Below are positions 1 through 64,000 of a stretch of 64,000 nt of DNA, piece after piece (within the stretch, counting starts at the first letter, position 1; each line of letters starts with the position of its first letter). Both the position numbers and the translations under genes were made by a program. The DNA is from Arthrobacter gengyunqii (GTDB taxonomy: Bacteria > Actinomycetota > Actinomycetes > Actinomycetales > Micrococcaceae). The stretch spans positions 248,001-312,000 of the forward strand of contig NZ_CP095461.1 in assembly GCF_023022985.1 (NCBI RefSeq), read 5' to 3'. The notes under the pieces were generated by a model, which saw nothing but the letters and a program-made list of their open reading frames with translations, had not been told where the DNA came from and did not search any database.

Positions 1-497
1 TTCTTGCCCGAGTCGCCGGTGACGGTTGGCGCCGCATAAAAATCGTCGACGTCGTACGCGGACTTCCCCGCCTTGATGTAATCTCCCATGCCCACCGTGG
101 TGGCGAAGGAGGTGGTGCCGCCGACGACGACGGCGGACACCAGCAGCGTGGAAACGCTGCGCATAATCCATTGCTTGCGGCGGGTAGGCATCCCCTCGCC
201 GGAGATGCGGCGTTTACGGTGCCGCATATGCCGCCACAGGGCAATCAAAAGGGTGATGAGCAGAGGCGCGACGCCGACTGCCAGGATGCCCGTCCAGACG
301 AGGGATCCGCCGCCGCCGTCGGTTTCCACGGAAACGAGGTTCAGGAGCATCTGGCCCACGGAGATGTTGCCCCAGTAGAAGCGGATGCCGGCAGCGGCGA
401 TAAGGAGCGCAAGGCCCGCCCAGATCAGGACGTAGACCAGGATGTGTCCGACGACGACGCCGACGCGTCGGCTGACAGAACGTACCCGGTCAGACAT
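1..497 (-). CDS. LTA synthase-like membrane protein, N-terminal part (runs off the window)
   Basis: Read on the minus strand from the ATG at 497, this frame stays open to the window edge (165 codons). It shows at least three hydrophobic segments: residues about 10-40, 65-87 and 112-132, the last preceded by a basic stretch. It ends in an extracytoplasmic DDFYAAPTVTG-like linker. In actinobacterial LTA-synthase/phosphoglycerol-transferase proteins, this arrangement comes just before the sulfatase-like catalytic domain, which would lie outside the window. A GAAGGGAG ribosome site sits 5 bases before the ATG. Family assignment is an inference from topology and the linker, since no catalytic residue is visible. 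Confidence 0.6.
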   Translation of the reverse strand, partial: MSDRVRSVSRRVGVVVGHILVYVLIWAGLALLIAAAGIRFYWGNISVGQMLLNLVSVETDGGGGSLVWTGILAVGVAPLLITLLIALWRHMRHRKRRISGEGMPTRRKQWIMRSVSTLLVSAVVVGGTTSFATTVGMGDYIKAGKSAYDVDDFYAAPTVTGDSGK

Positions 498-652
498 GGC
501 ACTCCCTTCGATTTCCCGATGCCCCGCGTTTATGCCGGGCACTCTTGACAAACACCCGTGTTCGGGTCCATAGAAGACTAGTACCGATGCGCTGCCCGTT
601 CAACCACGATGACCCGTAAGTAACCAGTTGCACACGCACTGCGGGGCTCCAG

Positions 653-1744
653 TCACCACCCGCCGCGGGTGGGTGTATGGCCCTTCCGTGCGTCGTCGGG
701 CATGGCCATTTCGGCGCGGAGTCCCAATAGGCGGATGGGCCGGCCGGCCTCGATGGCACCCGCCAGGTCCAAGGCCCGGGCCAGGACTTCGTTGCCGTCG
801 AACGTTTCGGGGATTTTCCGTGCGTGGGTCTTGGTGGTGAACGGCGCGTACCGGACCTTGAGGGTGAGCCCGATGACCGGCCGCCCCTCGGCAGCCACGT
901 CCAGGAGGACGTTCGCGGCCAGTTCCCGGATGGCGTCGTCCACCTCTGCGGGGGTGGTCAGGTTCTGCTGGAAGGTGGTCTCCCGGCTGTGTCCGCGGGC
1001 CACCCACGGGGTGTCATCCACCTCGGCGGACCCGTCTCCGCGGCCAAGTTCTGCATACCAGGGGCCCATTTTGGGGCCGAACTCCGGGACCAGCGACTGG
1101 GGGTCGGTTGCCGCAAGCTCGGCAACAGTGCCAATGCCCAGCTTCGCCAACCGGCCCGAGATCTTAGACCCGACGCCCCACAGCTCCTTGGTGGGCCGGT
1201 TGCCCATGACGTCCAGCCAGTTCTCCGCAGTAAGGCTAAATACGCCGGCCGGCTTGCCGAGGTCGGTGGCGTTCTTGGCCCGGATCAGGGTGTCACCGAT
1301 GCCCACGCTGCAGTGCAGCTGGGTCTGCTCCAGGACGGCGGCCTGAAGGTTTCGGGCGTAGGCGCCCGGATCCCCGGTTTCCACGCCGACGAACGCTTCA
1401 TCCCAGCCCAGGACCTGCACGACGGCGCCGGGCTGGCCGCGCAGGGTGGCCATTACGACGTCGGACGCCGCCAAATAGGCGTCGCGGTCCACTGGCAGGA
1501 ACACTGCGTCGGGCACCTTCCGGGCCGCAACCCGCAGCGGCATGCCCGATCCCACGCCGAAAGCCCGTGCCTCATAGGAGGCAGTGGACACCACGGCCCG
1601 TTCCGTCGGGTCACCCCGCCCGCCCACGATCACCGGCAGGCCCGCCAGTTCCGGGCGCCGCAGCACCTCGACCGCCGCAATGAATTGGTCGAGGTCAACG
1701 TGCAGCACCCACGGGTTTCCGCTCACGCGACCAGTGTGCCCCAA
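653..1744 (-). CDS. dinB: DNA polymerase IV (Y-family)
   Basis: Translesion DNA polymerase of 363 residues. The palm-domain metal motif appears as HVDLDQF near the N-terminus and the second acidic pair as GWDEAFVGV around residue 115. Fingers (SYEARAFGVGSGMP), the helix-hairpin-helix thumb region (GVGSKISGRLAKLGI) and a little-finger domain follow. The first motif has Gln where E. coli Pol IV has Ala, and the acidic motif is GWDEAF rather than SIDEAF, a pattern of an actinobacterial DinB subgroup. The chosen start is TTG at 1744; GTG at 1726 (VSGNPW) is an in-frame alternative. No operon partner is visible, and no SOS box is clear upstream. Confidence 0.9.
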   Translation of the reverse strand: MGHTGRVSGNPWVLHVDLDQFIAAVEVLRRPELAGLPVIVGGRGDPTERAVVSTASYEARAFGVGSGMPLRVAARKVPDAVFLPVDRDAYLAASDVVMATLRGQPGAVVQVLGWDEAFVGVETGDPGAYARNLQAAVLEQTQLHCSVGIGDTLIRAKNATDLGKPAGVFSLTAENWLDVMGNRPTKELWGVGSKISGRLAKLGIGTVAELAATDPQSLVPEFGPKMGPWYAELGRGDGSAEVDDTPWVARGHSRETTFQQNLTTPAEVDDAIRELAANVLLDVAAEGRPVIGLTLKVRYAPFTTKTHARKIPETFDGNEVLARALDLAGAIEAGRPIRLLGLRAEMAMPDDARKGHTPTRGGW

Positions 1745-1817
1745 ACGGTCCTGACAGTCATCGGTGGAACCCCGGACGGTTCAGCCTTCAAACAACAGGG
1801 CTGAACCAACGCGGGTG

Positions 1818-2840
1818 TTAGACGATCTCGTCGGCGACGCGGATCAGGATCTTGCCGGTGGTGCCGTTTTCGACGGCGTCATGCGCGGCAGCGGTTTCCT
1901 CCAGCGGGAACCAGGTCAGCGGCAGTCCGGCGGATTCGCCAACGGGCAGGACGCCGTCGTGCAGTGCAGCCGTGATGTCCTCCGCCGCGGCATGCTGGGC
2001 CGCTTCCCCGACCGTGTAGATGAGTACGCCCTGCCAGCGGACGTTCTTCGCAAAGCTGGCCACGATGGGTGCCGTGAATTCTTCGCCGTTGTTGTTCGCG
2101 TAGTAGGCGACGCTGCCGTGGTTGGCAATGACGGCCACGTCCAGCGCAGCGTTCTGGGCGGGGGAGACCTCCACAATCTGGTCCACGCCGTCGGGTGCGA
2201 TCTCGCGGATGCGGTCCGCCTCGGCGTCGTCCGGGTAGCGGACAATGTGGTGGGCTCCGGCGGAGCGGGCGAGCTCCGCCTTGGCATCGTTGCTGACTGT
2301 CGCGATGACGGTGGCGCCGGCCCAGACGGCGAGCTGGATCGCGGCGTGGCCCACGGCTCCGGCGCCGCCCTGAACCAGGACCATGCGTCCGGCGAGGGTG
2401 CCCGGAGCCAGCCGTGACGGCCCAAATTCGTGGACGGTCAGGGCGCGGTGCGCGGTCATGGCCGGCACGCCCAGGCTGGCGGCGACGTCGAACCCGATGC
2501 CCTCGGGAAGCTTCACTGCGCGGTCGGCGGGGAGGATGGTGAATTCCTGGGCCGTGCCGGTCGGCCGGCCGTGGGCTGCGAGGTAGATCCACACCCGGTC
2601 GCCGGGCTGAAGGTCTGTGACGCCGTCGCCGACCGCGTCGATGACACCGGCGCCGTCCTGGTTCGGAACCACCTCGGGGAAGGCAAGATCGCCGGCGGCG
2701 CGGGCTTTCCAGTCCGTGGGGTTCACGCCCGAGACGGCGACGCGGACGCGCACTTCGCCGGGACCCGGGGCGGCAATGTCCCGGTCGACGGGTGTGAGGA
2801 CGGACGAGGGGCCTGTGGCGGAGTACACGATTGCTTTCAT
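1818..2840 (-). CDS. NADPH:quinone oxidoreductase-like zinc-free alcohol dehydrogenase family protein
   Basis: Medium-chain reductase of 340 residues, starting at MKAIVYSATGP (ATG at 2840). The frame is open further upstream to 3026 but that extension is not MDR-like. The N-terminal GroES-like domain has PGPGEVRVRVAVSGVNPTDW and GDRVWIY. The Rossmann domain carries VQGGAGAVGHAAIQLA and the downstream GAHHIVRYP segment. The cysteine and histidine ligands of zinc-dependent members are absent, so a quinone reductase or crotonyl-reductase-like role is favoured. The physiological substrate cannot be read from sequence. The ribosome site before 2840 is weak. Confidence 0.85.
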   Translation of the reverse strand: MKAIVYSATGPSSVLTPVDRDIAAPGPGEVRVRVAVSGVNPTDWKARAAGDLAFPEVVPNQDGAGVIDAVGDGVTDLQPGDRVWIYLAAHGRPTGTAQEFTILPADRAVKLPEGIGFDVAASLGVPAMTAHRALTVHEFGPSRLAPGTLAGRMVLVQGGAGAVGHAAIQLAVWAGATVIATVSNDAKAELARSAGAHHIVRYPDDAEADRIREIAPDGVDQIVEVSPAQNAALDVAVIANHGSVAYYANNNGEEFTAPIVASFAKNVRWQGVLIYTVGEAAQHAAAEDITAALHDGVLPVGESAGLPLTWFPLEETAAAHDAVENGTTGKILIRVADEIV

Positions 2841-2908
2841 GGGCGGTACAAGAGCCGCGGTCAGTGTTCTATTCCCTGCCCCTGACCCCGTCCCTGCCGT
2901 GGAACGGC

Positions 2909-3733
2909 TTAGTTCCCGAACGTGTCCTGGAAGAAATGCCGGTTTGTGTCCACCTTCTGCAGGAGCTGGCCGCCGGTCAAATATCTGCGGTCGAACTCTT
3001 CCCAGTCTCCAACGAACATGGTCCATTCCCCGTCCACCTGGACCGGCCAGCTGCGGCGTACCCGGTGGAGCTTTTCACCGACCTTTTCCGGATTGTCCGG
3101 GTCAGCGGAGGTGTACTGCAGGACGGTGCAGTTGTGGATTGTTTCGGCCTTGTCGGCATCGCGGTCCAGGAATTCTTCATCGCTCCAGCGTTCCAGGACC
3201 AGACGAGTCGCCCACATGAATTCCCCGTGGGTGACCATCAGGACGTTCTCGCGGGGGTTTTCGCGGTGCAGGGTGCTGAGAATGTTGCGCACCCGGTTTT
3301 CGGCAACGTTCGCGATGGATTCGCCGGCGGGAGGAGCCCAATAGAGCGGATCATTGTCGCGGTAGGCCGCATTCTGTGAGTACTTTCGCGCAAAATCCTG
3401 CTTCGACATGGAACCGATCTCACCCCAGGAGCGCTCACGGATGACACGGCTCTCTTCCCAGGACACGTCCAATCCGAGTATTGCGGCCGTTTCGCGGGCC
3501 CGGGTGTAAGTGGAGACAATGGCGCGGTCGAACTCAATCTGCTGCTCGGCATTCCAGGCCCCGGCCACCTTCGCCTGCTGCACTCCGAGTTCGGTCAGAC
3601 GCCAGGAACGGTCCGGGACGGTCATGGTCTCTTCGGTGTAGAGGCTCTGATCGCCGGCTTTGGAGGCCTTCTGCATGACGTTCGCTTCGCTCTGTCCGTG
3701 GCGGACAAGGAAAAGGTTCCGGGGCATGACCAT
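2909..3733 (-). CDS. Histidine phosphatase (phosphoglycerate mutase-like) family protein
   Basis: A 274-residue protein with the RHG signature LVRHGQSEAN at residues about 9-18. It has a TRARETAAIL helix, a catalytic-pocket Glu in the RERSWGEIG segment, and the second catalytic His in MVTHGEFM around residue 167. These are the hallmarks of branch-1 histidine phosphatases. The insert YWAPPAGESI is typical of the phosphoglycerate-mutase-like fold. The substrate is unknown. AAAGGAG lies 10 bases before the ATG at 3733; a second Met two codons later is possible. It runs in the same direction as the downstream quinone reductase with a 68-base gap. Confidence 0.85.
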   Translation of the reverse strand: MVMPRNLFLVRHGQSEANVMQKASKAGDQSLYTEETMTVPDRSWRLTELGVQQAKVAGAWNAEQQIEFDRAIVSTYTRARETAAILGLDVSWEESRVIRERSWGEIGSMSKQDFARKYSQNAAYRDNDPLYWAPPAGESIANVAENRVRNILSTLHRENPRENVLMVTHGEFMWATRLVLERWSDEEFLDRDADKAETIHNCTVLQYTSADPDNPEKVGEKLHRVRRSWPVQVDGEWTMFVGDWEEFDRRYLTGGQLLQKVDTNRHFFQDTFGN

Positions 3734-3826
3734 CGAGCAGGTACTCCTTTGTGATGCGGATTGATCCAGCCGTTAAATTCTATGAGGTTGGCTGCGGATG
3801 GCGCGGGGCTCCTGCATCGCGTGTCA

Positions 3827-5125
3827 TCAGGCTGGACGGAGCACGGCAGGCTGTCGATCCTGCGGCCAGAAGCACCACACCAGCAGGGCAGCGGACACCA
3901 GCGGCGCAATGAACCCGGCCCCCGAAACAACGATCACGCCGATGAACGCTGCAGCGAGCCCGCCGCCCAGGGCTGCGCTGAGACGCAGCAGCGGAGGTCC
4001 CGGAACCAACTGCGCGAGGGGAAGGACAAACCCGAAGCCCAGCAGAATTCCGCCGATCAGCGTCAGCGGCCACTGCCAGGGATGCCCGACGCCGGCAAAC
4101 TGGGCTGCCGCTTCGGACAGGAGGCCCCCGGAAACCAGCAGCACGGTCCAGTGGAGCACGCCGCCAACCCGCGGGAGAAGCACCATGCCCACCGCTGCGG
4201 TCAGCACGACGGCGTTGAGCGCCCCGGCAGCCAGGCCGAGGTTCATCGCCGCCGTGGAATCCGTCGCAAGATCGGACCAGGTGCTGCCGGACACCGCGAA
4301 TACAATGCAGAGCAGACCAAAAATGAGCGTTCCGCCCGCAATGACTACGACGGCGGTGCGTGAGCTCCGGGAGGTGGGGAAGCGCGTGACGGGTTCTGCA
4401 GGACGCGCATCAGCCGGACGCCTACCGGTTGGCCACGGTCCGCGCGGGTGCGGGTCCGCCGGATTCTTCGACGGATACCCTGCAAGGGACCGTTCCGCGC
4501 TTCCCTCCTTTAGCGCCACAAACAGCAGCCCGGCTGCGGCAAGCGGAGCCAGCAGGTAAGCCACAAGGAACAGGACGAGAAGGGCCAACGCCGCCGGCGC
4601 CGCGAGCAGCAGGCTCTGTGCCGAGCGGTACGCGAGGGAACGGCGCGGACTCCACAGAGAGTTGACGGTAGGGAGGAGCGCCGCGGCACCGGCAACCACG
4701 GCTAACGCCAGAAGCGGCAAGGCTGCCGCCTCAAACCAGCTCAGGGGTACGCCCGCATCAGCGGCGGTGAAGCCGGCGGACCAACTGACAGCCGCCGTCG
4801 CCGCCAAACCCCACGCCGGCACGGCTGCCGCCACAGTAAACAGGGCTTCCGGAGCTGACAGCCGGCCGGACCGGTGGCTCAGCACCACAAGGGAACCCGT
4901 CAACGCCAAGGGTCCGAGGAACAGTGAGGCCAGGATGCGGACGATGTCGGCCCCCGGCCAGTAAAGAGCCCCGGTCAGTAGGATGCCCGCGGCCAGGAGG
5001 AAGGCAGCCAGAGAAACCGCTGCACACCCGGCCGCCCACTTGTACGTTGCGCGTCCGGCCAGGGCATCGGCACGCGCAGCCCACGTTTGCGCACGTGAGG
5101 GGCGGTTCGAGGTCATGTCGAACAA
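3827..5125 (-). CDS. Uncharacterised polytopic membrane protein
   Basis: A 432-residue, very Ala/Leu/Val-rich protein with roughly ten to eleven predicted membrane spans. It falls into two halves joined by a hydrophilic, Pro/Arg-rich loop at about residues 208-255. There are no transporter signature motifs, metal sites or enzymatic residues that I recognise. The first half ends with KEGSAERSLAGYPS and the second begins with SRSSRTAVVVIAGG. The start at 5125 (MFDMTSNRP) has an alternative Met three codons in. The function is unknown. Its nearest neighbour upstream is a divergent methyltransferase, which gives no functional hint. Confidence 0.6.
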   Translation of the reverse strand: MFDMTSNRPSRAQTWAARADALAGRATYKWAAGCAAVSLAAFLLAAGILLTGALYWPGADIVRILASLFLGPLALTGSLVVLSHRSGRLSAPEALFTVAAAVPAWGLAATAAVSWSAGFTAADAGVPLSWFEAAALPLLALAVVAGAAALLPTVNSLWSPRRSLAYRSAQSLLLAAPAALALLVLFLVAYLLAPLAAAGLLFVALKEGSAERSLAGYPSKNPADPHPRGPWPTGRRPADARPAEPVTRFPTSRSSRTAVVVIAGGTLIFGLLCIVFAVSGSTWSDLATDSTAAMNLGLAAGALNAVVLTAAVGMVLLPRVGGVLHWTVLLVSGGLLSEAAAQFAGVGHPWQWPLTLIGGILLGFGFVLPLAQLVPGPPLLRLSAALGGGLAAAFIGVIVVSGAGFIAPLVSAALLVWCFWPQDRQPAVLRPA

Positions 5126-5224
5126 CCTACCTCCCGGGAGGAAAAACAGGCACTGTCCGGTTGGAACAGACGCACCGGCCCCGGAGAGCCAGCACCCTCG
5201 TCATCCGCCGCGTAGGCTGGAACC

Positions 5225-5830
5225 GTGCGAAAAGAAACCCTCTGGGAAGCTCAAAAACGGTCATCACCGGGCCACTCTGCCTGGTACATCTCGCGGTTCG
5301 CCCAAATGCGCGAGCAGGGCGCGGATCTGCATGGTGAGGCGCGTCTGATCGATGCCATGGTGCCGCGGGGCGCGCGGATCCTGGACGCCGGTTGCGGCCC
5401 GGGCCGGGTGGGCGGCGAGCTGGCCGCCCGCGGGCACGACGTCGTCGGCGTCGATATTGATCCGGAACTGATCGAGGCCGCGAAGCAGGATTTCCCGGAC
5501 CTTCCCTGGCTGGTGGAAGACCTGTCGGAACTGGACCTTCCGGCGGCCGGCATCACCGAGCCCTTCGACGCGATCGTCTGCGCGGGCAACGTGATGGCAT
5601 TCCTGGCGCCCGGGACCGCCGTCGACGTCCTGACCCGGCTGCGGAACCACCTGGCCGACGGCGGCCGCCTGGTCACCGGGTTCGGCGCCGGCCGCGGCTA
5701 TGACTTCGGAACCTTCCTCGAGGACGCCGCCGTAGCGGGACTGAAGTGCCAGCAGAAGTTTTCCACCTGGGACCTGCGCCCGTTCGAACCGGATTCCGAC
5801 TTCCTGGTGGCGGTTTTCGGCCGCGACTGA
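5225..5830 (+). CDS. Class I SAM-dependent methyltransferase
   Basis: A 201-residue cytosolic protein. Motif I is ILDAGCGPGRVG at about residues 51-62, followed by GVDIDPELIEAA, whose acidic residue binds the SAM ribose. A motif II-like stretch, FDAIVCAGNVMAFL, comes around residue 113. The N-terminal helix HSAWYISRFAQMREQG is typical of the Methyltransf_25/11 group. The methyl acceptor is not predictable. Translation starts at GTG 5225 with a weak GGAA site in front. It is divergent from the membrane protein to its left. Confidence 0.85.
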   Translation: MRKETLWEAQKRSSPGHSAWYISRFAQMREQGADLHGEARLIDAMVPRGARILDAGCGPGRVGGELAARGHDVVGVDIDPELIEAAKQDFPDLPWLVEDLSELDLPAAGITEPFDAIVCAGNVMAFLAPGTAVDVLTRLRNHLADGGRLVTGFGAGRGYDFGTFLEDAAVAGLKCQQKFSTWDLRPFEPDSDFLVAVFGRD

Positions 5831-5915
5831 CGCGTTCCACCTTCACTGTGGCGGCGTTCCGGATCCGCCGCTAGCCTTCGGAGAGACCGTTTCAGTTCTC
5901 TCGTAAGGGCAGGCC

Positions 5916-6713
5916 ATGGAACTTGTCGGCAACACAGCAATCGTCACCGGCGGGTCAAAGGGCATCGGCTACGCGGTGGCCGGTGCACTCATGGCCCACG
6001 GGGCCGACGTCGTGATCACCTCGCGGCACGATAAAGAGGCGGCGAAGGCGGCGGCAACCCTGGAAGCCGCCCATCAGGGCGGGCGCGCCCTTCCGGTGGC
6101 CGCGGACGTGACCAGCGCCGCCGACGTCGAACGCCTCTTCGCGCGCGCGGAGGCCAAACTTGCCCCAGTGGCAATCGTGGTGAACAACGCCGGCATCCAC
6201 TCCTATGAAACCATCGCCCATCTGTCCGAAGACGACTGGAACGGTGTGGTGGACTCCCACCTCAAAGGCACCTTCCTCGGGACCAAAGCGGCTCTGGCGC
6301 ACATGCGGGCCAGCGGTACGGCCGGAGCGATCATCAATCTCGGCGCGGTGGACGCCGTCGCAACGACGCGCGGCACAGCCCACTACGCGGCAGCGAAGGC
6401 CGGCATCGCGAAGTTCACGGAAGTGGCCGCGCTGGAGGCCGGTCGCCACGGCATCCGGGTCAACACGGTGTCGCCGGGGGTGATCGTGACCCCGGAGAAC
6501 GCCGGGACCTTCAGCCCCGACTTCGAGGCCGCTTGGCACCGCAGCTTCGCCATCGACCGGATGGGCGAGCCGGCAGACGTGGCCAAGGCCGTGGTCTTTT
6601 TGGCCTCTGACTATGCCGCCTGGATCACGGGAATCAACCTGCTGGTCGACGGCGGCACCCACCTGCGCGGGCTGCCCGACTATGCGGATTACCTGCTCGG
6701 AGGCAACGAGTGA
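5916..6713 (+). CDS. Short-chain dehydrogenase/reductase family oxidoreductase
   Basis: A 265-residue classical SDR. It has the cofactor loop TGGSKGIG (residues about 10-17), an SRHDKEAAK segment favouring NADP(H), NNAGIH near residue 91 and the catalytic YAAAK. PG-V-TPE follows, as in 3-ketoacyl reductase-like members. The usual catalytic serine is not evident: the segment before the active Tyr reads NLGAVDA, where most SDRs have NISS, and the position 13 residues before the Tyr is Ala. It may therefore be weakly active, use another residue, or have a non-redox role. A TAAGGGCAGG ribosome site precedes the ATG. The downstream gene is convergent. Confidence 0.85.
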   Translation: MELVGNTAIVTGGSKGIGYAVAGALMAHGADVVITSRHDKEAAKAAATLEAAHQGGRALPVAADVTSAADVERLFARAEAKLAPVAIVVNNAGIHSYETIAHLSEDDWNGVVDSHLKGTFLGTKAALAHMRASGTAGAIINLGAVDAVATTRGTAHYAAAKAGIAKFTEVAALEAGRHGIRVNTVSPGVIVTPENAGTFSPDFEAAWHRSFAIDRMGEPADVAKAVVFLASDYAAWITGINLLVDGGTHLRGLPDYADYLLGGNE

Positions 6714-6749
6714 GGGGCATCCGAGGGGGCAGGGTCATAACCGGCAGTG

Positions 6750-8438
6750 TCAGATCAGCCAGACCGTTGCAGCGCCCGGAAGCATGCCGTCCTGGAGAGG
6801 TGAACTGCTCAGCAGCACTTTGCCTGCGGGCAGGTTTGCCGGGGTGGAACCGAAGTTGGTGACGCAGTGCCAGCCGTTGGGCCGGGTGAAGTGCAGCACC
6901 TCGGGGGAGGCCGCCGCGATCCACTCGAAGCCCTCCTCGGTCTGCAGTTCGCGGCGAAGTCCGAGGGCGCGCCGGTAAAAGCTGAGGGAAGAGGCGGGGT
7001 CCTCTTCCTGGGCTTCGACGGCGTATCCACCGAACCACTCGGGCTGCGGCAAGTGGGCCCCACCGGAGCCAAAGCCGAAGGAACTGCCCTCCATGGTCCA
7101 GGGCAGCGGCACGCGGCATCCGTCGCGGCCGATGTCCACGCCCTTGTTGCGGAAGAAGGTGGGATCCTGGCGATGCTCGTCAGCAATGTCGGCCACCTCG
7201 TGCAGCCCCAGTTCCTCGCCCTGATACAAGTAGGCGGAGCCCGGCAGTGCCAGCATCAGCTGGGACACGGCACGGGCGCGGCGCTCGCCGAGCGTGTGGT
7301 CCAGCACCGGTTCCCTACCGCCGCTCATCAGCCAGGCGGAGCCGTCCTGGCTGTCCGGATCGGCGGGAGCGGAGACGGGCAGGCCGTAGCGGGTGGCATG
7401 CCGAACGACGTCGTGGTTTGAAAAGACCCATGTTGACGACGCACCGGAGAGCTTCGCCTCGGCGAGGTTCTTGGTGATGATGTCTCGGAACTGGCCGTGG
7501 TTCCAGTCAGCCTTCAGCAGGTCGAAGTTGAAGGCCTGGCCCAATCCTTCGGGGCTGGCATAGCGGGCGCGGCGGTCGGCGTGCACCCAGGCTTCGGCCA
7601 CGGCGGTACGCGGCGGGGTGTATTCGTTGAACACCCGGCGCCACTCGGCGAACACCTCGTGGACCTCGTCGCGGTCCCAGAACGGGTGCTTGCCGTTGTT
7701 GTTGTCATTTTCGGCGCCCAGATCCGCCTTGGATGCGAGCGGCTCAGTCATGTCCTTGGTCAGGGCATGGGCAACATCCACCCGGAAGCCGTCCACGCCC
7801 CGGTCGGACCAGAAGCGCAACGTGGTGAGAAAATCATCCCGGACCTCGCGGTTGTCCCAGTTCAGGTCCGGCTGTTCCTTGGCGAAAATGTGCATGTACC
7901 ACTGGCCGTCTTCGGTCCGTTCCCAGGCCGGGCCGCCAAAGACGGAGTCCCAGTCCGACGGCGGCTCGTCACCGTTGGGGCCCAAGCCGTCGCGGAAGAT
8001 GTACCGGTTCCGGGCGGCCGATCCCTTCGGGGACGCCAGCGCCTCCTGGAACCAGACGTGGCGGTTGGACGTATGGTTCGGCACAATGTCGGCGATCAGC
8101 TTGATGCCGGCCGCGTGGAGGGCCGCAATCATCTCGTCGAAGTCCGCGAGCGTGCCGAGCTTGGGATCGACGTTGCGGTAATCATCCACGTCATAACCGC
8201 CGTCCGCCAGCGCCGAGGGATAGAACGGGCTGAGCCAGACGGCGTCGACCCCCAGGGACAACAGGTACGGAATCCTTGACGTGATGCCGGGCAGGTCGCC
8301 GATCCCGTCACCGTTGGAATCCGCGAAACTGCGCGGATAGATCTGGTAGACGGCGGCCTGCCGCCACCAGTGCGGATCCTGCATGCGTGCTGCGATGTCT
8401 GCAGCGGACTGGACCTGGGGGCTGGCTGTGGAAGTCAA
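6750..8438 (-). CDS. GH13 alpha-glucosidase (oligo-1,6-glucosidase/alpha-glucosidase type)
   Basis: A cytosolic alpha-glucosidase of about 562 residues hydrolysing alpha-glucosides. The N-terminal signature is WWRQAAVYQIYPRSFADSNG. The nucleophile Asp sits in GFRVDVAHAL, the acid/base Glu in AVAEAWVHADRR, and the transition-state Asp in FSNHDVVRHATR. DIVPNHTS supplies the conserved region I. The frame is open upstream into the neighbouring gene. I place the start at TTG 8438 (LTSTASPQV), which gives the usual family length; ATG at 8384 (MQDPHWW) is the alternative, and neither has a clear ribosome site. It follows the dioxygenase gene on the same strand after 64 bases. Confidence 0.88.
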   Translation of the reverse strand: MTSTASPQVQSAADIAARMQDPHWWRQAAVYQIYPRSFADSNGDGIGDLPGITSRIPYLLSLGVDAVWLSPFYPSALADGGYDVDDYRNVDPKLGTLADFDEMIAALHAAGIKLIADIVPNHTSNRHVWFQEALASPKGSAARNRYIFRDGLGPNGDEPPSDWDSVFGGPAWERTEDGQWYMHIFAKEQPDLNWDNREVRDDFLTTLRFWSDRGVDGFRVDVAHALTKDMTEPLASKADLGAENDNNNGKHPFWDRDEVHEVFAEWRRVFNEYTPPRTAVAEAWVHADRRARYASPEGLGQAFNFDLLKADWNHGQFRDIITKNLAEAKLSGASSTWVFSNHDVVRHATRYGLPVSAPADPDSQDGSAWLMSGGREPVLDHTLGERRARAVSQLMLALPGSAYLYQGEELGLHEVADIADEHRQDPTFFRNKGVDIGRDGCRVPLPWTMEGSSFGFGSGGAHLPQPEWFGGYAVEAQEEDPASSLSFYRRALGLRRELQTEEGFEWIAAASPEVLHFTRPNGWHCVTNFGSTPANLPAGKVLLSSSPLQDGMLPGAATVWLI

Positions 8439-8502
8439 GGAGAAATTCTTTCGGACGGAGTGCGGGCTTTCCGAGATACTACTTGACGGTCCCTGGCCGG
8501 CC

Positions 8503-9537
8503 TTACTTCTTCGCGGCAACCAGCTCCGGGTGATGCAGCTGGGCGACCTGCGGATGTGCGCGGAGCCACCCCTTGAGGACGTTGGAACCGTACGAGGCCA
8601 GCATCGGGTTTTCCGGATCATCGGAGATGCCGCGGGACTGCGCCGCCAGCTCCGCGGGAAGTTCCACCGAATCGATGACCGAGTCCAGCCGCGGGGACCA
8701 GAAGAACGGGATGGCGTAGCGGTCCACGCCGGGTGCCGGTGCCGTGACCCGGTGAATGGTGGCCGAGAGGTACCCCTGCGTGGCAACCTCAAGCATCTCG
8801 CCCAGGTTCACGACGAGGGCACCGTGAATCGGCTCCACCGGAATCCAGGTGTCCGATTCATGCGGCCGTACCTCCAGGCCGCCCACCGAATCCTGCAGCA
8901 GCAGGGTCACGAAACCGTAGTCCGCGTGCGACCCGACTCCCTGAGACCCGGCTTCCTTGACCACGCCGCCCACGTAGTGGATGAGCTTGGCCATCCAGGC
9001 GGGAGTGCCCTCGAACGGTTCGGTGAAGTGGTCCTCCGGCAGTTCCAGGGACACGGCGATTGCACTGAGCAGCTCGGCACCCACTTCCGACATCAGCTCC
9101 GCCCACTCCATCGACTTCTGCCGCAGCTCGGGCAGCACCTCATCGGGGAACAGGTTGGGTCCCTGCACCAGCCAAAACGGCTGATCCTTGGGGTAGTCCG
9201 TCACGGACTCGCGTTCCGGGCCGAAGTCCACCTGTTCACGCGCGTCCGGCCGTCCCTGCGTCAGCTCGGTTCCGAGCCGGGTGTACCCGCGGAAGTGCGG
9301 AGACTTCCGGTTGTCCAGCTCCAACCGGTCCTCCAGCGGCAGGTCGAAGAAACGTTTGGTGACGTCAAACAGGTCATCCACCTTCGCCTCCCCTTCGCCG
9401 TACCCCACCAGCTGGAAGAAGCCGATGCGGTGCGTTGCATCACGAAGCTGGTCAATGAACTCTGCGTTGAATGAACCATCCGCGTTGCGGGCGGTGCTCA
9501 GGTCAAGGACGGGAATCGAGGTGGGGATCTCAGTCAT
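8503..9537 (-). CDS. Isopenicillin N synthase-like 2-oxoglutarate/Fe(II) oxygenase
   Basis: A 344-residue non-haem iron dioxygenase. The N-terminal DIOX_N region starts IPVLDLSTA with RIGFFQLVGYG. The iron ligands are visible as the HxD of GSHADYGFVTLL (about residue 206) and the distal His in SATIHRVTAP. RYAIPFFWSP supplies the co-substrate-binding Arg-x-Ser-like position, although Ser is replaced here by Ile. Members include ethylene-forming and antibiotic-modifying enzymes, as well as many general hydroxylases, so the substrate is open. It could be co-transcribed with the alpha-glucosidase behind it. Confidence 0.85.
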   Translation of the reverse strand: MTEIPTSIPVLDLSTARNADGSFNAEFIDQLRDATHRIGFFQLVGYGEGEAKVDDLFDVTKRFFDLPLEDRLELDNRKSPHFRGYTRLGTELTQGRPDAREQVDFGPERESVTDYPKDQPFWLVQGPNLFPDEVLPELRQKSMEWAELMSEVGAELLSAIAVSLELPEDHFTEPFEGTPAWMAKLIHYVGGVVKEAGSQGVGSHADYGFVTLLLQDSVGGLEVRPHESDTWIPVEPIHGALVVNLGEMLEVATQGYLSATIHRVTAPAPGVDRYAIPFFWSPRLDSVIDSVELPAELAAQSRGISDDPENPMLASYGSNVLKGWLRAHPQVAQLHHPELVAAKK

Positions 9538-9815
9538 AGGGCGAAGCTACCACCGCCGACTGTCAAGTAAGCAGCAAATGTTACGACGGCAGTCCCATAC
9601 CCCATCCTGACCTGCGCCTTTATTCGGCACTCCGCGGATCGGGGTGTAACACGGCGTCTTGTGGCGACATGATCCGCCGTCGGGCGGTGCAGCGGCAGTC
9701 GGAGCCCGTGCCGGGTCGCCGATGTGCAGCAGGCCCACCCGAACGCTCCGAAAGCAATTAGTTCACAAAAATGTGCGCTAATCCATTTCATATGTTCTGA
9801 TATGTACATAAGTCT
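9538..9815. other. Intergenic region between the dioxygenase and the iron operon
   Basis: This gene-free stretch separates two divergent genes. The last 60 bases are markedly AT-richer (TTTCATATG, ATATGTACATA) than the surroundings and must hold the promoter for the iron operon, just ahead of the iron box. The minus-strand open frame across it lacks coding character, and I do not call it a gene. Confidence 0.6.
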
Positions 9816-9834
9816 TTAGGTATGCCTAACCTAC
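9816..9834 (+). promoter_or_regulatory. DtxR/IdeR-type iron box
   Basis: TTAGGTATGCCTAACCTAC differs from the classical iron box TTAGGTTAGSCTAACCTAA at only about three positions and keeps the two arms AGGT and ACCT. It lies 20 bases before the TTG start of the substrate-binding protein gene, downstream of an AT-rich promoter-like stretch. In actinobacteria the Fe(II)-loaded regulator bound at such a position blocks transcription. The operon would then be expressed under iron limitation. Confidence 0.88.
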
Positions 9835-9853
9835 CAACCCGATAGGAACGTCG

Positions 9854-10987
9854 TTGAGCTCCTCCCACCCTCCCCGCGGAACCACCCGCCGCCATGTTCT
9901 CGGCGGTGCCGGCCTGGGCCTTCTTGCCCTGGCCCTTGGCGCCTGCTCCTCCCGTGAAACCGTTGCGGCCGCGGGCGGCGCGGCGGGTTCCGGCGGCTTC
10001 ACCGTCACCGACATGCGCGGCATAGAGGTCTCCTTCGACGCTCCCGTGCAGCGGATTGCGACGACGGTCATCCCGTCGCCGTCCATGCTCGCCGCAGTGG
10101 ACGGCGGCTACGGGCGCATTGTGGGCATCAACGAATCGACCCTCCAGGCCAACAAGCAGGGCCTGTTCGGTGAGATGTACCCCGAGTCAAAGAGCACCAC
10201 CACCATTTCCCCGTCGAGCTTCACGCCCAACATTGAAACCATCACCAAACTGCAGCCCGACGTCGTGTTCCAGTGGGCGGATCAGGGGGACGGGCTCGTG
10301 GAACCGCTGGAAAACGCCGGCTTCAAGACGGTCTGTCTGCTCTACGGCACGCAGAAGTACCTGGAGACCTGGGTTTCCCTCTTCTCCACGATCCTCGGCA
10401 AGCCGGAGCGCGGCACCGAGATTGTGGACTGGATGCACGCGGAGATTGCCCGTCTGAAGAAGGAACTCTCCGGCGTGAAGACTCCGGTCCGCGTAGTCCA
10501 CCTGGGCCAGTCCGGCGACGGCTATTCGGCCTCCAACAAGTCCTCCTACATGCACTACTGGATGGAACTGGCCGGCGGGAGGAACATGGCGGCCGACAAC
10601 ATGTCAGCGGAAAACGTGGTCAGCGCAGAACAGCTCATCACCTGGGATCCGGAGATCATCACGCTGGGCGGTTTTGACGCCCGCACCCCCGCGGAGGTCT
10701 ACGCCGACAAGTCGCTGGCCTCGGTTTCCGCCGTGCGCAACCGCCGCGTCTACAAGGCTCCGCTGGGCGGCTACCGCTGGGAAGTTCCCTGCGCCGAATC
10801 TCCGCTGATGTGGCAGTGGGCAGCCGAGCTTTACCACCCGCAGCTCACGGGCCACACGCTGCGCGCCGCGATGGCCGAGAAGATCGCCTACCTGTACAAC
10901 TACGAGATTTCCGAGGCTCAGATCGACGCCGCGCTCCGGCTGGAACTCAACAGTGAAAGCGCCGGCTATGACGTCTTCCGCGGTTAA
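9854..10987 (+). CDS. Iron-siderophore ABC transporter substrate-binding lipoprotein
   Basis: A 377-residue exported binding protein. The N-terminus has a twin-arginine motif (TTRRHVLGG), a hydrophobic core and a lipobox ending LGAC, so it is probably Tat-exported and lipid-anchored. The mature part has the FecB/BtuF layout: VTDMRGIEVSFDAPVQRIA at the start, LQPDVVFQWAD in lobe 1, a long connecting helix and ITWDPEIITLGG in lobe 2. The start is TTG 9854, behind AGGA. It is the first gene of a four-gene operon with overlapping neighbours behind an iron box, which supports ferric-siderophore (or haem) uptake. Confidence 0.88.
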   Translation: MSSSHPPRGTTRRHVLGGAGLGLLALALGACSSRETVAAAGGAAGSGGFTVTDMRGIEVSFDAPVQRIATTVIPSPSMLAAVDGGYGRIVGINESTLQANKQGLFGEMYPESKSTTTISPSSFTPNIETITKLQPDVVFQWADQGDGLVEPLENAGFKTVCLLYGTQKYLETWVSLFSTILGKPERGTEIVDWMHAEIARLKKELSGVKTPVRVVHLGQSGDGYSASNKSSYMHYWMELAGGRNMAADNMSAENVVSAEQLITWDPEIITLGGFDARTPAEVYADKSLASVSAVRNRRVYKAPLGGYRWEVPCAESPLMWQWAAELYHPQLTGHTLRAAMAEKIAYLYNYEISEAQIDAALRLELNSESAGYDVFRG

Positions 10988-12077
10988 GCCCGGCACGACG
11001 ACGACGGCGGCGGGTTTCGCAGGTTCGCCGGCACGCAGCCGCCGGGTGCCGCTGCTGCTGTGCGTCCTGATTCTCTGCGCCGTCGCCCTGATCTCGATGG
11101 CGGCCGGCCGGTACTGGGTGCCGCCGAATGAAATCCTGCGCATCCTGGCCAACGAATCCACTGCGCTCTTTGGGGCAGGCGGCGGCGAAGGGGTCCTGCG
11201 CCGCACCTGGACCGAACAGGAGGCCACCGTGGTGCTGGATGTGCGCCTGCCGCGGGTTCTCCTGGCCTTCCTGGTGGGCGGTGCCCTGTCCCTGGGCGGC
11301 GCCTGCCTCCAGGCGCTGTTCCGCAATCCGCTCGTCAGCCCGGACATCATCGGCGTCACCGCCGGAGCGTCCTTCGGCGGCGTGCTGGTGCTGACCCTGG
11401 GCCTGTCCGGCGGCGCAATGGTGGGCGGTGCCTTCGGCTTCGGCCTGGCCGCACTCGCCGTCGTGCTTCTGCTGGGCCGGCTTGGCGGCAGCGGCGGACC
11501 GATGCTGATGATTGTGCTCGGCGGAATTGTGGTGGCGGCGTTCTTCAATGCCTTGGTCTCCTTCATCACCTACACCGCCGACCCGTACTCCGAGCTGCCG
11601 TCGATCGTGCACTGGCTGCTGGGCTCCATCGCCGCGGCCGGCTACGACAAGGTGCTCACAGCCCTTGTTCCGATTGCCATCGGTGCGGCCGTGGTCCTGG
11701 CCATGCGGTGGCGGCTGAACGTGCTCTCGCTGGGGGACGACGATGCCGCCGCCCTGGGTGTCAATCCGCACCGCTCCCGCGTGGTGCTGCTGTGCGCCGT
11801 GGCCCTCATGACCGCCGGCACCGTGGCCGTGGCCGGTGCCGTCGGGTGGGTGGGTCTGGTGGTTCCGCATCTGGCCCGGCTCTGGGTGGGACCGGATCAC
11901 CGGGTGCTCCTGCCCGCTTCGCTGCTCCTTGGCGGCACCTATCTGATGCTGATCGACACCCTCAGCCGTTCCATGACCAGCAGCGAACTGCCGCTGGGCA
12001 TTCTCACCGCGGTCATCGGCGCCCCCGTATTTGTGGCGCTGCTGGCCCGTTCCCAGAAAAAAGGCGAGATTTCGTGA
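10968..12077 (+). CDS. FecCD-family ABC transporter permease
   Basis: An integral membrane permease of about 369 residues with some nine to ten spans. Diagnostic FecCD motifs are visible: LDVRLPRVLLAFLVGGALSL, then ALFRNPLVSPDIIGVTAGAS, and AGAVGWVGLVVPHLAR, whose last part contacts the ATPase. The start overlaps the end of the binding protein gene by 20 bases; GTG at 10953 is an in-frame alternative. Only one permease gene is present, so the channel is probably a homodimer, as in BtuC-type systems. Confidence 0.92.
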   Translation: MTSSAVKPGTTTTAAGFAGSPARSRRVPLLLCVLILCAVALISMAAGRYWVPPNEILRILANESTALFGAGGGEGVLRRTWTEQEATVVLDVRLPRVLLAFLVGGALSLGGACLQALFRNPLVSPDIIGVTAGASFGGVLVLTLGLSGGAMVGGAFGFGLAALAVVLLLGRLGGSGGPMLMIVLGGIVVAAFFNALVSFITYTADPYSELPSIVHWLLGSIAAAGYDKVLTALVPIAIGAAVVLAMRWRLNVLSLGDDDAAALGVNPHRSRVVLLCAVALMTAGTVAVAGAVGWVGLVVPHLARLWVGPDHRVLLPASLLLGGTYLMLIDTLSRSMTSSELPLGILTAVIGAPVFVALLARSQKKGEIS

Positions 12078-13009
12078 CCTTCCATTCCGCCCTGACTCCC
12101 GCGGCTGCCGCGAATGCCGCGCCCGCCGCAGCTTCGGCCACATCGGAAGAAACCCTGCTGCAGGTCTCCGGACTCGGTTTCCGCTACTCCCGCGTGCGGC
12201 CGTGGCTGTTCCGGAACCTGGGGTTCACCCTGGAGCGCGGAGAAATCCTCTCCATCCTCGGCCCCAACGCGCGCGGCAAAACCACGCTGCTCAAATGCCT
12301 GTCCGGGCTGCTCACCCCGCGAGAGGGGCAGGTCACCTCTGCGGCCGCCGTCGGCTATGTCCCGCAGGACCACGGTGCAGGCGGTACGTCCTTCACCGTC
12401 GCCGAAATGGTGCTCATGGGCCGCAGCCGGCACCTGCGCGCCTACCAGACTCCGCGCCGTGAGGACCATGACGCGGCGGACGCCGCCATGGAACGGGTGG
12501 GCGTGGCCGGCTGGGCCAACCGCCCTTACTCCGAGCTTTCCGGCGGGCAGCGCCAGCTGGTCCTCATCGCCCGCGCCGTGGCCTCCGGCTCCGAACTGCT
12601 GGTCTTGGACGAACCGGCGTCGGCGCTGGACCTGCACAATCAGTCCCGGGTGCTTGGTGTCCTGGCCGGACTGGCGGCCGACGGCATGGGCGTCATCATG
12701 ACCACCCACCATCCGGACCACGCCCTGCACGTCTCACGCAACGCCCTGCTTTTTGTCGGCAGCGACGACACCCGCTGGGGGCCCACCGACCAAATGCTGA
12801 CCAGCTCCGCCCTCTCGGCGGTCTACGGACTGCCCATCTGCACCCCCACCGTCGGCACTGACTCCGGCAACCGCGTGATCGCGGTGCCGGACTTCGGCCC
12901 CTCCTGCCGCAAGGACTGCGGCGTGCCCTTTGCCACTGCGCCGTCCGACGCTGCGCCCGTCGCCTCCGCACGCCTCACCTCCGTGCCCCTTCGAAAGGAC
13001 CTCTCATGA
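12074..13009 (+). CDS. Iron-siderophore ABC transporter ATP-binding protein
   Basis: A 311-residue ATPase starting at GTG 12074, overlapping the permease stop by 4 bases. The Walker A is GPNARGKTT (Ala-Arg replaces the common Gly-Ala), the Q-loop is VPQDH, the ABC signature is LSGGQRQL, and the Walker B is LLVLDEPAS, followed by a TTHHPDH switch. About 60 residues follow the core, with SCRKDCG, a small Cys-containing tail unusual for FecE homologues. The tail may be cytosolic and regulatory, though this is only inference. It drives the uptake system with the two preceding genes. Confidence 0.9.
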   Translation: MTFHSALTPAAAANAAPAAASATSEETLLQVSGLGFRYSRVRPWLFRNLGFTLERGEILSILGPNARGKTTLLKCLSGLLTPREGQVTSAAAVGYVPQDHGAGGTSFTVAEMVLMGRSRHLRAYQTPRREDHDAADAAMERVGVAGWANRPYSELSGGQRQLVLIARAVASGSELLVLDEPASALDLHNQSRVLGVLAGLAADGMGVIMTTHHPDHALHVSRNALLFVGSDDTRWGPTDQMLTSSALSAVYGLPICTPTVGTDSGNRVIAVPDFGPSCRKDCGVPFATAPSDAAPVASARLTSVPLRKDLS

Positions 13010-14436
13010 TTTTCCGGCTCATCGGCAGCACGCCGATGCGCGGCCAGCGCGACCCCTCCTGGCGCGGAGCGCTGGAAGACATTGACGCCTACGACCTCGA
13101 CGACGACGCCGCCCGCGCCCGGATCCTTTCCTCCGACGGACTGGTGATCGGCGGCGGTGCAGACCACCTGCTGCTGTGCCGTCACCGCGAAGCGCTCAGC
13201 GATTTTGTCCGCTCCGGCGGCCGGGTGCTGGTCAACGCCCAAGTGGTTAAGCCGTTTATTGACGGACTCGCGGTCTGGCGCAAGCTGGAATTCAGCGGCG
13301 CGCAGGACGTACACCCGCACGCCGTCACCGCGCATCCGGTCTGGAACGGCGTTGATTACCGGGACCTGCACTACCGCACCGGTGTGCCCGGAACGCACAG
13401 CTACGAAAAGCTGACAGAAATCGGAGTTTCCGGTTTCTACGGCCGCGGATACCATCTGGAGCTGCCCGAGGGCGCCACCGTAGTCACCGGCATCGGACAG
13501 TATTCGCTGCCGCTGGACTACAGCTACCCGCTGGGCGACGGCGAAGTGCTGGTCCACGGCGGCAACGACCTGGAGAGTTTCAGCGACGACAGGTACTCCA
13601 CCGGCCGGATCGGTCCCAACCTCGTGGACTGGCTCGAGGGCGGAAGCCGGGGAGCGGAGACGGGCACGGCGCCGTCATCCTCAATTGAGGCCAGTCCGAC
13701 GGCACGTCATGCCGCCACCCGGCCCGCCTCCGCGCGTCCCGCCGGCACGCAGTCCGCACCCGGTGACACCCCGCGCATCGGACTGCTGCACTGCGGCACC
13801 TTCCCGCCGCTGCGCACGCTGGCTGATCCGGCCCTGGCCCCGTACCGGCCGGAGTCCGTCCACCTGCCGGACGCGGATCCGTCGGTGCTCGCCGGCCTGG
13901 ACGTGATCATTGTGGGGGACCGCCTGCACCAGGGGCAGCTGGGCCGTTTTGCCCCGGCCATCCGTGCCGCACTGCAGGACCCGGCCAAGACCGTGATCGT
14001 CCTCGGCGAGAACAAGGTGGAGAACTGGCTCCCCGGCGTCGGCTACACCTTCCGGCCCACCGTGTTCTGGACCTGGCGCACCGGCGAGGACAACGGCACG
14101 CGGCTGCGGCTGCCCGAGGACCCGATGTGGGAATTCTTCACGCCGCGGGCGGTGTCCTGGCACCATCACGGGCTGCTCCATCCGCCCGCCGGTGCCCGGT
14201 CCCTGGTGGTCATGGAAGAGAACGGCACAGACTCCGGCGCCCTGCTGTATGTGGACGAGGTGAACCAGCCGGCCTGCCTGATGGTGACCACCATGGACCC
14301 GGTGTACCACCACGGCTCGGGGTTCATGCCCGGAGCCTCCCAGCTGCTGTACTCACTGCTGCGCTGGGTTACGGCCACGCACGTTCCGAGTCGCCAAGCG
14401 TTCGTCTCCGCCGGCGGTAAATCGACCACTTTGTGA
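13006..14436 (+). CDS. Uncharacterised two-lobed protein of the iron-uptake operon
   Basis: A 476-residue, probably cytosolic protein; no signal peptide or membrane span is seen. Its ATG overlaps the ATPase stop (ATGA), so it is translationally coupled to the transporter. It appears to consist of two related lobes joined by an Ala/Pro/Thr-rich linker at about residues 210-252. Lobe 1 has DGLVIGGGADHLLL and an FVRSGGRVLVN strand. Lobe 2 has LDVIIVGDRLHQGQ and TVIVLGENKVENWLPG. Both later show a hydrophobic HP/DP-x-W segment. The pattern resembles glutamine-amidotransferase/ThuA-like Rossmannoid folds, but no Cys-His-Glu triad is evident. A role in handling or sensing the imported iron chelate is an inference from position only. 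Confidence 0.7.
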   Translation: MIFRLIGSTPMRGQRDPSWRGALEDIDAYDLDDDAARARILSSDGLVIGGGADHLLLCRHREALSDFVRSGGRVLVNAQVVKPFIDGLAVWRKLEFSGAQDVHPHAVTAHPVWNGVDYRDLHYRTGVPGTHSYEKLTEIGVSGFYGRGYHLELPEGATVVTGIGQYSLPLDYSYPLGDGEVLVHGGNDLESFSDDRYSTGRIGPNLVDWLEGGSRGAETGTAPSSSIEASPTARHAATRPASARPAGTQSAPGDTPRIGLLHCGTFPPLRTLADPALAPYRPESVHLPDADPSVLAGLDVIIVGDRLHQGQLGRFAPAIRAALQDPAKTVIVLGENKVENWLPGVGYTFRPTVFWTWRTGEDNGTRLRLPEDPMWEFFTPRAVSWHHHGLLHPPAGARSLVVMEENGTDSGALLYVDEVNQPACLMVTTMDPVYHHGSGFMPGASQLLYSLLRWVTATHVPSRQAFVSAGGKSTTL

Positions 14437-14448
14437 GTTTCCCTCCAC

Positions 14449-14492
14449 TTTGGGAAATCCCTGCCGTTTTAAACCGGCAGGGATTTCCCAAA
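14449..14492. terminator. Perfect 18-bp hairpin after the iron operon
   Basis: The arms TTTGGGAAATCCCTGCCG and CGGCAGGGATTTCCCAAA are exact complements around an 8-base loop (TTTTAAAC). It begins 12 bases after the stop of the last iron-operon gene. There is no long T-run after it, but stem length and position fit an intrinsic or bidirectional transcription stop facing the convergent LysE gene. A third partial copy (GGGGATTTCCCAAA) follows immediately at 14497-14510. Confidence 0.7.
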
Positions 14493-14540
14493 ACGGTGGG
14501 GATTTCCCAAACCGGAGGGATTCTTCGACCCATCGGCAGG

Positions 14541-14654
14541 TCCAGCTCAGCTCAGGACCAGCTCAGCACCGGATCAGGCCCAATCCAGCACAGGATCAGG
14601 CGCAGCACAGCACCAGCCCCAATCCAGCACAGCTTAGGACCAGCCCCCATCCAG
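14541..14654. repeat. Degenerate short-repeat tract
   Basis: This stretch is built from imperfect copies of words such as CCAGCTCAG, CAGCACAGGATCAGG, CCCAATCCAGCACAG and AGGACCAGC. The unit is not constant in length, and no convincing coding frame runs through it. It lies just before the end of the LysE exporter gene on the opposite strand. Confidence 0.6.
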
Positions 14655-14662
14655 AATGAGCG

Positions 14663-15259
14663 TCAGCCCAGGGCCAGCCGCACGGCCAGAACCAGCATCA
14701 CGACGCCGATGAGCAGGTCCAGTATCTGCCAGGTCCGAGGCCGGTTCAGCACGCCGGACAGCGAGCGGGCGCCGTAACCCAGCGCTGTGAACCAGAGGCA
14801 ACTGCCGACGGCGGCGCCGGCCGCAAAAAGCCAGCGGGCGTCCGGACCGTACTGGTTCGCCAGGCTGCCCAGCAGCACCACCGTATCCAGATAGACATGC
14901 GGATTCAGGAAGGTCAGGGCGAGGGTGGTCAGGATGACGGTCCCCCTGGCACGCGGCCCCTGGGCGGTTAAGGCCGAGGGGCGCAGCGCAGAGATCAGCG
15001 AGCGGATGCCCCACCAGGCCAAATAGGCGGCCCCGCCCCACCGGAGTATCTCCAGTGCGGCGGGAAAGCGGGCCACCAGTGCGCCAATTCCCGCGGTGCC
15101 GCCGAAAATCAGCAGCACGTCACTGACAATGCAGAGCGTGACTACCACCGAGAGGTGCTCGCGCCTCAAACCCTGCCGCAGCACAAAAGCGTTTTGGGCT
15201 CCGATAGCCATAATCAGTCCCAGACCGGTGACCAGGCCGGTTGCCGCGATGCTTAACAT
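14663..15259 (-). CDS. LysE/ArgO-family amino acid exporter
   Basis: A 198-residue inner membrane exporter with about six spans. The family hallmark GLIMAIGAQNAFVLRQGLR occupies residues about 14-32 and the second conserved region ALTFLNPHVYLDTVVLLG lies in the middle. Members export basic amino acids (lysine, arginine) when intracellular levels rise. It is divergently transcribed from a LysR regulator of the ArgP/LysG type, the standard arrangement for this pair, with a 69-base shared control region. Confidence 0.92.
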   Translation of the reverse strand: MLSIAATGLVTGLGLIMAIGAQNAFVLRQGLRREHLSVVVTLCIVSDVLLIFGGTAGIGALVARFPAALEILRWGGAAYLAWWGIRSLISALRPSALTAQGPRARGTVILTTLALTFLNPHVYLDTVVLLGSLANQYGPDARWLFAAGAAVGSCLWFTALGYGARSLSGVLNRPRTWQILDLLIGVVMLVLAVRLALG

Positions 15260-15328
15260 GTCTTCACCGTAGCCAGCCGCGTTGATTCAATCCAACGAAT
15301 GATTTTCAGGATGCATTAGCTTTGCTTC
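15260..15328. promoter_or_regulatory. Shared promoter region of the exporter and its LysR regulator
   Basis: The 69 bases between the divergent genes are AT-rich compared with the flanks and contain TTGATTCAATCCAACGAATG and ATTTTCAGGATGCATTAG. Partly symmetrical ATTC/GAAT elements there fit LysR T-N11-A type binding. By analogy with LysG-LysE, the regulator would activate the exporter with lysine or arginine bound. Confidence 0.55.
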
Positions 15329-16198
15329 ATGAACTTTGAGCACTTGAGGGCACTTGCCGCCGTCGTGGACGAGGGTACTTTCGAAGCGGCGGCAGACCGG
15401 CTGCACATCAGCCCCTCAGCGGTCAGCCAGCGAATCAAGGCCCTGGAAAACGCGGAGGGTCAGATCATGATCCGCCGCGGCGTGCCGTGCAGCCCCACGG
15501 AACCCGGAGCCGTCCTGCTGCGGATGGCCCGGCAGGTGCAACTGCTGGAGGCCGACGCCCGGGAGGCTCTGGGACCCCAGGCATCGGCATTGACCTCCAC
15601 CCGGCTGGCTGTAAACGCCGATTCCCTGGCCACGTGGTTCCTGCCCGTGCTCGCGGAGGCCGCAGGCTGGGCGGATACCACCCTTGACCTGCATGTTGAG
15701 GACCAGGACTACAGCAGCCGCCTGCTGCGGCAGGGCGACGTGATGGGAGCGGTGACGTCGGATCGGACTCCGGCGAATGGCTGCCGGGCAGTGCGGCTGG
15801 GAGCAATGCGTTATGTCCCTGCCGCCGCTCCCGGGCTGCGGGACCGGTTTGCCGGTGCAGGCGGCCCGGACTGGGACGCCATGCCGGTGTTGCAGTTCAA
15901 CGCCAAGGACGACCTGCAGCGCGGTTTCCTTGCCACCCGCTGCAGGGCCGGCGCGCCGCCCATGCACACCGTGCCGTCGTCCGAGGCCTTCGTGGCCGCC
16001 GTACGTGCCGGGCTGGGGTGGGGAATGGTGCCGGAACTGCAGGTTGGCTCGGACTTCGACAACGGCAGCCTGGTGCTGCTCGACGCGCGGGATCACCACG
16101 ACGTCGTACTGTACTGGCAGTTCTGGTCCCTCCAGTCACAGCGCCTGGACCGGCTGACGGCGGCGGTCCGCCGGGCAGCCCGGCAGTTGAGAAGCTAG
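15329..16198 (+). CDS. LysR-family regulator of ArgP/LysG type
   Basis: A 289-residue DNA-binding regulator. The N-terminal winged helix-turn-helix is unusually clear: HLRALAAVVDEGTFEAAA, then LHISPSAVSQRIKALE. The C-terminal effector domain begins near residue 95 (LAVNADSLATWFLPVLAE), a sequence characteristic of ArgP/LysG proteins that sense basic amino acids. It is divergent from the LysE exporter, which it most likely activates. The ATG start lies at the edge of the control region. Confidence 0.9.
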   Translation: MNFEHLRALAAVVDEGTFEAAADRLHISPSAVSQRIKALENAEGQIMIRRGVPCSPTEPGAVLLRMARQVQLLEADAREALGPQASALTSTRLAVNADSLATWFLPVLAEAAGWADTTLDLHVEDQDYSSRLLRQGDVMGAVTSDRTPANGCRAVRLGAMRYVPAAAPGLRDRFAGAGGPDWDAMPVLQFNAKDDLQRGFLATRCRAGAPPMHTVPSSEAFVAAVRAGLGWGMVPELQVGSDFDNGSLVLLDARDHHDVVLYWQFWSLQSQRLDRLTAAVRRAARQLRS

Positions 16199-16211
16199 CT
16201 CAGCTGAAGAA

Positions 16212-17105
16212 TTAGCTCACGCCGTCGTCGTCGGTTGCCCTGCCCGCGGCCATGGCCGCCCAGCGGGCAAAGTACGCGCCGCCGGCGTCTTCATGGATGC
16301 GGTCCCCGGCGGTCAGCACCGGATAGGGCTTGGCCGGAACTCCGTCGGCCGGGCGGACGTCCACGTGCGCGACGTCGTAACCCAGTGCGTGCAGCTCATC
16401 CGCCATCGCGTAGTCCGTGCGGGAATCTCCCACGGTGCGCCAGACTCGGGGAATCTCCGTGCCGGCAGCGTCCAACAGTGCGAGGGCGCGGCGGGCGCCG
16501 AGGTCCTTCCCCACGCCCAGCGCTTCAATATCGGTGGAAATGATCGTGGGATCAATGCGGTAGTCAATGGAATCGTCGCTGTCCGGGGCATGGTGATCCA
16601 GGCGGCACACGCCCAGATCGAACGTCCCCATCAGCGCCAGTGCGTCAGCGTCGAACTGCTGCTGCTCGGCCAGGTAGTCGGCGTTGGCCACGTCCACGTG
16701 CTGTTCGACCGACACCATGGCGCGCTTGGTTTCGTCGTAGAACATGTGACCGCTGTACTTCTCGGCCACCAACTCCCGGACGGCGTCGGCGTAGTTTCGG
16801 GGAAGGGCCAGCGTGGAATCAACCTGCGGCTCGCCGGGACCGGAGCCGGTGAAGGAGAACCAGACGGCTCCTTTTTCACAAACGGCGTGCAGCATGGTGT
16901 CCGAGGAAAGGCCCGCCGCGATCATCGGGAGCATTACCTGCTCCCGGATGAACTCGTCGGACCGGCCGGTGTTGAAGATGACGGGCCATCCGGCGGTTGC
17001 CAGGGCCACGAGATCGGCAATAATTCCGGCGGGCACGGATCGGGTGACCGGGCTGGCCACGGGGCCGTCGACGTCGAGCAGGAGTCCAAAGCGGGAGGAA
17101 ATCAC
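16212..17105 (-). CDS. HAD-superfamily hydrolase
   Basis: About 297 residues from GTG 17105; the frame continues upstream without family features. Motif I is LLLDVDGPV (nucleophile and acid/base Asp), motif II is FNTGRSDEF, and motif IV is VGDSRTDYAMADELHALGYD, which includes the two magnesium-binding aspartates. A cap domain lies between about residues 75 and 200. This arrangement matches Cof/sucrose-phosphatase-like (C2-cap) HAD phosphatases. The substrate is unknown. The stop is 13 bases from that of the convergent LysR gene. Confidence 0.82.
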   Translation of the reverse strand: MISSRFGLLLDVDGPVASPVTRSVPAGIIADLVALATAGWPVIFNTGRSDEFIREQVMLPMIAAGLSSDTMLHAVCEKGAVWFSFTGSGPGEPQVDSTLALPRNYADAVRELVAEKYSGHMFYDETKRAMVSVEQHVDVANADYLAEQQQFDADALALMGTFDLGVCRLDHHAPDSDDSIDYRIDPTIISTDIEALGVGKDLGARRALALLDAAGTEIPRVWRTVGDSRTDYAMADELHALGYDVAHVDVRPADGVPAKPYPVLTAGDRIHEDAGGAYFARWAAMAAGRATDDDGVS

Positions 17106-17258
17106 CGTGCCAGTATTCCACCGTGGCGCAGGTCCCGGAAAACTGTCTGCTGTCCGGCGACGCGGCGCGTTTGTACTGGTGAGAGGTCGGATGGGGTGAA
17201 AACGGCTCGTCAGTGGCCTATTTGTAACCGAATGCGAACGCCCCGCCGGGGTGCCCTG

Positions 17259-17294
17259 TTTCAAAGGGTGCAGATGTTCTTTACTCTGTATTAG
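17259..17294 (+). promoter_or_regulatory. Predicted promoter of a leaderless transcript
   Basis: TTTCAA at 17259-17264 and TACTCT at 17282-17287 are separated by 17 bases and fit a sigma-A-type promoter. The expected transcription start, 6-7 bases beyond the -10 element, coincides with the GTG initiation codon at 17294, which has no ribosome-binding site. Leaderless mRNAs of this kind are common in actinobacteria. Confidence 0.55.
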
Positions 17295-17593
17295 TGATCT
17301 TCAAAGCTGTTGGCGACGGGCGCCCTTACCCCGACCATGGATACGTAACGCCCAAGGACTGGGCGGCGGTGCCTCCCCGGCAGGTCCGGCTCGATGAGCT
17401 GGTCACCACCAAGAGCACCCTTGACCTGGGCGCCCTGCTGGCTGAGGATTCCACCTTCTTCGGAGACCTGTTTCCGCACGTTGTGCAATGGAAGGACACC
17501 ATGTACCTGGAAGACGGACTGCACCGGGCGGTGCGGACGGCCCTGCACCAGCGGACCATCCTGCATGCCCGCGTCCTGGTGATCGATGACTGA
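17294..17593 (+). CDS. Small conserved actinobacterial protein
   Basis: A 99-residue protein starting MIFKAVGDGRPYPDHG. I recall close relatives across Micrococcales next to LytR_C proteins, sometimes labelled as a VapB-type antitoxin. That label is doubtful, because no toxin gene adjoins. Near residues 73-84, YLEDGLHRAVRTAL resembles the DGxHR loop of ParB/sulfiredoxin-fold proteins, a possible fold hint only. Transcription is probably leaderless. The 3' end overlaps the next gene by 8 bases, so the two are coupled. Confidence 0.75.
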   Translation: MIFKAVGDGRPYPDHGYVTPKDWAAVPPRQVRLDELVTTKSTLDLGALLAEDSTFFGDLFPHVVQWKDTMYLEDGLHRAVRTALHQRTILHARVLVIDD

Positions 17594-18275
17594 CAGGCCC
17601 TCCGGTGCGCAGCATCGGAACAGGGCAGCCAAGAGTGACCCCACCGAGTGGCACGGCCACCGGATTGTCACTGAGGACGATCTCGGTGCCGTCTTTGACG
17701 CGGAGGCGAATGAAGCGGAGCGGGTGCGGCTGGCCCGCCGGCGGAAGCTGCGGCACCGGATTGTCATTGGCCTGCTTGCGGCCGTGCTGCTGGCCGGGGC
17801 GCTGTTTGCCGTCGCAGTCCTGAGGGGATGGATCGTCCTCTCTGAACCCGTGGAAAAGCCGGTGGCCTCCAAGGAATGCCCCGTGGGGCCATTCTCGTAT
17901 CAACCGCCGGACACCATAACGGTCAACGTGTACAACACGACGCCGACGGCGGGGCTGGCCACGCAGGTTTCCGAAGCCCTGGCTGAACGTGGTTTCCAGA
18001 AGGGGACCGTCGGCAACAGCTCGGTCAACCGTCAGGGCATGACCGCCATCATCATCTCCGGACCGGAAGGAGAAGCCGCGGCCTTCACCCTGCAGCAGCA
18101 GATTCCGGAAACCCAGTACTCCCAGGACGCCCGAGCCGATGCCACGGTGGACGTGGTTCTGGGGTCCGGGTATACAGCGCTGGTGCCTGCGGAAAACGTT
18201 TCGACCACCGCCACCGGGCCGATGAGCTGCCCGTCGATGACCGAGACCGCGGCACCTCCGGCTCCGGCGGGCTAA
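17586..18275 (+). CDS. LytR C-terminal-domain membrane protein
   Basis: A 229-residue protein with a hydrophilic cytoplasmic N-terminus (about 55 residues, basic RLARRRKLRHR stop), one membrane span (residues about 60-80), then an extracytoplasmic LytR_C domain. The domain begins ITVNVYNTTPTAGLATQVSEAL, in which the VxVxNxT pattern is diagnostic, and ends near VDVVLGSGYTAL. The domain is found in cell-envelope proteins, although its biochemical role is unsettled. It is translated in step with the small protein upstream. Confidence 0.85.
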   Translation: MTDRPSGAQHRNRAAKSDPTEWHGHRIVTEDDLGAVFDAEANEAERVRLARRRKLRHRIVIGLLAAVLLAGALFAVAVLRGWIVLSEPVEKPVASKECPVGPFSYQPPDTITVNVYNTTPTAGLATQVSEALAERGFQKGTVGNSSVNRQGMTAIIISGPEGEAAAFTLQQQIPETQYSQDARADATVDVVLGSGYTALVPAENVSTTATGPMSCPSMTETAAPPAPAG

Positions 18276-18277
18276 GC

Positions 18278-18706
18278 ATGAGGCGCACGCCGGAAGAACG
18301 AACCCTGATCGGACTGGAGTTCGGTACGGCTGCGGCTGCCCTGGGAGGAGGCATCCTCCTGTCGCTGCGACCGGACGGCGCCTTTTTGCACGCCAGCCCG
18401 GCAGTCCTGCGGCGTACTCCGTTTACGGACTGGCGGGTTCCGGGACTTCTTTTGGCCGCCGGTTGCGGCGGCGGTTACCTGCTTGCGGGGCTGCTGACCC
18501 TGCGGCGGCACCGGGCCGCACGCCTGGTGTCCATTGCCGCCGGAACCGCGCTGGTTGGGCTGGAAGCGTGGGAAGTGGCGTTCATCGAATACCAGCCGCT
18601 GGAGGCAATTTTCGCTGCGGTGGGAGCCGCCGTCGTCGTGCTGGCGCTGCGAAATTTTCCTGCGTCCGACCAGCAGGTCAGCTCCGGAGCAGCTCTGCCC
18701 GCTTAG
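18278..18706 (+). CDS. Uncharacterised four-span membrane protein
   Basis: A 142-residue hydrophobic protein whose ATG lies 2 bases after the LytR_C gene's stop, so it is probably in the same operon. It has about four spans, starting at residues 12-30, 50-67, 78-92 and 105-120. It has no recognisable motif. Co-location suggests an envelope role, but nothing in the sequence shows it. Confidence 0.65.
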   Translation: MRRTPEERTLIGLEFGTAAAALGGGILLSLRPDGAFLHASPAVLRRTPFTDWRVPGLLLAAGCGGGYLLAGLLTLRRHRAARLVSIAAGTALVGLEAWEVAFIEYQPLEAIFAAVGAAVVVLALRNFPASDQQVSSGAALPA

Positions 18707-18743
18707 CGGTTCGCGGCCCTGCGCCAATCCGTCGCGCGGGCAG

Positions 18744-18770
18744 TCAGGCATCTGTTTCATGAATACCTGA
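18744..18770. promoter_or_regulatory. Imperfect palindrome upstream of the aromatic cluster
   Basis: TCAGGCAT and ATGAATACCTGA form an interrupted dyad (outer arms TCAGG/CCTGA, inner AT-rich core), 85 bases before the dioxygenase start. It is placed where a regulator such as the LysR protein encoded at 25298-26272 could act. Binding is inferred only. Confidence 0.4.
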
Positions 18771-18854
18771 CATAGGGAATTACGTCTTCTCCAAATATAT
18801 GATGCGCCTCACAGTTGGACTGAACATCAGCAACTATTGAAGGCGAGTAAGCCC

Positions 18855-19874
18855 GTGGATCGACTCCTCTCCCATTTGGCACATCTGGAAATCACCAGCC
18901 CCGACGTTGACGCCTCGACCCGTTTCTACGTGGAGAAGTTCGGCATGCGGCTGGTTGATTCCATTGACGGTGTTTCCTATCTTCGCTGCTGGGGCGACTA
19001 CTACCGCTACAGCCTGGTGGTGCGTCCCGGCGCCGAGCCTTCGCTGGCGAACATGGCCTGGCGCACTGCATCCGAAGAGGCACTTGGGGCAGCGGCAGCA
19101 AGCATCGAAGCCGCGGGAGTGCAGGGCGAATGGGTTTCGGGCGGACACGCCCACGGCAAGGCCTATCAGTTCACCGGACCTTACGGGCACCCGATGAAGC
19201 TGTTCTACGAGGTGGAAAACTACGTGGCGGAGCCGGGTTTCGAGTCGTCCTACCCGGACCGTCCCGAACGCCGCAGCAGCCATGCCGCTGCCCCCCGTTT
19301 CCTGGACCATGTCACCATAGCGGCCAGCGACGTGCGCGGTTTCGCCGAGTGGTACAACCGGGCCCTGGGCTTCCGCATCATGGCTTTCACAACTCTGGAC
19401 GAGGCTCCGATCACCGTCTTCTCGGTCCTCACCACCAACGAAAAGTCTCACGACCTGGGCGTCGTCATGGACACATCGGACTGCGCCGGCCGCGTCAACC
19501 ACATCGCCTTCTGGGTGGACACCCATGAGGACCTGCTGCGCACGGCGGACGTGTTGATGGAGAACGGGACCGCCATGGAATACGGCCCGTCCATCCACGG
19601 TATCGGCGAGCAGAATTTCCTCTACTTCCGGGAACCCAGCGGCCTGCGGGTGGAGCTGAACTCGGGCGGCTACCGGAACTATGTGCCGGACTGGGAGGCG
19701 CGGTCATGGAAGCCGTCCCTCGGGTCCAACAACTTCTACCGCAACGGGGCCATGCCGCATTCCATGACGGAGTCCTTCCCGCTGGCGGACGGATTCACGG
19801 CCACCGAGGAAGGCGCCTCGGAGGAAATGAAACAGGCGCTGCTCAACCCCTACGCCGAGCATGGCAGGGGCTGA
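18855..19874 (+). CDS. Type I extradiol (catechol 2,3-dioxygenase-like) VOC dioxygenase
   Basis: A 339-residue two-domain vicinal-oxygen-chelate enzyme that should cleave a catecholic ring next to one hydroxyl. The N-terminal repeat has HLAHLEITS; the C-terminal repeat carries the iron ligands His (FLDHVTIAAS), His (VNHIAFWVD) and Glu (GLRVELNSGG), all present. I start at GTG 18855 because an AAGGCGAG site precedes it; an upstream TTG at 18837 lacks one. First gene of a tightly packed six-gene operon that also encodes an FAD hydroxylase and two FAH-type hydrolases, so it is probably the ring-cleavage step. Confidence 0.88.
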   Translation: MDRLLSHLAHLEITSPDVDASTRFYVEKFGMRLVDSIDGVSYLRCWGDYYRYSLVVRPGAEPSLANMAWRTASEEALGAAAASIEAAGVQGEWVSGGHAHGKAYQFTGPYGHPMKLFYEVENYVAEPGFESSYPDRPERRSSHAAAPRFLDHVTIAASDVRGFAEWYNRALGFRIMAFTTLDEAPITVFSVLTTNEKSHDLGVVMDTSDCAGRVNHIAFWVDTHEDLLRTADVLMENGTAMEYGPSIHGIGEQNFLYFREPSGLRVELNSGGYRNYVPDWEARSWKPSLGSNNFYRNGAMPHSMTESFPLADGFTATEEGASEEMKQALLNPYAEHGRG

Positions 19875-20865
19875 ACCGGTGACGTACTCGCTGATCACGT
19901 TCACGGATCCGAACACGGGTGAGCCCCGGACCGGGCTGGAGACCGGAGGCCAGGTCCTGCCGCTGACGGACGCCAACCTGGACCTGCCCGGGGACGGCAG
20001 CATCACCATGGAGGCCGTGATCGAGCACTGGGACAAGGCGGAACCCCAGCTGGACCTGCTTGCCGAACAATCCTCCACAGAACAATCCTCCGACGCCCCC
20101 GGCTGGCTCAACTCCGAAGAGCTGACCGTGCTCGCCCCGCTCCAGCCGCGGCAGGTCCTGCAGGCCGGCGCCAACTATCGCCAGCACGTCATTGATCTGG
20201 CCGTGGCGCACCGTGACGGCGGCGGCACCGAGGAGGAGATCCGTGCCCGGATCACTGCCACCATGGACCGGCGGGCCGAGGGTACACCGTACTTTTTCAT
20301 CGGGCTCCCGACGGCGATGGCCTCCGCCACTGAGGACCTGGTGCTTCCGAGCTACAGCAAAACCCATGACTGGGAACTGGAACTGGCCGCCGTCATCGGC
20401 AAACGGGCCTTCCGCGTGAGTCCCGAGGAAGCGCTGGACCATGTCTTCGGTTACACGATGGTCAATGACATCACCACCAGGGAGCTGGTTTTCCGCAAGG
20501 ACATGCCGGCCATCGGCAGTGATTGGTTCCGTGCCAAGAACGCCCCCGGATTCCTGCCCACCGGGCCTCTGGTACTGCCGGCGAAGTTCGTCGAGGACCC
20601 GCAGGACCTGATGGTCACGCTCCGGCTCAATGGCGAGACCATGCAAAAGGAATCGACGGCGGACATGATCTTCACCGTGGCCCAGCTCATTTCACACGCC
20701 TCCCAGCAGATGCCGCTGCTGCCCGGGGACCTGATCCTGACCGGCAGCCCGTCCGGCAACGGGGCACACTGGGGCCGCATGCTGCGCGACGGGGACGTCA
20801 TGGAAGGCACGATCACCGGGCTGGGCACGCAGCTGGTGCACTGCAGGGATGAGGTGGCACCGTGA
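19861..20865 (+). CDS. Fumarylacetoacetate hydrolase-family protein (first copy)
   Basis: A 334-residue member of the FAH family, which hydrolyses or decarboxylates ring-fission diketo acids. The metal-site region appears as KTHDWELELAAVIGK (Asp and Glu pair) and DHVFGYTMVNDITTREL. LILTGSPSGNG near the C-terminus is the conserved product-side loop. It overlaps the dioxygenase gene by 14 bases and the cyclase gene by 4. With a second FAH member in the same operon, one may act as hydrolase and the other as hydratase or decarboxylase. Confidence 0.88.
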   Translation: MAGAEPVTYSLITFTDPNTGEPRTGLETGGQVLPLTDANLDLPGDGSITMEAVIEHWDKAEPQLDLLAEQSSTEQSSDAPGWLNSEELTVLAPLQPRQVLQAGANYRQHVIDLAVAHRDGGGTEEEIRARITATMDRRAEGTPYFFIGLPTAMASATEDLVLPSYSKTHDWELELAAVIGKRAFRVSPEEALDHVFGYTMVNDITTRELVFRKDMPAIGSDWFRAKNAPGFLPTGPLVLPAKFVEDPQDLMVTLRLNGETMQKESTADMIFTVAQLISHASQQMPLLPGDLILTGSPSGNGAHWGRMLRDGDVMEGTITGLGTQLVHCRDEVAP

Positions 20866-21872
20866 TCGAGGTTAATGCTGAAGACCAGGGGATGATTCGC
20901 CGCTCGGACGCACTGGGCAGCATCGAGGCCATGGCTGCCGCGCACAACAACTGGGGCCGCTGGGGTTCGGACGACGTCCTTGGGACGCTGAATTTCATTG
21001 ACGAGGCGAAGCGGGTTGAGGCAGCCGGCCTGGTCCGGACCGGGCAGGCCTTTTCCCTGTCCCAGCCGTTCAACACCGATGGTCCGCAGAAGGGTTGGCG
21101 CCGCCGCATCAATCCGGTGCACACCATGACGGACACCGGCACGGATGCGGAATTAGGGAACCAGGGCTTTCCGCATGGCATTGGCGGTGCGGACGACTAC
21201 ATCACCATGCCGCTGCAGTGCTCCACCCAGTGGGACGGCCTTGGGCATATCTTCGATCGTGGAAAAGCTTGGAACGGCCGCCGCGCGGGGAAGGTGGTGA
21301 CCAGCGACGGCGACCAGGTAACCGGGATCCAGACGGCAGCGGCGAAAATCGTCACCCGGGGTGTGCTGCTCGACGTCGGGCGGGCACTGGGTCCCGAGCT
21401 GGGCGAGGACGCCGGCGAACTGCCGGACGGGTTTGCCATCACGGCCGAACACCTCGAGGCCACCATCGCGAAACAGGGTCCGAGTTCCGTGGTTCGCCGC
21501 GGCGACATTGTGGTGCTGCGGACCGGCCAGTACGCCCGGACCCTGCGCCTGGGATGGGGCGACTATGCAGGGGGACCGGCCCCGGGACTGTCCTTCGGCA
21601 CCGCGCCCTGGCTGCACCGGAGCGAGATTGCCGGTATCGCCACCGACACCTGGGGCTTCGAGGTCCGGCCCAACGAATTTGACACGGCGTTCCAGCCGCT
21701 GCACCAGATTGCCATTCCCAACCTTGGCCTGTACCTGGGGGAAATGTGGGATCCGGAGCAGCTCGCAGAGTCCTGTGCCGCGGACGGTCAGTACGACTTC
21801 CTGCTTACGGCCGCGCCCCTGCCCATCACCGGTGCGGTCGGATCACCGGTCAACCCCATCGCTGTAAAGTAA
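20862..21872 (+). CDS. Cyclase-family (kynurenine formamidase-like) metal hydrolase
   Basis: A 336-residue protein starting at GTG 20862 inside the previous stop. It has the cyclase/formamidase fold markers: NNWGRWGSDDVLGTLNFI at the N-terminus and TQWDGLGHIFD, where the usual HxGTHxDxPxH metal motif is replaced by a DGLGH variant, as in the bacterial 'cyclase family protein' subgroup. VVLRTGQYAR and IPNLGLYLGEMWD follow. It probably hydrolyses an amide or lactone intermediate in this pathway. The actual substrate is unknown. Confidence 0.82.
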   Translation: MIEVNAEDQGMIRRSDALGSIEAMAAAHNNWGRWGSDDVLGTLNFIDEAKRVEAAGLVRTGQAFSLSQPFNTDGPQKGWRRRINPVHTMTDTGTDAELGNQGFPHGIGGADDYITMPLQCSTQWDGLGHIFDRGKAWNGRRAGKVVTSDGDQVTGIQTAAAKIVTRGVLLDVGRALGPELGEDAGELPDGFAITAEHLEATIAKQGPSSVVRRGDIVVLRTGQYARTLRLGWGDYAGGPAPGLSFGTAPWLHRSEIAGIATDTWGFEVRPNEFDTAFQPLHQIAIPNLGLYLGEMWDPEQLAESCAADGQYDFLLTAAPLPITGAVGSPVNPIAVK

Positions 21873-21915
21873 CCCCTCCCATCCGCGCCTGACTGAAAAC
21901 AAAGGAGTTTGCACC

Positions 21916-23043
21916 ATGGCAGCTGTGAGCAAAGTAGGAATTGTCGGTTCGGGGGCAGCCGGATTGACGGCTGCGGTTCTGCTGGCCGATGCAGGCATCG
22001 ACGTGGAAATCCTGGAGAAGGAAACGGGCCCCTCTTCGCTGGGGTCCGGCATCACGCTCCAGGGCAACGCCCTGAGGATCTTCCGGCAGCTCGGCATCTG
22101 GGACGAAATCGCGGCGAAGGGCTTTGCCTTCAGCGAGCTGGGTTTCCGCGCACCGGATCCGGCGGGAACCGTCCTCTCCGTGACGGACGATGCCCGGACC
22201 GGCGGAGCGGACCTGCCGGCAACGCTGGGGATGTACCGGCCGGACCTCGCCGACGCCCTCCGGCGCCGCGCCGTCAACGCCGGCGCACGCATCAGCTACG
22301 GCACGAAGGTCAAGGGCGTGGAACAGGACGGCAGTTCAGTCACTGTCATTACCGACGACGGCGACCGGCTCAGCTATGACCTGCTGATCGGCGCCGACGG
22401 ACTCCACTCCGCGGTGCGTACAGCGATCGGGATCAAAACCGAACCGGAACCCACCGGGATGGGCATCTGGCGGGCGTTCGTGGAGCGCCCCGCCGAGGTG
22501 GTCCGCACGGATCTCACCTATGGCGGGCCCTGCTACATTGCCGGCTACTGCCCCACCGGCGAGGACACCATGTACGCCTACCTGGTCGAAGATGCACAGG
22601 AGCGCAGCGTCGAGGACGGCCCGAAGATCATGGCCGGCCTCGCCGCGGCCTACGGCGGGCCCTGGAAGGAGATCACAGCCAGCCTGGACCACAGCGCGCG
22701 GGTCAACTACACCCGGTTCACGGCCCACCTGGTGGATGGTCCGTGGAACCGCGGCCGGGTGGTGATCATCGGCGATGCTGCCCACAGCTGCCCACCCACC
22801 ATTGCCCAGGGCGCGGCCATGGCGGTCGAAGACGCTGCAGTCCTTGCCGAACTGCTGACCAACGGCGAAGAACTGAACGACGCCCTGTGGGAAGCGTTTA
22901 CGGAACGCCGGCTGGCGCGCGCCCGGACCGTGGTCCGGGGATCTGTCCAGCTGGGGCAGTGGATGCTCGACGGCGAGATCCGGAACGCGGACGTTCCGGG
23001 TCTGATCGGCTCCGTGGCAGCAACCGTGACCCAGCCCGCATGA
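21916..23043 (+). CDS. FAD-dependent aromatic monooxygenase
   Basis: A 375-residue class A flavoprotein hydroxylase. The dinucleotide motif GSGAAGLTAAVLLADAG starts near residue 11, the DG motif is LIGADGLHSAVR, and the second FAD motif is VVIIGDAAHSCPP. The architecture matches salicylate/3-hydroxybenzoate hydroxylases. AAAGGAG lies 8 bases before the ATG. In this operon it would add the hydroxyl needed before extradiol cleavage. Confidence 0.9.
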   Translation: MAAVSKVGIVGSGAAGLTAAVLLADAGIDVEILEKETGPSSLGSGITLQGNALRIFRQLGIWDEIAAKGFAFSELGFRAPDPAGTVLSVTDDARTGGADLPATLGMYRPDLADALRRRAVNAGARISYGTKVKGVEQDGSSVTVITDDGDRLSYDLLIGADGLHSAVRTAIGIKTEPEPTGMGIWRAFVERPAEVVRTDLTYGGPCYIAGYCPTGEDTMYAYLVEDAQERSVEDGPKIMAGLAAAYGGPWKEITASLDHSARVNYTRFTAHLVDGPWNRGRVVIIGDAAHSCPPTIAQGAAMAVEDAAVLAELLTNGEELNDALWEAFTERRLARARTVVRGSVQLGQWMLDGEIRNADVPGLIGSVAATVTQPA

Positions 23044-24176
23044 GCGTACCCCAGGCCCAGGCCCAGGCCCAGCGCCCGGCCGCGGCCCCTCTGGTCGATG
23101 TCCATGCCCACGTGGTGCTGCCCGAGCTCCAAGGGTTTGTGGCGGCTTCCGCTCCGGCGGAATTTGCTGCCGCGCAGGAACTTGATGCCAGGCGGCAGGG
23201 ACCCGTGTCCGCGGAACACTCCGGTGCCATGATCCGGGAACGCTGGCCGCGGCTGGTGGACCTTTCCCGGCGGCTCGCGGACATGGACGCCGCCGGCATC
23301 GACGTGCAGCTGGTTTCGCCGTCGCCGTCGCACTACTACTACTTCGCGGAGCCGGACGTCGGAGCGGAGATCGCCCGCCGGGCCAACACCGCGATGATGG
23401 AGCTGGTGGAATCGGCGCCGGACCGCCTGGCCGGACTGGGGCTGGTTCCGCTGCAGCACCCGGACCTCATGGTGGCCGCACTGGAGCATGCGGTGCAGGA
23501 GTGCGGCCTGTACGGGGTGGAAATCGGTTCCTATGCCCCCGGCCGGGACCGCATCGCCGGCCAGGGGCCGAACGAGGGGACCGTGGAACTGTCCGACGTC
23601 CGGCTTGAACCGTTCTGGGCGCGCGCCGAAGAATTGGGTGCGATCATCTTCCTGCACCCCTTCGGCTGTTCCCTGGATGAACGGCTGGACCGGTTCTACC
23701 TCGCCAACACGGTGTCGCAGCCGGCAGAGAACGCAGTCGCCCTGTCCCACCTGATCTTCGCCGGGGTGCTGGACCGCTACCCCGGCCTGCGATTGATTGC
23801 GGCGCACGGCGGCGGCTACCTTCCCACCACGCTGGGACGGTCCGACCATGCCTGGCGGGTCCGCCCGGAGGCGCGCGGGTCCGCCGAACCTCCGTCGTCC
23901 TACATGAAGCGGATGTGGTTCGATTCGCTCACCCACAGCCCGGCTGAACTGCGTGCCCTGGTCGCGGCGGCCGGAGCCGACCGGATCCTGATGGGCTCCG
24001 ACTATCCGTTCGACATGGGGTCCGAAGACCCCACGGGCGAAGTGCGCGCCGCCGGTCTTTCACCGGAGGACGAACAGGGGATCCTCACCGAAAATGCTGC
24101 AGCGCTCGGAATCCGCCCCGGACACGCAGCACATTCCAAGGCCATGAGCGGGGAAGGAACCGGAGACGATGGTTAA
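23040..24176 (+). CDS. ACMSD-like amidohydrolase (putative decarboxylase)
   Basis: A 378-residue TIM-barrel metal enzyme with an ATGA overlap to the monooxygenase gene. The Zn ligands are visible as VDVHAHVVLP, a His in IIFLHPFG, a His in LIAAHGGGYLPT and the Asp in LMGSDYPFDM. This set is typical of amidohydrolase_2 enzymes such as aminocarboxymuconate-semialdehyde decarboxylase and gamma-resorcylate decarboxylase. It probably removes a carboxyl group from an aromatic acid or a ring-fission acid. The Gln/Ala-rich N-terminal extension is unusual. Confidence 0.87.
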   Translation: MSVPQAQAQAQRPAAAPLVDVHAHVVLPELQGFVAASAPAEFAAAQELDARRQGPVSAEHSGAMIRERWPRLVDLSRRLADMDAAGIDVQLVSPSPSHYYYFAEPDVGAEIARRANTAMMELVESAPDRLAGLGLVPLQHPDLMVAALEHAVQECGLYGVEIGSYAPGRDRIAGQGPNEGTVELSDVRLEPFWARAEELGAIIFLHPFGCSLDERLDRFYLANTVSQPAENAVALSHLIFAGVLDRYPGLRLIAAHGGGYLPTTLGRSDHAWRVRPEARGSAEPPSSYMKRMWFDSLTHSPAELRALVAAAGADRILMGSDYPFDMGSEDPTGEVRAAGLSPEDEQGILTENAAALGIRPGHAAHSKAMSGEGTGDDG

Positions 24177-25218
24177 GATTGCACGCTGGACAAACGGCGG
24201 GGAGGTCCACTCCGGCTTTATCCAGGAGGACCTGGCCTACCGGCTGCCGGCCGGACAGACCACCAACCACCTGTTGGACGCCGGGCTGGAAGAAACCCTG
24301 CAGATCGCGGAACGAACCATCGAAGGAGCAGGGGAGTCGGGTGCGGGTGCTCCCAGCCCATTGTCCGACGTCGTACTCCTGGCCCCGCTGGTTCCCGCCT
24401 CCATGCGCGACTTTGTCGCCTTTGAAGAACACGTGGAAGGCATCCGGAAGACTATCGAGGGCGCCGGCGGCGTGATGGAGGAGTGGTACGAAGCTCCCAC
24501 GTTCTATTTCACCAACCCGCACACGATCCGTGCCACGGGTGAGGAAATCGGCATTCCGGCAGGCTGCAGCCAGTTGGACTTCGAGACGGAGGTCGCGGCC
24601 GTGATCGGCAGGGTCCCCGGGAGCAGCGGCGCCAACCTGAGCGCGGAGGAAGCGCACCGGCACATCTTTGGTTACACCGTTTTTAACGACTGGTCCGCCC
24701 GGGACCTGCAGCGCCGTGAGATGAAAGTCAGCCTGGGTCCGTGCAAGGGGAAGGACTTCGCCGGCACTCTTGGTCCATGGATTGTGACTGCTGACGAATT
24801 TGCCGCCAAGCATGATCCCGAAGGTTTCCTGGGCCTGGCGATGAGCGTTGACGTCAACGGGGAACGGGTGGGGGAGGACCTGCTGTCCAACATGGGCTGG
24901 CCGTTCGCCGAGCTGGTGGCCTACGCCTCCCAGGACTCCCGGGTGCTGCCCGGTGACGTGTTGGGCTCCGGGACCTGCGGCAGCGGGTGCCTTGCCGAAC
25001 TGTGGGGCCGCCACGGATCGGTGACGCCGCCTCCCCTGCAGACGGGGGACACCGTCAGCATGACGGTCGAGGGCATCGGCACCATCACCAACACCATCGG
25101 CCTCCGCCGCGAGGCTCAGACCTTGGTGCGTGCCCGGCCGCGGCCGCGGTTGCCCCGGGCCCATGACGGTGCCGGGATCGCGGGGGCCGCGGGAATTGCT
25201 GGAGTGGCCGGGGGCTGA
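24169..25218 (+). CDS. Fumarylacetoacetate hydrolase-family protein (second copy)
   Basis: A 349-residue FAH-family protein overlapping the amidohydrolase gene by 8 bases. The metal-site segment is CSQLDFETEVAAVIG and GYTVFNDWSARDLQ is a canonical core motif. VLGSGTCGSGCLAELWG is the conserved C-terminal loop. The last 25 residues form a low-complexity tail (GIAGAAGIAGVAGG). It is only distantly similar to the first FAH copy, so the two probably handle different intermediates. Confidence 0.87.
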   Translation: MVKIARWTNGGEVHSGFIQEDLAYRLPAGQTTNHLLDAGLEETLQIAERTIEGAGESGAGAPSPLSDVVLLAPLVPASMRDFVAFEEHVEGIRKTIEGAGGVMEEWYEAPTFYFTNPHTIRATGEEIGIPAGCSQLDFETEVAAVIGRVPGSSGANLSAEEAHRHIFGYTVFNDWSARDLQRREMKVSLGPCKGKDFAGTLGPWIVTADEFAAKHDPEGFLGLAMSVDVNGERVGEDLLSNMGWPFAELVAYASQDSRVLPGDVLGSGTCGSGCLAELWGRHGSVTPPPLQTGDTVSMTVEGIGTITNTIGLRREAQTLVRARPRPRLPRAHDGAGIAGAAGIAGVAGG

Positions 25219-25297
25219 AACCCCGTGCGGGAGGGGAGCGAACCCCGTGCGGCGGCGGACGCCGCAGTGTTTCTGCTGCGGGACGGTGCAGCGGGGG

Positions 25298-26272
25298 TCA
25301 GCCTCGCTGCACCGCTGGCCGTGCGTCCCCCATGACGGCCACTCGTGTGGCTTCGCCCCCCGCCAAATTCCCGTGCAGCTGCGCGCAGGCACGTTGGACT
25401 ACGGACCGGAGCCAGCGGCTCGCGGGGTCCTCTGAGCGGGTGGTGTGCCAGAACATCGCCTCGACCAGCATGGGTTCGGCTTCCACCGGAAACTCGATAA
25501 TGGAAATACCCGCACCCCGTTGAGCCCTCTGGGCCAGCATTTTGGGAACCAGCGCCACCAGATCCGTACCTTCAACGAGAAGCGGGAGAGCCAGCAGCCC
25601 GGACACGCTGGCCGCAACCTTGCGTTCAATCCCCAGCGATTCCCAGAAGAGGTCTGCCGGGGTTTTGATTGATTCGCCGAAGGAACCCACCGCATGGTGG
25701 AGGCTGCCCAGATCCTCGGCACGGATCAGGTCCCCGGCCAGGACGGGGTTCCCGGAATCCACCACTGCTACGAAGCTGTCCCGGAAGACGGGCTTGCTTT
25801 CGCCGGGCAGCGCATACCCGGCCGGACCTACGATCAGGTCGCAGCGGGTGAAATCTGCCTGGTGAAACGGCATCATCGACGTGGGAACAAAGTTCACGCT
25901 GACGCCGGGCGCCTCCACCTGCAGGATCCGGCGCAGCGGTTCCACTGCCATGGTCGTTGCATAGTCCGACGCGGCGATGGCAAATTCACGGTCGCTGGTG
26001 AGCGGATCAAACCTGCTGCGGATTCCGGTGACGCGGTCCAGGTTCTGGATCGCGTCATCCACCAGCGGGACCAATTCCTGGGCCAGCGGCGTGAGCTCGA
26101 ACTGCCGTCCTGCCCGTACGAGCAGCTCGTCGTCAAAATAGCGGCGCAGCCGGGCGAGGGCGGCGCTCGTTGCCGGCTGGCTCAGCTGCAGATGGTCCGC
26201 CGTCCGTGAGACATTCCGCAGCCGAAGAAGCGTCTGAAGCGTTGGCAGCAAATTCAGATCGATGGACTTCAT
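25298..26272 (-). CDS. LysR-family transcriptional regulator
   Basis: A 324-residue regulator with the N-terminal helix-turn-helix DLNLLPTLQTLLRLRNVS and LSQPATSAALARLRRYFDDE, of the NodD/LinR-like type. The effector domain starts around residue 90. It is convergent with the aromatic operon and follows the ABC permease gene by 76 bases on the same strand. It could be co-transcribed with the importer and control the catabolic genes, although that is inferred from position. Confidence 0.88.
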   Translation of the reverse strand: MKSIDLNLLPTLQTLLRLRNVSRTADHLQLSQPATSAALARLRRYFDDELLVRAGRQFELTPLAQELVPLVDDAIQNLDRVTGIRSRFDPLTSDREFAIAASDYATTMAVEPLRRILQVEAPGVSVNFVPTSMMPFHQADFTRCDLIVGPAGYALPGESKPVFRDSFVAVVDSGNPVLAGDLIRAEDLGSLHHAVGSFGESIKTPADLFWESLGIERKVAASVSGLLALPLLVEGTDLVALVPKMLAQRAQRGAGISIIEFPVEAEPMLVEAMFWHTTRSEDPASRWLRSVVQRACAQLHGNLAGGEATRVAVMGDARPAVQRG

Positions 26273-26348
26273 GCGTGCCAGCTTAGGCGGGAGGCCAAAT
26301 GTTCCTGCTCCGGAGCGGTCACTCCGCGGGTCGCAGCCATGCCTGCCC

Positions 26349-27425
26349 CTACGTCGTCTGGCCGGAGCGGCGGCGGCCCAGATAGCTGGAGAGCCCGACG
26401 GCGACGAGCAGCGCCACGCCGTTGAAGACCTGGTCCACCCAGTTTGCGGCGCCGCTCAGCGTCAGGCCACTGACGCTGACCGCCACAAACAAGACTCCAA
26501 AAACGGTGCCAATGACATTGAAGCGCCCGGGCAGGATTGCCGTCGCGCCCAGGAAGACCGCAGCCAGCGCCGGGAACAGCAGGTAGGTTCCGTTGTCGGC
26601 GTTTGCCCCGCCGGTGCGTGCTGCCAGGATCACTCCCGCGAGTCCGGCCAGTGTGCCGGAGAGGAGGAACGCGGTGTGCGTATAGCGGCGGAGCGGAAGG
26701 CCCACCAGAACCGCCGCCCGGTTGTTGGAGCCAATGGCGTAGAGGGAGCGGCCGAACGGGGTGTGGGTGAGCAGGTACCAGGCCAGAAAGACCAGGACCG
26801 CCACCACGAACACCACGCGCGGAAGCCCCAGCCAGGTGCTGCTGCCGAATGCCGTGAAGGAGGGGGCGACGCCGATAATGGCCAGGCCTCCGGTGTACCA
26901 CTGGATGAGCCCGCCCAGCAGGGTGGCCATGCCCAGGGTGGACACGAAGGCGTTCATCTCAAAGCGTGCCACCAGCAGCCCGTTGACGAGGCCCACCGCG
27001 GCGGCTGCGGCCACGCCGAGCAGGCAGGACAGCCACAGCGGCAGCGAAAAATGAGCCATGGACGCGGCGGTCACCACGCTGCTCAGGACCGCGATACCGC
27101 CCACTGAGAAGTCGAAGTGGCCGGCGACGAGAGGAAAAATCAACGCGATGGCGACAAGCGTGACAACGGACTGGTTTGCCAGCACCACTGAAACGTTCGC
27201 TCCGCTTAGGAAGACCGACGAGCTGGCCGGGAACACTCCGAAAAAGACAATAATGAGGACCAGCAGCAGCGGCAGCGCAAACCGCTCCAGCCGGGTGCCC
27301 AGAGGTGTGCGGTGCCGTTGGGGAGCAGCCTCCGCCGGGCTGGAGGCAGCCGGATCCGCTGTGGCGGAAACCGGAACCTGCCGGGTGTCGGAGGAATCGG
27401 CCGGGGGCGTGTGGGTGGCGTCCAT
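26349..27425 (-). CDS. Ribose-type (RbsC-like) ABC transporter permease
   Basis: A 358-residue permease. A polar N-terminal tail of about 48 residues precedes eight to ten membrane spans. Motifs of the sugar-type (BPD_transp_2) permeases are clear: AGHFDFSVGGIAVLSS, VNGLLVARFEMNAFVSTLGM and YAIGSNNRAAVLVGLPLRR. It forms one importer with the ATPase gene it overlaps by one base and with the binding protein. The substrate is not given by sequence. Its position opposite an aromatic-degradation operon suggests an aromatic glycoside or ring-derived substrate. Confidence 0.9.
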   Translation of the reverse strand: MDATHTPPADSSDTRQVPVSATADPAASSPAEAAPQRHRTPLGTRLERFALPLLLVLIIVFFGVFPASSSVFLSGANVSVVLANQSVVTLVAIALIFPLVAGHFDFSVGGIAVLSSVVTAASMAHFSLPLWLSCLLGVAAAAAVGLVNGLLVARFEMNAFVSTLGMATLLGGLIQWYTGGLAIIGVAPSFTAFGSSTWLGLPRVVFVVAVLVFLAWYLLTHTPFGRSLYAIGSNNRAAVLVGLPLRRYTHTAFLLSGTLAGLAGVILAARTGGANADNGTYLLFPALAAVFLGATAILPGRFNVIGTVFGVLFVAVSVSGLTLSGAANWVDQVFNGVALLVAVGLSSYLGRRRSGQTT

Positions 27426-29110
27426 TAGTCTTGGAATCCTTCGTGAGAGGCAGGGTGGGCGGAACCCGCGGACATGACGGCAGCGGCCAGCGCGCCGCGC
27501 CCGGATTCTGCGGGATTGAATTCAGCGACAATCCGGCCGTCTACCAGGACCAGGATCCGGTCGCACAGTTCGGCAAGTTCATCGAGGTCGCTGGAGGCCA
27601 CCAGCACGCCGCAGCCCTCCGCCGCACTGCTCCGCAGGGACTGGTAGATGTCCCGCCTGGACATCACATCGACGCCTTGCGTGGGTTCGTCGAGCAGGAG
27701 AAGCCGGGGCTTCCGGCGCAGCCAGCGGGCAAGGATCACCTTCTGCTGGTTGCCGCCGGAGAGCCTGCCGATCGGGATTTCGATTCCATCCGTACGAACG
27801 GAATGTTCCTCAACGAGTTGGTGTGTTTCAGCACGTTCCAGGCGCAGGTTCATCACCAATTTGCGCCAGTAGCGCCCAATGACGGCGGCAGAGGTGTTTT
27901 CCCGCACTGCGAGATCCAGAAAGGCAGCGTCCCGGTGCCGGTCTTCCGGCACAAAGGCGATTCCGGAACGGACGGCATCAGCCGGAGAGGACGGCGTGTG
28001 CGGTGTTCCGTTCAAGAGCATCTCGCCGGCGGCGAGGGGCGTGTCGCCAAAAATGGCCCGCAGCACCGTGGAGCGTCCTGATCCTGCCAGTCCGGCCAGG
28101 CCCACGATCTCTCCGGGAGCCACGGACAGACTCACCTCTGCCAGCGGCGGCCGGGAGAGATTCCGGCCTTCCAGCACCGGGACGCGTGTGTCGGTGTTCG
28201 TGGCGGTGCCCCCGTCATCGATCAGGGCCGCCTTCGGGCTGACCCGGGGACCGCCGTCGCCGACGGCGTTCGTCCCGGGCCGGGCCGGACCGGACATCAT
28301 CGCCACAATGTCGGGGGTGGTCAGCTTGGCTGCCGGTCCGCCGCCGGCAACGATGCCGTCGCGCAACACCGTGACGTAGTCGGCAACTTCGGCGACCTCG
28401 CGGAAACGGTGGGTCACCAGCACGATTGTCTGACCCAGGTCAGCCCGGGTGCGCAGGGCCGTCATCAGCTCACGGGTTTCCTGCTCCGGCAAGGACGCCG
28501 TCGGCTCGTCCAGCAGCAGCGTAAACTCGCTTTCCTGCTGGTCGGCAAGGGCGCGTGCTACGGCCACCATGGTTTTCTGGCTGGGACGCAGCGAGCCCAG
28601 CGGGTCGGTGGCACGGGCCGTTATGCCGTAGGACGCCAGCAGTTCATCCGCGCGGTCCCGCAGTTCCTTCCAGCGGATGCCCTGCAGCGGATTGGTGGGG
28701 AAGCCGGAGTCCAGGGCGAAGTTCTCTGCAACGGTCAGGGCGTCGAACAAACCGAGGTCCTGATGAACAAATCTCAGCCCCGCGGCGCGCGCCCGGCGCG
28801 GCGTCATCTGCCGGGCCGGAACGCTTTCTCCGCGCACGGTGATGGTGCCGGCGTCGGCCTGGTACACCCCGGCGAGGCACTTGATCAGTGTGGATTTGCC
28901 GGAACCGTTTCCGCCGAGCAGCGCGTGGATGGTGCCGCCGTCGACCGTCAGGTCCACGCCCGAGAGGGCAGCGGCGCCGGCAAACGATTTCATCAGTCCG
29001 TGTGCACCCAGGGTGATGGACCGCGTGTGGTTATCCGCACCTTCCGTGCCCGCGGGAGCCGCGGGCACGGAACGATGCAGTTCGTCATGAGCAGCCACTA
29101 CTTGCCCCAT
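27425..29110 (-). CDS. Sugar-type (RbsA/MglA-like) ABC transporter ATP-binding protein
   Basis: A 561-residue tandem ATPase. Domain 1 has a canonical Walker A GGNGSGKST near residue 62 and Walker B LLLDEPTASLPEQE. Domain 2 has a degenerate Walker A GLAGSGRST (no Lys), signature LSGGNQQKVILARWL and Walker B LLLLDEPTQGVDVMSR. The asymmetry is normal in RbsA proteins. It overlaps the binding protein gene by 13 bases and the permease gene by one. The first 35 residues form a non-conserved N-terminal extension. Confidence 0.92.
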   Translation of the reverse strand: MGQVVAAHDELHRSVPAAPAGTEGADNHTRSITLGAHGLMKSFAGAAALSGVDLTVDGGTIHALLGGNGSGKSTLIKCLAGVYQADAGTITVRGESVPARQMTPRRARAAGLRFVHQDLGLFDALTVAENFALDSGFPTNPLQGIRWKELRDRADELLASYGITARATDPLGSLRPSQKTMVAVARALADQQESEFTLLLDEPTASLPEQETRELMTALRTRADLGQTIVLVTHRFREVAEVADYVTVLRDGIVAGGGPAAKLTTPDIVAMMSGPARPGTNAVGDGGPRVSPKAALIDDGGTATNTDTRVPVLEGRNLSRPPLAEVSLSVAPGEIVGLAGLAGSGRSTVLRAIFGDTPLAAGEMLLNGTPHTPSSPADAVRSGIAFVPEDRHRDAAFLDLAVRENTSAAVIGRYWRKLVMNLRLERAETHQLVEEHSVRTDGIEIPIGRLSGGNQQKVILARWLRRKPRLLLLDEPTQGVDVMSRRDIYQSLRSSAAEGCGVLVASSDLDELAELCDRILVLVDGRIVAEFNPAESGRGALAAAVMSAGSAHPASHEGFQD

Positions 29111-30285
29111 GCCTCCAGGTACGACTGCCTGAAGTCAATCTCCGGATCGTAGGCGAATGATTCGCCGTCGGCGGGCATGTTGGTCGTGGCATCCACCACC
29201 TGAAGCCCGACGCCGGACGGCACGATCGGCTGATCGGCCAGCAGTCGGAGGGCGGCGTCCATGCCGGCCCATCCGTCCCATTCGAGGCTGAATGCCACAG
29301 AAGCGTCCTGTCCCTGGCCGGAGGCAATCAGGTCCAGATTGCTGCGCTGCCCGAAGGTGCCGATGACGGCGAGGTCGTCCGAGCGCTGTGAGGACACGAT
29401 TGCCTGCGACAGACCCGCCATGAACCAACCGTCGAGAGGGACGGCGATGGCGTTGGCGTCAGGGGCTTGAAGCAGGGCGGTGGAGAGCTTCTGGCCCATG
29501 GCCCCGCTAGCCGCGTCCTGGTTGCTGAGCTGGAGCGTGCCAACAACTTCACAGGAATCGCAGTCCGCAAGCCCTGCATTCAGGCCGTCACTGATCCAGG
29601 GGCCAAAGCGGGCATCCGCAAAGGTCACCTCCAGCAGTTTCACGTTGCCGTCGGTCTGGCCCATCAGCCAGGCCGCCTGCAGCTCGCCGATCTTGTTCCA
29701 CCACTGCTCGTTGTCCAGGCCTTCGAGTTTCTGTGTGATGCCGGTGTACAGCGGCTCGCCCCCGTCGATGTCACAGTCGTTGGCGCCAACCCCCACCGTG
29801 GTGATCCCCGCTGCGCGGGCTTCCTCCAGCGGGCCTTGGAAGCTGGAGCAATCCTGGCCCATGACGAGGATGACGTCCGCATCAGCGGCTACGCCCTGCC
29901 GGATGCAGTTGGCCCAGCCATTGGGATTGAGCTGGCCGTCGCACACACTGTTTTGCCAGCCGATGGCTTCGGCTGCATCCGCCGCCGCCTGGGACGGTGT
30001 CGAGCACGTCACCTGGGACTGGCCGCAGGAGACGATCCAGACCATCAGATCCTCCGGAACCGGAACCGCGTCCACGGGCGGAACGCCGACCGTGCCTTCA
30101 TAAGCGGCCGCCAGAGCGTCTGTGCCGGCGGGGGTTGCGGATGCCGAAGCGGAGGAGCCGGCGGAGGAATCGGCGGCTGGCTCATTTTCGGCGGTTGCTG
30201 AACTGCAGGATGCCAGTGCGAGGCTGGCAAGTAGTAAGGCGCTGAGGGCGCCCCGGGCCTTGAATCTCGGCGTCATGCTTCTCAT
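29098..30285 (-). CDS. ABC transporter substrate-binding lipoprotein (type 1 PBP fold)
   Basis: About 395 residues from ATG 30285, chosen because GGAGA lies 5 bases upstream; TTG at 30306 is open in frame. A signal peptide with lipobox (LLASLALASCSS) is followed by a Ser/Ala/Thr spacer, then a LacI/RbsB-like binding domain. VILVMGQDCSSFQGPLEEA and GVGANDCDIDGG form the first ligand-side loops. The many Trp and Cys residues in the mature part are not typical of ribose or galactose binders and suggest a different ligand. It is the first gene of the ABC operon behind two palindromes. Confidence 0.85.
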   Translation of the reverse strand: MRSMTPRFKARGALSALLLASLALASCSSATAENEPAADSSAGSSASASATPAGTDALAAAYEGTVGVPPVDAVPVPEDLMVWIVSCGQSQVTCSTPSQAAADAAEAIGWQNSVCDGQLNPNGWANCIRQGVAADADVILVMGQDCSSFQGPLEEARAAGITTVGVGANDCDIDGGEPLYTGITQKLEGLDNEQWWNKIGELQAAWLMGQTDGNVKLLEVTFADARFGPWISDGLNAGLADCDSCEVVGTLQLSNQDAASGAMGQKLSTALLQAPDANAIAVPLDGWFMAGLSQAIVSSQRSDDLAVIGTFGQRSNLDLIASGQGQDASVAFSLEWDGWAGMDAALRLLADQPIVPSGVGLQVVDATTNMPADGESFAYDPEIDFRQSYLEAWGK

Positions 30286-30312
30286 CGGGTCTCCATCGAC
30301 AGTCAAAGGGGA

Positions 30313-30332
30313 AACGTGACGTCGGTCACGTT
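30313..30332. promoter_or_regulatory. Perfect 8-bp palindrome upstream of the ABC operon
   Basis: AACGTGAC and GTCACGTT are exact complements around GTCG, 28 bases upstream of the binding-protein start. Size and position fit a dimeric repressor site. I cannot assign the binding protein, since the nearby LysR regulator prefers T-N11-A motifs. Confidence 0.55.
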
Positions 30333-30377
30333 AACTCAGTGTGCGGTGGAGGAACTATTTGAGGAACCGAAGAAATG

Positions 30378-30392
30378 GGATACCTAGTATCC
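30378..30392. promoter_or_regulatory. Second palindrome upstream of the ABC operon
   Basis: GGATAC-CTA-GTATCC is a perfect 6+3+6 dyad about 46 bases beyond the first palindrome and 93 bases from the start codon. The ATAC/GTAT core resembles GntR-type operators. Together the two sites suggest dual control of the importer. Confidence 0.5.
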
Positions 30393-30495
30393 GCTGTACA
30401 GATAGCCGGGAGCGTTTATGAGCCCAACGCGACGGTATTTGCCAGCCCCGGAATTACTCGACGCCGGCTCGCTGTGGCCCAGCCCGATCAGGACT

Positions 30496-31962
30496 TCAGC
30501 GGCCGGGTTCTCCGGCCGCCGCGGGGGTGGCTGCACTGGTGTCGGCCGCGGAATCCGCCCGGGGATCGAGGGTTTCATCGGCCAGATCGGCGCGCACCCT
30601 TCCATCGCCGCGCACCCACAGGCGGTAGGCAACGAACAGCAGGCCAATCCAGACGGCACCCACAATGAGCGCCACCCGTGTGCCCGGCATGACGCCGAGC
30701 AGCACCACGATGAAGACCATGAAGGCCAGCGCCGCGTAGGACGCCACCGGCCAGAACGGCACCCCGAATTCCGAGGCGGGCAGGTTGCGGCGGGCGATGT
30801 CGCGCTTCATCGAGATGTGCGACAGCAGGATCATCAGCCACACCCACACGGTGGCGAACGTGGCAATTGAGGCGATGATGGTGAACAGGGATTCGGGCAG
30901 CAGTGCATTGAGCACGACGCCGGCCAGCAGGACTCCCGCCATGGTGGCCACGGTCATCCAGGGCACGCCGTTTCGGGAGACTTTCGCGAACGACGCCGGT
31001 GCCTGGCCCTGCCGGGCCAGCCCGTACATCATCCGGCCGGCACCAAAGATGTCGGCGTTGATGGCGGAGAGGGCGGCGGTGATGACCACGGCGTTGAGGA
31101 TGTGCGCTGCGGCGGTAATGCCGAGGGAATCGAAGATCTGCACAAAGGGGCTGGTGGAGCCGTCGATATCCTGCCACGGGAAGATCATCATCAGGACGGC
31201 CAGGGTGCAGACGTAGAACAGAAGGATTCGGAACGGCACGGTATTCACCGCAGCGGGGATGGCTTTCTTCGGGTTCTCCGCCTCGCCGGCGGTGATGCCG
31301 ATGGTCTCAATGCCGCCGAAGGCAAACATCACGATGGAGAAGGATGCCAGCAGACCCCACACGCCGTTGGCGAATAAGCCGCCGGAACCCAGGAGGGTGT
31401 CCATGCCCGGGTTGGCGCCGTCGTCGAGCCCGAAACCGAACACGATGATCGCAATGCCGCCCACAATCATGGCGATGATGGCACTGACCTTCAGGATGGA
31501 GAGCCAGAATTCGGTTTCGCCAAACACCTTGACCCGCATCAGGTTCAGCGCCGCGATGAGCAACACCACCGCCAGGATCCAGATCCAGCGCGGCACGTCC
31601 GGGAACCAGAAGCCCATGTAAATGCCGAAGGCGGTGACATCGGCAATGGCCACCACCGCCATTTCGAAGGCGAAGGTCCATCCGGTGATGAAGCCGGCAA
31701 ACGGACCCAGATAGCGGCTGGCATAGTCGCCGAACGAGCCGGAGACCGGATGCCGCACCGCCATCTCGCCCAGCGCCCGCATGACCAGGAACACAGCGGC
31801 GCCGCCGATCATGTAGGCCAGCAGGACCGCCGGCCCAGCGGACTGGATGGCGGACGCGGACCCATAGAAGAGACCGGTGCCGATGGCCGAGCCGAGCGCC
31901 ATGAAGCGGATGTGCCTGACATTCAGGCCCCGGGCCAGCGCCTGGGTAAAGGAGGACTTCAA
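30496..31962 (-). CDS. Amino acid permease (APC family)
   Basis: A 488-residue transporter with 12 predicted spans. The N-terminus has [23 protein letters not shown] split across the first helix, with the unwound GTGLFYGS loop that binds the amino acid backbone. [12 protein letters not shown] is the conserved cytoplasmic loop of the amino acid transporter subgroup (proline/GABA/aromatic permeases). Initiation is at TTG 31962, 8 bases after AAGGTG. The C-terminal tail is acidic and Ala-rich. Its specificity is uncertain. Confidence 0.9.
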
Positions 31963-31986
31963 AGAGAACGCACCTTGGATATTGGG

Positions 31987-32012
31987 GGATAGGCCGAATA
32001 GTCGGCCTATCC
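31987..32012. promoter_or_regulatory. Perfect 11-bp inverted repeat before the amino acid permease
   Basis: GGATAGGCCGA and TCGGCCTATCC pair exactly around ATAG, 25 bases upstream of the permease start codon. There is no T-run on the coding strand, so an operator or a 5'-leader hairpin is more likely than a terminator for the preceding FrnE gene. Confidence 0.55.
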
Positions 32013-32071
32013 ATATTACGCCGGTGCGTGCGGACCGGGGTTTTCAGCCCTTGGACCTGCCGGCCAAGTCC

Positions 32072-32785
32072 CTAGCAGCCGTCCGGACCGCAGGCAGGAC
32101 CGTCGGCGGAGGCGGATGCCGGCGTGAGGTTCACCAGCGGATGGGATTCCTTCCACGCCTGTTCCAGGGCGGAGGAGAAGAGCTCGACGGGCTGGGCGCC
32201 CGAAATCCCGTACTTCTCATCGAGCACGAAGAACGGTACGCCGCTGACCCCCAAAGACCGGGCCTGCGAAATGTCGGCGTTTACGGCGTCGGCATACTCA
32301 TCGGTGGCCAGCATGGACCGGATCCTGTCCGGGTCAACGCCCGCAGCGGCACCGATCCCGGTCAGCACCTCCGTGGACCCGATGTCCTGCCCCTTCTCGA
32401 AGTGGGCCGAAAGCAGCGCCTCCTTGACGGCGTCGGCCGCTTTGATGCCGCCCTCGGCACGGGCCAGATGGATCAGGCGGTGGGCCGAGAAGCTGTTGGC
32501 CACCACCAGCGAGTCGAAATCGTAGGCCAGGCCCTCGCCGGCGGCCTGGGCCGTTACCTGCTCCAGCATTCCGGCCAGCTGCACCGGATCGATGCCCTTG
32601 CGTTCGCTGAGGTACTGGACTTCGGTGCCGTCGTAGTGTTCGGGGAGGGACGGATCGAGCTGGTAGCTGCGCCAGTGCACCTGAACCTCGTCCCGGTGCG
32701 GGAAGGAGGCCAGCGCGGCTTCGAAGCGGCGTTTGCCGATGTAGCACCACGGGCAGGCAATGTCGGACCAAATATCAATCTTCAT
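32072..32785 (-). CDS. DsbA-family FrnE-like oxidoreductase
   Basis: A 237-residue thioredoxin-fold protein starting MKIDIWSDIACPWCYIGKRR, with the CPWC redox centre at about residues 11-14. GVSGVPFFVLDEKYGISGAQP includes the cis-Pro loop, followed by a SALEQAW helix; the HLARAEG helix lies in the inserted domain. No signal peptide is visible, so it is cytoplasmic, as in FrnE proteins. The C-terminus has two further Cys (ACGPDGC). The ribosome site is weak, and the initiation codon lies in an inverted repeat shared with the preceding terminator region. Confidence 0.88.
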   Translation of the reverse strand: MKIDIWSDIACPWCYIGKRRFEAALASFPHRDEVQVHWRSYQLDPSLPEHYDGTEVQYLSERKGIDPVQLAGMLEQVTAQAAGEGLAYDFDSLVVANSFSAHRLIHLARAEGGIKAADAVKEALLSAHFEKGQDIGSTEVLTGIGAAAGVDPDRIRSMLATDEYADAVNADISQARSLGVSGVPFFVLDEKYGISGAQPVELFSSALEQAWKESHPLVNLTPASASADGPACGPDGC

Positions 32786-32889
32786 ATCCGCTGCAACGCA
32801 GAAAGGGCCGGGAGCCATTCCCGCAGTGAAGAAAACACTGCGCAAACGGCTCCCGGCCCCGGCTTTTGCGGATATGAAAGCGTATCCGC
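32783..32889 (-). terminator. Nested hairpins after malate synthase, overlapping the FrnE start
   Basis: The core stem GGGCCGGGAGCC (32805-32816) pairs with GGCTCCCGGCCC (32848-32859); an inner CGCAGTG/CACTGCG pair extends it. On the minus strand the stem is followed by TTTCTG, fitting a terminator for aceB. Outside it, CATATCCGC (32783-32791) and GCGGATATG (32868-32876) pair, and GCGGATA/TATCCGC at 32868-32889 makes a second small hairpin. The outer arm includes the FrnE start codon. Confidence 0.7.
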
Positions 32890-32901
32890 ATCCCCCGCGG
32901 G

Positions 32902-34533
<1,632 letters not shown>

Positions 34534-34632
34534 GGCGTTCTCCTTGGGGTGATTCAAAGCTGTGGCGGTGTTGCGGCGGGAGCGCGGCTTTTGCCGTCGC
34601 CCCCGCCGCATCTGGCTTCGCAGAGCCGGGGT

Positions 34633-35931
34633 TTAGTGGAACTGGGCGGACTCCGTGGAGCCGGCCAGCGCCAGGGTGCTGCCGGTCGGGTTCAGCGCCG
34701 TGGCGATGGCGTCGAAGTAGCCGGTGCCAACCTCGCGCTGGTGCTTGGTGGCGGTGTAGCCGCGGGATTCGGAAGCGAATTCCTTCTCCTGCAGTTCCAC
34801 GTAGGCGCTCATGCCGTTGCGGGCGTAACCGTGGGCGAGGTCGAACATGGAGTAGTTCAGGGCGTGGAAGCCGGCCAGGGTAATGAACTGGAACTTGAAG
34901 CCCATGGCGCCGAGTTCGCGCTGGAACTTGGCGATGGTGTCATCGTCCAGGTGCTTCTTCCAGTTGAAGGACGGCGAGCAGTTGTAGGCCAGCATCTGGT
35001 CGGGGAACTCGGAGCGGACGGCCTCGGAGAACTTGCGGGCAAGTTCCAGGTCCGGGGTTCCGGTCTCCATCCAGATGAGGTCCGAGTACGGGGCGTAGGC
35101 CTTGGCCCGGGCGATGCAGGGTTCGATGCCGTTGCGGACCTTGTAGAAACCTTCGGGTGTGCGCTCGCCGGTGATGAACTCCTGGTCGCGCTCGTCGACG
35201 TCGGACGTGATCAGGGTGGCAGCCTCGGCGTCGGTGCGGGCGATCACCACGGTGGGGGTGCCGGCGACGTCGGCCGCGAGGCGGGCAGCGTTGAGGGTGC
35301 GGATGTGCTGGCCGGTGGGGATCAGGACCTTGCCGCCGAGGTGGCCGCACTTCTTCTCCGAGGCGAGCTGGTCTTCCCAGTGCACGCCCGAGGCGCCGGA
35401 CTGGATCATGGACTTCATCAGCTCGTACGCGTTCAGCGGGCCGCCGAAGCCGGCCTCGGCGTCAGCCACGATCGGCACCATGTAGTCATCCACGCTCTGG
35501 ATGCCTTCGGCGAACTCGATCTGGTCGGCGCGCAGCAGGGCGTTGTTGATGCGGCGGACCACGGTGGGCACCGAGTTGGCCGGGTAGAGGGACTGGTCCG
35601 GGTAGGTCTGGCCGGCATTGTTGGCGTCGGCGGCAACCTGCCAGCCGGAGAGGTAGATGGCCTTCAGGCCGGCCTTGACCTGCTGGACGGCCTGGTTGCC
35701 GGTGAGGGCGCCCAGTGCGTTGGTGTAGCCTTCGTCGCCGGCGTTGCGGAGCTGGTCCCAGAGTTTTTCAGAACCGCGGCGTGCCAGCGTGTGCTCCTCC
35801 TGGACCCGTCCGCGCAGCTTCACGACGTCGTCGGCCGTGTAGTCGCGCTCGATGCCGGCCCAGCGGGGGTCGGTGGCCCATTCGGAGGCGAGCTGCTCGG
35901 CGGTGGGGGCCGTGTTCTGTTCCTGTGTCAT
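34633..35931 (-). CDS. aceA: Isocitrate lyase
   Basis: A 432-residue glyoxylate-shunt enzyme splitting isocitrate into succinate and glyoxylate. It starts [14 protein letters not shown] at ATG 35931, 9 bases after AAGGAGA; the frame extends upstream into ramB's control region but is not coding there. The catalytic loop is KKCGHLGGK, Asp ligands lie in [11 protein letters not shown], and [10 protein letters not shown] is the canonical C-terminal motif. The loop has Leu where most have Met (KKCGHMGGK). Divergent from ramB. Confidence 0.97.
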
Positions 35932-36034
35932 AACCAACGTCTCCTTGTAATCCTGCTGCATCTCCGGCCGCTTCAACCGGTGATTTCTTCTGTGGAACCA
36001 ACTCTCCGGCAATAACAACCCCCTTTCTAGGACT

Positions 36035-36060
36035 TTTCTCTGGCAAGAAACGCAGTTCTT
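36035..36060. promoter_or_regulatory. Candidate regulator site between aceA and ramB
   Basis: TTTCT-CTGGCA-AGAAA and the overlapping AAGAA-ACGCAG-TTCTT form three alternating half-sites at equal spacing in the 145-base divergent region. They lie just upstream of ramB, where autoregulation would act. They do not match the Corynebacterium RamB consensus as I remember it, so assignment to RamB is inferred from position. Confidence 0.45.
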
Positions 36061-36076
36061 CGCATATCGTGAATTT

Positions 36077-37576
36077 GTGACCGACACAACATGGAACCGG
36101 CCCGCTCCGGCATCCCGAAAGACCGTTCCCGGCTCCGAAGCGGAGCGCACGCTGGACGTCATCAGCCTGGGACGGCGGATCCGGCACCTGCGCAAAGCCA
36201 AGGCAATGACGCTCGATGATTTGGGTGCTGCCGTGGGAACCGTCGCCTCACAGCTGTCCCTGATCGAGAACGGCAAGCGCGAACCGAAGCTGGGCATGAT
36301 GCAGGCCCTTGCTGCAGCGCTGGACGTCAGCATTGACCAACTGCTGGGCTCGGAGCCGCCCAGCAGGCGTGCTGCCTTGGAGATTGAACTGGAACGGGCC
36401 CAGCGCGGACCCCTCTATTCGTCCCTCGGCCTGCCGAAGGTGCGGATCGGATCACGGCTGCCCATCGACGTCCTGGAGTCCTTGGTGGGGCTGCAGGCCG
36501 AGCTGGAGCGCCGGCTCAACGAGCAGGTGGCCACACCCGAGGAAGCACGCCGGGCCAACGGCGAGCTGCGGCGGATGATGCGCGAGCGCAACAACTACTT
36601 TCCCGAATACGAGGAGGCTGCCCAGCAGGTGCTGAACTCGGTGGGGCACACCTCCGGTCCGCTGTCCCAGCACGTCATCGCGGACATTGCAGCCCACCTG
36701 GGCTTTGCGCTGCACCACGTGTCGGACCTGCCGCACTCCACCCGTTCCGTCACCGACCTGAAGAACCGGCGGATTTATCTCACCCAGTCCCAGCGGTCGG
36801 ACCATGATCCGCGCTCCGTGCTGCTGCAGGCCCTGGGCCATTACGTGCTTGAGCACAAGACGCCGAGCAGCTACGGCGAGTTTCTGAGCCAGCGCGTCGC
36901 GACCAACTATTTTGCCGCCGCCTTGCTGCTTCCGCAGAACGCCACCGTTGATTTCCTGCAGCGCGCCAAGTCTGCCAAGGAGATTGCGGTGGAGGACATC
37001 CGGGACGCGTTCGCGGTGTCCTATGAAACTGCGGCACACCGCTTCACCAACCTGGCCACGGAGCACCTGGGCATTCCCACGCATTTCCAGAAGGTCCACG
37101 AGTCCGGCATCGTTTACAAGGCCTATGAGAACGACGGCGTGACCTTCCCCGCGGACCACACCGGCGCCATCGAGGGCCAGCCGATCTGCCGCTACTGGAC
37201 GTCGCGGGAAGTGTTCAACGTGCCGGACCAGTTCAGCGCGTTCAACCAGTACACCGACACTCCGGCCGGCACCTACTGGTGCACGGCACGGGTGGAGCGG
37301 GGATCGGCCGGCAAGTTCTCGCTCAGCATCGGAGTGCCGTACCAGCACGTGAAATGGTTCCGCGGCCGCGACACCTCGGAGCGCTCCAAATCCCGCTGCC
37401 CGGATCCGGACTGCTGCCGCACGCCGCCGGGTGAGCTGGCTTCCCAATGGTCCGGGTTTGCCTGGCCCAGCGCGCGGGCGCACTCACACCTGCTGGCTGC
37501 ACTGCCTCCGGGCGCTTTTCCCGGAGTTGATGAGACAGAGGTTTATTCGTTCCTGCAGGCACATGCCGAGGACTAA
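36077..37576 (+). CDS. ramB: RamB/ScfR-type regulator of acetate and short-chain fatty acid metabolism
   Basis: A 499-residue cytosolic DNA-binding protein. An Xre-type helix-turn-helix occupies residues about 31-86 ([20 protein letters not shown], then [20 protein letters not shown]). The middle IrrE-like region has [10 protein letters not shown] in place of a functional HExxH protease motif. The C-terminal ScfR_C domain contains [10 protein letters not shown] and the Cys cluster CPDPDCCR. Divergent transcription from aceA matches the role of RamB as a regulator of the glyoxylate genes. It starts at GTG 36077 with no ribosome site and TATCGT 7 bases upstream, so it may be leaderless. Confidence 0.93.
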
Positions 37577-37597
37577 CCGCTGCTTCGGTGCCGGGAA

Positions 37598-38374
37598 TTA
37601 CGACGACGAGGGCAGCGTGAGGATGTCGGCGCCGTCATCCGTAATGACAATGGTGTGTTCGCTGTGCGCGCTGCGGGCGCCGGTGGCGCTTCGAAGCGTC
37701 CAGCCGTCCGCATCGAAGGTGAGCCGGGCGGTGTCTGCCATGACCCACGGCTCGAGGGCCAGCATCAGGCCCGGCCTGAGGGTGTAACCGCGGCCTGCCC
37801 GGCCCGTGTTCGGGACGTGCGGGTCCTGATGCATGGTGGATCCGATGCCGTGGCCGCCGAACTCTGTATTCACCTCGTACCCGGAATTAATCAGGGCCGT
37901 TCCGATCGCGTGCGAGATGTCTCCAATCCGTGCCCCCGGCCCGGCAACGGCGATTCCGGCTGCCAGCGCCCGCTCGGTGGCGTTGATCAGCTCGAGGCTC
38001 TCTGCCGGTTTGGTGTCGCCCACAATGAAGCTGATGGCGGAGTCGGCGGCGATCCCTGCCTTGGAAACGGCCAGATCCAGGCTCAGCAGGTCTCCGTCCT
38101 GCAGGTCGTAGTCGCACGGCAGTCCGTGCAGCACGGCATCGTTGACGCCCGTGCAGATGTAATGCCCAAACGGTCCCCGGCCGAAGGACGGGGCATAGTC
38201 CACGTAGCAGGATTCCGCTCCGGCATCCTGGATCATCCGGGCTGTCCACTGGTCGATCTCCAGCAGGTTGGTGCCAACGGTGGTCCGCTGTTTCAGGGTC
38301 TGCAGGATGTCTGCGACCAATCTGCCGGTGACCCGTGCCTTCGCTATTTCAGCCGGGTTCAGGATTTCGATCAT
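37598..38374 (-). CDS. map: Type I methionine aminopeptidase
   Basis: A 258-residue enzyme removing N-terminal Met from nascent proteins. It starts MIEILNPAEIAKAR at ATG 38374 after AAGGAAGG. Metal ligands are visible: Asp in LLSLDLAV, Asp in IAADSAIS, His in EFGGHGIGSTMH, Glu in LALEPWVM and Glu in SEHTIVIT. This is a short-form enzyme without the N-terminal Zn-finger extension. A ribosomal-protein context is lacking, so it may be an accessory paralogue. Confidence 0.93.
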   Translation of the reverse strand: MIEILNPAEIAKARVTGRLVADILQTLKQRTTVGTNLLEIDQWTARMIQDAGAESCYVDYAPSFGRGPFGHYICTGVNDAVLHGLPCDYDLQDGDLLSLDLAVSKAGIAADSAISFIVGDTKPAESLELINATERALAAGIAVAGPGARIGDISHAIGTALINSGYEVNTEFGGHGIGSTMHQDPHVPNTGRAGRGYTLRPGLMLALEPWVMADTARLTFDADGWTLRSATGARSAHSEHTIVITDDGADILTLPSSS

Positions 38375-38444
38375 GTGGTGCCTTCCTTGGGCGGTGGAAA
38401 ATTTCATCTGTTCTGCAGTCTGGCAGACCGTCTAGGGTGTAGGC

Positions 38445-39332
38445 ATGCCTGAGATGCCGGAAGTGCAGGGACTGGCCGATTTTTTGCGCACCAAGCTGCT
38501 GCCCGAGGACGCACCGCCGGCCCGGGTGGCCGATTTTGAAGTGCTTTCATTTGCGGCGCTGAAAACTGCCGGCGTCCCGCTGGACGCGCTGCAGGCCGGT
38601 CCCGTGACTGCCGTTGAACGCCGTGGCAAGTACCTCATCATCACGGCCGGAGGAGTGCACCTGGTGATGCATCTGGCTAAGGCAGGCTGGCTGCGCTGGT
38701 CCGATGCCCTCAAACCCGGAAAGCTGCGGCCCGGCAAGGGACGGATGGCGCTGCGGGTGCGGTTTGCCGCCCGGGAGGCGGACGGTGATGAACCGGGTTT
38801 CGATCTCACCGAAGCAGGAACCAAGAAGTCCCTGGCCGTGTATCTGGTGCGGGACCCGGCGGAGGTGCCGGGTGTGGCCCGGCTGGGTCCGGAGGCATTC
38901 GACGTCGACTCTGAGACGTTTGCGGCGCTGGTGGCCGGGCACCGGGGCCAGATTAAGGGCCTGCTGCGGGACCAGTCGGTGATCGCCGGAATCGGCAACG
39001 CGTACAGCGACGAAATCCTGCACGCTGCGCATCTCTCACCCTTCGCCAACGCCTCAAAGCTGAACCCGGCGGAGGTGGAACGGCTGTTCCAGGCTATGCG
39101 TGTGGTGCTGGAGTCCGCCATCGAGAATGCCGCCGGGCGTCCGGCGGCTGAGCTCAAGGATTCCAAGCGCCGGGCTCTGCGCGTTCATGCCCGCACGGGG
39201 GAGCCGTGCCCCGTCTGCGGTGACACCGTGCGGGAGGTCTCCTTCGCGGACTCCTCGCTCCAGTACTGCCCCACCTGCCAGACCAGCGGCAAGCTGCTGG
39301 CTGACCGGAGGCTGTCGAAGCTGCTGAAGTAG
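38445..39332 (+). CDS. Fpg/Nei-family DNA glycosylase
   Basis: A 295-residue base-excision repair enzyme. After Met removal it begins PEMPEVQ, placing the catalytic Pro and Glu at residues 1-2, which fixes the start codon. The beta-strand Lys lies in RRGKYLII. The helix-two-turn-helix is QSVIAGIGNAYSDEILHAA, and a C-terminal zinc finger has CPVCGD and CPTCQ. PEMPEV instead of PELPEV marks the actinobacterial Nei-like subgroup. Substrate range (oxidised purines or pyrimidines) is not determined. Confidence 0.92.
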   Translation: MPEMPEVQGLADFLRTKLLPEDAPPARVADFEVLSFAALKTAGVPLDALQAGPVTAVERRGKYLIITAGGVHLVMHLAKAGWLRWSDALKPGKLRPGKGRMALRVRFAAREADGDEPGFDLTEAGTKKSLAVYLVRDPAEVPGVARLGPEAFDVDSETFAALVAGHRGQIKGLLRDQSVIAGIGNAYSDEILHAAHLSPFANASKLNPAEVERLFQAMRVVLESAIENAAGRPAAELKDSKRRALRVHARTGEPCPVCGDTVREVSFADSSLQYCPTCQTSGKLLADRRLSKLLK

Positions 39333-39461
39333 GCCGGGGGTGGAACATCCGGAAAAAGACTGAACCGGCCCCCGGAGATCGGGAGCCGGCTCAGCCGGTT
39401 ACTTACATTCAGCTATAGGTCAGGCAGGTACTGCTCAAGGTGCCCGGTTCACGTTCCGGAA

Positions 39462-42400
39462 TCAGCCGCGGCCGTCGTTGCCGTTGCCGGGCTTGCCGGG
39501 CTTGTCGTCGCCCTTGCCGGGCTTGTCGGGCTTGTCGTCACCTTTGCCGGGCTTGTCGGGCTTGTCGTCACCTTTGCCGGGCTTGTCATCACCCTTGCCC
39601 GGCTTGGCGCAGTCCTGCGCGTCGAAGGCCGCCTTGTAGCTGGCCTTCTCGGGCTTGCCCTTGCCGGTGTAGGTGAGGTTCACGGTGACTTCGCCGGCCT
39701 TGATCGAGGACTCCTTGGTCTTGATGACCACGGTCTTGGACTGGCCCGGGTTCAGCTTGTTGACCTTCGCCGAACCGTACTTGGACGTCACCTCGACATC
39801 CGCCTGGCGGGTGCCGGGGTTCTTGACGGTCACTGTGATCTCGGCCTTGTTGGCAGTGCACTTGCTGACCGCACTGACGGGGCTGACCGGGGTCACCGGC
39901 GGAACCACCTTGGCGGGTACCTTGATGGGCAGTACTTCCGCCCGGCCGCCGTCACCGTTTGCACCGCTCAGGTCGCCGGTGGCGTTGTGCAGGTGCAGGA
40001 AGAGTGCCTTGGCGTCGGTGTTGCCCGCGGTGCGGGTAACGTCCAGCTTGCCGCCGTCGACGTCGGCAAAGAGGGCGTCCGGAGTGGCTCCGGAGAAGCT
40101 CAGCGCCGGGTTGGCGGCGTCGAACGGGATGTACTCCGTGGTGTCCACCGGAACGCTGTTACCGGAATCGTCCACGTTGTACGGGCTCCAGGTGGTGACC
40201 CGGTACTGCAGCGGAGCGCTCGCGGCGTTGAGGTCCAGGCCCAAGGCCGCGGCCGAAACTGGCAGCGTGACGGCGTTGGTGTCGAACGGGTTGGAATCCG
40301 TGTCGCCGAGCAGCCCGTTGGCGCCCGTCTGGTCCACCATGCTGGCGGTTCCATCAGCGTTCAGCTGGTAGGTCGAGGCCAGGACCAGGTCCAGGTCATC
40401 GGCACGCGTGGTGAAGGTGACGAAGTCCGGCACGGAGTCTCCGTTGGTGTCGATCTCCACATCGATTTCCGTCGCACCGCCCAGGATGGGCCAGTTGGCC
40501 CAGGTGCTGACGCCGAAGTTCACCACGGCTCCCTGGACGTCGCCGCCGGCTGCCTTGATGGTGGGAACGGTGGAGGAGGCACCGACGGACTGCAGGTCCA
40601 TGGCGTACATGGAATCCATCTTCACGGAGTCCAGACGCGGACTCTGTGCACCGAGCACCAGCGGAGCCACCAGGGACAGGTAGCGGGATGCCCCGGTGCC
40701 CTGGTCCAGGCCGCGGCCCTGAAGCGTAACGGTGCTCTTCAGTGCTTCGGAATCAGCGAAGGCGATCTCCGTGCCTGCGGTCATCTCCGAGGTCGGCTTC
40801 GGGGCCGAGTAGACGGGAACGCGCAGGGTGGGGGTTCCGGCGCCGGCAAACTGCACCCGGCCGGAGACGTCAGCGATGAACTGCCGGGCCAGGCCAAGTT
40901 GCGAGGCGGCTGCAGCCGGATCCATGGTCTTGGCCAATGCGGCCGGATCGGAGATGCTCAGCGTGACGTCCACAGTGGCCTTGCCGTTGGCGGGAACACT
41001 TACCTTGGGGGTGGTGCTCACGACGACGCCGGGCATGGTGGACGCTTCCAAGTAGCTCACGTCATAGGACACGGGCTTGTCGGACTTGTTCTCGACCGTG
41101 ACCTGCTTGGTCTGGAGCAGTGCTTCCTTGCCCAGTTCCAGCACGCCGAAGTTGACGCTGGTCAGGGCCTGGTCGTCCGCCGCATAGGCCAGGACCTTGG
41201 TGTTCAGGGCGTCGAGGGCGTCCACGCGGCCGGAACCGACGCGGTTCGGAGCATGCACGTTGCCTTCTGCGGTGAGCAGGTCGTGGGTGGCGGTGTTCAT
41301 GATGGCGGTCTTGACCTCATAGGGGTTGAGATCCGTAGCGGCGTAGACCAGGGCGGCAATGCCGGCCACATGCGGGGTGGCCATGGAGGTGCCGCTGCTG
41401 ACGGATGCTCCGGTTCCCGAGCCCACGGCAGCTGAGCCGATGGACGAACCGGGAGCAGCGACGTCGGGCTTCACCACACCGTTGGAGCCGTGCAGGCCGC
41501 GGGAGGAGAAGGAGCTGATGGTGTCGCCGGCACCGGAGGGACCGGTAGCCGTGGCGCGGTAGGACGGATCCAGGCGCAGCGTCAGTGTTCCGGCCTGGGC
41601 GGCCGGCCGGAGCCGGTCCGAGGACGCGGCATTGAGCTGGATGCCCGGGATGGTGGCGTTGCCGCCGATGCCGGCGTCAAACACCGAACGCGGAGAGTCC
41701 AGCACGACGCCGGTGGCACCGGCCGCCTGGGCGTTGTTGAAGCGCACGCCGGAGCCGCAGGGGAAGGCGTTGTTCTCTTCCCACTGGATCCAGACCCACT
41801 TGCCGGTGAGGGAACCGGCGGGGAAGGGGTTGCAGCCGAAGGCGTTGTCGGCCGGAGCCATGACGACGCTGCCGGTGAGCCGTTCGGGAGTGAGTGCCGG
41901 GTCGGCGTAGTTGAAGCTGGAGGAGTACTGGCCGGCAACGCTGCCTGCCAGTTCGGCCGGGGCCAGGACATCGGCGCGGTCCAGGGTCACCTGGGAGCCG
42001 ATGGTGCTGGCGACGGTCAATGCGGACTTGGCGTTGCCGGGGGAGCCGCCGATGTCGTAGACGTCTCCGGCGTTGCCCGAGGCCACTACCGAGAGGATGC
42101 CCTGCTCGGTGAGCTTGTTGACGATGTCGTTCTCGGGGTCGTCCGCCGGGGCGTAGTCCGAGCCCAGCGACATGTTCACTACCTGTGCACGGTCGGAGAA
42201 ATCGCCGTCGCCGTTGGGATCCAGCACGTAGTCCAGGGCCTGTCCGACAACTTCCGAGGAGCCGGCGCAACCGAAGACGCGGATGCCGACGAGCTGTGCC
42301 TCGGGAGCGGAACCGGGGCCGATCCGCATGGTGTTGACCTGCTCAGCCGTGAGGGTGGAGTAGTCGCCGCCGAAGGTGGAGCCGTCGCCGTTGGTGCCGT

Positions 42401-43241
42401 AACCGGCTGCGGTTCCCGCCACATGGGTGCCGTGTCCGCCGCAGTCCAGCGGATTGAGGTCCGGCTTCGGGACCGGCTGGTACGTGGGGGAGGACGGGTC
42501 GGCGTCGTAGTCGTCGCCGACCAGGTCGTAGCCGCCAATGAATTTCGCGGAGTCAATGAGGCCGCTGTCGGCGGCGGGGATGCCCGGGGATGCCTGGGCT
42601 GCCTTGTAGGCCTCGGCGGTTCCCGGGCCGCCGAAATCGCTGTGGGTGTAGTCGATGCCGGTATCCAGCACGGCGATGGTGATGCCCTTGCCGGTCTGGT
42701 TCCGCTCCACCCAGGTGTTCAGGGCGCGGGTGTCGATGTCGGCGCCCTTGTTGTCGATGGTTTTCGGCACGATCTTGGTGATCCGGGCGACGTCCGCGCG
42801 TCCAGCGAGACCGCGGATCGCCTCGGCGTCGCCGACGATGGCCACGCCGGGAAGGGTGTTGGTGGTGGTGTAGAGCGTGCTGGCGTCGGCTTCGGCGGCC
42901 ACGGACTCGGCCTGGGAGGAGATGTTGCTGCGGATCTCCTCGACCAGCGGCTGGTTGAGGACCGGGTCTGCCTTGCCCTCCTTGACCGCTTCAGGCTGCG
43001 TCTGTTCAAAGGCGCCCTCGCCGGTGAACTGGACATAGACGGAGACCTGGCCGGAGGCCTCCCGCAGGCTTGACGACACCTTCTGGGTGGCGAATTTCTG
43101 GACGGCGACGCCGGCAGCAAGCCCGTCGCCGGTGGTGCCTTCGGTGGCCTGGGCGGGTACGCCCAGGGACGCCGTGAGTGCGAGCCCTGCTAGCGCGGCA
43201 GTGACGACCGCGCCGGATCTGTGATGAATGGACCTTTTCAT
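39462..43241 (-). CDS. Secreted S8 subtilisin-family serine protease
   Basis: A 1,259-residue exported protease. ATG 43241 follows AAGGAGCG; a signal peptide ends near PAQATEG. An Inhibitor_I9-like propeptide precedes the catalytic domain with Asp in AVLDTGIDYTHSDF, His in GGHGTHVAG and Ser in GTSMATPHVAG. A protease-associated insert (residues about 430-560) lies between His and Ser. Long beta-rich regions follow, then a NEW3/CARDB-like domain and a charged tail of KPGKGDDKPD repeats ending without a sortase motif. The tail may bind the wall or metal. Its upstream region lies next to the island junction. Confidence 0.94.
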   Translation of the reverse strand: MKRSIHHRSGAVVTAALAGLALTASLGVPAQATEGTTGDGLAAGVAVQKFATQKVSSSLREASGQVSVYVQFTGEGAFEQTQPEAVKEGKADPVLNQPLVEEIRSNISSQAESVAAEADASTLYTTTNTLPGVAIVGDAEAIRGLAGRADVARITKIVPKTIDNKGADIDTRALNTWVERNQTGKGITIAVLDTGIDYTHSDFGGPGTAEAYKAAQASPGIPAADSGLIDSAKFIGGYDLVGDDYDADPSSPTYQPVPKPDLNPLDCGGHGTHVAGTAAGYGTNGDGSTFGGDYSTLTAEQVNTMRIGPGSAPEAQLVGIRVFGCAGSSEVVGQALDYVLDPNGDGDFSDRAQVVNMSLGSDYAPADDPENDIVNKLTEQGILSVVASGNAGDVYDIGGSPGNAKSALTVASTIGSQVTLDRADVLAPAELAGSVAGQYSSSFNYADPALTPERLTGSVVMAPADNAFGCNPFPAGSLTGKWVWIQWEENNAFPCGSGVRFNNAQAAGATGVVLDSPRSVFDAGIGGNATIPGIQLNAASSDRLRPAAQAGTLTLRLDPSYRATATGPSGAGDTISSFSSRGLHGSNGVVKPDVAAPGSSIGSAAVGSGTGASVSSGTSMATPHVAGIAALVYAATDLNPYEVKTAIMNTATHDLLTAEGNVHAPNRVGSGRVDALDALNTKVLAYAADDQALTSVNFGVLELGKEALLQTKQVTVENKSDKPVSYDVSYLEASTMPGVVVSTTPKVSVPANGKATVDVTLSISDPAALAKTMDPAAAASQLGLARQFIADVSGRVQFAGAGTPTLRVPVYSAPKPTSEMTAGTEIAFADSEALKSTVTLQGRGLDQGTGASRYLSLVAPLVLGAQSPRLDSVKMDSMYAMDLQSVGASSTVPTIKAAGGDVQGAVVNFGVSTWANWPILGGATEIDVEIDTNGDSVPDFVTFTTRADDLDLVLASTYQLNADGTASMVDQTGANGLLGDTDSNPFDTNAVTLPVSAAALGLDLNAASAPLQYRVTTWSPYNVDDSGNSVPVDTTEYIPFDAANPALSFSGATPDALFADVDGGKLDVTRTAGNTDAKALFLHLHNATGDLSGANGDGGRAEVLPIKVPAKVVPPVTPVSPVSAVSKCTANKAEITVTVKNPGTRQADVEVTSKYGSAKVNKLNPGQSKTVVIKTKESSIKAGEVTVNLTYTGKGKPEKASYKAAFDAQDCAKPGKGDDKPGKGDDKPDKPGKGDDKPDKPGKGDDKPGKPGNGNDGRG
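39467..39606 (-). repeat. 30-bp tandem repeats encoding the protease tail
   Basis: Nearly identical 30-base units encode about four copies of KPGKGDDKPD at the C-terminus of the subtilase. The unit length keeps the reading frame, so copy number can change without breaking the protein. Confidence 0.8.
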
Positions 43242-43513
43242 AACGCTCCTTGAACATTCCACCGAGCGCTACCGGGCCATGTCCCACAGACATGCCTACC
43301 GGCTGCTGACACACTGCGGCAGCTTTTCCGTCGTGCCTCCACACCCCCGTATGGAGCGTCAGCATGCACTTGGCGGCCCCCATTGCGTTGCAGCCGTTGG
43401 GCTCACCCTAGAGGAGCAACCCCGAGGTGCATAGGTTGGTGTCGCAGGGCGCGATTTTTGTGACCAACCATTGACTGGCGGGAGAGGTGCTGATATTTTT
43501 CGGCCGCTTAAAT

Positions 43514-43541
43514 GAAGCAGGAGCCTCCAAACGGAGGCTCC
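43514..43541. terminator. Left part of an interrupted terminator hairpin
   Basis: GAAGCAGGAGCCTCC, loop AAAC, then GGAGGCTCC. The second arm stops after nine bases where the IS3-like sequence begins. The missing TGCTTC and a repeat of the arm are found at 53672-53686. Joined together they give a perfect 15-bp stem, which would serve the minus-strand kinase gene now at 53700-54545. Confidence 0.7.
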
Positions 43542-44529
43542 CCGAAAGTTGGACTGAGAAATCAGTTCTAACTTTCGGGGAGCAGTTTTATGTCTGCTGG
43601 CAGTTCATCGTCCGAGGCGCAACGCCAGAGCGCGGTAGCGTTGTTCGAAGCCGGATGGAGCGCCAGAGCCGTGTCAACGACACTAGGGGTGAGCCGCTCC
43701 GCTATAGCCCGGTTATGAGACCGATGGTTAGTTCGAGGAGGTACGACGCTGGTGGCCAAGCCAACCAAGAGAGTGTTCTCCTTTGAGTTCAAGCTCGCTG
43801 CAGTGCAGCGTTATCTCTCCGGCCAGACGAGGGCAGACCTGCCCAAGGAACTCCAGCTTTCCTCTCCGCAGCTGATCGATAAGTGGACGCGGCAGTACCG
43901 GACAGCGGGTGAAGACGGACTGCGACCGAAGCCGAAGGGTTCTACCGCGGCGAACAGGGAGTGGTGGCCCCGAACCTGCTGAACCCGCAGTTCGAAGCTG
44001 CTGCACCGAACCAAAAGCGGGTTACCGACGTGACCGAGTTCAGCGTCGGTGACCGCAAGCTCTATCTCTCCCCGGTGATGTACCTCTTCAACCGGCAAAT
44101 CATTTCGTACTCGATCGGGTTATCCCCGAATCTGGAGCCACTAACTCCTCGCTGCGCAGAGCCCTCGCCGTCCTTGAACCTGGGGCGCAGCCGCTCGTGC
44201 ATTCGGATCAGGGATTCCAATACCAGCACGTCTTGTGGCGGACGCTGCTGAAGAATGCCGGCGCGGTCCAATCAATGTCCTGCAAGGGCAACTGCTACGA
44301 CAACGCGGTGATGGAGGACTTCTTCGGACACCTCAAGGAGGAACTCTTCCACCGGGTCCGGTTCCTGAACACCGATGCCCTGACAGCACAGCTCTGTGAG
44401 TACATCCGCTGGTACAACACTGAACGCATCTCGACAAAGCTCGAGGGCCTGAGTCCGGTGCAATACCGTGCTCAGGCCCTCGCGGCCTAGCCTTTTATTT
44501 GGCCAGTCCAACTTCCGGGGACCAGTTCA
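43538..44529 (+). mobile_element. Degenerate IS3-family insertion sequence
   Basis: The left end contains TCCCCGAAAGTTGGACTG, and the right end (reverse complement) reads TCCCCGGAAGTTGGACTGG, an imperfect terminal inverted repeat. The left end also forms a second exact dyad, GCTCCCCGAAAGTT with AACTTTCGGGGAGC (43538-43583), just before the first reading frame. At about 1.0 kb it is shorter than intact members (1.2-1.5 kb) because of an internal deletion. Confidence 0.8.
43590..44490 (+). pseudogene. Broken IS3-family transposase (OrfA/OrfB remnants)
   Basis: OrfA starts at ATG 43590 (MSAGSSSSEAQRQSAVALFE) but hits a stop at 43716. Its second half resumes in another frame near 43752 (KPTKRVFSFEFKLAAVQRYL). 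OrfB lacks its first half; the catalytic core then appears in pieces as VTDVTEFSV, HSDQGFQYQ and NAVMEDFFGHLKEE, so the DDE residues survive but are split by a frameshift near 44150. The C-terminus YNTERISTKLEGLSPVQYR is intact. The element cannot move by itself. Confidence 0.85.
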
Positions 44530-44530
44530 A

Positions 44531-44798
44531 TTCGGACTGGGTCTCCCTTTTCTTTCATCCAGGAGACCCCGCTCGTCCGTGCCTTTACACCCGACGTGAT
44601 CGCCGGGGCGCGGGACTACGATCCACGCTGAGCATCACCCCGCGCCACGGCGGACCCGAACAGCGTGACGGGCGGGGCTCGGTTCTTCGTAACCGGGCCG
44701 TCCGCCATTTTTGCTCCTCCCGGTTCCGGCGGGGCGCCTAATGAACGGTGGTGCTCTGCTGCACGGGGCCGAATAGGCGGGTCAGGTCAATGTGACGC
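44531..44798. other. Gene-free stretch between the IS remnant and the DoxX promoter
   Basis: I find no convincing coding frame here. It contains a possible hairpin, GGGTCTCC with GGAGACCC near 44536-44568, and GC-rich sequence without known motifs. It may be residue from earlier insertions. Confidence 0.5.
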
Positions 44799-44827
44799 TT
44801 GACACATTTCTGCAGGGGAGTCATTCT
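44799..44827 (+). promoter_or_regulatory. Promoter of the DoxX-MFS operon
   Basis: TTGACA (44799-44804) and CATTCT (44822-44827) are 17 bases apart. The same two elements with the same spacing, and the shared word TTGACACATTT, occur upstream of the CoA-transferase gene at 47741-47769. The perfect -35 with a poor -10 suggests an activator-assisted or tightly repressed promoter. Confidence 0.65.
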
Positions 44828-44845
44828 ATGAGCAGCAAAACACCT

Positions 44846-44871
44846 GCGGACATCTGTCCGCTTGGCGGACA
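44846..44871. promoter_or_regulatory. IclR-type operator with three half-sites (DoxX promoter)
   Basis: GCGGACA-TC-TGTCCGC is a perfect dyad, followed after 3 bases by a third half-site GCGGACA in direct orientation. The site starts 18 bases after the -10 element. The same layout occurs at 47781-47806. An inverted pair plus a direct copy is the operator plan described for PcaU/PobR-type IclR proteins. Confidence 0.75.
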
Positions 44872-44928
44872 GATATCAATCGAGGTCGCCTTGCCGAGTA
44901 ACGAGCCGAAGAGCAGGAAGGCAACAAC

Positions 44929-45459
44929 ATGATGGATATCGGGGTCATCATTCTCCGCTTCATTCTTGGCGCCATCCTGCTTGCCCATGCGGGCCAGAAA
45001 CTCTTTGGCTGGTTTGGCGGCAACGGATTCAAGCGACAGGCCATCGTGTTTGAGGCCCTGGGCCTCAAGCCGGGCCAAGTGATGGTGGCAATGGCGGGGG
45101 CCATGGAACTGGCGGCGGCTTCGCTCCTGGTCCTGGGGCTTGCTACTCCGCTGGGTGCCCTGATCGGCAGCGGCACCATGCTCGTTGCCGGCCTGACCAT
45201 GCAGACGGCATCCGGGAAATTCTGGAATGCAGCCGGAGGCGGTGAATATCCCTACGTCCTCTTCGCGTTTTCTGCAGCTGTGGGAATCCTCGGTGGAGGG
45301 CGGTATTCCGTCGATCGGCTGCTGACAGACCGCTGGCCCAACCTGGCCACCTGGCTCGAACCCTTCTGGATCCACGCGCTGGCCATACCCCTGCTGGCGC
45401 TGGCGTCCGCTCTTCCGTTCGCAATGCTGGTGCGCCGCGGGCGCACCGTTTCATCCTGA
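44929..45459 (+). CDS. DoxX-family membrane protein
   Basis: A 176-residue protein with four membrane spans. The DoxX signature appears as LRFILGAILLAHAGQKLFGW at residues about 9-28, then GLKPGQVMVAMAGAMELAAA and GSGTMLVAGLTM. DoxX proteins often accompany oxidoreductases or catabolic genes, possibly as membrane redox partners or transporters, but their chemistry is unsettled. AGGAAGG precedes the ATG; ATG 44932 is an alternative start. It is the first gene behind the operator and is followed by an MFS gene after 104 bases. Confidence 0.85.
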   Translation: MMDIGVIILRFILGAILLAHAGQKLFGWFGGNGFKRQAIVFEALGLKPGQVMVAMAGAMELAAASLLVLGLATPLGALIGSGTMLVAGLTMQTASGKFWNAAGGGEYPYVLFAFSAAVGILGGGRYSVDRLLTDRWPNLATWLEPFWIHALAIPLLALASALPFAMLVRRGRTVSS

Positions 45460-45563
45460 GTCACCCTCAGGATTCTTCTTCCCCACGGGTTTCGTCTTCG
45501 ATCCGGCAGTAAAGCCGCCGTTGGCTTTCGCGGACCCACCACTCGCATACTTCAAGGAGAGAA

Positions 45564-46817
45564 ATGTCTTCGACTCACGTAGTCCCCACCCCTGAGAAAG
45601 AAGGCAGGCAAGGCTCGCTGGCACCTGCTGCCGTGGCGGTAGGTTTCGCCGTGCTTTGCCTGTCTTGGATGCTCAACGCCATGGACCGGCAGGTGTTCTA
45701 CCCGCTCCTGCCCGAAATCCGCGAGGACTTCGGCTTCTCCTTGGAGCAGTCCGGCCTGTTGGCCACCGGTTTCACCCTTGGCCTGGCCATTGCGGGCTTC
45801 CTTGCCGGGTTTGTGGTAGACCGGTTCTCCCGGAAAACCGTCATTATCGGCAGTGTCCTGGTGTACTCACTCGGCACTTTGGCTGTCCCCTTGGCTTCAG
45901 GCTTTTTGGACATGTCCGCGTACCGCATCTTCTCCGGCATCGGGGAAGGCGTACAGGCCACCGCGCTTTACTCTCTCGTCGGCTCCTTCTTCTTCCATCG
46001 CCGGGCCTTTGCCGCCGGATTCATTGGAGTCGCCTTTGGCGGCGGCATTTTCCTCGGACCCATGATCGGGGTCCCTTTCGCTGCCTCGTTCGATACCTGG
46101 CGGGCGCCCTTCTACCTCTTCGGCGGACTCGGCATCGTCATGGCCCTGCTCATCCTGGTTACAGTGTCCCGGACGATGTCGGAGGCTAAGAGCGGCCCCG
46201 GGAGCACGGCGGCAGAAGCGGACTACAGCTATGTGCCGGCCAGCGCCTACAACCGGAACACCCTGGCCTTCGGTATTGCCTGCGTCATCAGTGGCATGGT
46301 TTTCTATGGCTTCACCGGGCTCTACCCCACCTTCCTTCGCGAAGAGCTCGGTTTCGAAGCCGGGCAGGCCGCCGTGGCTGTCTCCTTGTCCGGGCTGGGC
46401 GCCATGGTTGCGCTCCTGGCCGGCTGGCTCGGGGACAAGTTCAGCCAGAAGTGGCTGCTTGCAGGCACCTTTGTTGGAACCTCGATAGTGGCGTTCCTGA
46501 TGTACACCGTCGTCTCAAGCCTGACCGGCCAGTACGTCCTGTCCTTCCTGATGGGGGCGCTTGCCAGCGGCTTCCTCTTCACCAACTGCTCCACCGCCAT
46601 GCAGCGCAGTGTCCGCCCCGAGCACGTGGGCCGGGGCCAGGGACTGTTCATGCTGACCTACTATGTTGCCGCCGCGTTCTCCGGGGTGGTCTTTGCCCGC
46701 TTGGTTGCCCTGTCCGACTGGTCGGGCGCAGGGATGTGGCAGCTGTCCATCCTGCCCCTCGTCGGCGCGGTGGTCCTGATGGCCGTCGACCCCAAGCGCA
46801 TGATTCGCCGGCTGTAA
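45564..46817 (+). CDS. Major facilitator superfamily transporter
   Basis: A 417-residue transporter with 12 predicted spans. WMLNAMDRQVFYPLLPEI and GFVVDRFSRKTVII (the loop 2-3 GxxxDRxGRR-like motif) lie in the N-terminal half, with AGWLGDKFSQKWLL as the mirrored motif in the second half. A charged Asp in helix 1 (NAMDRQ) matches carboxylate-transporting members. It is probably the uptake system for the island's growth substrate or an intermediate; no export features are seen. AAGGAGAG precedes the ATG. It is convergent with the IclR gene. Confidence 0.88.
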   Translation: MSSTHVVPTPEKEGRQGSLAPAAVAVGFAVLCLSWMLNAMDRQVFYPLLPEIREDFGFSLEQSGLLATGFTLGLAIAGFLAGFVVDRFSRKTVIIGSVLVYSLGTLAVPLASGFLDMSAYRIFSGIGEGVQATALYSLVGSFFFHRRAFAAGFIGVAFGGGIFLGPMIGVPFAASFDTWRAPFYLFGGLGIVMALLILVTVSRTMSEAKSGPGSTAAEADYSYVPASAYNRNTLAFGIACVISGMVFYGFTGLYPTFLREELGFEAGQAAVAVSLSGLGAMVALLAGWLGDKFSQKWLLAGTFVGTSIVAFLMYTVVSSLTGQYVLSFLMGALASGFLFTNCSTAMQRSVRPEHVGRGQGLFMLTYYVAAAFSGVVFARLVALSDWSGAGMWQLSILPLVGAVVLMAVDPKRMIRRL

Positions 46818-46827
46818 ACCCGGGGTC

Positions 46828-47640
46828 CTACACCGGTTTGGTTGGCATCGTTTTGGTTGGGCGCGACTGCCAGCGCGCCCAACCAGTGGTGGTTTCGGCC
46901 GCCGCAGCCTGTAGGAGCGGCAGGTACTCGCCCGTAAGGGTGTCGATGCTCGTCTCCTGCGCGTGGACGGTCACGTTCATCGAAGCGCGAACCACTCCCG
47001 CGCCGTCCGGCACCCCCACGGAAATGGAGCGCACCCCGGGCGCCAGCTCCTCGTCGGCCAGGGCCCACCCCTGGGACCGCACCTCCGCCAGGATATCCAG
47101 CACCTGGGCCTCGGCCATCGGCTCCTCTTCGGGCAGGCCCGAACGCGAGGGCTCGGCGAGTGCACGCAGAGCTTCGCCGGGCTGCAGCGCAGCGAGCAGC
47201 ACCTTGCCCTGGGAGGTTTTCATGGCGGGAAAGCGGGTGCCGATGTCCACGCGCAGGGCGATCAGCTTGGGCACGGCAACCCGTGCCACGTAGACGATGT
47301 CGGATCCATCCAGCTGGGCCATGGACGATGACTCGCCCGTCCGCTCAACCAGTTGCTCCAGATGGGGACGGGCCATATCCCACAGCCCGAGGGCGCCCAC
47401 ATAAGCCATGCCGAGCTCAAGCACCTTGGGGGTCAGCGAGTGGAAGCCCTGTTCAGCCCGTGCATACCCCAGCTCCTGCAGCGTGAGCAGGATCCGGCGG
47501 GCGGTTGGCCGGGCCAAACCGGTCGCTTGGGATACCTCAGCCAGGCTCATACGCGGATGGTCCGCCGAAAAACAACGGACCACGTCTAACCCGCGGGCGA
47601 GTGCCTCAATGAAGTCAGGCCCCTGTCCTCGCTGGACCAT
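46828..47640 (-). CDS. IclR-family transcriptional regulator
   Basis: A 270-residue regulator from ATG 47640 (MVQRGQGPDFIEALARGLDV), behind AAGGGA; the frame is open up to 47766 but across the operator region. The N-terminal helix-turn-helix runs through MSLAEVSQATGLARPTARR. The C-terminal IclR effector domain has SSSMAQLDGSDIVYVARV and GVPDGAGVVRASMNV. The sequence is close to PcaR/PcaU/PobR proteins, which sense aromatic acids or beta-ketoadipate-type compounds. The three operators around it probably define its regulon, including its own promoter. Confidence 0.9.
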   Translation of the reverse strand: MVQRGQGPDFIEALARGLDVVRCFSADHPRMSLAEVSQATGLARPTARRILLTLQELGYARAEQGFHSLTPKVLELGMAYVGALGLWDMARPHLEQLVERTGESSSMAQLDGSDIVYVARVAVPKLIALRVDIGTRFPAMKTSQGKVLLAALQPGEALRALAEPSRSGLPEEEPMAEAQVLDILAEVRSQGWALADEELAPGVRSISVGVPDGAGVVRASMNVTVHAQETSIDTLTGEYLPLLQAAAAETTTGWARWQSRPTKTMPTKPV

Positions 47641-47716
47641 GTTATTCCCTTTCGTGGGTGATAGGTCAACGTCAAAGCGTCCCCGGCACCATTGTAGGGA
47701 CCTCCAGCTGTCTGGT

Positions 47717-47730
47717 CGGACAACTGTCCG
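47717..47730. promoter_or_regulatory. IclR-type operator near the regulator gene
   Basis: CGGACA-AC-TGTCCG, the same dyad with 2-base spacer as in the other two sites. It lies 77 bases upstream of the iclR start and 10 bases upstream of the -35 element of the CoA-transferase promoter. It is placed for autoregulation and/or activation. A weaker half-site, CCAGACA, adjoins it on the minus strand. Confidence 0.7.
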
Positions 47731-47740
47731 GCAGTGACCC

Positions 47741-47769
47741 TTGACACATTTTCCCTTTACCCACATTCT
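47741..47769 (+). promoter_or_regulatory. Promoter of the CoA-transferase operon
   Basis: TTGACA (47741-47746) and CATTCT (47764-47769), spacing 17, matching the DoxX promoter. The operator at 47781 starts 11 bases after the -10 element. Confidence 0.65.
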
Positions 47770-47780
47770 TTATGTGAGAT

Positions 47781-47806
47781 CCGGACACTTGTCCGGCAAG
47801 CGGACA
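47781..47806. promoter_or_regulatory. IclR-type operator with three half-sites (CoA-transferase promoter)
   Basis: CCGGACA-CT-TGTCCGG plus, after 3 bases, a direct half-site GCGGACA. The geometry is identical to the site at 44846-44871. The overlap with the start of transcription suggests repression in the absence of the inducer. Confidence 0.75.
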
Positions 47807-47840
47807 CACCAATGAAGCAATGTCGCTGTGAGAGGACCGA

Positions 47841-49061
47841 GTGAAAACTCCAAACGAAGCGCATGGACCGGGCAGCCCCGACAGGCTGCCACTCTCCGGG
47901 ATCGTCATCGCCGATTTCTCCCGGGTCCTGGCGGGCCCGTACGCCACTATGCTTCTGGCCGACATGGGCGCCGAAGTGATCAAGGTCGAAAGTCCAGCCG
48001 GCGACGATACGCGTTCATGGGTTCCCCCGGTCCGCGACGACGGTGTCTCCACGTACTACACGGCGGTCAACCGCAACAAGAAGTCGGTGGTCCTGGATTT
48101 CAAGGACGCTGATGACCTGGCAGCAGCACAGGCACTGGCCGGGCGTGCCGACGTCATCATCGAAAACTTCAAACCCGGGGGCCTCAAGCGCTTTGGACTT
48201 GATTACGGATCCGTGCGGGAGCACAACCCCGGAGTTATCTACTGCTCGATCAGCGGATTCGGCACGGCGGAAGGGGCGGCCCTTCCCGGGTATGACCTGA
48301 TTGTCCAGGCCATGAGCGGCCTGATGAGCCTGACCGGAGATCCCGAGGGGGAACCCTTCCGTGCCGGAATCAGCGTTTTCGACGTGATGGCCGGCCTGCA
48401 TTCGAGTATTGGAATCCTGGCCGCCCTGCGCCATCGCGACCAGACCGGCGAAGGACAGAACATTGAGACGTCCCTGATGGCCTCCGCCATGAGCGGTCTG
48501 GTCAACCAGACAACGGCCTACGTGGCCGGGGGCGTCACCCCGTTCCGGATGGGCAATGCGCATCCGAGCCTGTTCCCCTACGAAGCACTTCCCACCGCCG
48601 ACGACGACTTGATCATCGCGGCTGGCAACACGAATCAGTTCCGGAGGCTTTGCCACGTGCTGGACATCCCGGCAGTGGCCGATGACCCGCGTTTTGCCGA
48701 AAACGGCGACCGGACAGCCAACCGCGAGCAGCTGCGTCCGTTGCTGGTGGAACGGCTGCAGACCCGCGGCGCGGGCGAATGGTTCGACCTGCTCAACGAG
48801 GCCGGAGTTCCGAACGGCCCAATCAACAGCATCGCTCAAGGAGTGGAGTACGCGAAAAAGCTGGGCCTGAACCCCGTGACAACAGCCGGAACCGGCACCT
48901 CAGCGGTACCCGTGGTCAGGAATCCCATCACGTTCTCGGCTACCCCGGCCCGCTACGTCCTCTCGCCGCCACGGCTCGGAGAACATACGGAAGAGATCAA
49001 GGCATGGCTGGCAGCACGCGTTGCCGGCGGCGGAAACGACTCCACGAAGGGCAAGGCGTGA
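47841..49061 (+). CDS. CaiB/BaiF class III CoA-transferase
   Basis: A 406-residue enzyme moving CoA between carboxylic acids. It starts at GTG 47841 after AGAGGA. Family features: GIVIADFSRVLAGPYATMLL, LADMGAEVIKVESP, VVLDFKDADDL, and the catalytic Asp in LPGYDLIVQAMSGLMSLTG. It probably activates a di- or tricarboxylate formed after ring cleavage. The citryl-CoA-lyase-like gene next to it overlaps by 4 bases, which suggests consecutive steps (CoA activation, then C-C cleavage). Confidence 0.93.
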   Translation: MKTPNEAHGPGSPDRLPLSGIVIADFSRVLAGPYATMLLADMGAEVIKVESPAGDDTRSWVPPVRDDGVSTYYTAVNRNKKSVVLDFKDADDLAAAQALAGRADVIIENFKPGGLKRFGLDYGSVREHNPGVIYCSISGFGTAEGAALPGYDLIVQAMSGLMSLTGDPEGEPFRAGISVFDVMAGLHSSIGILAALRHRDQTGEGQNIETSLMASAMSGLVNQTTAYVAGGVTPFRMGNAHPSLFPYEALPTADDDLIIAAGNTNQFRRLCHVLDIPAVADDPRFAENGDRTANREQLRPLLVERLQTRGAGEWFDLLNEAGVPNGPINSIAQGVEYAKKLGLNPVTTAGTGTSAVPVVRNPITFSATPARYVLSPPRLGEHTEEIKAWLAARVAGGGNDSTKGKA

Positions 49062-49873
49062 GCACCTCGACAGAAAACCAAACCCCCCGTTTTCCCACCT
49101 CGCTGGGCACATCCACTTCCACGAAGATCAGCCTCCTCGGACAGGATCTGGCCCAGGACCTGATGGGAAAGGTCAGTTTTGGCGAGCTGGCCTTTTGGCT
49201 GGTGGCGATGCGGCGACCAAGCTCCGGAGAGCTCAGGGTCTTTGAATCGGTGCTGGTGGCCCTGGCCGACCATGGTTTCACGCCCACAGCCATAGCCGCC
49301 CGCCTCACCTACCTCAGCGCTCCTGATTCCATGCAGGGGGCAATGGCCGCGGGCCTGCTCGGCGGCGGTTCGCGCTTCCTCGGAGTGACCGAGGACTGCG
49401 CCCAATTCCTCGCCGAGAAGCTTGCCGAGCATGAAAGTCCCCTGCCCGAGACGGATGCGGAATGGGATGAGATGGCAGCGGCAGCCATCGAGTCGCAGCG
49501 GGCTAAGGGAAAGTTCGTTCCCGGGCTCGGCCACCCGAATCATAAGGACGGCGATCCCCGCACGCCCGTGCTGATTGGCATCGCCACGGAAGAAGGCCTC
49601 CGGGGCCCCCACATCAAACTGTTTGAAGCCGTCGGGCGCATGAGCGGGAAAGTCCTGGGACGAAAGCTGCCCCTCAACGGTGCCGGCGTCTGCGGAGCGG
49701 CCCTCGCTGACTTGGGTCTCCCGCCGGATCTGCTGCGCGGCTTTGCCCTGCTGGCCCGTGCAGCTGGGCTGCTCGGCCAGATCGCTGAAGAGCGGCGCAA
49801 CCCGATTGCCAATGACATCTACATGGCCGTGGACCGCAACGCGGGCTACGTTGCCCCCAACCTGGACAGCTAA
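49058..49873 (+). CDS. Citryl-CoA lyase-like (small citrate synthase fold) protein
   Basis: A 271-residue citrate-synthase-fold protein, starting at GTG 49058 inside the previous stop. FVPGLGHPNHKDGDPRTPVL matches the catalytic GxGHxxYKxxDPR region with its His. The C-terminal LARAAGLLGQIAEERRNPIA matches the citryl-CoA lyase/ACLY end. At the position of the ACLY catalytic Asp (NVDG motif) it reads NGAGVCG, so the Asp appears lost. It should cleave or form a 3-hydroxy-3-carboxyacyl-CoA, but chemistry different from citryl-CoA cleavage is possible. Confidence 0.82.
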   Translation: MSTSTENQTPRFPTSLGTSTSTKISLLGQDLAQDLMGKVSFGELAFWLVAMRRPSSGELRVFESVLVALADHGFTPTAIAARLTYLSAPDSMQGAMAAGLLGGGSRFLGVTEDCAQFLAEKLAEHESPLPETDAEWDEMAAAAIESQRAKGKFVPGLGHPNHKDGDPRTPVLIGIATEEGLRGPHIKLFEAVGRMSGKVLGRKLPLNGAGVCGAALADLGLPPDLLRGFALLARAAGLLGQIAEERRNPIANDIYMAVDRNAGYVAPNLDS

Positions 49874-49883
49874 GGAGAACACC

Positions 49884-50828
49884 GTGGCGGAATTGACGGC
49901 CGTGCTGGCCAGCACGCACCACCCCTTTTATCTCAAGGCGACCACCGACGAGTCTGACCAGCGGATGCCGCAGGCGGATGAGTGGAAAAACAAGGTGGAG
50001 GCCTACCGTGAAACCTTGACTGCAGCGGAGCCGGACATCCTGATAATGGTTGGCGCGGACCATTTCCACCAGTTTTTCCTGGACAACTACCCCACGTTCC
50101 TCATCGGCAAGCAGGAAAAGTATGACGCCACGTACTACAACGAGGAACGCGAATTCGGCCTGCCCAAATACGTCCTGGACGGCGATGTGGCGCTGTCCAA
50201 CTTTATGCACCAGGGGCTGATGGATGAGGGTTTTGATTTCTCCTTCAGCCACGAATTGAAGATTGACCACTCCATCATCTGCCCGATCATCACGGTCAGG
50301 CCGGACGCGGACCTTCCCATAGTTCCGATCTACACCAATATCTTTGCCCCGCCGCTGCCGTCCCCGAAGCGCTTCTGGGACCTGGGGAGGGCAATCCGGA
50401 AAGTCATCGATGCCTACCCAACGGATAAGAAGATCGCAGCCATCGGCACCGGCCATTTGTCCCTCGAGCTGGGAGGGCCCCGCATGTTCGGCGAGCACGG
50501 TCCGGACCCGGAGTTCGACGCGCAGGCGATCGAATGGCTTTCCTCCGGAAATATCGACGCGATTCTGGAAAACGTCACCCATGAATCCATGTCCACGGCA
50601 GGTAACGCGACCCACGGATTCATGGACCTTATTCTCATGATGGGCATCGCCGGAGGCGAAAACGCTGACTACGTTGACCAGCTTGACCTTTACCACACCC
50701 GCGAAATGTTCATGACTTGGTACCCGAACAGGACCCAGTCCCAGTTGGAAGCTGCCCAGCAGTCCGCCCGTCGCTCGGGAGCAACACTTGGACCTTTGCT
50801 GGCCGCACCGGAAGGAGCACCGGCATGA
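49884..50828 (+). CDS. LigB-family extradiol dioxygenase-like protein (beta subunit)
   Basis: A 314-residue protein starting at GTG 49884, 6 bases after AAGGAG. It has the class III fold pattern: LASTHHPF and VGADHFHQFF supply the two N-terminal metal His. KIDHSIICPIITV and VPIYTNIFAPPLP occupy the core. However, GTGHLSLELGG stands where protocatechuate 4,5-dioxygenase has GTGG-S-H-Q, so the acid/base His is displaced, and AGNATHGFMDL stands where the third ligand Glu is expected. It either uses shifted residues or has another activity. The LigA-type subunit gene follows at once. Confidence 0.82.
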   Translation: MAELTAVLASTHHPFYLKATTDESDQRMPQADEWKNKVEAYRETLTAAEPDILIMVGADHFHQFFLDNYPTFLIGKQEKYDATYYNEEREFGLPKYVLDGDVALSNFMHQGLMDEGFDFSFSHELKIDHSIICPIITVRPDADLPIVPIYTNIFAPPLPSPKRFWDLGRAIRKVIDAYPTDKKIAAIGTGHLSLELGGPRMFGEHGPDPEFDAQAIEWLSSGNIDAILENVTHESMSTAGNATHGFMDLILMMGIAGGENADYVDQLDLYHTREMFMTWYPNRTQSQLEAAQQSARRSGATLGPLLAAPEGAPA

Positions 50829-51190
50829 GCACTTACTACGTCAACAAGTTCCTCTACACCGTTGACCGTGACCCGGAATGGGTGGCCCGGTACAAGGAGG
50901 ACCCGGCAGGAACCATCAAGCGATGGGAAACGGAGGTCGGATCCTGGCTGAACAGCTCGGAGAAGACATCCTGGCTTTCCTTCACGGACGAAGAGCGCCG
51001 GGCCCTGGAGACCTACGACTATGTCTGGCTGTTCGAAGCCGGTGCACATTTTTTCCTCTACCTGACCCTCTTTATCGGCATTTTCGAGGACGACTACACC
51101 CAGACGAACGGACCCTTGTCCTATCAGCGCGAATGGGCAAGGAACCTCTCTCACTGGACCGGCAAGACCTACCCGACGGTGGCACTCTGA
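50825..51190 (+). CDS. LigA-type extradiol dioxygenase small subunit
   Basis: A 121-residue helical protein whose ATG overlaps the LigB stop. It shows the LigA domain pattern: LSFTDEERRALETYDYVWLF then EAGAHFFLYLTLFIG, matching protocatechuate 4,5-dioxygenase alpha subunits, which cap the active site of the beta subunit. The strict gene order beta then alpha, with a 4-base overlap, implies assembly of a 1:1 complex. Confidence 0.85.
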   Translation: MSTYYVNKFLYTVDRDPEWVARYKEDPAGTIKRWETEVGSWLNSSEKTSWLSFTDEERRALETYDYVWLFEAGAHFFLYLTLFIGIFEDDYTQTNGPLSYQREWARNLSHWTGKTYPTVAL

Positions 51191-51281
51191 CCTGTTGTTC
51201 CACCGTCCGGATCGCTCCGAACGCTCCACCCCCACACCAGCCCCGCCGTGCGGCACGCCCGGTAAAGATTCAAGGAGAAAA

Positions 51282-52730
51282 ATGGTCCATCTTCAGTTGC
51301 CTGCAGACAACCAGCCAATCGTTTTCCGCAATGGCACAGTTCTGTCGATGGACCCGAGCCATCGAGTGCTGTCCGACTGCGACGTCTTGGTCATCGGCGA
51401 CACCATCAAGGAAATCGGCCCCCGCCTCGAGGTGCCCGAAGGCACCTTTGAAATTGATGCCTCCGGCGGCATCGTCATGCCGGGGATGATCGACACCCAC
51501 CGGCACATGTGGCAGACCACCATGCGCGGCTACGGCGCCGACTGGACGCTGAGCCAATACTTTGTCTGGTATTACCTCGAACATGGAATGAAATTCCGTC
51601 CCGAAGATATTGCCACCGGAAACCTCCTTTCCGCGTACGACGCCCTCGACGCCGGCGTGACTACCAGCGTCGACTGGTCACACGGTTTGAGCACCTTGGA
51701 CCACGCCGAAGCCGCCGTTGACGCGCTCGAAGGAACCGGCGGACGTTTCGTCTTCGCGCCCGGGAACATCTTCGCCGGACCAAATGAATGGTCCACCACC
51801 CCGGAGTTCAAGGACTTCGTCGCCCGGCGGAATCCGCGGTCGGACATGTTCAAGTTCCAGCTCGCCTTCGACGTCACGGGTGACCCGTCCTTCCCGGAGA
51901 AGGCCGCCTTCGAAGCCGCGCGGGAACTCGACCTCTCCGTGACCACCCACGCCGGTGTTTGGGGCGCCACCAACGACGACGGCGTCCGCCTGATGCACGA
52001 GCACGGGTTCATGACCCCAGGCACTGTCTACGTTCATGCCGCGACTCTGAGCAACGATTCCTACCAGCGCATCGCGGCCACCGGAGGGACGGTGTCGCTG
52101 TCCACGGAAAGCGAGCAGAGCTGCGGCCAGGGCTACCCGCCGTCGTGGATCCTTCGGCAGCACAACGTGCCCATGTCCCTGTCAATCGACACGAGCGTGT
52201 GGTTCAGCAGCGATCTCTTTACCGCCATGCGCACTACGCTCGGCGCGGACCGTTCCTACGAGCACATGGCGGCCCATGAGAAGGGCGAGACAGTCACCCA
52301 TTCGGCCCTGCGTGCAGAGCAGGTTGTTGGGTGGTCCACCCACGGCGGTGCCCACGCGCTGGGACTGGATCACGCCGTCGGCCGCCTGGAAGTTGGGAAA
52401 AAGGCCGACATTGTCCTGTTGAAAAACGAAAACTCACCCGGAACCTTCCCTGTCCTCCATCCATACGGCCACGTGGCACTTCAAGCCGGCCGGGGCGATG
52501 TTCAGACCGTCCTGGTCAACGGCCGCGTGGTGAAGCATGACCACCGGCTGGTCGGCGTGGATATGAAGGCCGTCCAGGGCAGGGTTGCGGAAACGGTGGA
52601 ATACCTTCAGTCCGCGCTTGGTGCCGACGCGTGGGCCAAGGGCATGAACCCGGACATCCCGGAAGCGCGGATCCTGGACAACCCCTACATGTACACCGAC
52701 TACCACAGCGCCAATACTCGCAGCGTCTAG
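51282..52730 (+). CDS. ATZ/TRZ-family amidohydrolase
   Basis: A 482-residue TIM-barrel metal-dependent hydrolase, starting at ATG 51282 after AAGGAGAAA. The N-terminal composite sheet leads to MPGMIDTHRHMWQTT with the HxH metal pair. DLSVTTHAGVWG gives the third His, VYVHAATLSN the fourth, and the Asp is in LSIDTSVWFSS. KKADIVLLKN is the typical C-terminal strand. Relatives deaminate or dechlorinate heterocycles (atrazine, guanine, cytosine). It is the last gene of the operon, with a 91-base gap, so the growth substrate may carry an amine, amide or heterocyclic ring. Confidence 0.9.
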   Translation: MVHLQLPADNQPIVFRNGTVLSMDPSHRVLSDCDVLVIGDTIKEIGPRLEVPEGTFEIDASGGIVMPGMIDTHRHMWQTTMRGYGADWTLSQYFVWYYLEHGMKFRPEDIATGNLLSAYDALDAGVTTSVDWSHGLSTLDHAEAAVDALEGTGGRFVFAPGNIFAGPNEWSTTPEFKDFVARRNPRSDMFKFQLAFDVTGDPSFPEKAAFEAARELDLSVTTHAGVWGATNDDGVRLMHEHGFMTPGTVYVHAATLSNDSYQRIAATGGTVSLSTESEQSCGQGYPPSWILRQHNVPMSLSIDTSVWFSSDLFTAMRTTLGADRSYEHMAAHEKGETVTHSALRAEQVVGWSTHGGAHALGLDHAVGRLEVGKKADIVLLKNENSPGTFPVLHPYGHVALQAGRGDVQTVLVNGRVVKHDHRLVGVDMKAVQGRVAETVEYLQSALGADAWAKGMNPDIPEARILDNPYMYTDYHSANTRSV

Positions 52731-52781
52731 GCGGCGCTTCCTTCTCGGTCAGTCGACGCCTGTCCGGCATCAACTCTGCCG

Positions 52782-52825
52782 GGGCGGGGACCGGTTCTTT
52801 GGAACCGGTCCCCGCCCTTTTATTT
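52782..52825 (+). terminator. Strong intrinsic terminator of the catabolic operon
   Basis: A perfect 16-bp stem (GGGCGGGGACCGGTTC with its complement), loop TTTG, followed by TTTTATTT. It starts 51 bases after the amidohydrolase stop. Confidence 0.95.
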
Positions 52826-53094
52826 ATGACGCATCCAAACAGTTCCACCGGCTTCCACCGGAGTGAATTGCTTCAGAGCCTTCCGCTCACGGTCTGGGTC
52901 GGCCTAGCTTGTTGGGGCAGGGCATCGTTTTGCAGAGGATGTCGCCTTGCTTCCATGCGAGTCATAAACAAGCCTCATCTAAGGAATGCAAGGGTGACAA
53001 GGTGACACCCCTGGGAAATCGAACGCTGCATAACAGTTGTATGGCCGTCTGCTAAGAGGTAGGCCGCCGGGCCAGTTCCCGATGAGGTGAAACC
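52826..53094. other. Gene-free stretch downstream of the operon terminator
   Basis: No coding frame that I trust runs here. It includes short direct repeats (TTCCACCGG twice near 52841-52860; GGTGACA twice near 52994-53006). It presumably contains the promoter of the broken gene that follows. Confidence 0.5.
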
Positions 53095-53487
53095 ATGGCG
53101 CACGAACCAGAATCTTCGCTTCCTAAGCCTTCCTCTCCCTGACACTCCCAAACGACCGTTTTCGACTTGGATCGTCCTCGCCATTGCTGTAGTTCTCTTG
53201 GCGGTCTTCGCAGATACCGGCCTCATGGGGCTGGCCGTCTGGCTCGTACTCATGGGGGTCGGTGTATGTCTAACGGTTGCCTACGCGTTGCTCCTTCGAC
53301 GGCAGACGTGGGCTCGTGTTGCAGATGGCGGGAAGCGCCAGTTGCTCGCCGTTGGGGGAGGACTTCTCGTCGTGGGGTCTGTACTTGCCGCTATGGCTGC
53401 TCCTCCGGGATCAGGTACAGCGGACAGCTGATGATGATCAGTCACCCAGCCCGAGCCCGACTCCTCCCTCGGCTTCCCCGACTCCTC
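53095..53487 (+). pseudogene. Frameshifted small membrane-protein gene cut by the IS fragment
   Basis: A strong GAGGTGA site precedes ATG 53095, which reads MAHEPESSLPKPSSP and stops at 53140. One base further on, the frame continues DTPKRPFSTWIVLAIAVVLL with three membrane spans to 53431, so a single extra C in TCTCCC breaks it. A Ser/Pro-rich stretch in another frame follows (SPSPSPTPPSASPTPPP), then IS3 sequence. It resembles the N-terminus of actinobacterial excalibur-type membrane proteins. The first break could also be a sequencing error. Confidence 0.7.
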
Positions 53488-53669
53488 CACCGGGTTCGGT
53501 TCCTGAACACCGACGCCCTGACAGCACAGCTCAGTGAATACATCCGCCGGTACAACACCGAACGCATCTCGACAAAGCTCGAGGGCCTGAGCCCGGTGCA
53601 ATACCGTGCTCAGGCCCTCGCGGCCTAGCCTTTTATTTGGCCAGTCCAAATTTCAGGGACCAGTTCAAG
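53488..53669 (+). mobile_element. IS3-family right-end fragment
   Basis: It encodes the last 46 residues of an OrfB (HRVRFLNTDALTAQLSEYIR onward), about 95% identical to the copy at 44350-44490. The IS right end follows (TTTTATTTGGCCAGTCCAAA, then CAGGGACCAGTTCAA). Nothing upstream of the C-terminus remains. Same orientation as the left IS3 remnant, which would allow recombination between them. Confidence 0.88.
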
Positions 53670-53671
53670 AC

Positions 53672-53686
53672 GGAGGCTCCTGCTTC
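53672..53686. terminator. Right arm of the interrupted terminator
   Basis: GGAGGCTCCTGCTTC is the exact complement of GAAGCAGGAGCCTCC at 43514-43528. It lies 13 bases after the end of the kinase gene on the minus strand. Without its partner arm nearby, termination of the kinase transcript may now be poor, and reading into the island from the right is possible. Confidence 0.7.
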
Positions 53687-53699
53687 GGCTTTTCGAGCC

Positions 53700-54545
53700 C
53701 TACAGGGCGGGGCCGTTGCCGGCATTGCCCTGCCACAGGGCGTCGAACGGGGCGTTGGAGGAAACCCGGTTGCGGATGCCCTCGGTGACGAAAGCCTTTG
53801 CGGTCTTCGCGGCTTCGAGCGGCGTGGCGCCCTTGGCCAGTTCGGCCGTGATGGCTGCCGCAAGCGTGCAGCCGGCGCCGCTCACCGCAACGTCGCCGAC
53901 CTTGGGTGCCCGCAGCACCTCCATGGTCTCACCGTCATAGAACACGTCCACGGCGTCGTCGCCTGCCAGCCGCACTCCGCCCTTGGCGAGAACCACGGCC
54001 CCGGAAGCTTCGTGGATGCGCCGGGCGGCGTCCTGCAGGTCCTCGACAGTGTCGATGGAGTCCATGCCGGACAGGGACATCGATTCAAAGTGGTTGGGTG
54101 TCACGAAGGTGGCCAGCGGCAGGATCTGCGCCTTGAGTGCCCGGTCCGTGTCCAGGGCGGCTCCCGGTTCCTGGCCCTTGCAGATCAGCACCGGATCCAG
54201 CACGATGTTGGTCCATTCCTGGCTCTGGAGGGCCTTGGCCACGGCGTCGATCGTGGCGGGCGTTCCCAGCATGCCGAGCTTGACGGTGGTCAGGTCATAC
54301 GCGGTCTGGATGGCCTCAAGCTGGTCGCTGATGACCTGGGAATCCACCGGGACGAAACGGTGGCTCCAGTTGTCCTTCGGATCGAAGGACACGATGCAGG
54401 TCAGGGCAGCGATCCCGTAGGTTCCGAGTTCCTGGAACGTTTTCAGGTCGGCCTGGGCGCCGGCGCCGCCGGTAGCTTCGGAGCCGGCGATGGTCAGGGT
54501 GACGGCCGGGGCAGCTGTTCCGGCAGAGTGTGTGTTAGCAGACAT
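53700..54545 (-). CDS. Hydroxymethylpyrimidine/pyridoxal kinase family protein
   Basis: A 281-residue ribokinase-fold enzyme that phosphorylates pyridoxal/pyridoxine or HMP. It starts MSANTHSAGTAAP at ATG 54545. GSEATGGAGAQADLKTF matches the GSDPSGGAGIQADLKTF motif. The anion-hole/catalytic region is VAVSGAGCTLAAAI (Asp of GxGD is replaced by Ala-Gly-Cys, as in the PdxK/ThiD-like subgroup), and LDPVLICKGQ is conserved. No thiamine genes adjoin, so the pyridoxal kinase role is slightly favoured. Its terminator seems to have been disrupted by the island. Confidence 0.85.
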   Translation of the reverse strand: MSANTHSAGTAAPAVTLTIAGSEATGGAGAQADLKTFQELGTYGIAALTCIVSFDPKDNWSHRFVPVDSQVISDQLEAIQTAYDLTTVKLGMLGTPATIDAVAKALQSQEWTNIVLDPVLICKGQEPGAALDTDRALKAQILPLATFVTPNHFESMSLSGMDSIDTVEDLQDAARRIHEASGAVVLAKGGVRLAGDDAVDVFYDGETMEVLRAPKVGDVAVSGAGCTLAAAITAELAKGATPLEAAKTAKAFVTEGIRNRVSSNAPFDALWQGNAGNGPAL

Positions 54546-54642
54546 GAGTCCATCTTCCACCCAAGCGAGCATCGGTGCCACTGGGGTTGGCCCCGCGCGC
54601 CGGGCGGGCCAGGGCGGGAAAACCGGTTCGCCGGCGGCAGCG

Positions 54643-55161
54643 CTAGGCGCGGGCAAACGGCCAGACGGCGGCCCGGCCCGCGGCCATGGAGACTCCGATG
54701 GCTGCGCCCATGAGCAGAGGTACCACCACTGCCTGGACGCTCAGGCCGATGATGACCCAGCCGAGCAGCGCCGGCACGACGAAGAAGGCCAGGACATGGA
54801 GGCCCTGGCTGAGGACGCCGCGCAGCGACCAGCCCAAGATCAGGGCGACCGGCAGGGCGGTGAACAGGCCGAGCCCGGCGGCATAGAAAGCGGCGACAAT
54901 GACAGTCCAGACATAGCCCCAGAAATCGCGGGACGTTCCCCATCCCACCACTGTGGTGGCGATTACCGCCAGGACAAGGCAGCCCACGACATACCCCAGT
55001 GCTACGGCCAGCGGGCCGGGTGCAGCGTACGGATGCCGCGGCGGAGTATCGGTAGGCGGAGTATCGGCAGGCAAAGTATCGGCAGACGCAGTTTCGCCGG
55101 CCAAGACGTCGGCGGGTATCAATGCGGGCGGAAGCGCGTCGTCGTCGCCTTTGTCAGTCAT
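54643..55161 (-). CDS. Uncharacterised membrane protein with repetitive N-terminus
   Basis: A 172-residue protein. The first 50 residues are polar and Pro/Asp/Thr-rich, with repeats such as LPADTPPTDTPP, encoded by near-identical 15-base units around 55040-55090. About four membrane spans follow. It overlaps the TetR gene by 8 bases, so it is probably controlled with it. No function can be assigned. Confidence 0.65.
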   Translation of the reverse strand: MTDKGDDDALPPALIPADVLAGETASADTLPADTPPTDTPPRHPYAAPGPLAVALGYVVGCLVLAVIATTVVGWGTSRDFWGYVWTVIVAAFYAAGLGLFTALPVALILGWSLRGVLSQGLHVLAFFVVPALLGWVIIGLSVQAVVVPLLMGAAIGVSMAAGRAAVWPFARA

Positions 55162-55834
55162 CGCGTCGGGCTCCCTGGAAGAGGTGGACTACGTCCTCCA
55201 CGATATTGCGAACCACGGGCAGGCGGGAGAGGATGACCAGCTTCGCGGCCAGCGGAGCGACGTTCTCCACCAGCCGGCGCGAGCGGCGCTGCCCCGGCGA
55301 GCGATCATAAATCCAAAACAGCGTCACCCCCATGTGCACCAGCCACAGGAGCTCGGGCAGATCATCCCGGATGGCCAGCGGCGGCTGCGGCCGGGACACG
55401 GTGACGGCCTGCCGGAACAGGGCGATCGATTTGGCGCGGCCCACGCCCGTGTCCGCCGCACCGTTGCGGCTGCCGCGCGGTGAGGCCGACGACGGCGGCA
55501 TGGCAGTGTGCAGAAAATGGGCACCGAAATCGTGGTAGGGACCCATGACATCCAAATTTGCCAGCAGGACGGCGCGCAAATGCTCACCCAGATTATGTCC
55601 GTCGCGCAGCAGGGGCAGGGATCGGCTGCGGTGTTCATCCTGGAGAAACCGGTACAGCTCAGCCACGAGCTCGTCCTTGGACCGGAAGTAGTAGTAGGCG
55701 TTGCCCACTGAAACCCCGGCGGTTTCGGCAATGCAGCGCATGGTGGTGTTGGCATAACCCTGGCTGCGGAAAAGGGCGAGGGCGGAATCGATCAGCAGCC
55801 GTCGGGTCTGTTCACTCTTGGCCGTCGCGGCCAT
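55154..55834 (-). CDS. TetR-family transcriptional regulator
   Basis: A 226-residue repressor with an N-terminal helix-turn-helix: LIDSALALFRSQGYANTTMR and AGVSVGNAYYYFRSKDELVA. The ligand domain is unrelated to well-known members. AAGGAG precedes the ATG. A perfect palindrome lies 97 bases upstream, which suggests autoregulation; the overlapping membrane-protein gene may be the co-regulated target. Confidence 0.88.
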   Translation of the reverse strand: MAATAKSEQTRRLLIDSALALFRSQGYANTTMRCIAETAGVSVGNAYYYFRSKDELVAELYRFLQDEHRSRSLPLLRDGHNLGEHLRAVLLANLDVMGPYHDFGAHFLHTAMPPSSASPRGSRNGAADTGVGRAKSIALFRQAVTVSRPQPPLAIRDDLPELLWLVHMGVTLFWIYDRSPGQRRSRRLVENVAPLAAKLVILSRLPVVRNIVEDVVHLFQGARRDD

Positions 55835-55930
55835 CAGCGCTCCTTGGTTCAGTTGCAGGCGCTGGTTCAGGGATAGGCGCGGTCCGCTTATATGCGCTCA
55901 GCGTCCCGGCGCGCCTGTCAGTACATCACA

Positions 55931-55950
55931 TTTTTGAACGTGTTCAAAAA
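55931..55950. promoter_or_regulatory. Perfect palindrome, likely TetR operator
   Basis: TTTTTGAAC-GT-GTTCAAAAA, arms of nine bases, in an otherwise GC-rich genome. It lies between the TetR gene and the divergent transporter gene, a position from which either could be controlled. Confidence 0.65.
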
Positions 55951-56082
55951 AGAGGGTGGCAGTGTTGCAGGGCAGAACATGGCAGAATTGACGGCGGCCC
56001 GTTCTCGGGCCGCCCGGTGCAGCGGGCACAGTGCTAATACAGCCGGCGAAAGCCAGGCAAACCACTAGGAAACGGAAGACCC

Positions 56083-56823
56083 ATGCACACCCAGACCGGC
56101 GCCGATACGGCGCCCGCTCCGGCATTCGCCGCCCGCGGCAGCTCCCATTACGACATCATCCTGACGCTCATGTGCGTGGTGATCGTCATTTCCAATATCG
56201 GCGCCACCAAGGGCGTGGTCCTGGGGCCGGTATTCGGCGACTTCAGCATCGTGACCGACGGAGGATTCTTCCTCTTCCCGCTGGCCTACATCCTCGGCGA
56301 CGTCATCAGTGAGGTCTACGGCTTCAAGGCGGCACGGCGGGCCATCTTCACGGGCTTTGCGGTTGCGGCGCTGGCGGCAGTCAGTTTTGCCGTGATCATT
56401 GCGCTGCCCGGATTCGACGACGACTACGGCCAGGCGAAGCAGGCAGCCCTGGAACTGGCGCTGGGACCCGTGTGGCAGATCGTGCTGGCCAGCCTGCTCG
56501 GCTTCCTGGCCGGACAGACCCTGAACTCCTGGGTCCTGGTGCGGATGAAGGAGAAGTTCCGGGAACGGGCACTCATTGGGCGGTTGATGGCCTCCACCGG
56601 TGTGGGCGAGTTCGCCGATACCCTGATCTTCTGCGCCATTGCGGCGCCCGTCATCGGCATCACCGATGCCAGCGGCTTCATCAATTACGTGATCTTCGGG
56701 TTTGTGTACAAGACGCTGGTTGAGTTCCTGTTTGTCCCGGTAACGGCCGTGGTCATCAAGGCCATCAAGAAGCGTGAACCGAGTTACGGTGCTGCAGTGC
56801 CTGCCGGTACGCCGGAAGGCTGA
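56083..56823 (+). CDS. Queuosine precursor transporter (YhhQ family)
   Basis: A 246-residue membrane protein with about six spans. Family pattern: VVIVISNIGATKGVVLGP, FPLAYILGDVISEVYGFKAA, GQTLNSWVLVRMKEKF and FADTLIFCAIAAPVIG. YhhQ proteins import preQ0/preQ1 or queuine. The adjacent, convergent tRNA-guanine transglycosylase gene supports this role. GGAAG precedes the ATG. I looked for a preQ1 riboswitch in the leader but saw none. Confidence 0.92.
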   Translation: MHTQTGADTAPAPAFAARGSSHYDIILTLMCVVIVISNIGATKGVVLGPVFGDFSIVTDGGFFLFPLAYILGDVISEVYGFKAARRAIFTGFAVAALAAVSFAVIIALPGFDDDYGQAKQAALELALGPVWQIVLASLLGFLAGQTLNSWVLVRMKEKFRERALIGRLMASTGVGEFADTLIFCAIAAPVIGITDASGFINYVIFGFVYKTLVEFLFVPVTAVVIKAIKKREPSYGAAVPAGTPEG

Positions 56824-56831
56824 GCTTCCGG

Positions 56832-58106
56832 CTAGACCTTCGCGCTGTAGTACTTCCCCAGCGTCTCCGCCTTGAAGTCGAAGAACGAACCGTCTTCGAT
56901 GGCCAGCCGCGCATCGTCCACGAGTTTCACGGTGAAGCGTTCATTGTGGATCGACACCAGGGTGGAGGCCACCATTTCCTTGGCCCGGAACAGGTGGTGG
57001 ATGTAGGCCTTGGTGTAGTGCGCGCAGGCGTAGCAGTCGCAGCCTTCCACCAGGGGAGTGAAGTCCTTTTTGAAGCGGGCGTTGGAGAGGTTCAGCCGGC
57101 CGTGCGGCGTGTAGAACGCTGAAGTGCGGGCCACGCGGGTGGGGGAGACGCAGTCGAAGGTGTCGGCACCGTTCTCGATTGCGGTGAAGATGTCGTCCGG
57201 TTCGGAGATCCCCAGCAGGTGGCGAGGCTTGTCTTCGGGCAGCTCTTCGGTGCACCAGCGCACGATGGTTCCAAGGTTTTCCTTCTCCAGTGCCCCGCCG
57301 ATGCCGAAGCCGTCGAAGTCCATGGCGCCCAAGTCACGGGAAGCCTTCCGGCGCAGGTCCTCGTACTGGGCGCCCTGCAGTACGCCGAACAGCGCCTGGT
57401 ACGGCTTACCGACCCGCTCTTCGGTGAGCCGGCGGTGTTCGGCAATGCAGCGCAGCGCCCACAGCCGGGTGCGCTCCAGGGACATTTCCTGATACTCGCG
57501 GGAGTTCATCAGCGTGGTCAGCTCATCGAACGCAAACATGATGTCGGCGCCGATCTGGTGCTGGACCTGCATGGAGACTTCGGGCGTGAACCGGTGCTTG
57601 TCGCCGTTGAGGTGGGACTTGAACCAGACGCCGTCGTCGTCAATGTGCGCGAGGCGTTCCTTGCCCGGCGCGACGGCGTCATCCGCGCCGGTGGCGTGGG
57701 TGGTGCCGTCCGCATTCATGTTGATGACCTTCTTGAAGCCGGCGCCAAGGCTCATCACCTGGAAACCGCCCGAATCGGTGAAAGTGGGACCGGACCAGTT
57801 CATGAACTTGCCCAGGCCGCCCGCGGCGTCGAGTACGTCCGGGCCGGGCTGCAAGTACAAATGGTAGGCGTTGGCCAGCAGTGCCTGCGCGCCAAGGTCC
57901 GCCATGGATTCCGGAAGGACCGCCTTGACCGTGGCCTTGGTGCCTACGGCAATGAAGGCCGGCGTGGCAATTTCGCCGTGCGGCGTGGTGATCGTTCCGG
58001 TGCGGCCCTGGAACTCACCGCCGTTGGCCTGCGTCTGCTCAGCGGTGGGGGCAGTGGTTTCGCGCAGGCGCTTACCGAGGGCGAAGGAAAATGTTGAGGA
58101 AGGCAC
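56832..58106 (-). CDS. tgt: tRNA-guanine transglycosylase
   Basis: A 424-residue enzyme exchanging guanine 34 of GU(N) tRNAs for a 7-deazaguanine. The pocket has FTDSGGFQVMSLG with the base-recognising Asp, and the nucleophile Asp is in TFDCVSPTRVAR. Zinc ligands lie in CDCYACAHYTKAYIHHLF. I place the start at GTG 58106; the GGAGG just in front is too close, so the true start is not certain. No queuosine synthesis genes are near, so the cell may salvage queuine or preQ1. Confidence 0.94.
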   Translation of the reverse strand: MPSSTFSFALGKRLRETTAPTAEQTQANGGEFQGRTGTITTPHGEIATPAFIAVGTKATVKAVLPESMADLGAQALLANAYHLYLQPGPDVLDAAGGLGKFMNWSGPTFTDSGGFQVMSLGAGFKKVINMNADGTTHATGADDAVAPGKERLAHIDDDGVWFKSHLNGDKHRFTPEVSMQVQHQIGADIMFAFDELTTLMNSREYQEMSLERTRLWALRCIAEHRRLTEERVGKPYQALFGVLQGAQYEDLRRKASRDLGAMDFDGFGIGGALEKENLGTIVRWCTEELPEDKPRHLLGISEPDDIFTAIENGADTFDCVSPTRVARTSAFYTPHGRLNLSNARFKKDFTPLVEGCDCYACAHYTKAYIHHLFRAKEMVASTLVSIHNERFTVKLVDDARLAIEDGSFFDFKAETLGKYYSAKV

Positions 58107-58281
58107 CCCTCCATTTTGCCTTACCCGCCGGTTCCGGCAGTTCCGGGAGCCTGTGCTGCTCCGGCTGGGATGCACGCCACATATTTCCGGGCGCGGCAAA
58201 AGGCGGGCGTACGGTTGAAAGAGCGGACTCGACCGCACCCCAAACAACTGCAGAAAATGTACCTGAAAGGCCGCTGCCCTC

Positions 58282-59355
58282 TTGAACCTGCTGCGCGATA
58301 TGTTCCGGATCGCACCCGCCCACAATGATCATCAGGTGGCGGTGCGCTGCGGCCTGGGGGTGGGGATTCCCCTGCTGCTGCTCTTGGCTTTCGGCCGGAT
58401 TGATTTGGCGATCTTTGCCTCGTTTGGTGCCTTTACCGGCATCTACGGCAGGAATGAGCCGCACCGTCAGCGTTTTGGGCATCAGCTGCGGGCCGGTGCC
58501 CTGATGTTGGCTGTCATCACCGCCGGAGCGCTGACCTCCCGGCTGGAGCCGGACGCGTGGGGAATTGTCCTGGGCACCACCGCAGTGGCGGGACTGGGAA
58601 CGCTGGGCACAGGGTTCTGGCGGCTTCGTCCCACTGGTTCGCTGTTCCACATTTTTGCCTACGCTGCCATCTCCTCGGTCCCGAACCAGCCGCCGCTGTG
58701 GCAGGCCTTGCTGGTGGCCGTGGGCACCGTCTGCTTTTCCCTGCTGCTTGGCCTGTCCGGGCGGCTCCATCCTGCGCACCGCACCCCTTGGGTGAAGCCT
58801 GAAAGGCCCCGGTTTACTGCCGCCCAGCGCAGAACCGTGTGGATCGACGCCGGCCTGTACGCGGTGGCCGCCGCGGTTGCCGGGTCCATCGCCACCCTGA
58901 TGGGCATTGGCCATAATTACTGGGCGATGGTTGCAGCCACGGTTCCCCTGGTGGGGGTGGGCGTGCGCCACCGCCTGTACCGCGGCCTGCACCGCATCCT
59001 GGGAACCTTCGCCGGTTTGGTGCTGACTGCATTGATCCTGCTGCCCGGGCTGGACCCGTGGCAGATGGTGCTGGTGATTGCGGTGCTGCAGTTCGGCGCC
59101 GAGATGCTGGTAATCCGCCAATACGCCCTGGCCCAAGTGGTCATTACGCCGCTGGCGCTGGTCAGCACCGAACTGGCGCACCCGAGCAATTCTGCGCTGC
59201 TCATCAAGGATCGGGCCGTGGAGACGGTCATCGGTGCGGCAGTGGGCATGGCCATGGTCCTGATCATCCATCTGCGCAGCCGGCGCATCCGAAGCCGCGT
59301 CGGTCCGGGCACGGGTTCAGGACAGCTGCCGGCTCCGGCAGCCCCGCGTCCCTAG
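58282..59355 (+). CDS. FUSC-family membrane protein
   Basis: A 357-residue protein with about eight to ten spans in two similar halves. AIFASFGAFTGIYGRNEPHR in the first half and MGIGHNYWAMVAATVPLVG then RGLHRILGTFAGLV in the second half are FUSC/aromatic-acid-exporter-like patterns. The function is probably efflux, but the substrate is unknown. TTG 58282 is used as start after AAAGG at an 11-base distance. It is divergent from tgt. Confidence 0.82.
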   Translation: MNLLRDMFRIAPAHNDHQVAVRCGLGVGIPLLLLLAFGRIDLAIFASFGAFTGIYGRNEPHRQRFGHQLRAGALMLAVITAGALTSRLEPDAWGIVLGTTAVAGLGTLGTGFWRLRPTGSLFHIFAYAAISSVPNQPPLWQALLVAVGTVCFSLLLGLSGRLHPAHRTPWVKPERPRFTAAQRRTVWIDAGLYAVAAAVAGSIATLMGIGHNYWAMVAATVPLVGVGVRHRLYRGLHRILGTFAGLVLTALILLPGLDPWQMVLVIAVLQFGAEMLVIRQYALAQVVITPLALVSTELAHPSNSALLIKDRAVETVIGAAVGMAMVLIIHLRSRRIRSRVGPGTGSGQLPAPAAPRP

Positions 59356-59410
59356 CGGTCGGTTCCTGCCGGTCGGCCACCTATTGGTCGCAGCCTGGAG
59401 GTCGAGCCCC

Positions 59411-60283
59411 CTACAAATCGAGGTTCAGGCCGCGTACGGCAATCAGCTCATTGCGGATGCGACGGTCCAGTTCATGCTCCGAAAGTGTCTGCGACCCGCC
59501 GTGCGCGCGCAGGTACAGCAGGGCATCCAGCCTCAGGACACGCCAGTCGCGTTCGCTGTGTTCGTCGCCGGCCTCGGCCGCACGGTGGATCTCCCGGTCG
59601 TACAGGTTGGGTTCATTCAGCTGGCGCTGCAGCAGCTCCGCGGCCAGCTTTGCCTTCAGCGGATCGCTTTCGGCGGCATCTCCGGCGCGGACGGCCTGCG
59701 CATAGGCGGCGGAGGTTTCGTCGTCGCCCGCTTCATGGGTGATGTGCGCGGCCAGCGAGAGGGCGCCCTGGATCCAGTTCCACCGGCCGAAGTTGCCGTC
59801 AAACGGCAGCCCCGTGATGATGTTGCAGACCAGCAGGGCATTGTCTGAGTCGTCGAGGTCCACGTACAGCGTGTGGGCCAGGTCCCGGACGTCCTGCAGG
59901 TTGCTGCCGGACTTTACGTTCAGTCCGCGGCTCAGCCTCGCGGCCACTTCCTGGACCCGGTCATCGTCCGGGTGTGCAGCGGCTGCCGCGGCAATGACGG
60001 CGGCGTAGTTCTCTTCCTCCGCCGGCGCCACCCGCACCGCGTCCGCCGGGGAGCCGGACGGCGCGGGAGCCTGGACACGCACTGACGATCCGTAAGCGAG
60101 GCGCAGGGTCATGCCGTCTTCAAGGACAAGGAGAACCAGGGCCGGCACGCCAAAGTCATCATTCTCCACCGAGCTGTCCTTCACCGGAGCCAGCGAGGTG
60201 CTCTCATGGACCGGAATCTGCCCGGGCTCAAGAAGCTCGGCATTGACCCGGAATGTATAAGATTCCGGTTGGCTCTCAGGCAT
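59411..60283 (-). CDS. Uncharacterised cytosolic protein
   Basis: A 290-residue acidic protein without signal or membrane segments. The N-terminal 85 residues are beta-rich; the rest is helical with several TPR-like Ala-rich helices (AAVIAAAAAAHPDDDRVQEV and later SLAAHITHEAGDDETSAAYA). I do not recognise a function. The regular helix spacing suggests a scaffold-like repeat fold. AAGGAAC precedes the ATG at 60283. Confidence 0.65.
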   Translation of the reverse strand: MPESQPESYTFRVNAELLEPGQIPVHESTSLAPVKDSSVENDDFGVPALVLLVLEDGMTLRLAYGSSVRVQAPAPSGSPADAVRVAPAEEENYAAVIAAAAAAHPDDDRVQEVAARLSRGLNVKSGSNLQDVRDLAHTLYVDLDDSDNALLVCNIITGLPFDGNFGRWNWIQGALSLAAHITHEAGDDETSAAYAQAVRAGDAAESDPLKAKLAAELLQRQLNEPNLYDREIHRAAEAGDEHSERDWRVLRLDALLYLRAHGGSQTLSEHELDRRIRNELIAVRGLNLDL

Positions 60284-60343
60284 GGCAGGTTCCTTCTCTT
60301 CGGGCAGTCGGCCCCCAGTATATAAAGATGCGGTAACGGGTGC

Positions 60344-60883
60344 TCAGCGGCCCCAGCTGGCCGAGGCCAGTGCCTGCCGCAGCAGGTCGCCGCGTCCGCC
60401 CGCAAACTCAGCGTAGATGTCGGGGCTTAGTGCTTCATCGGGCGTCAGCCAGGACAACTCCAGGGCATCCTGCCGGGGATCGCATTCGCCGGTGACGGGA
60501 ATCAGGTAGGCCAGCGCGACGGCGTGCTGGCGTTCATCCGTCAACCCGGACTGGGACGGCGACGGGAAATACTCGGCGACGGCAAACGGAACCAGGGCCG
60601 GCGGCAGCTGGGGGAAGGCCATCGGGCCGAGATCCTTCTCCAGATGGCGCAGCAGCGCGGCACGGATGGTTTCGCGGTACATCACGCGTCCGGAGACAAA
60701 CGTGCGGACCATCTTGCCTTCGGCCGTGGCCTGCAGCAGCAGCCCCACCTCCGTGACGTAGCCCAGGGGGTCGCAGCGGACCGGAACGGCTTCGACGTAG
60801 ACCATGGGGAGCCGTTGCCTCGCCTCGCGGAGCTCATCTTCTGAAAGCCAGCCGGGATAGGGGTCAGGGGTACGAACACTCAT
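60344..60883 (-). CDS. Nudix-like family protein (DUF4916 type)
   Basis: A 179-residue protein of an actinobacterial Nudix-fold family. WLSEDELREARQRLPMVYVE and VRTFVSGRVMYRETIRAALL fit the family. The helix that normally carries the GX5EX7REUXEEXGU metal motif reads RETIRAALLRHLEKDLGP and lacks most acidic residues, so phosphohydrolase activity is doubtful. The substrate is unknown. It is followed on the same strand by the uncharacterised gene after 60 bases. Confidence 0.75.
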   Translation of the reverse strand: MSVRTPDPYPGWLSEDELREARQRLPMVYVEAVPVRCDPLGYVTEVGLLLQATAEGKMVRTFVSGRVMYRETIRAALLRHLEKDLGPMAFPQLPPALVPFAVAEYFPSPSQSGLTDERQHAVALAYLIPVTGECDPRQDALELSWLTPDEALSPDIYAEFAGGRGDLLRQALASASWGR

Positions 60884-60997
60884 AGCAGTGTTCTACCGCA
60901 AACCGGGGAGTGCGCTGAACCGACGCGCGGCGCTTTGGCCCTCGGCTGAACTGCCGGAGGCCTTCTGCCCGGTGTGGCCCCGGTTTACTCTCGGAGG

Positions 60998-61630
60998 ATG
61001 AGCAGCAACAATCCGAAGCCGCCACGGCCAAAATCGCAGCCCAAGGCACCGCTGCCGGAGTTGTTGCTCCCGCACGCAGAAGCGTGGCGGATGTGGCTGG
61101 ATGCCCACCACTCGCAGTCCCCGGGGGTGCAGTTGATTCTGGGGCGAAAGGGCGGAACCGTCACGAACCTGTCCTACGCCGGAGCGCTGCAGGAGGCGCT
61201 GTGTTTTGGCTGGATCGACGGCCAGGCCAACAAACGGGACGCGGAAAGCTACTTCCAGCGGTTCACTCCGCGGGGCAAACGCAGCATCTGGAGCCTGCGC
61301 AACGTGGGATACGTGGAACAGTTGGAAGCGGACGGAAAGATGCAGCCGGCCGGACGCACCGCCGTCGAGCAGGCAAAAGCCGACGGCCGCTGGGACGCAG
61401 CCTATGCCGGGCCCGCAACCGCCGTAATGCCCGAGGACCTGCTGGCTGCCATCGCCGAGGTTCCCGAGGCACAGGCGACGTATGACATTTTGAACTCCCA
61501 GAACCGGTATGCGCTGTTCTTTCGGCTCAGCACGCTGAAGACTGCGGCGGCGAGGGAACGCCGGATAGAAACCGTCGTCCAAATGCTGGCAGAGGGCGAA
61601 ACGCCCTATCCGCAGCGCCGAGTGCGCTGA
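60998..61630 (+). CDS. YdeI/OmpD-associated family protein
   Basis: A 210-residue protein with the YdeI signature ALCFGWIDGQANKRDAESYF and RFTPRGKRSIWSLRNVGYVE. The family is linked to resistance to cationic peptides, but the mechanism is unproven. The ATG at 60998 immediately follows GGAGG, with no proper spacing; GTG 60974 is an in-frame alternative, and the real start could be either. Ala-rich helix and Arg-rich tail at the C-terminus. Confidence 0.82.
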   Translation: MSSNNPKPPRPKSQPKAPLPELLLPHAEAWRMWLDAHHSQSPGVQLILGRKGGTVTNLSYAGALQEALCFGWIDGQANKRDAESYFQRFTPRGKRSIWSLRNVGYVEQLEADGKMQPAGRTAVEQAKADGRWDAAYAGPATAVMPEDLLAAIAEVPEAQATYDILNSQNRYALFFRLSTLKTAAARERRIETVVQMLAEGETPYPQRRVR

Positions 61631-61756
61631 TCGGCCCGCCCCCGCCTCTGGTTCCCTTGTCATTGAACTGTGCCCGCGGGACTCTTGAACACAGGAATCA
61701 CCGGGCAAGTCCGCGGCAGGGGAGCCGTGCCGCGGCAGAACTGCAAAGGACCATCA

Positions 61757-62629
61757 ATGTGTCGTCTCTTTGGCATGCACGCCGGCAAAACTCCCGTCAA
61801 AGCCACCTTTTGGCTCCTCACCGCTCCGGACAGCCTGTCGCAGCAGAGCCGGCGGGAAGCTGACGGATTCGGGATAGGCACCTTCGACGGCGAGGGGCGG
61901 CCCGTGGTGGAAAAAGCTCCGATCGCCGCCTATGAAGACCAGGCCTTCGCCGCGGAAGCCCGGGACCTGTCCAGCATCACGTTCCTCGCCCACGTGCGGT
62001 ATGCCAGCACGGGCGGCAACCTGTTGGTGAACACCCACCCCTTCGAACAGGACAACCGCCTGCTCGCCCACAACGGTGTGGTGGAGGATCTGGACCGGCT
62101 CGAGGCGCGGCTGCGGCAACTTGGCGTGATGGAGCTGGTGAAGGGCGATACCGACAGTGAGCGGGTCTTCGCCCTGATCACGGCGGAGGCGCGCAGCAAC
62201 GGGGGCGACGTCGAAGCGGCCATCGTCTCGGCGCTGGCCTGGGTGGCGGAAAACCTGCGGCTGTTCGCAGTGAATATCATTCTGACGACCGGGACCGATG
62301 TCTGGGCTGTCCGGTATCCGGACACACATCCCCTCTACGTACTGGAGCTCGCCGGCTCGGAGCACCACGGCGGGATGCGGACACAGCGGATCAGTGTGCA
62401 CAGTCGGCAAATGGAGGAGGGCCAGCTGCCGGCGGTGCTGCTGGCAACGGAGAAAATGGATGACAACCCTCGCTGGCGGTTGATGGACTCCGGCGAAGTC
62501 CTGCACATTAACGCAGCACTGGAGGTGCACAGCAGCAACCCGCTGCCGCCGGAGCCCCGGTACCGGCTGACGCTCGCTGACCTGGACGACCGGGCGGCGG
62601 CATCGCAGCATCCGCTAAAGGCGGGCTGA
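61757..62629 (+). CDS. Class II glutamine amidotransferase
   Basis: A 290-residue protein with the N-terminal nucleophile Cys exposed after Met removal (MCRLFGMHAGKT). The glutaminase pocket has GFGIGTFDG, LAHVRYASTGG and the NTHPFEQDNRLLAHNGVVED loop. It is a stand-alone YafJ/EgtC-like domain with no synthase partner nearby. ATG 61757 follows AAAGGA. Confidence 0.88.
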   Translation: MCRLFGMHAGKTPVKATFWLLTAPDSLSQQSRREADGFGIGTFDGEGRPVVEKAPIAAYEDQAFAAEARDLSSITFLAHVRYASTGGNLLVNTHPFEQDNRLLAHNGVVEDLDRLEARLRQLGVMELVKGDTDSERVFALITAEARSNGGDVEAAIVSALAWVAENLRLFAVNIILTTGTDVWAVRYPDTHPLYVLELAGSEHHGGMRTQRISVHSRQMEEGQLPAVLLATEKMDDNPRWRLMDSGEVLHINAALEVHSSNPLPPEPRYRLTLADLDDRAAASQHPLKAG

Positions 62630-62698
62630 TCCGGCCCCTGCCCGAGCTGGCACTCACCCAACTCCGCGCTTTACCCAAGCCCGCTCTTCACCCAAGCC

Positions 62699-63832
62699 CT
62701 ATCCGAGCCCGCGCCGGACGCGCGCCGCAGCCTCCAGGAGCATCCACGCAGAGAGCTGGGTGGAGAGGCCGACGCCGGTTCCCGCGGGATAGTGCCTTTC
62801 GGCCGGTTCCAGCGGATGTGGTGAGAAGACGGTCCGCTGTCCCTGCTTGGTCCTTCCCGCCCAGAGCGCTTCAGCGGTGGCATGGACCAATCCTGCCGCC
62901 TGCTCCCGTCGGTCGGCCGGCAGGGTTGGCGACACTGCGGCCAGGGCAAGATAACGGCCGAGAATGCCGGTGAACAGGCCGGCGTCCCCCGTGCCGTGGG
63001 TGCGCAGCGTTGCTGTGCCGTCGTAGGTGAGCTCCCGCTGCACGGAATCGATGAGCTCGGCGGCGCGTGCCAGATTGGCCGGACCGCCCAATTCCAGCAG
63101 TGCGCCCAGAACCGGGCCCTGGTTGTAGGAATAGACAGCGCGTTCCACGACGACCTCTGCGGAGCTGCTCCCGACCGCTTTGATGCCGTCCAGATACAGT
63201 CCCGTCCCGGGGTCCAGCAGATGGGTGTTGAGCCAGTCGACCAGGGCCTGGGCGCGCTCGCGTTCACCACTGCGGGCGAAGTGCAGTGCAGCCGGACCGG
63301 TGGCCGGAGTGTTCTTGAAAGTCCGGCGCCGGTTCCAGTACAACCCGCCGCCAAACTCCAAGGTGTGGGCCGAGCGCAGGGCGTTCGTCAGTGCGGCCAG
63401 CGTCCGGGGATGGGGCCGTGCCGCCGGCCGCCGGGAGCCGCCGTCGTCCGGCCGCCGTCCGGGACGGGAGGGAAGGAGGGCATCGAACCGCGCCACCGCC
63501 AGCGCCAGCCAGGCCATGTCATCGAAATACCAGTTGGTGGCCCGCAGTCCGTTCCGCAGCCGGATGGTGCGAATGAGCAGGTGGGCTTGCCGGGCGGCGT
63601 CGGGAACTCCGCGCAGGGCCGCATCGACGAGCACATCAACGTAGTGGGCCTGCCACCAGTAGTGCCAGGGACCGGGCAGCAGGCGCTGCGGGACGGGGCT
63701 TTCGATGCTGGCCAGCCTCGTGCCCGGAAGTCCGAGCAGCGGCCGGGCGAAAGCGGAAGTGACTGATGCCGCAGCCTCATCGGCGCGGGCCTGGATCTCG
63801 TGCAGTGGTTGCTCGGGCAGCATGCGAACCAC
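62699..63832 (-). CDS. GH76-like glycoside hydrolase
   Basis: A 377-residue (alpha/alpha)6-barrel protein. NWYFDDMAWLALAVAR contains the catalytic Asp-Asp pair of GH76 endo-alpha-1,6-mannanases. WHYWWQAHYVDVLVDAAL and YSYNQGPVLGALLELGG are further family motifs. There is no signal peptide, whereas typical GH76 enzymes are secreted, so it may act on a cytosolic substrate or be exported unconventionally. It ends close to the stop of the amidotransferase gene. Confidence 0.8.
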   Translation of the reverse strand: MVRMLPEQPLHEIQARADEAAASVTSAFARPLLGLPGTRLASIESPVPQRLLPGPWHYWWQAHYVDVLVDAALRGVPDAARQAHLLIRTIRLRNGLRATNWYFDDMAWLALAVARFDALLPSRPGRRPDDGGSRRPAARPHPRTLAALTNALRSAHTLEFGGGLYWNRRRTFKNTPATGPAALHFARSGERERAQALVDWLNTHLLDPGTGLYLDGIKAVGSSSAEVVVERAVYSYNQGPVLGALLELGGPANLARAAELIDSVQRELTYDGTATLRTHGTGDAGLFTGILGRYLALAAVSPTLPADRREQAAGLVHATAEALWAGRTKQGQRTVFSPHPLEPAERHYPAGTGVGLSTQLSAWMLLEAAARVRRGLG

Positions 63833-63905
63833 CCTAGACCCGTCCGCGCCGCCGTCACAGTCAAAGCTGCTGTTGGCGGGCGTGGGACCCCGCCCGAAGA
63901 TGCGA

Positions 63906-63921
63906 TGTGTGCCTGATCACA
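63906..63921. promoter_or_regulatory. CRP/GlxR-like binding site
   Basis: TGTGTGCCTGATCACA matches the cAMP-receptor consensus TGTGA-N6-TCACA except at one position. It lies 56 bases before the last start codon in the window and fits control of that gene by a GlxR/CRP-type regulator. Confidence 0.55.
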
Positions 63922-63976
63922 GTAGGCTCGAGAAGCGCCGCCGCAGGGGCGCGCAAACTTTGACGCAGGAGTACGC

Positions 63977-64000
63977 ATGGACATTTCAGGCGCATCGGCA
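63977..64000 (+). CDS. Start of a gene cut by the window edge
   Basis: ATG 63977, 5 bases after CAGGAG, begins MDISGASA. Many SDR-family 3-hydroxyacyl-CoA dehydrogenases start like this (followed by VTGG-like sequence), but eight residues cannot settle the identity. Confidence 0.5.

Follow-up and report, generated by a model that had tools for sequence, protein, structure and literature searches.

The segment at positions 43530-53669 of the stretch of DNA analysed here (the window, 64,000 nucleotides of the 3,691,056-bp chromosome of Arthrobacter gengyunqii) is very probably an island bounded by two direct IS3-family copies, from a clade that prefers the loops of terminator-type hairpins or similar palindromes. 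Because the insertion sequence (IS) at its edges belongs to a group that often inserts into hairpin loops, the island sits inside a stop-signal hairpin, which appears to have been split by such a hairpin-loop-targeting IS. A loop preference would explain the neat entry of a catabolic operon between two genes. The two halves of the single hairpin, GAAGCAGGAGCCTCC and its exact complement, lie at the outer edges of the island, where the preliminary description had placed them (Table 1), and neither 15-mer has another exact match in the window on either strand. Paired with each other across the island they reach a stem score of 16, and the 3′ end of the kinase gene points toward them.

Table 1. 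Features of the split hairpin, the island and the adjoining genes, in window coordinates
Feature	Position	Strand	Basis or remark
Subtilase gene, left of the site	39462..43262	-	PF00082
Hairpin left half	43514..43528	+	exact match; uninterrupted in G019
AA plus second copy of right-arm ACGGAGGCTCC, replacing IS terminal TGAACT	43529..43541	+	comparison with IS ends of relatives
Left IS3-family element, broken	43537..44529	+	without its terminal TGAACT and some 440 bp of the interior; rve_2 in 44197-44487
ATTCGGACTGGGTCTCCCTTTTCTTTC, similar by eye to the right half of another terminator	44530..44556	+	adjoins inner end of left IS
DoxX-family membrane protein	44929..45459	+	PF07681
MFS transporter	45564..46817	+	PF07690
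IclR-type regulator	46828..47766	-	PF09339, PF01614
Class III CoA-transferase	47841..49061	+	PF02515
Citryl-CoA-lyase-like protein	48779..49873 (ORF; true start probably later)	+	NF004868, 286.7 bits (cut-off 193)
LigB-type extradiol dioxygenase	49680..50828 (ORF; true start probably later)	+	PF02900
Small protein, no family match	50717..51190 (true start probably near 50826)	+	family scan
Amidohydrolase	51195..52730 (ORF; true start probably later)	+	PF01979
Probable gene fragment running into IS remnant	53087..53480	+	open frames
Right IS remnant (187 bp from the 3′ end); right end CAGTTCA is complete	53481..53667	+	identity to left IS
AGA, probably a target duplication of 3 bp; same bases as the loop of the uninterrupted G019 hairpin	53668..53670	+	junction comparison
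Hairpin right half	53672..53686	+	exact match
Phosphomethylpyrimidine kinase	53700..54656	-	PF08543

An empty site in a relative, predicted in the preliminary description, exists in the congeneric genome G019, where GAAGCAGGAGCCTCC-CAGAG-GGAGGCTCCTGCTTC runs unbroken between the same two genes, subtilase and kinase. This near-perfect hairpin folds at -40.7 kcal/mol with z = -7.6 (-37.9 kcal/mol and z = -7.5 on the other strand), and the two flanks of the window align to one continuous place in G019. The operon is missing from the site in this relative, where the hairpin that the island splits is still whole; and since G019 carries both halves uninterrupted between the same genes, the match between the two halves in the window is not due to chance. 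The earlier proposal of a single hairpin that is restored on removal of the island thus holds, but the AAAC loop assigned to it probably does not, since the ancestor is likely to have had the loop seen in G019, AGA. Although this empty site is genuine, G019 is not a near-clonal sister strain. Along much of the window the two genomes are 71-92% identical, mostly near 80%, and the regions at 2-8 kb and 19-30 kb are not aligned in place. Between 40.0 and 43.5 kb the identity is 96.7-98.3%, in a tract that ends at the hairpin, while past the right arm it stays high for some tens of bases and then drops. The 97-98% tract ending at the hairpin points to a probable exchange of the subtilase side between lineages.

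The distribution of the operon bears on the reading in which no mobile event took place, the halves matching by chance or the operon being ancestral here and lost elsewhere. A search with the kinase gave matches in 34 of 39 genomes, and the DNA beside it was compared at 24 loci of the same genus. The locus is variable, as this reading would allow, with no subtilase within about 1.5 kb beside the kinase at nine of the 24 loci. However, the hairpin of G019 is empty, IS remnants lie at both edges of the island, and the operon is either not found in the genus or found elsewhere: when the central 9 kb of the island was compared with 29 genomes of the genus, the operon appeared, beyond the window's own genome (G000), only in G022, at 74-77% identity (68% in a third piece) and on a contig other than that of the kinase. 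The remaining matches in the genus are short or cover part of a single gene, while island genes occur at 70-80% identity in other genera of the family. Genus-wide presence of the operon, the observation named at the outset as contradicting an insertion, was therefore not seen, in searches that scored 10 candidates per genome in the genus and two in the family, so that absence of the operon is of first-look quality. The reading without a mobile event is largely refuted by the empty site in G019 and is very improbable. Near the end of the kinase gene, several other loci of the genus carry hairpins of other sequence (judged by eye and unscored).

The edge sequences had been described as IS3-type, and this is borne out on both sides. 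With a relative in G006 as the reference, the gap of about 440 bp in the left copy lies at about 43939. The right remnant is identical to the left copy at 176 of 187 bases, a difference of 6%, and the two are the only substantial matches to the element in their own genome, other matches being 39-47 bp long. Both copies are now broken, and the island can therefore probably no longer move. The relative in G006 is complete at both ends (1437 bp, starting with TGAACTGCTCCCCG and ending with CAGTTCA), with its OrfA frame interrupted. Relatives in the Micrococcaceae begin with TGAACTG and finish with CAGTTCA, TG and CA ends being required by the end searches that were used for relatives; of these terminal inverted repeats, only the right end is complete in the window. 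In Arthrobacter plasmid p232, the OrfB of another relative matches the NCBI IS3 model NF033516 with 326.6 bits (cut-off 160) and has the integrase core (rve), while the window copies are fragments (rve_2). D131, D191 and E227 are invariant in three relatives and have the DD(35)E spacing of an IS3-type OrfB, from which they are presumably the catalytic residues.

The target preference of this clade is seen in the flanks of its members. At 59 of 87 distinct Actinomycetota sites the two flanks, with the element between them, can form a hairpin with a stem score of at least 10, and 28 sites fall below this threshold; in the Micrococcaceae set, 35 of 42 sites pair, as do all four of four further new sites (in G012 and G004). 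Mispaired flanks reach this score in 6.4% of cases and random positions (taken in 63 of the loci) in 4.0%, and three other multi-copy IS types of the same genus, with 14 copies in all, have hairpin flanks at none of them. In the third of these types (three copies) the right end is uncertain by some bases, but shifting it by 5, 10 or 20 gives a best score of 8 and leaves the outcome unchanged. The 3-bp duplication occurs at 56 of the 87 sites, a count inflated by the choice of ends in the set of named relatives, and at 25 of the 42 sites in the set whose ends were chosen regardless of duplication; target duplications of IS3 type (3-4 bp) are thus present in relatives, while the window shows a probable one on the right side only. 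Paired named examples include the copies in Arthrobacter plasmids p232 and pA2H2: two of the three named plasmid copies pair, with scores of 15 and 14, and the third has no recognisable end pair. Paired copies also occur in Nocardiopsis, Kribbella, Mycolicibacterium, Rothia and Corynebacterium; Nocardiopsis and Corynebacterium have unpaired copies as well.

These sites come from two collections. The family search covered 395 genomes drawn from a larger family, at least 124 of them with a match, and two candidates per genome were scored. From it, 29 of 30 loci (the window's own being excluded) and 39 regions picked among the matches listed gave 68 loci, of which 24 had no recognisable end pair; L092 was dropped as a false pair. 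The named set was made up of the best 80 of at least 504 relatives, of which 75 were used, the five cut by contig ends being excluded, and 52 of the 75 had acceptable ends. In this set, ends were picked for their inverted repeat, with extra credit if a duplication was present; in neither set did the pairing score play a part in choosing ends. Removal of duplicates in either orientation left the 87 sites. The further sites came from seven loci, which gave four new sites, one duplicate and two loci without an end pair.

No strong base consensus is present among the 59 paired targets, the preference at any position being at most 0.47 bits, which suggests that targets are chosen by structure or composition rather than by sequence; a single REP/PU sequence family as the target was not found. 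Just after the right arm, 36 of the 59 paired sites are T-rich (at least about a third T), and before the left arm 33 of 58 are A-rich (at least about a third A). Paired sites lie between convergent genes in 26 of 40 cases, between tandem genes in 12 and between divergent genes in one, with one unclear, and the corresponding numbers for 23 unpaired sites are 11, six and two, with four unclear. This gene context does not separate paired from unpaired sites: by a rough open-frame rule, which may favour 3′ ends and was applied with 24 of the 87 sites excluded for short flanks and without an outside control, the element lies mostly at the 3′ ends of genes whether or not the pairing threshold is reached. 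From the T- and A-richness and the gene context, many of the target hairpins would be terminators. Some copies in Pseudarthrobacter and Arthrobacter, however, sit in repeated GCTCTNTCAC-type palindromes, so that hairpins, and not terminators alone, are what the clade prefers.

The junctions of the island can be read against this pattern. The right junction, CAGTTCA/AGA/CGGAGGC, agrees with an element that entered the AGA loop seen in G019 and duplicated 3 bp; the duplication is readable on this side only, the left end being without TGAACTG. The left junction is GCCTCC-AAAC-GGAGGCTCC/CCGAAAG; compared with its relatives, the left IS is without TGAACT and is joined to the hairpin arm at GCTCC, the last five bases of 43529-43541, which are common to the hairpin arm and the IS. 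The 11-bp repeat ACGGAGGCTCC noted earlier at both edges is indeed present, with exact copies only at 43531-43541 and 53670-53680. The claim that went with it, that it is a target duplication calling for an unusual mechanism, does not stand. An exact direct repeat at both edges is what a long target duplication from unusual transposition would leave, but such a duplication would need unmatched element ends, a complete CAGTTCA plus AG on the right and an end without TGAACT on the left, and relatives of the bounding IS mostly show 3-bp duplications. Since the element ends do not fit, this explanation is rejected, and we give it hardly any credence. Instead, the 11-bp repeat would be secondary, derived from an altered left IS end. 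The earlier left sequence is expected to have been GGAGC-CTCC-(loop)-TGAACT-GCTCC, a quasi-palindrome, and the left end may have been rewritten later by template switching within this GGAGC...GCTCC sequence, as in template-switch mutagenesis, giving the observed perfect palindrome and with it the repeat. Alternatively, the same left end could have arisen if the IS was joined illegitimately, at GCTCC, to an allele in which the hairpin was unbroken, and the repeat would be secondary under either route.

Mobile insertion of a catabolic segment into a pre-existing hairpin, as first proposed, is thus upheld by the empty G019 site, while the unusual mechanism is not. In the proposed course of events, an IS end would have inserted into the kinase terminator at its AGA loop, carrying the catabolic operon along, either as an IS-operon-IS composite or on an IS-bearing molecule that underwent recombination with an IS present there beforehand. 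The two routes are about equally possible for the window. The composite, in which two IS copies in terminators flanking the operon of a donor moved together into the recipient hairpin, is given a little less than an even chance. It agrees with the direct IS copies at both edges, with outer flanks that are the halves of one hairpin (score 16) and with the apparent half of a foreign terminator at the inner end of the left IS, even though the two copies are only 94% identical; the features of a composite in the window are two direct copies and an outside duplication readable on one side only. This apparent half-terminator is ATTCGGACTGGGTCTCCCTTTTCTTTC, which forms no stem with the outer, left-hand flank of the left IS (score 5), and its position next to the inner end suggests that the 3′ part of this IS came with foreign DNA. 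A left half for it was found in the own genome as an exact match only at the site itself, and near matches numbered six, against nine for a backwards-pattern control. The inner flank of the right copy has been deleted, probably with part of the gene at 53087-53480, so the second donor terminator of a composite is not visible. A donor with the same IS-bounded operon was not found among the genomes searched (two candidates per genome in the family search). The DoxX/MFS part, searched in 390 genomes at E up to 1e-30, was found besides G000 only in G263 and G396, which have another gene order and do not match the first 370 query bases.

The other route, in which the operon arrived on a circular IS-bearing molecule and recombined with an IS that occupied the kinase terminator beforehand, falls just as slightly below even. 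Under this route, the 6% difference between the window copies would be that between resident and incoming IS. A parallel case is found in another genus of the family, where G127 has a siderophore-uptake operon (a binding protein, two FecCD permeases, an ABC ATPase and a siderophore-interacting protein) between two direct IS copies that are identical in 1419 of 1439 aligned columns. Pairing is best between the inner flanks of these copies, with a score of 11, against 8 and 5 for the flanks of each single copy and 4 for the outer flanks, the pattern that recombination of an IS-bearing circle with a resident IS would be expected to leave. However, the score of 11 is modest, being reached by 3.5% of mispaired flanks, no pairing is seen between the outer flanks in G127, and the inner flank that would be diagnostic is missing from the window.

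Several known systems resemble this one in part. Group IIC introns are retroelements that insert beside a terminator stem; they share with the present clade the terminator hairpin as a landing site, whereas the element here is of the DDE type and inserts in the loop. In composite transposons, cargo likewise lies between two direct IS copies, but the copies here are broken and 6% different, and movement as a unit is only a proposal. The clade has the common IS3 features, an OrfA helix-turn-helix, an OrfB with a DD(35)E core, TG...CA ends, 3-bp duplications and a length of about 1.44 kb, and differs from the IS3 family generally in its marked hairpin-loop target preference. IS1397 and ISKpn1, of the IS3 family, and ISPsy8 insert into REP/PU palindromes (PMC1525189). 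The likeness lies in IS3-family insertion into extragenic palindromes, but the targets of those elements form one repeated palindrome family per host, whereas the present clade uses hairpins with no strong shared sequence, many of them terminator-like, in many Actinomycetota genera. Terminator-targeting IS3 elements were not recognised in searches of open-licence papers. The point of interest is the hairpin habit in a broad actinobacterial IS3 clade.

Rather doubtfully, it can be proposed that this clade, spread across Actinomycetota, recognises terminator-type hairpins by structure rather than sequence and that pairs of its copies bracket whole operons, which are dropped intact between genes with none of these being broken, the catabolic island and the siderophore operon of G127 being two products. 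If so, the clade would insert at the ends of transcription units, and pairs of copies would tend to bracket complete operons. A transposon that prefers terminator loops would do little harm to genes and land where operons end. Structure-guided target choice by an IS3 transposase becomes directly testable, and terminators might turn out to be hot spots of gene-block exchange in Actinomycetota.

The cargo itself (Table 1) suggests, from its protein families, ring cleavage and CoA-linked breakdown of some aromatic compound. No tRNA was found in the window and no integrase besides the IS remnants among the island proteins scanned, and an island of the tRNA/integrase type is rejected. At the right end of the island, the open frame at 53167-53628 ends in rve_2, while the frame starting at 53087 has no family match. 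The IclR-type regulator is PcaR/PcaU/PobR-like but below the model cut-off (TIGR02431, 249.9 bits against 284.75).

The subtilase segment of the window is about 97-98% identical to that of G019, the congener whose hairpin is uninterrupted, against a background that is mostly near 80%, and this high-identity tract ends at or just past the hairpin. From the sequence comparison, the segment is probably a recent exchange tract with the terminator as its boundary. Past the last operon gene of the island lies a strong terminator-like hairpin, GGGGCGGGGACCGGTTC...GAACCGGTCCCCGCCC followed by TTTTATTT. In G396, a genome matched in the donor search, catabolic genes related to those of the island are differently ordered, running from CoA-transferase to LigB, then DoxX, amidohydrolase and MFS.

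Coordinates of the features described
Feature	Sequence	Coordinates
Subtilase segment	window	40000-43541
Terminator-like hairpin	window	52780-52825
Related catabolic cluster	G396:C5	1282524-1289228
Siderophore-uptake locus (L246)	G127:C1	294300-303300

In G127, from another genus of the family, a siderophore-uptake operon is enclosed by a related IS present as two copies in direct orientation; the inner flanks of these copies form a stem together (score 11), and the outer flanks are unpaired. The multi-copy elements L277-L282 and L283-L287, about 1.09 kb long and mostly with CTAG at both ends, match the IS3 model weakly, and their insertion sites are not in hairpins. The IS copies L173, L174, L181, L183 and L135 lie, by eye, in repeated palindromes of the GCTCTNTCAC type, which in Arthrobacter and Pseudarthrobacter may represent a REP-like repeat.
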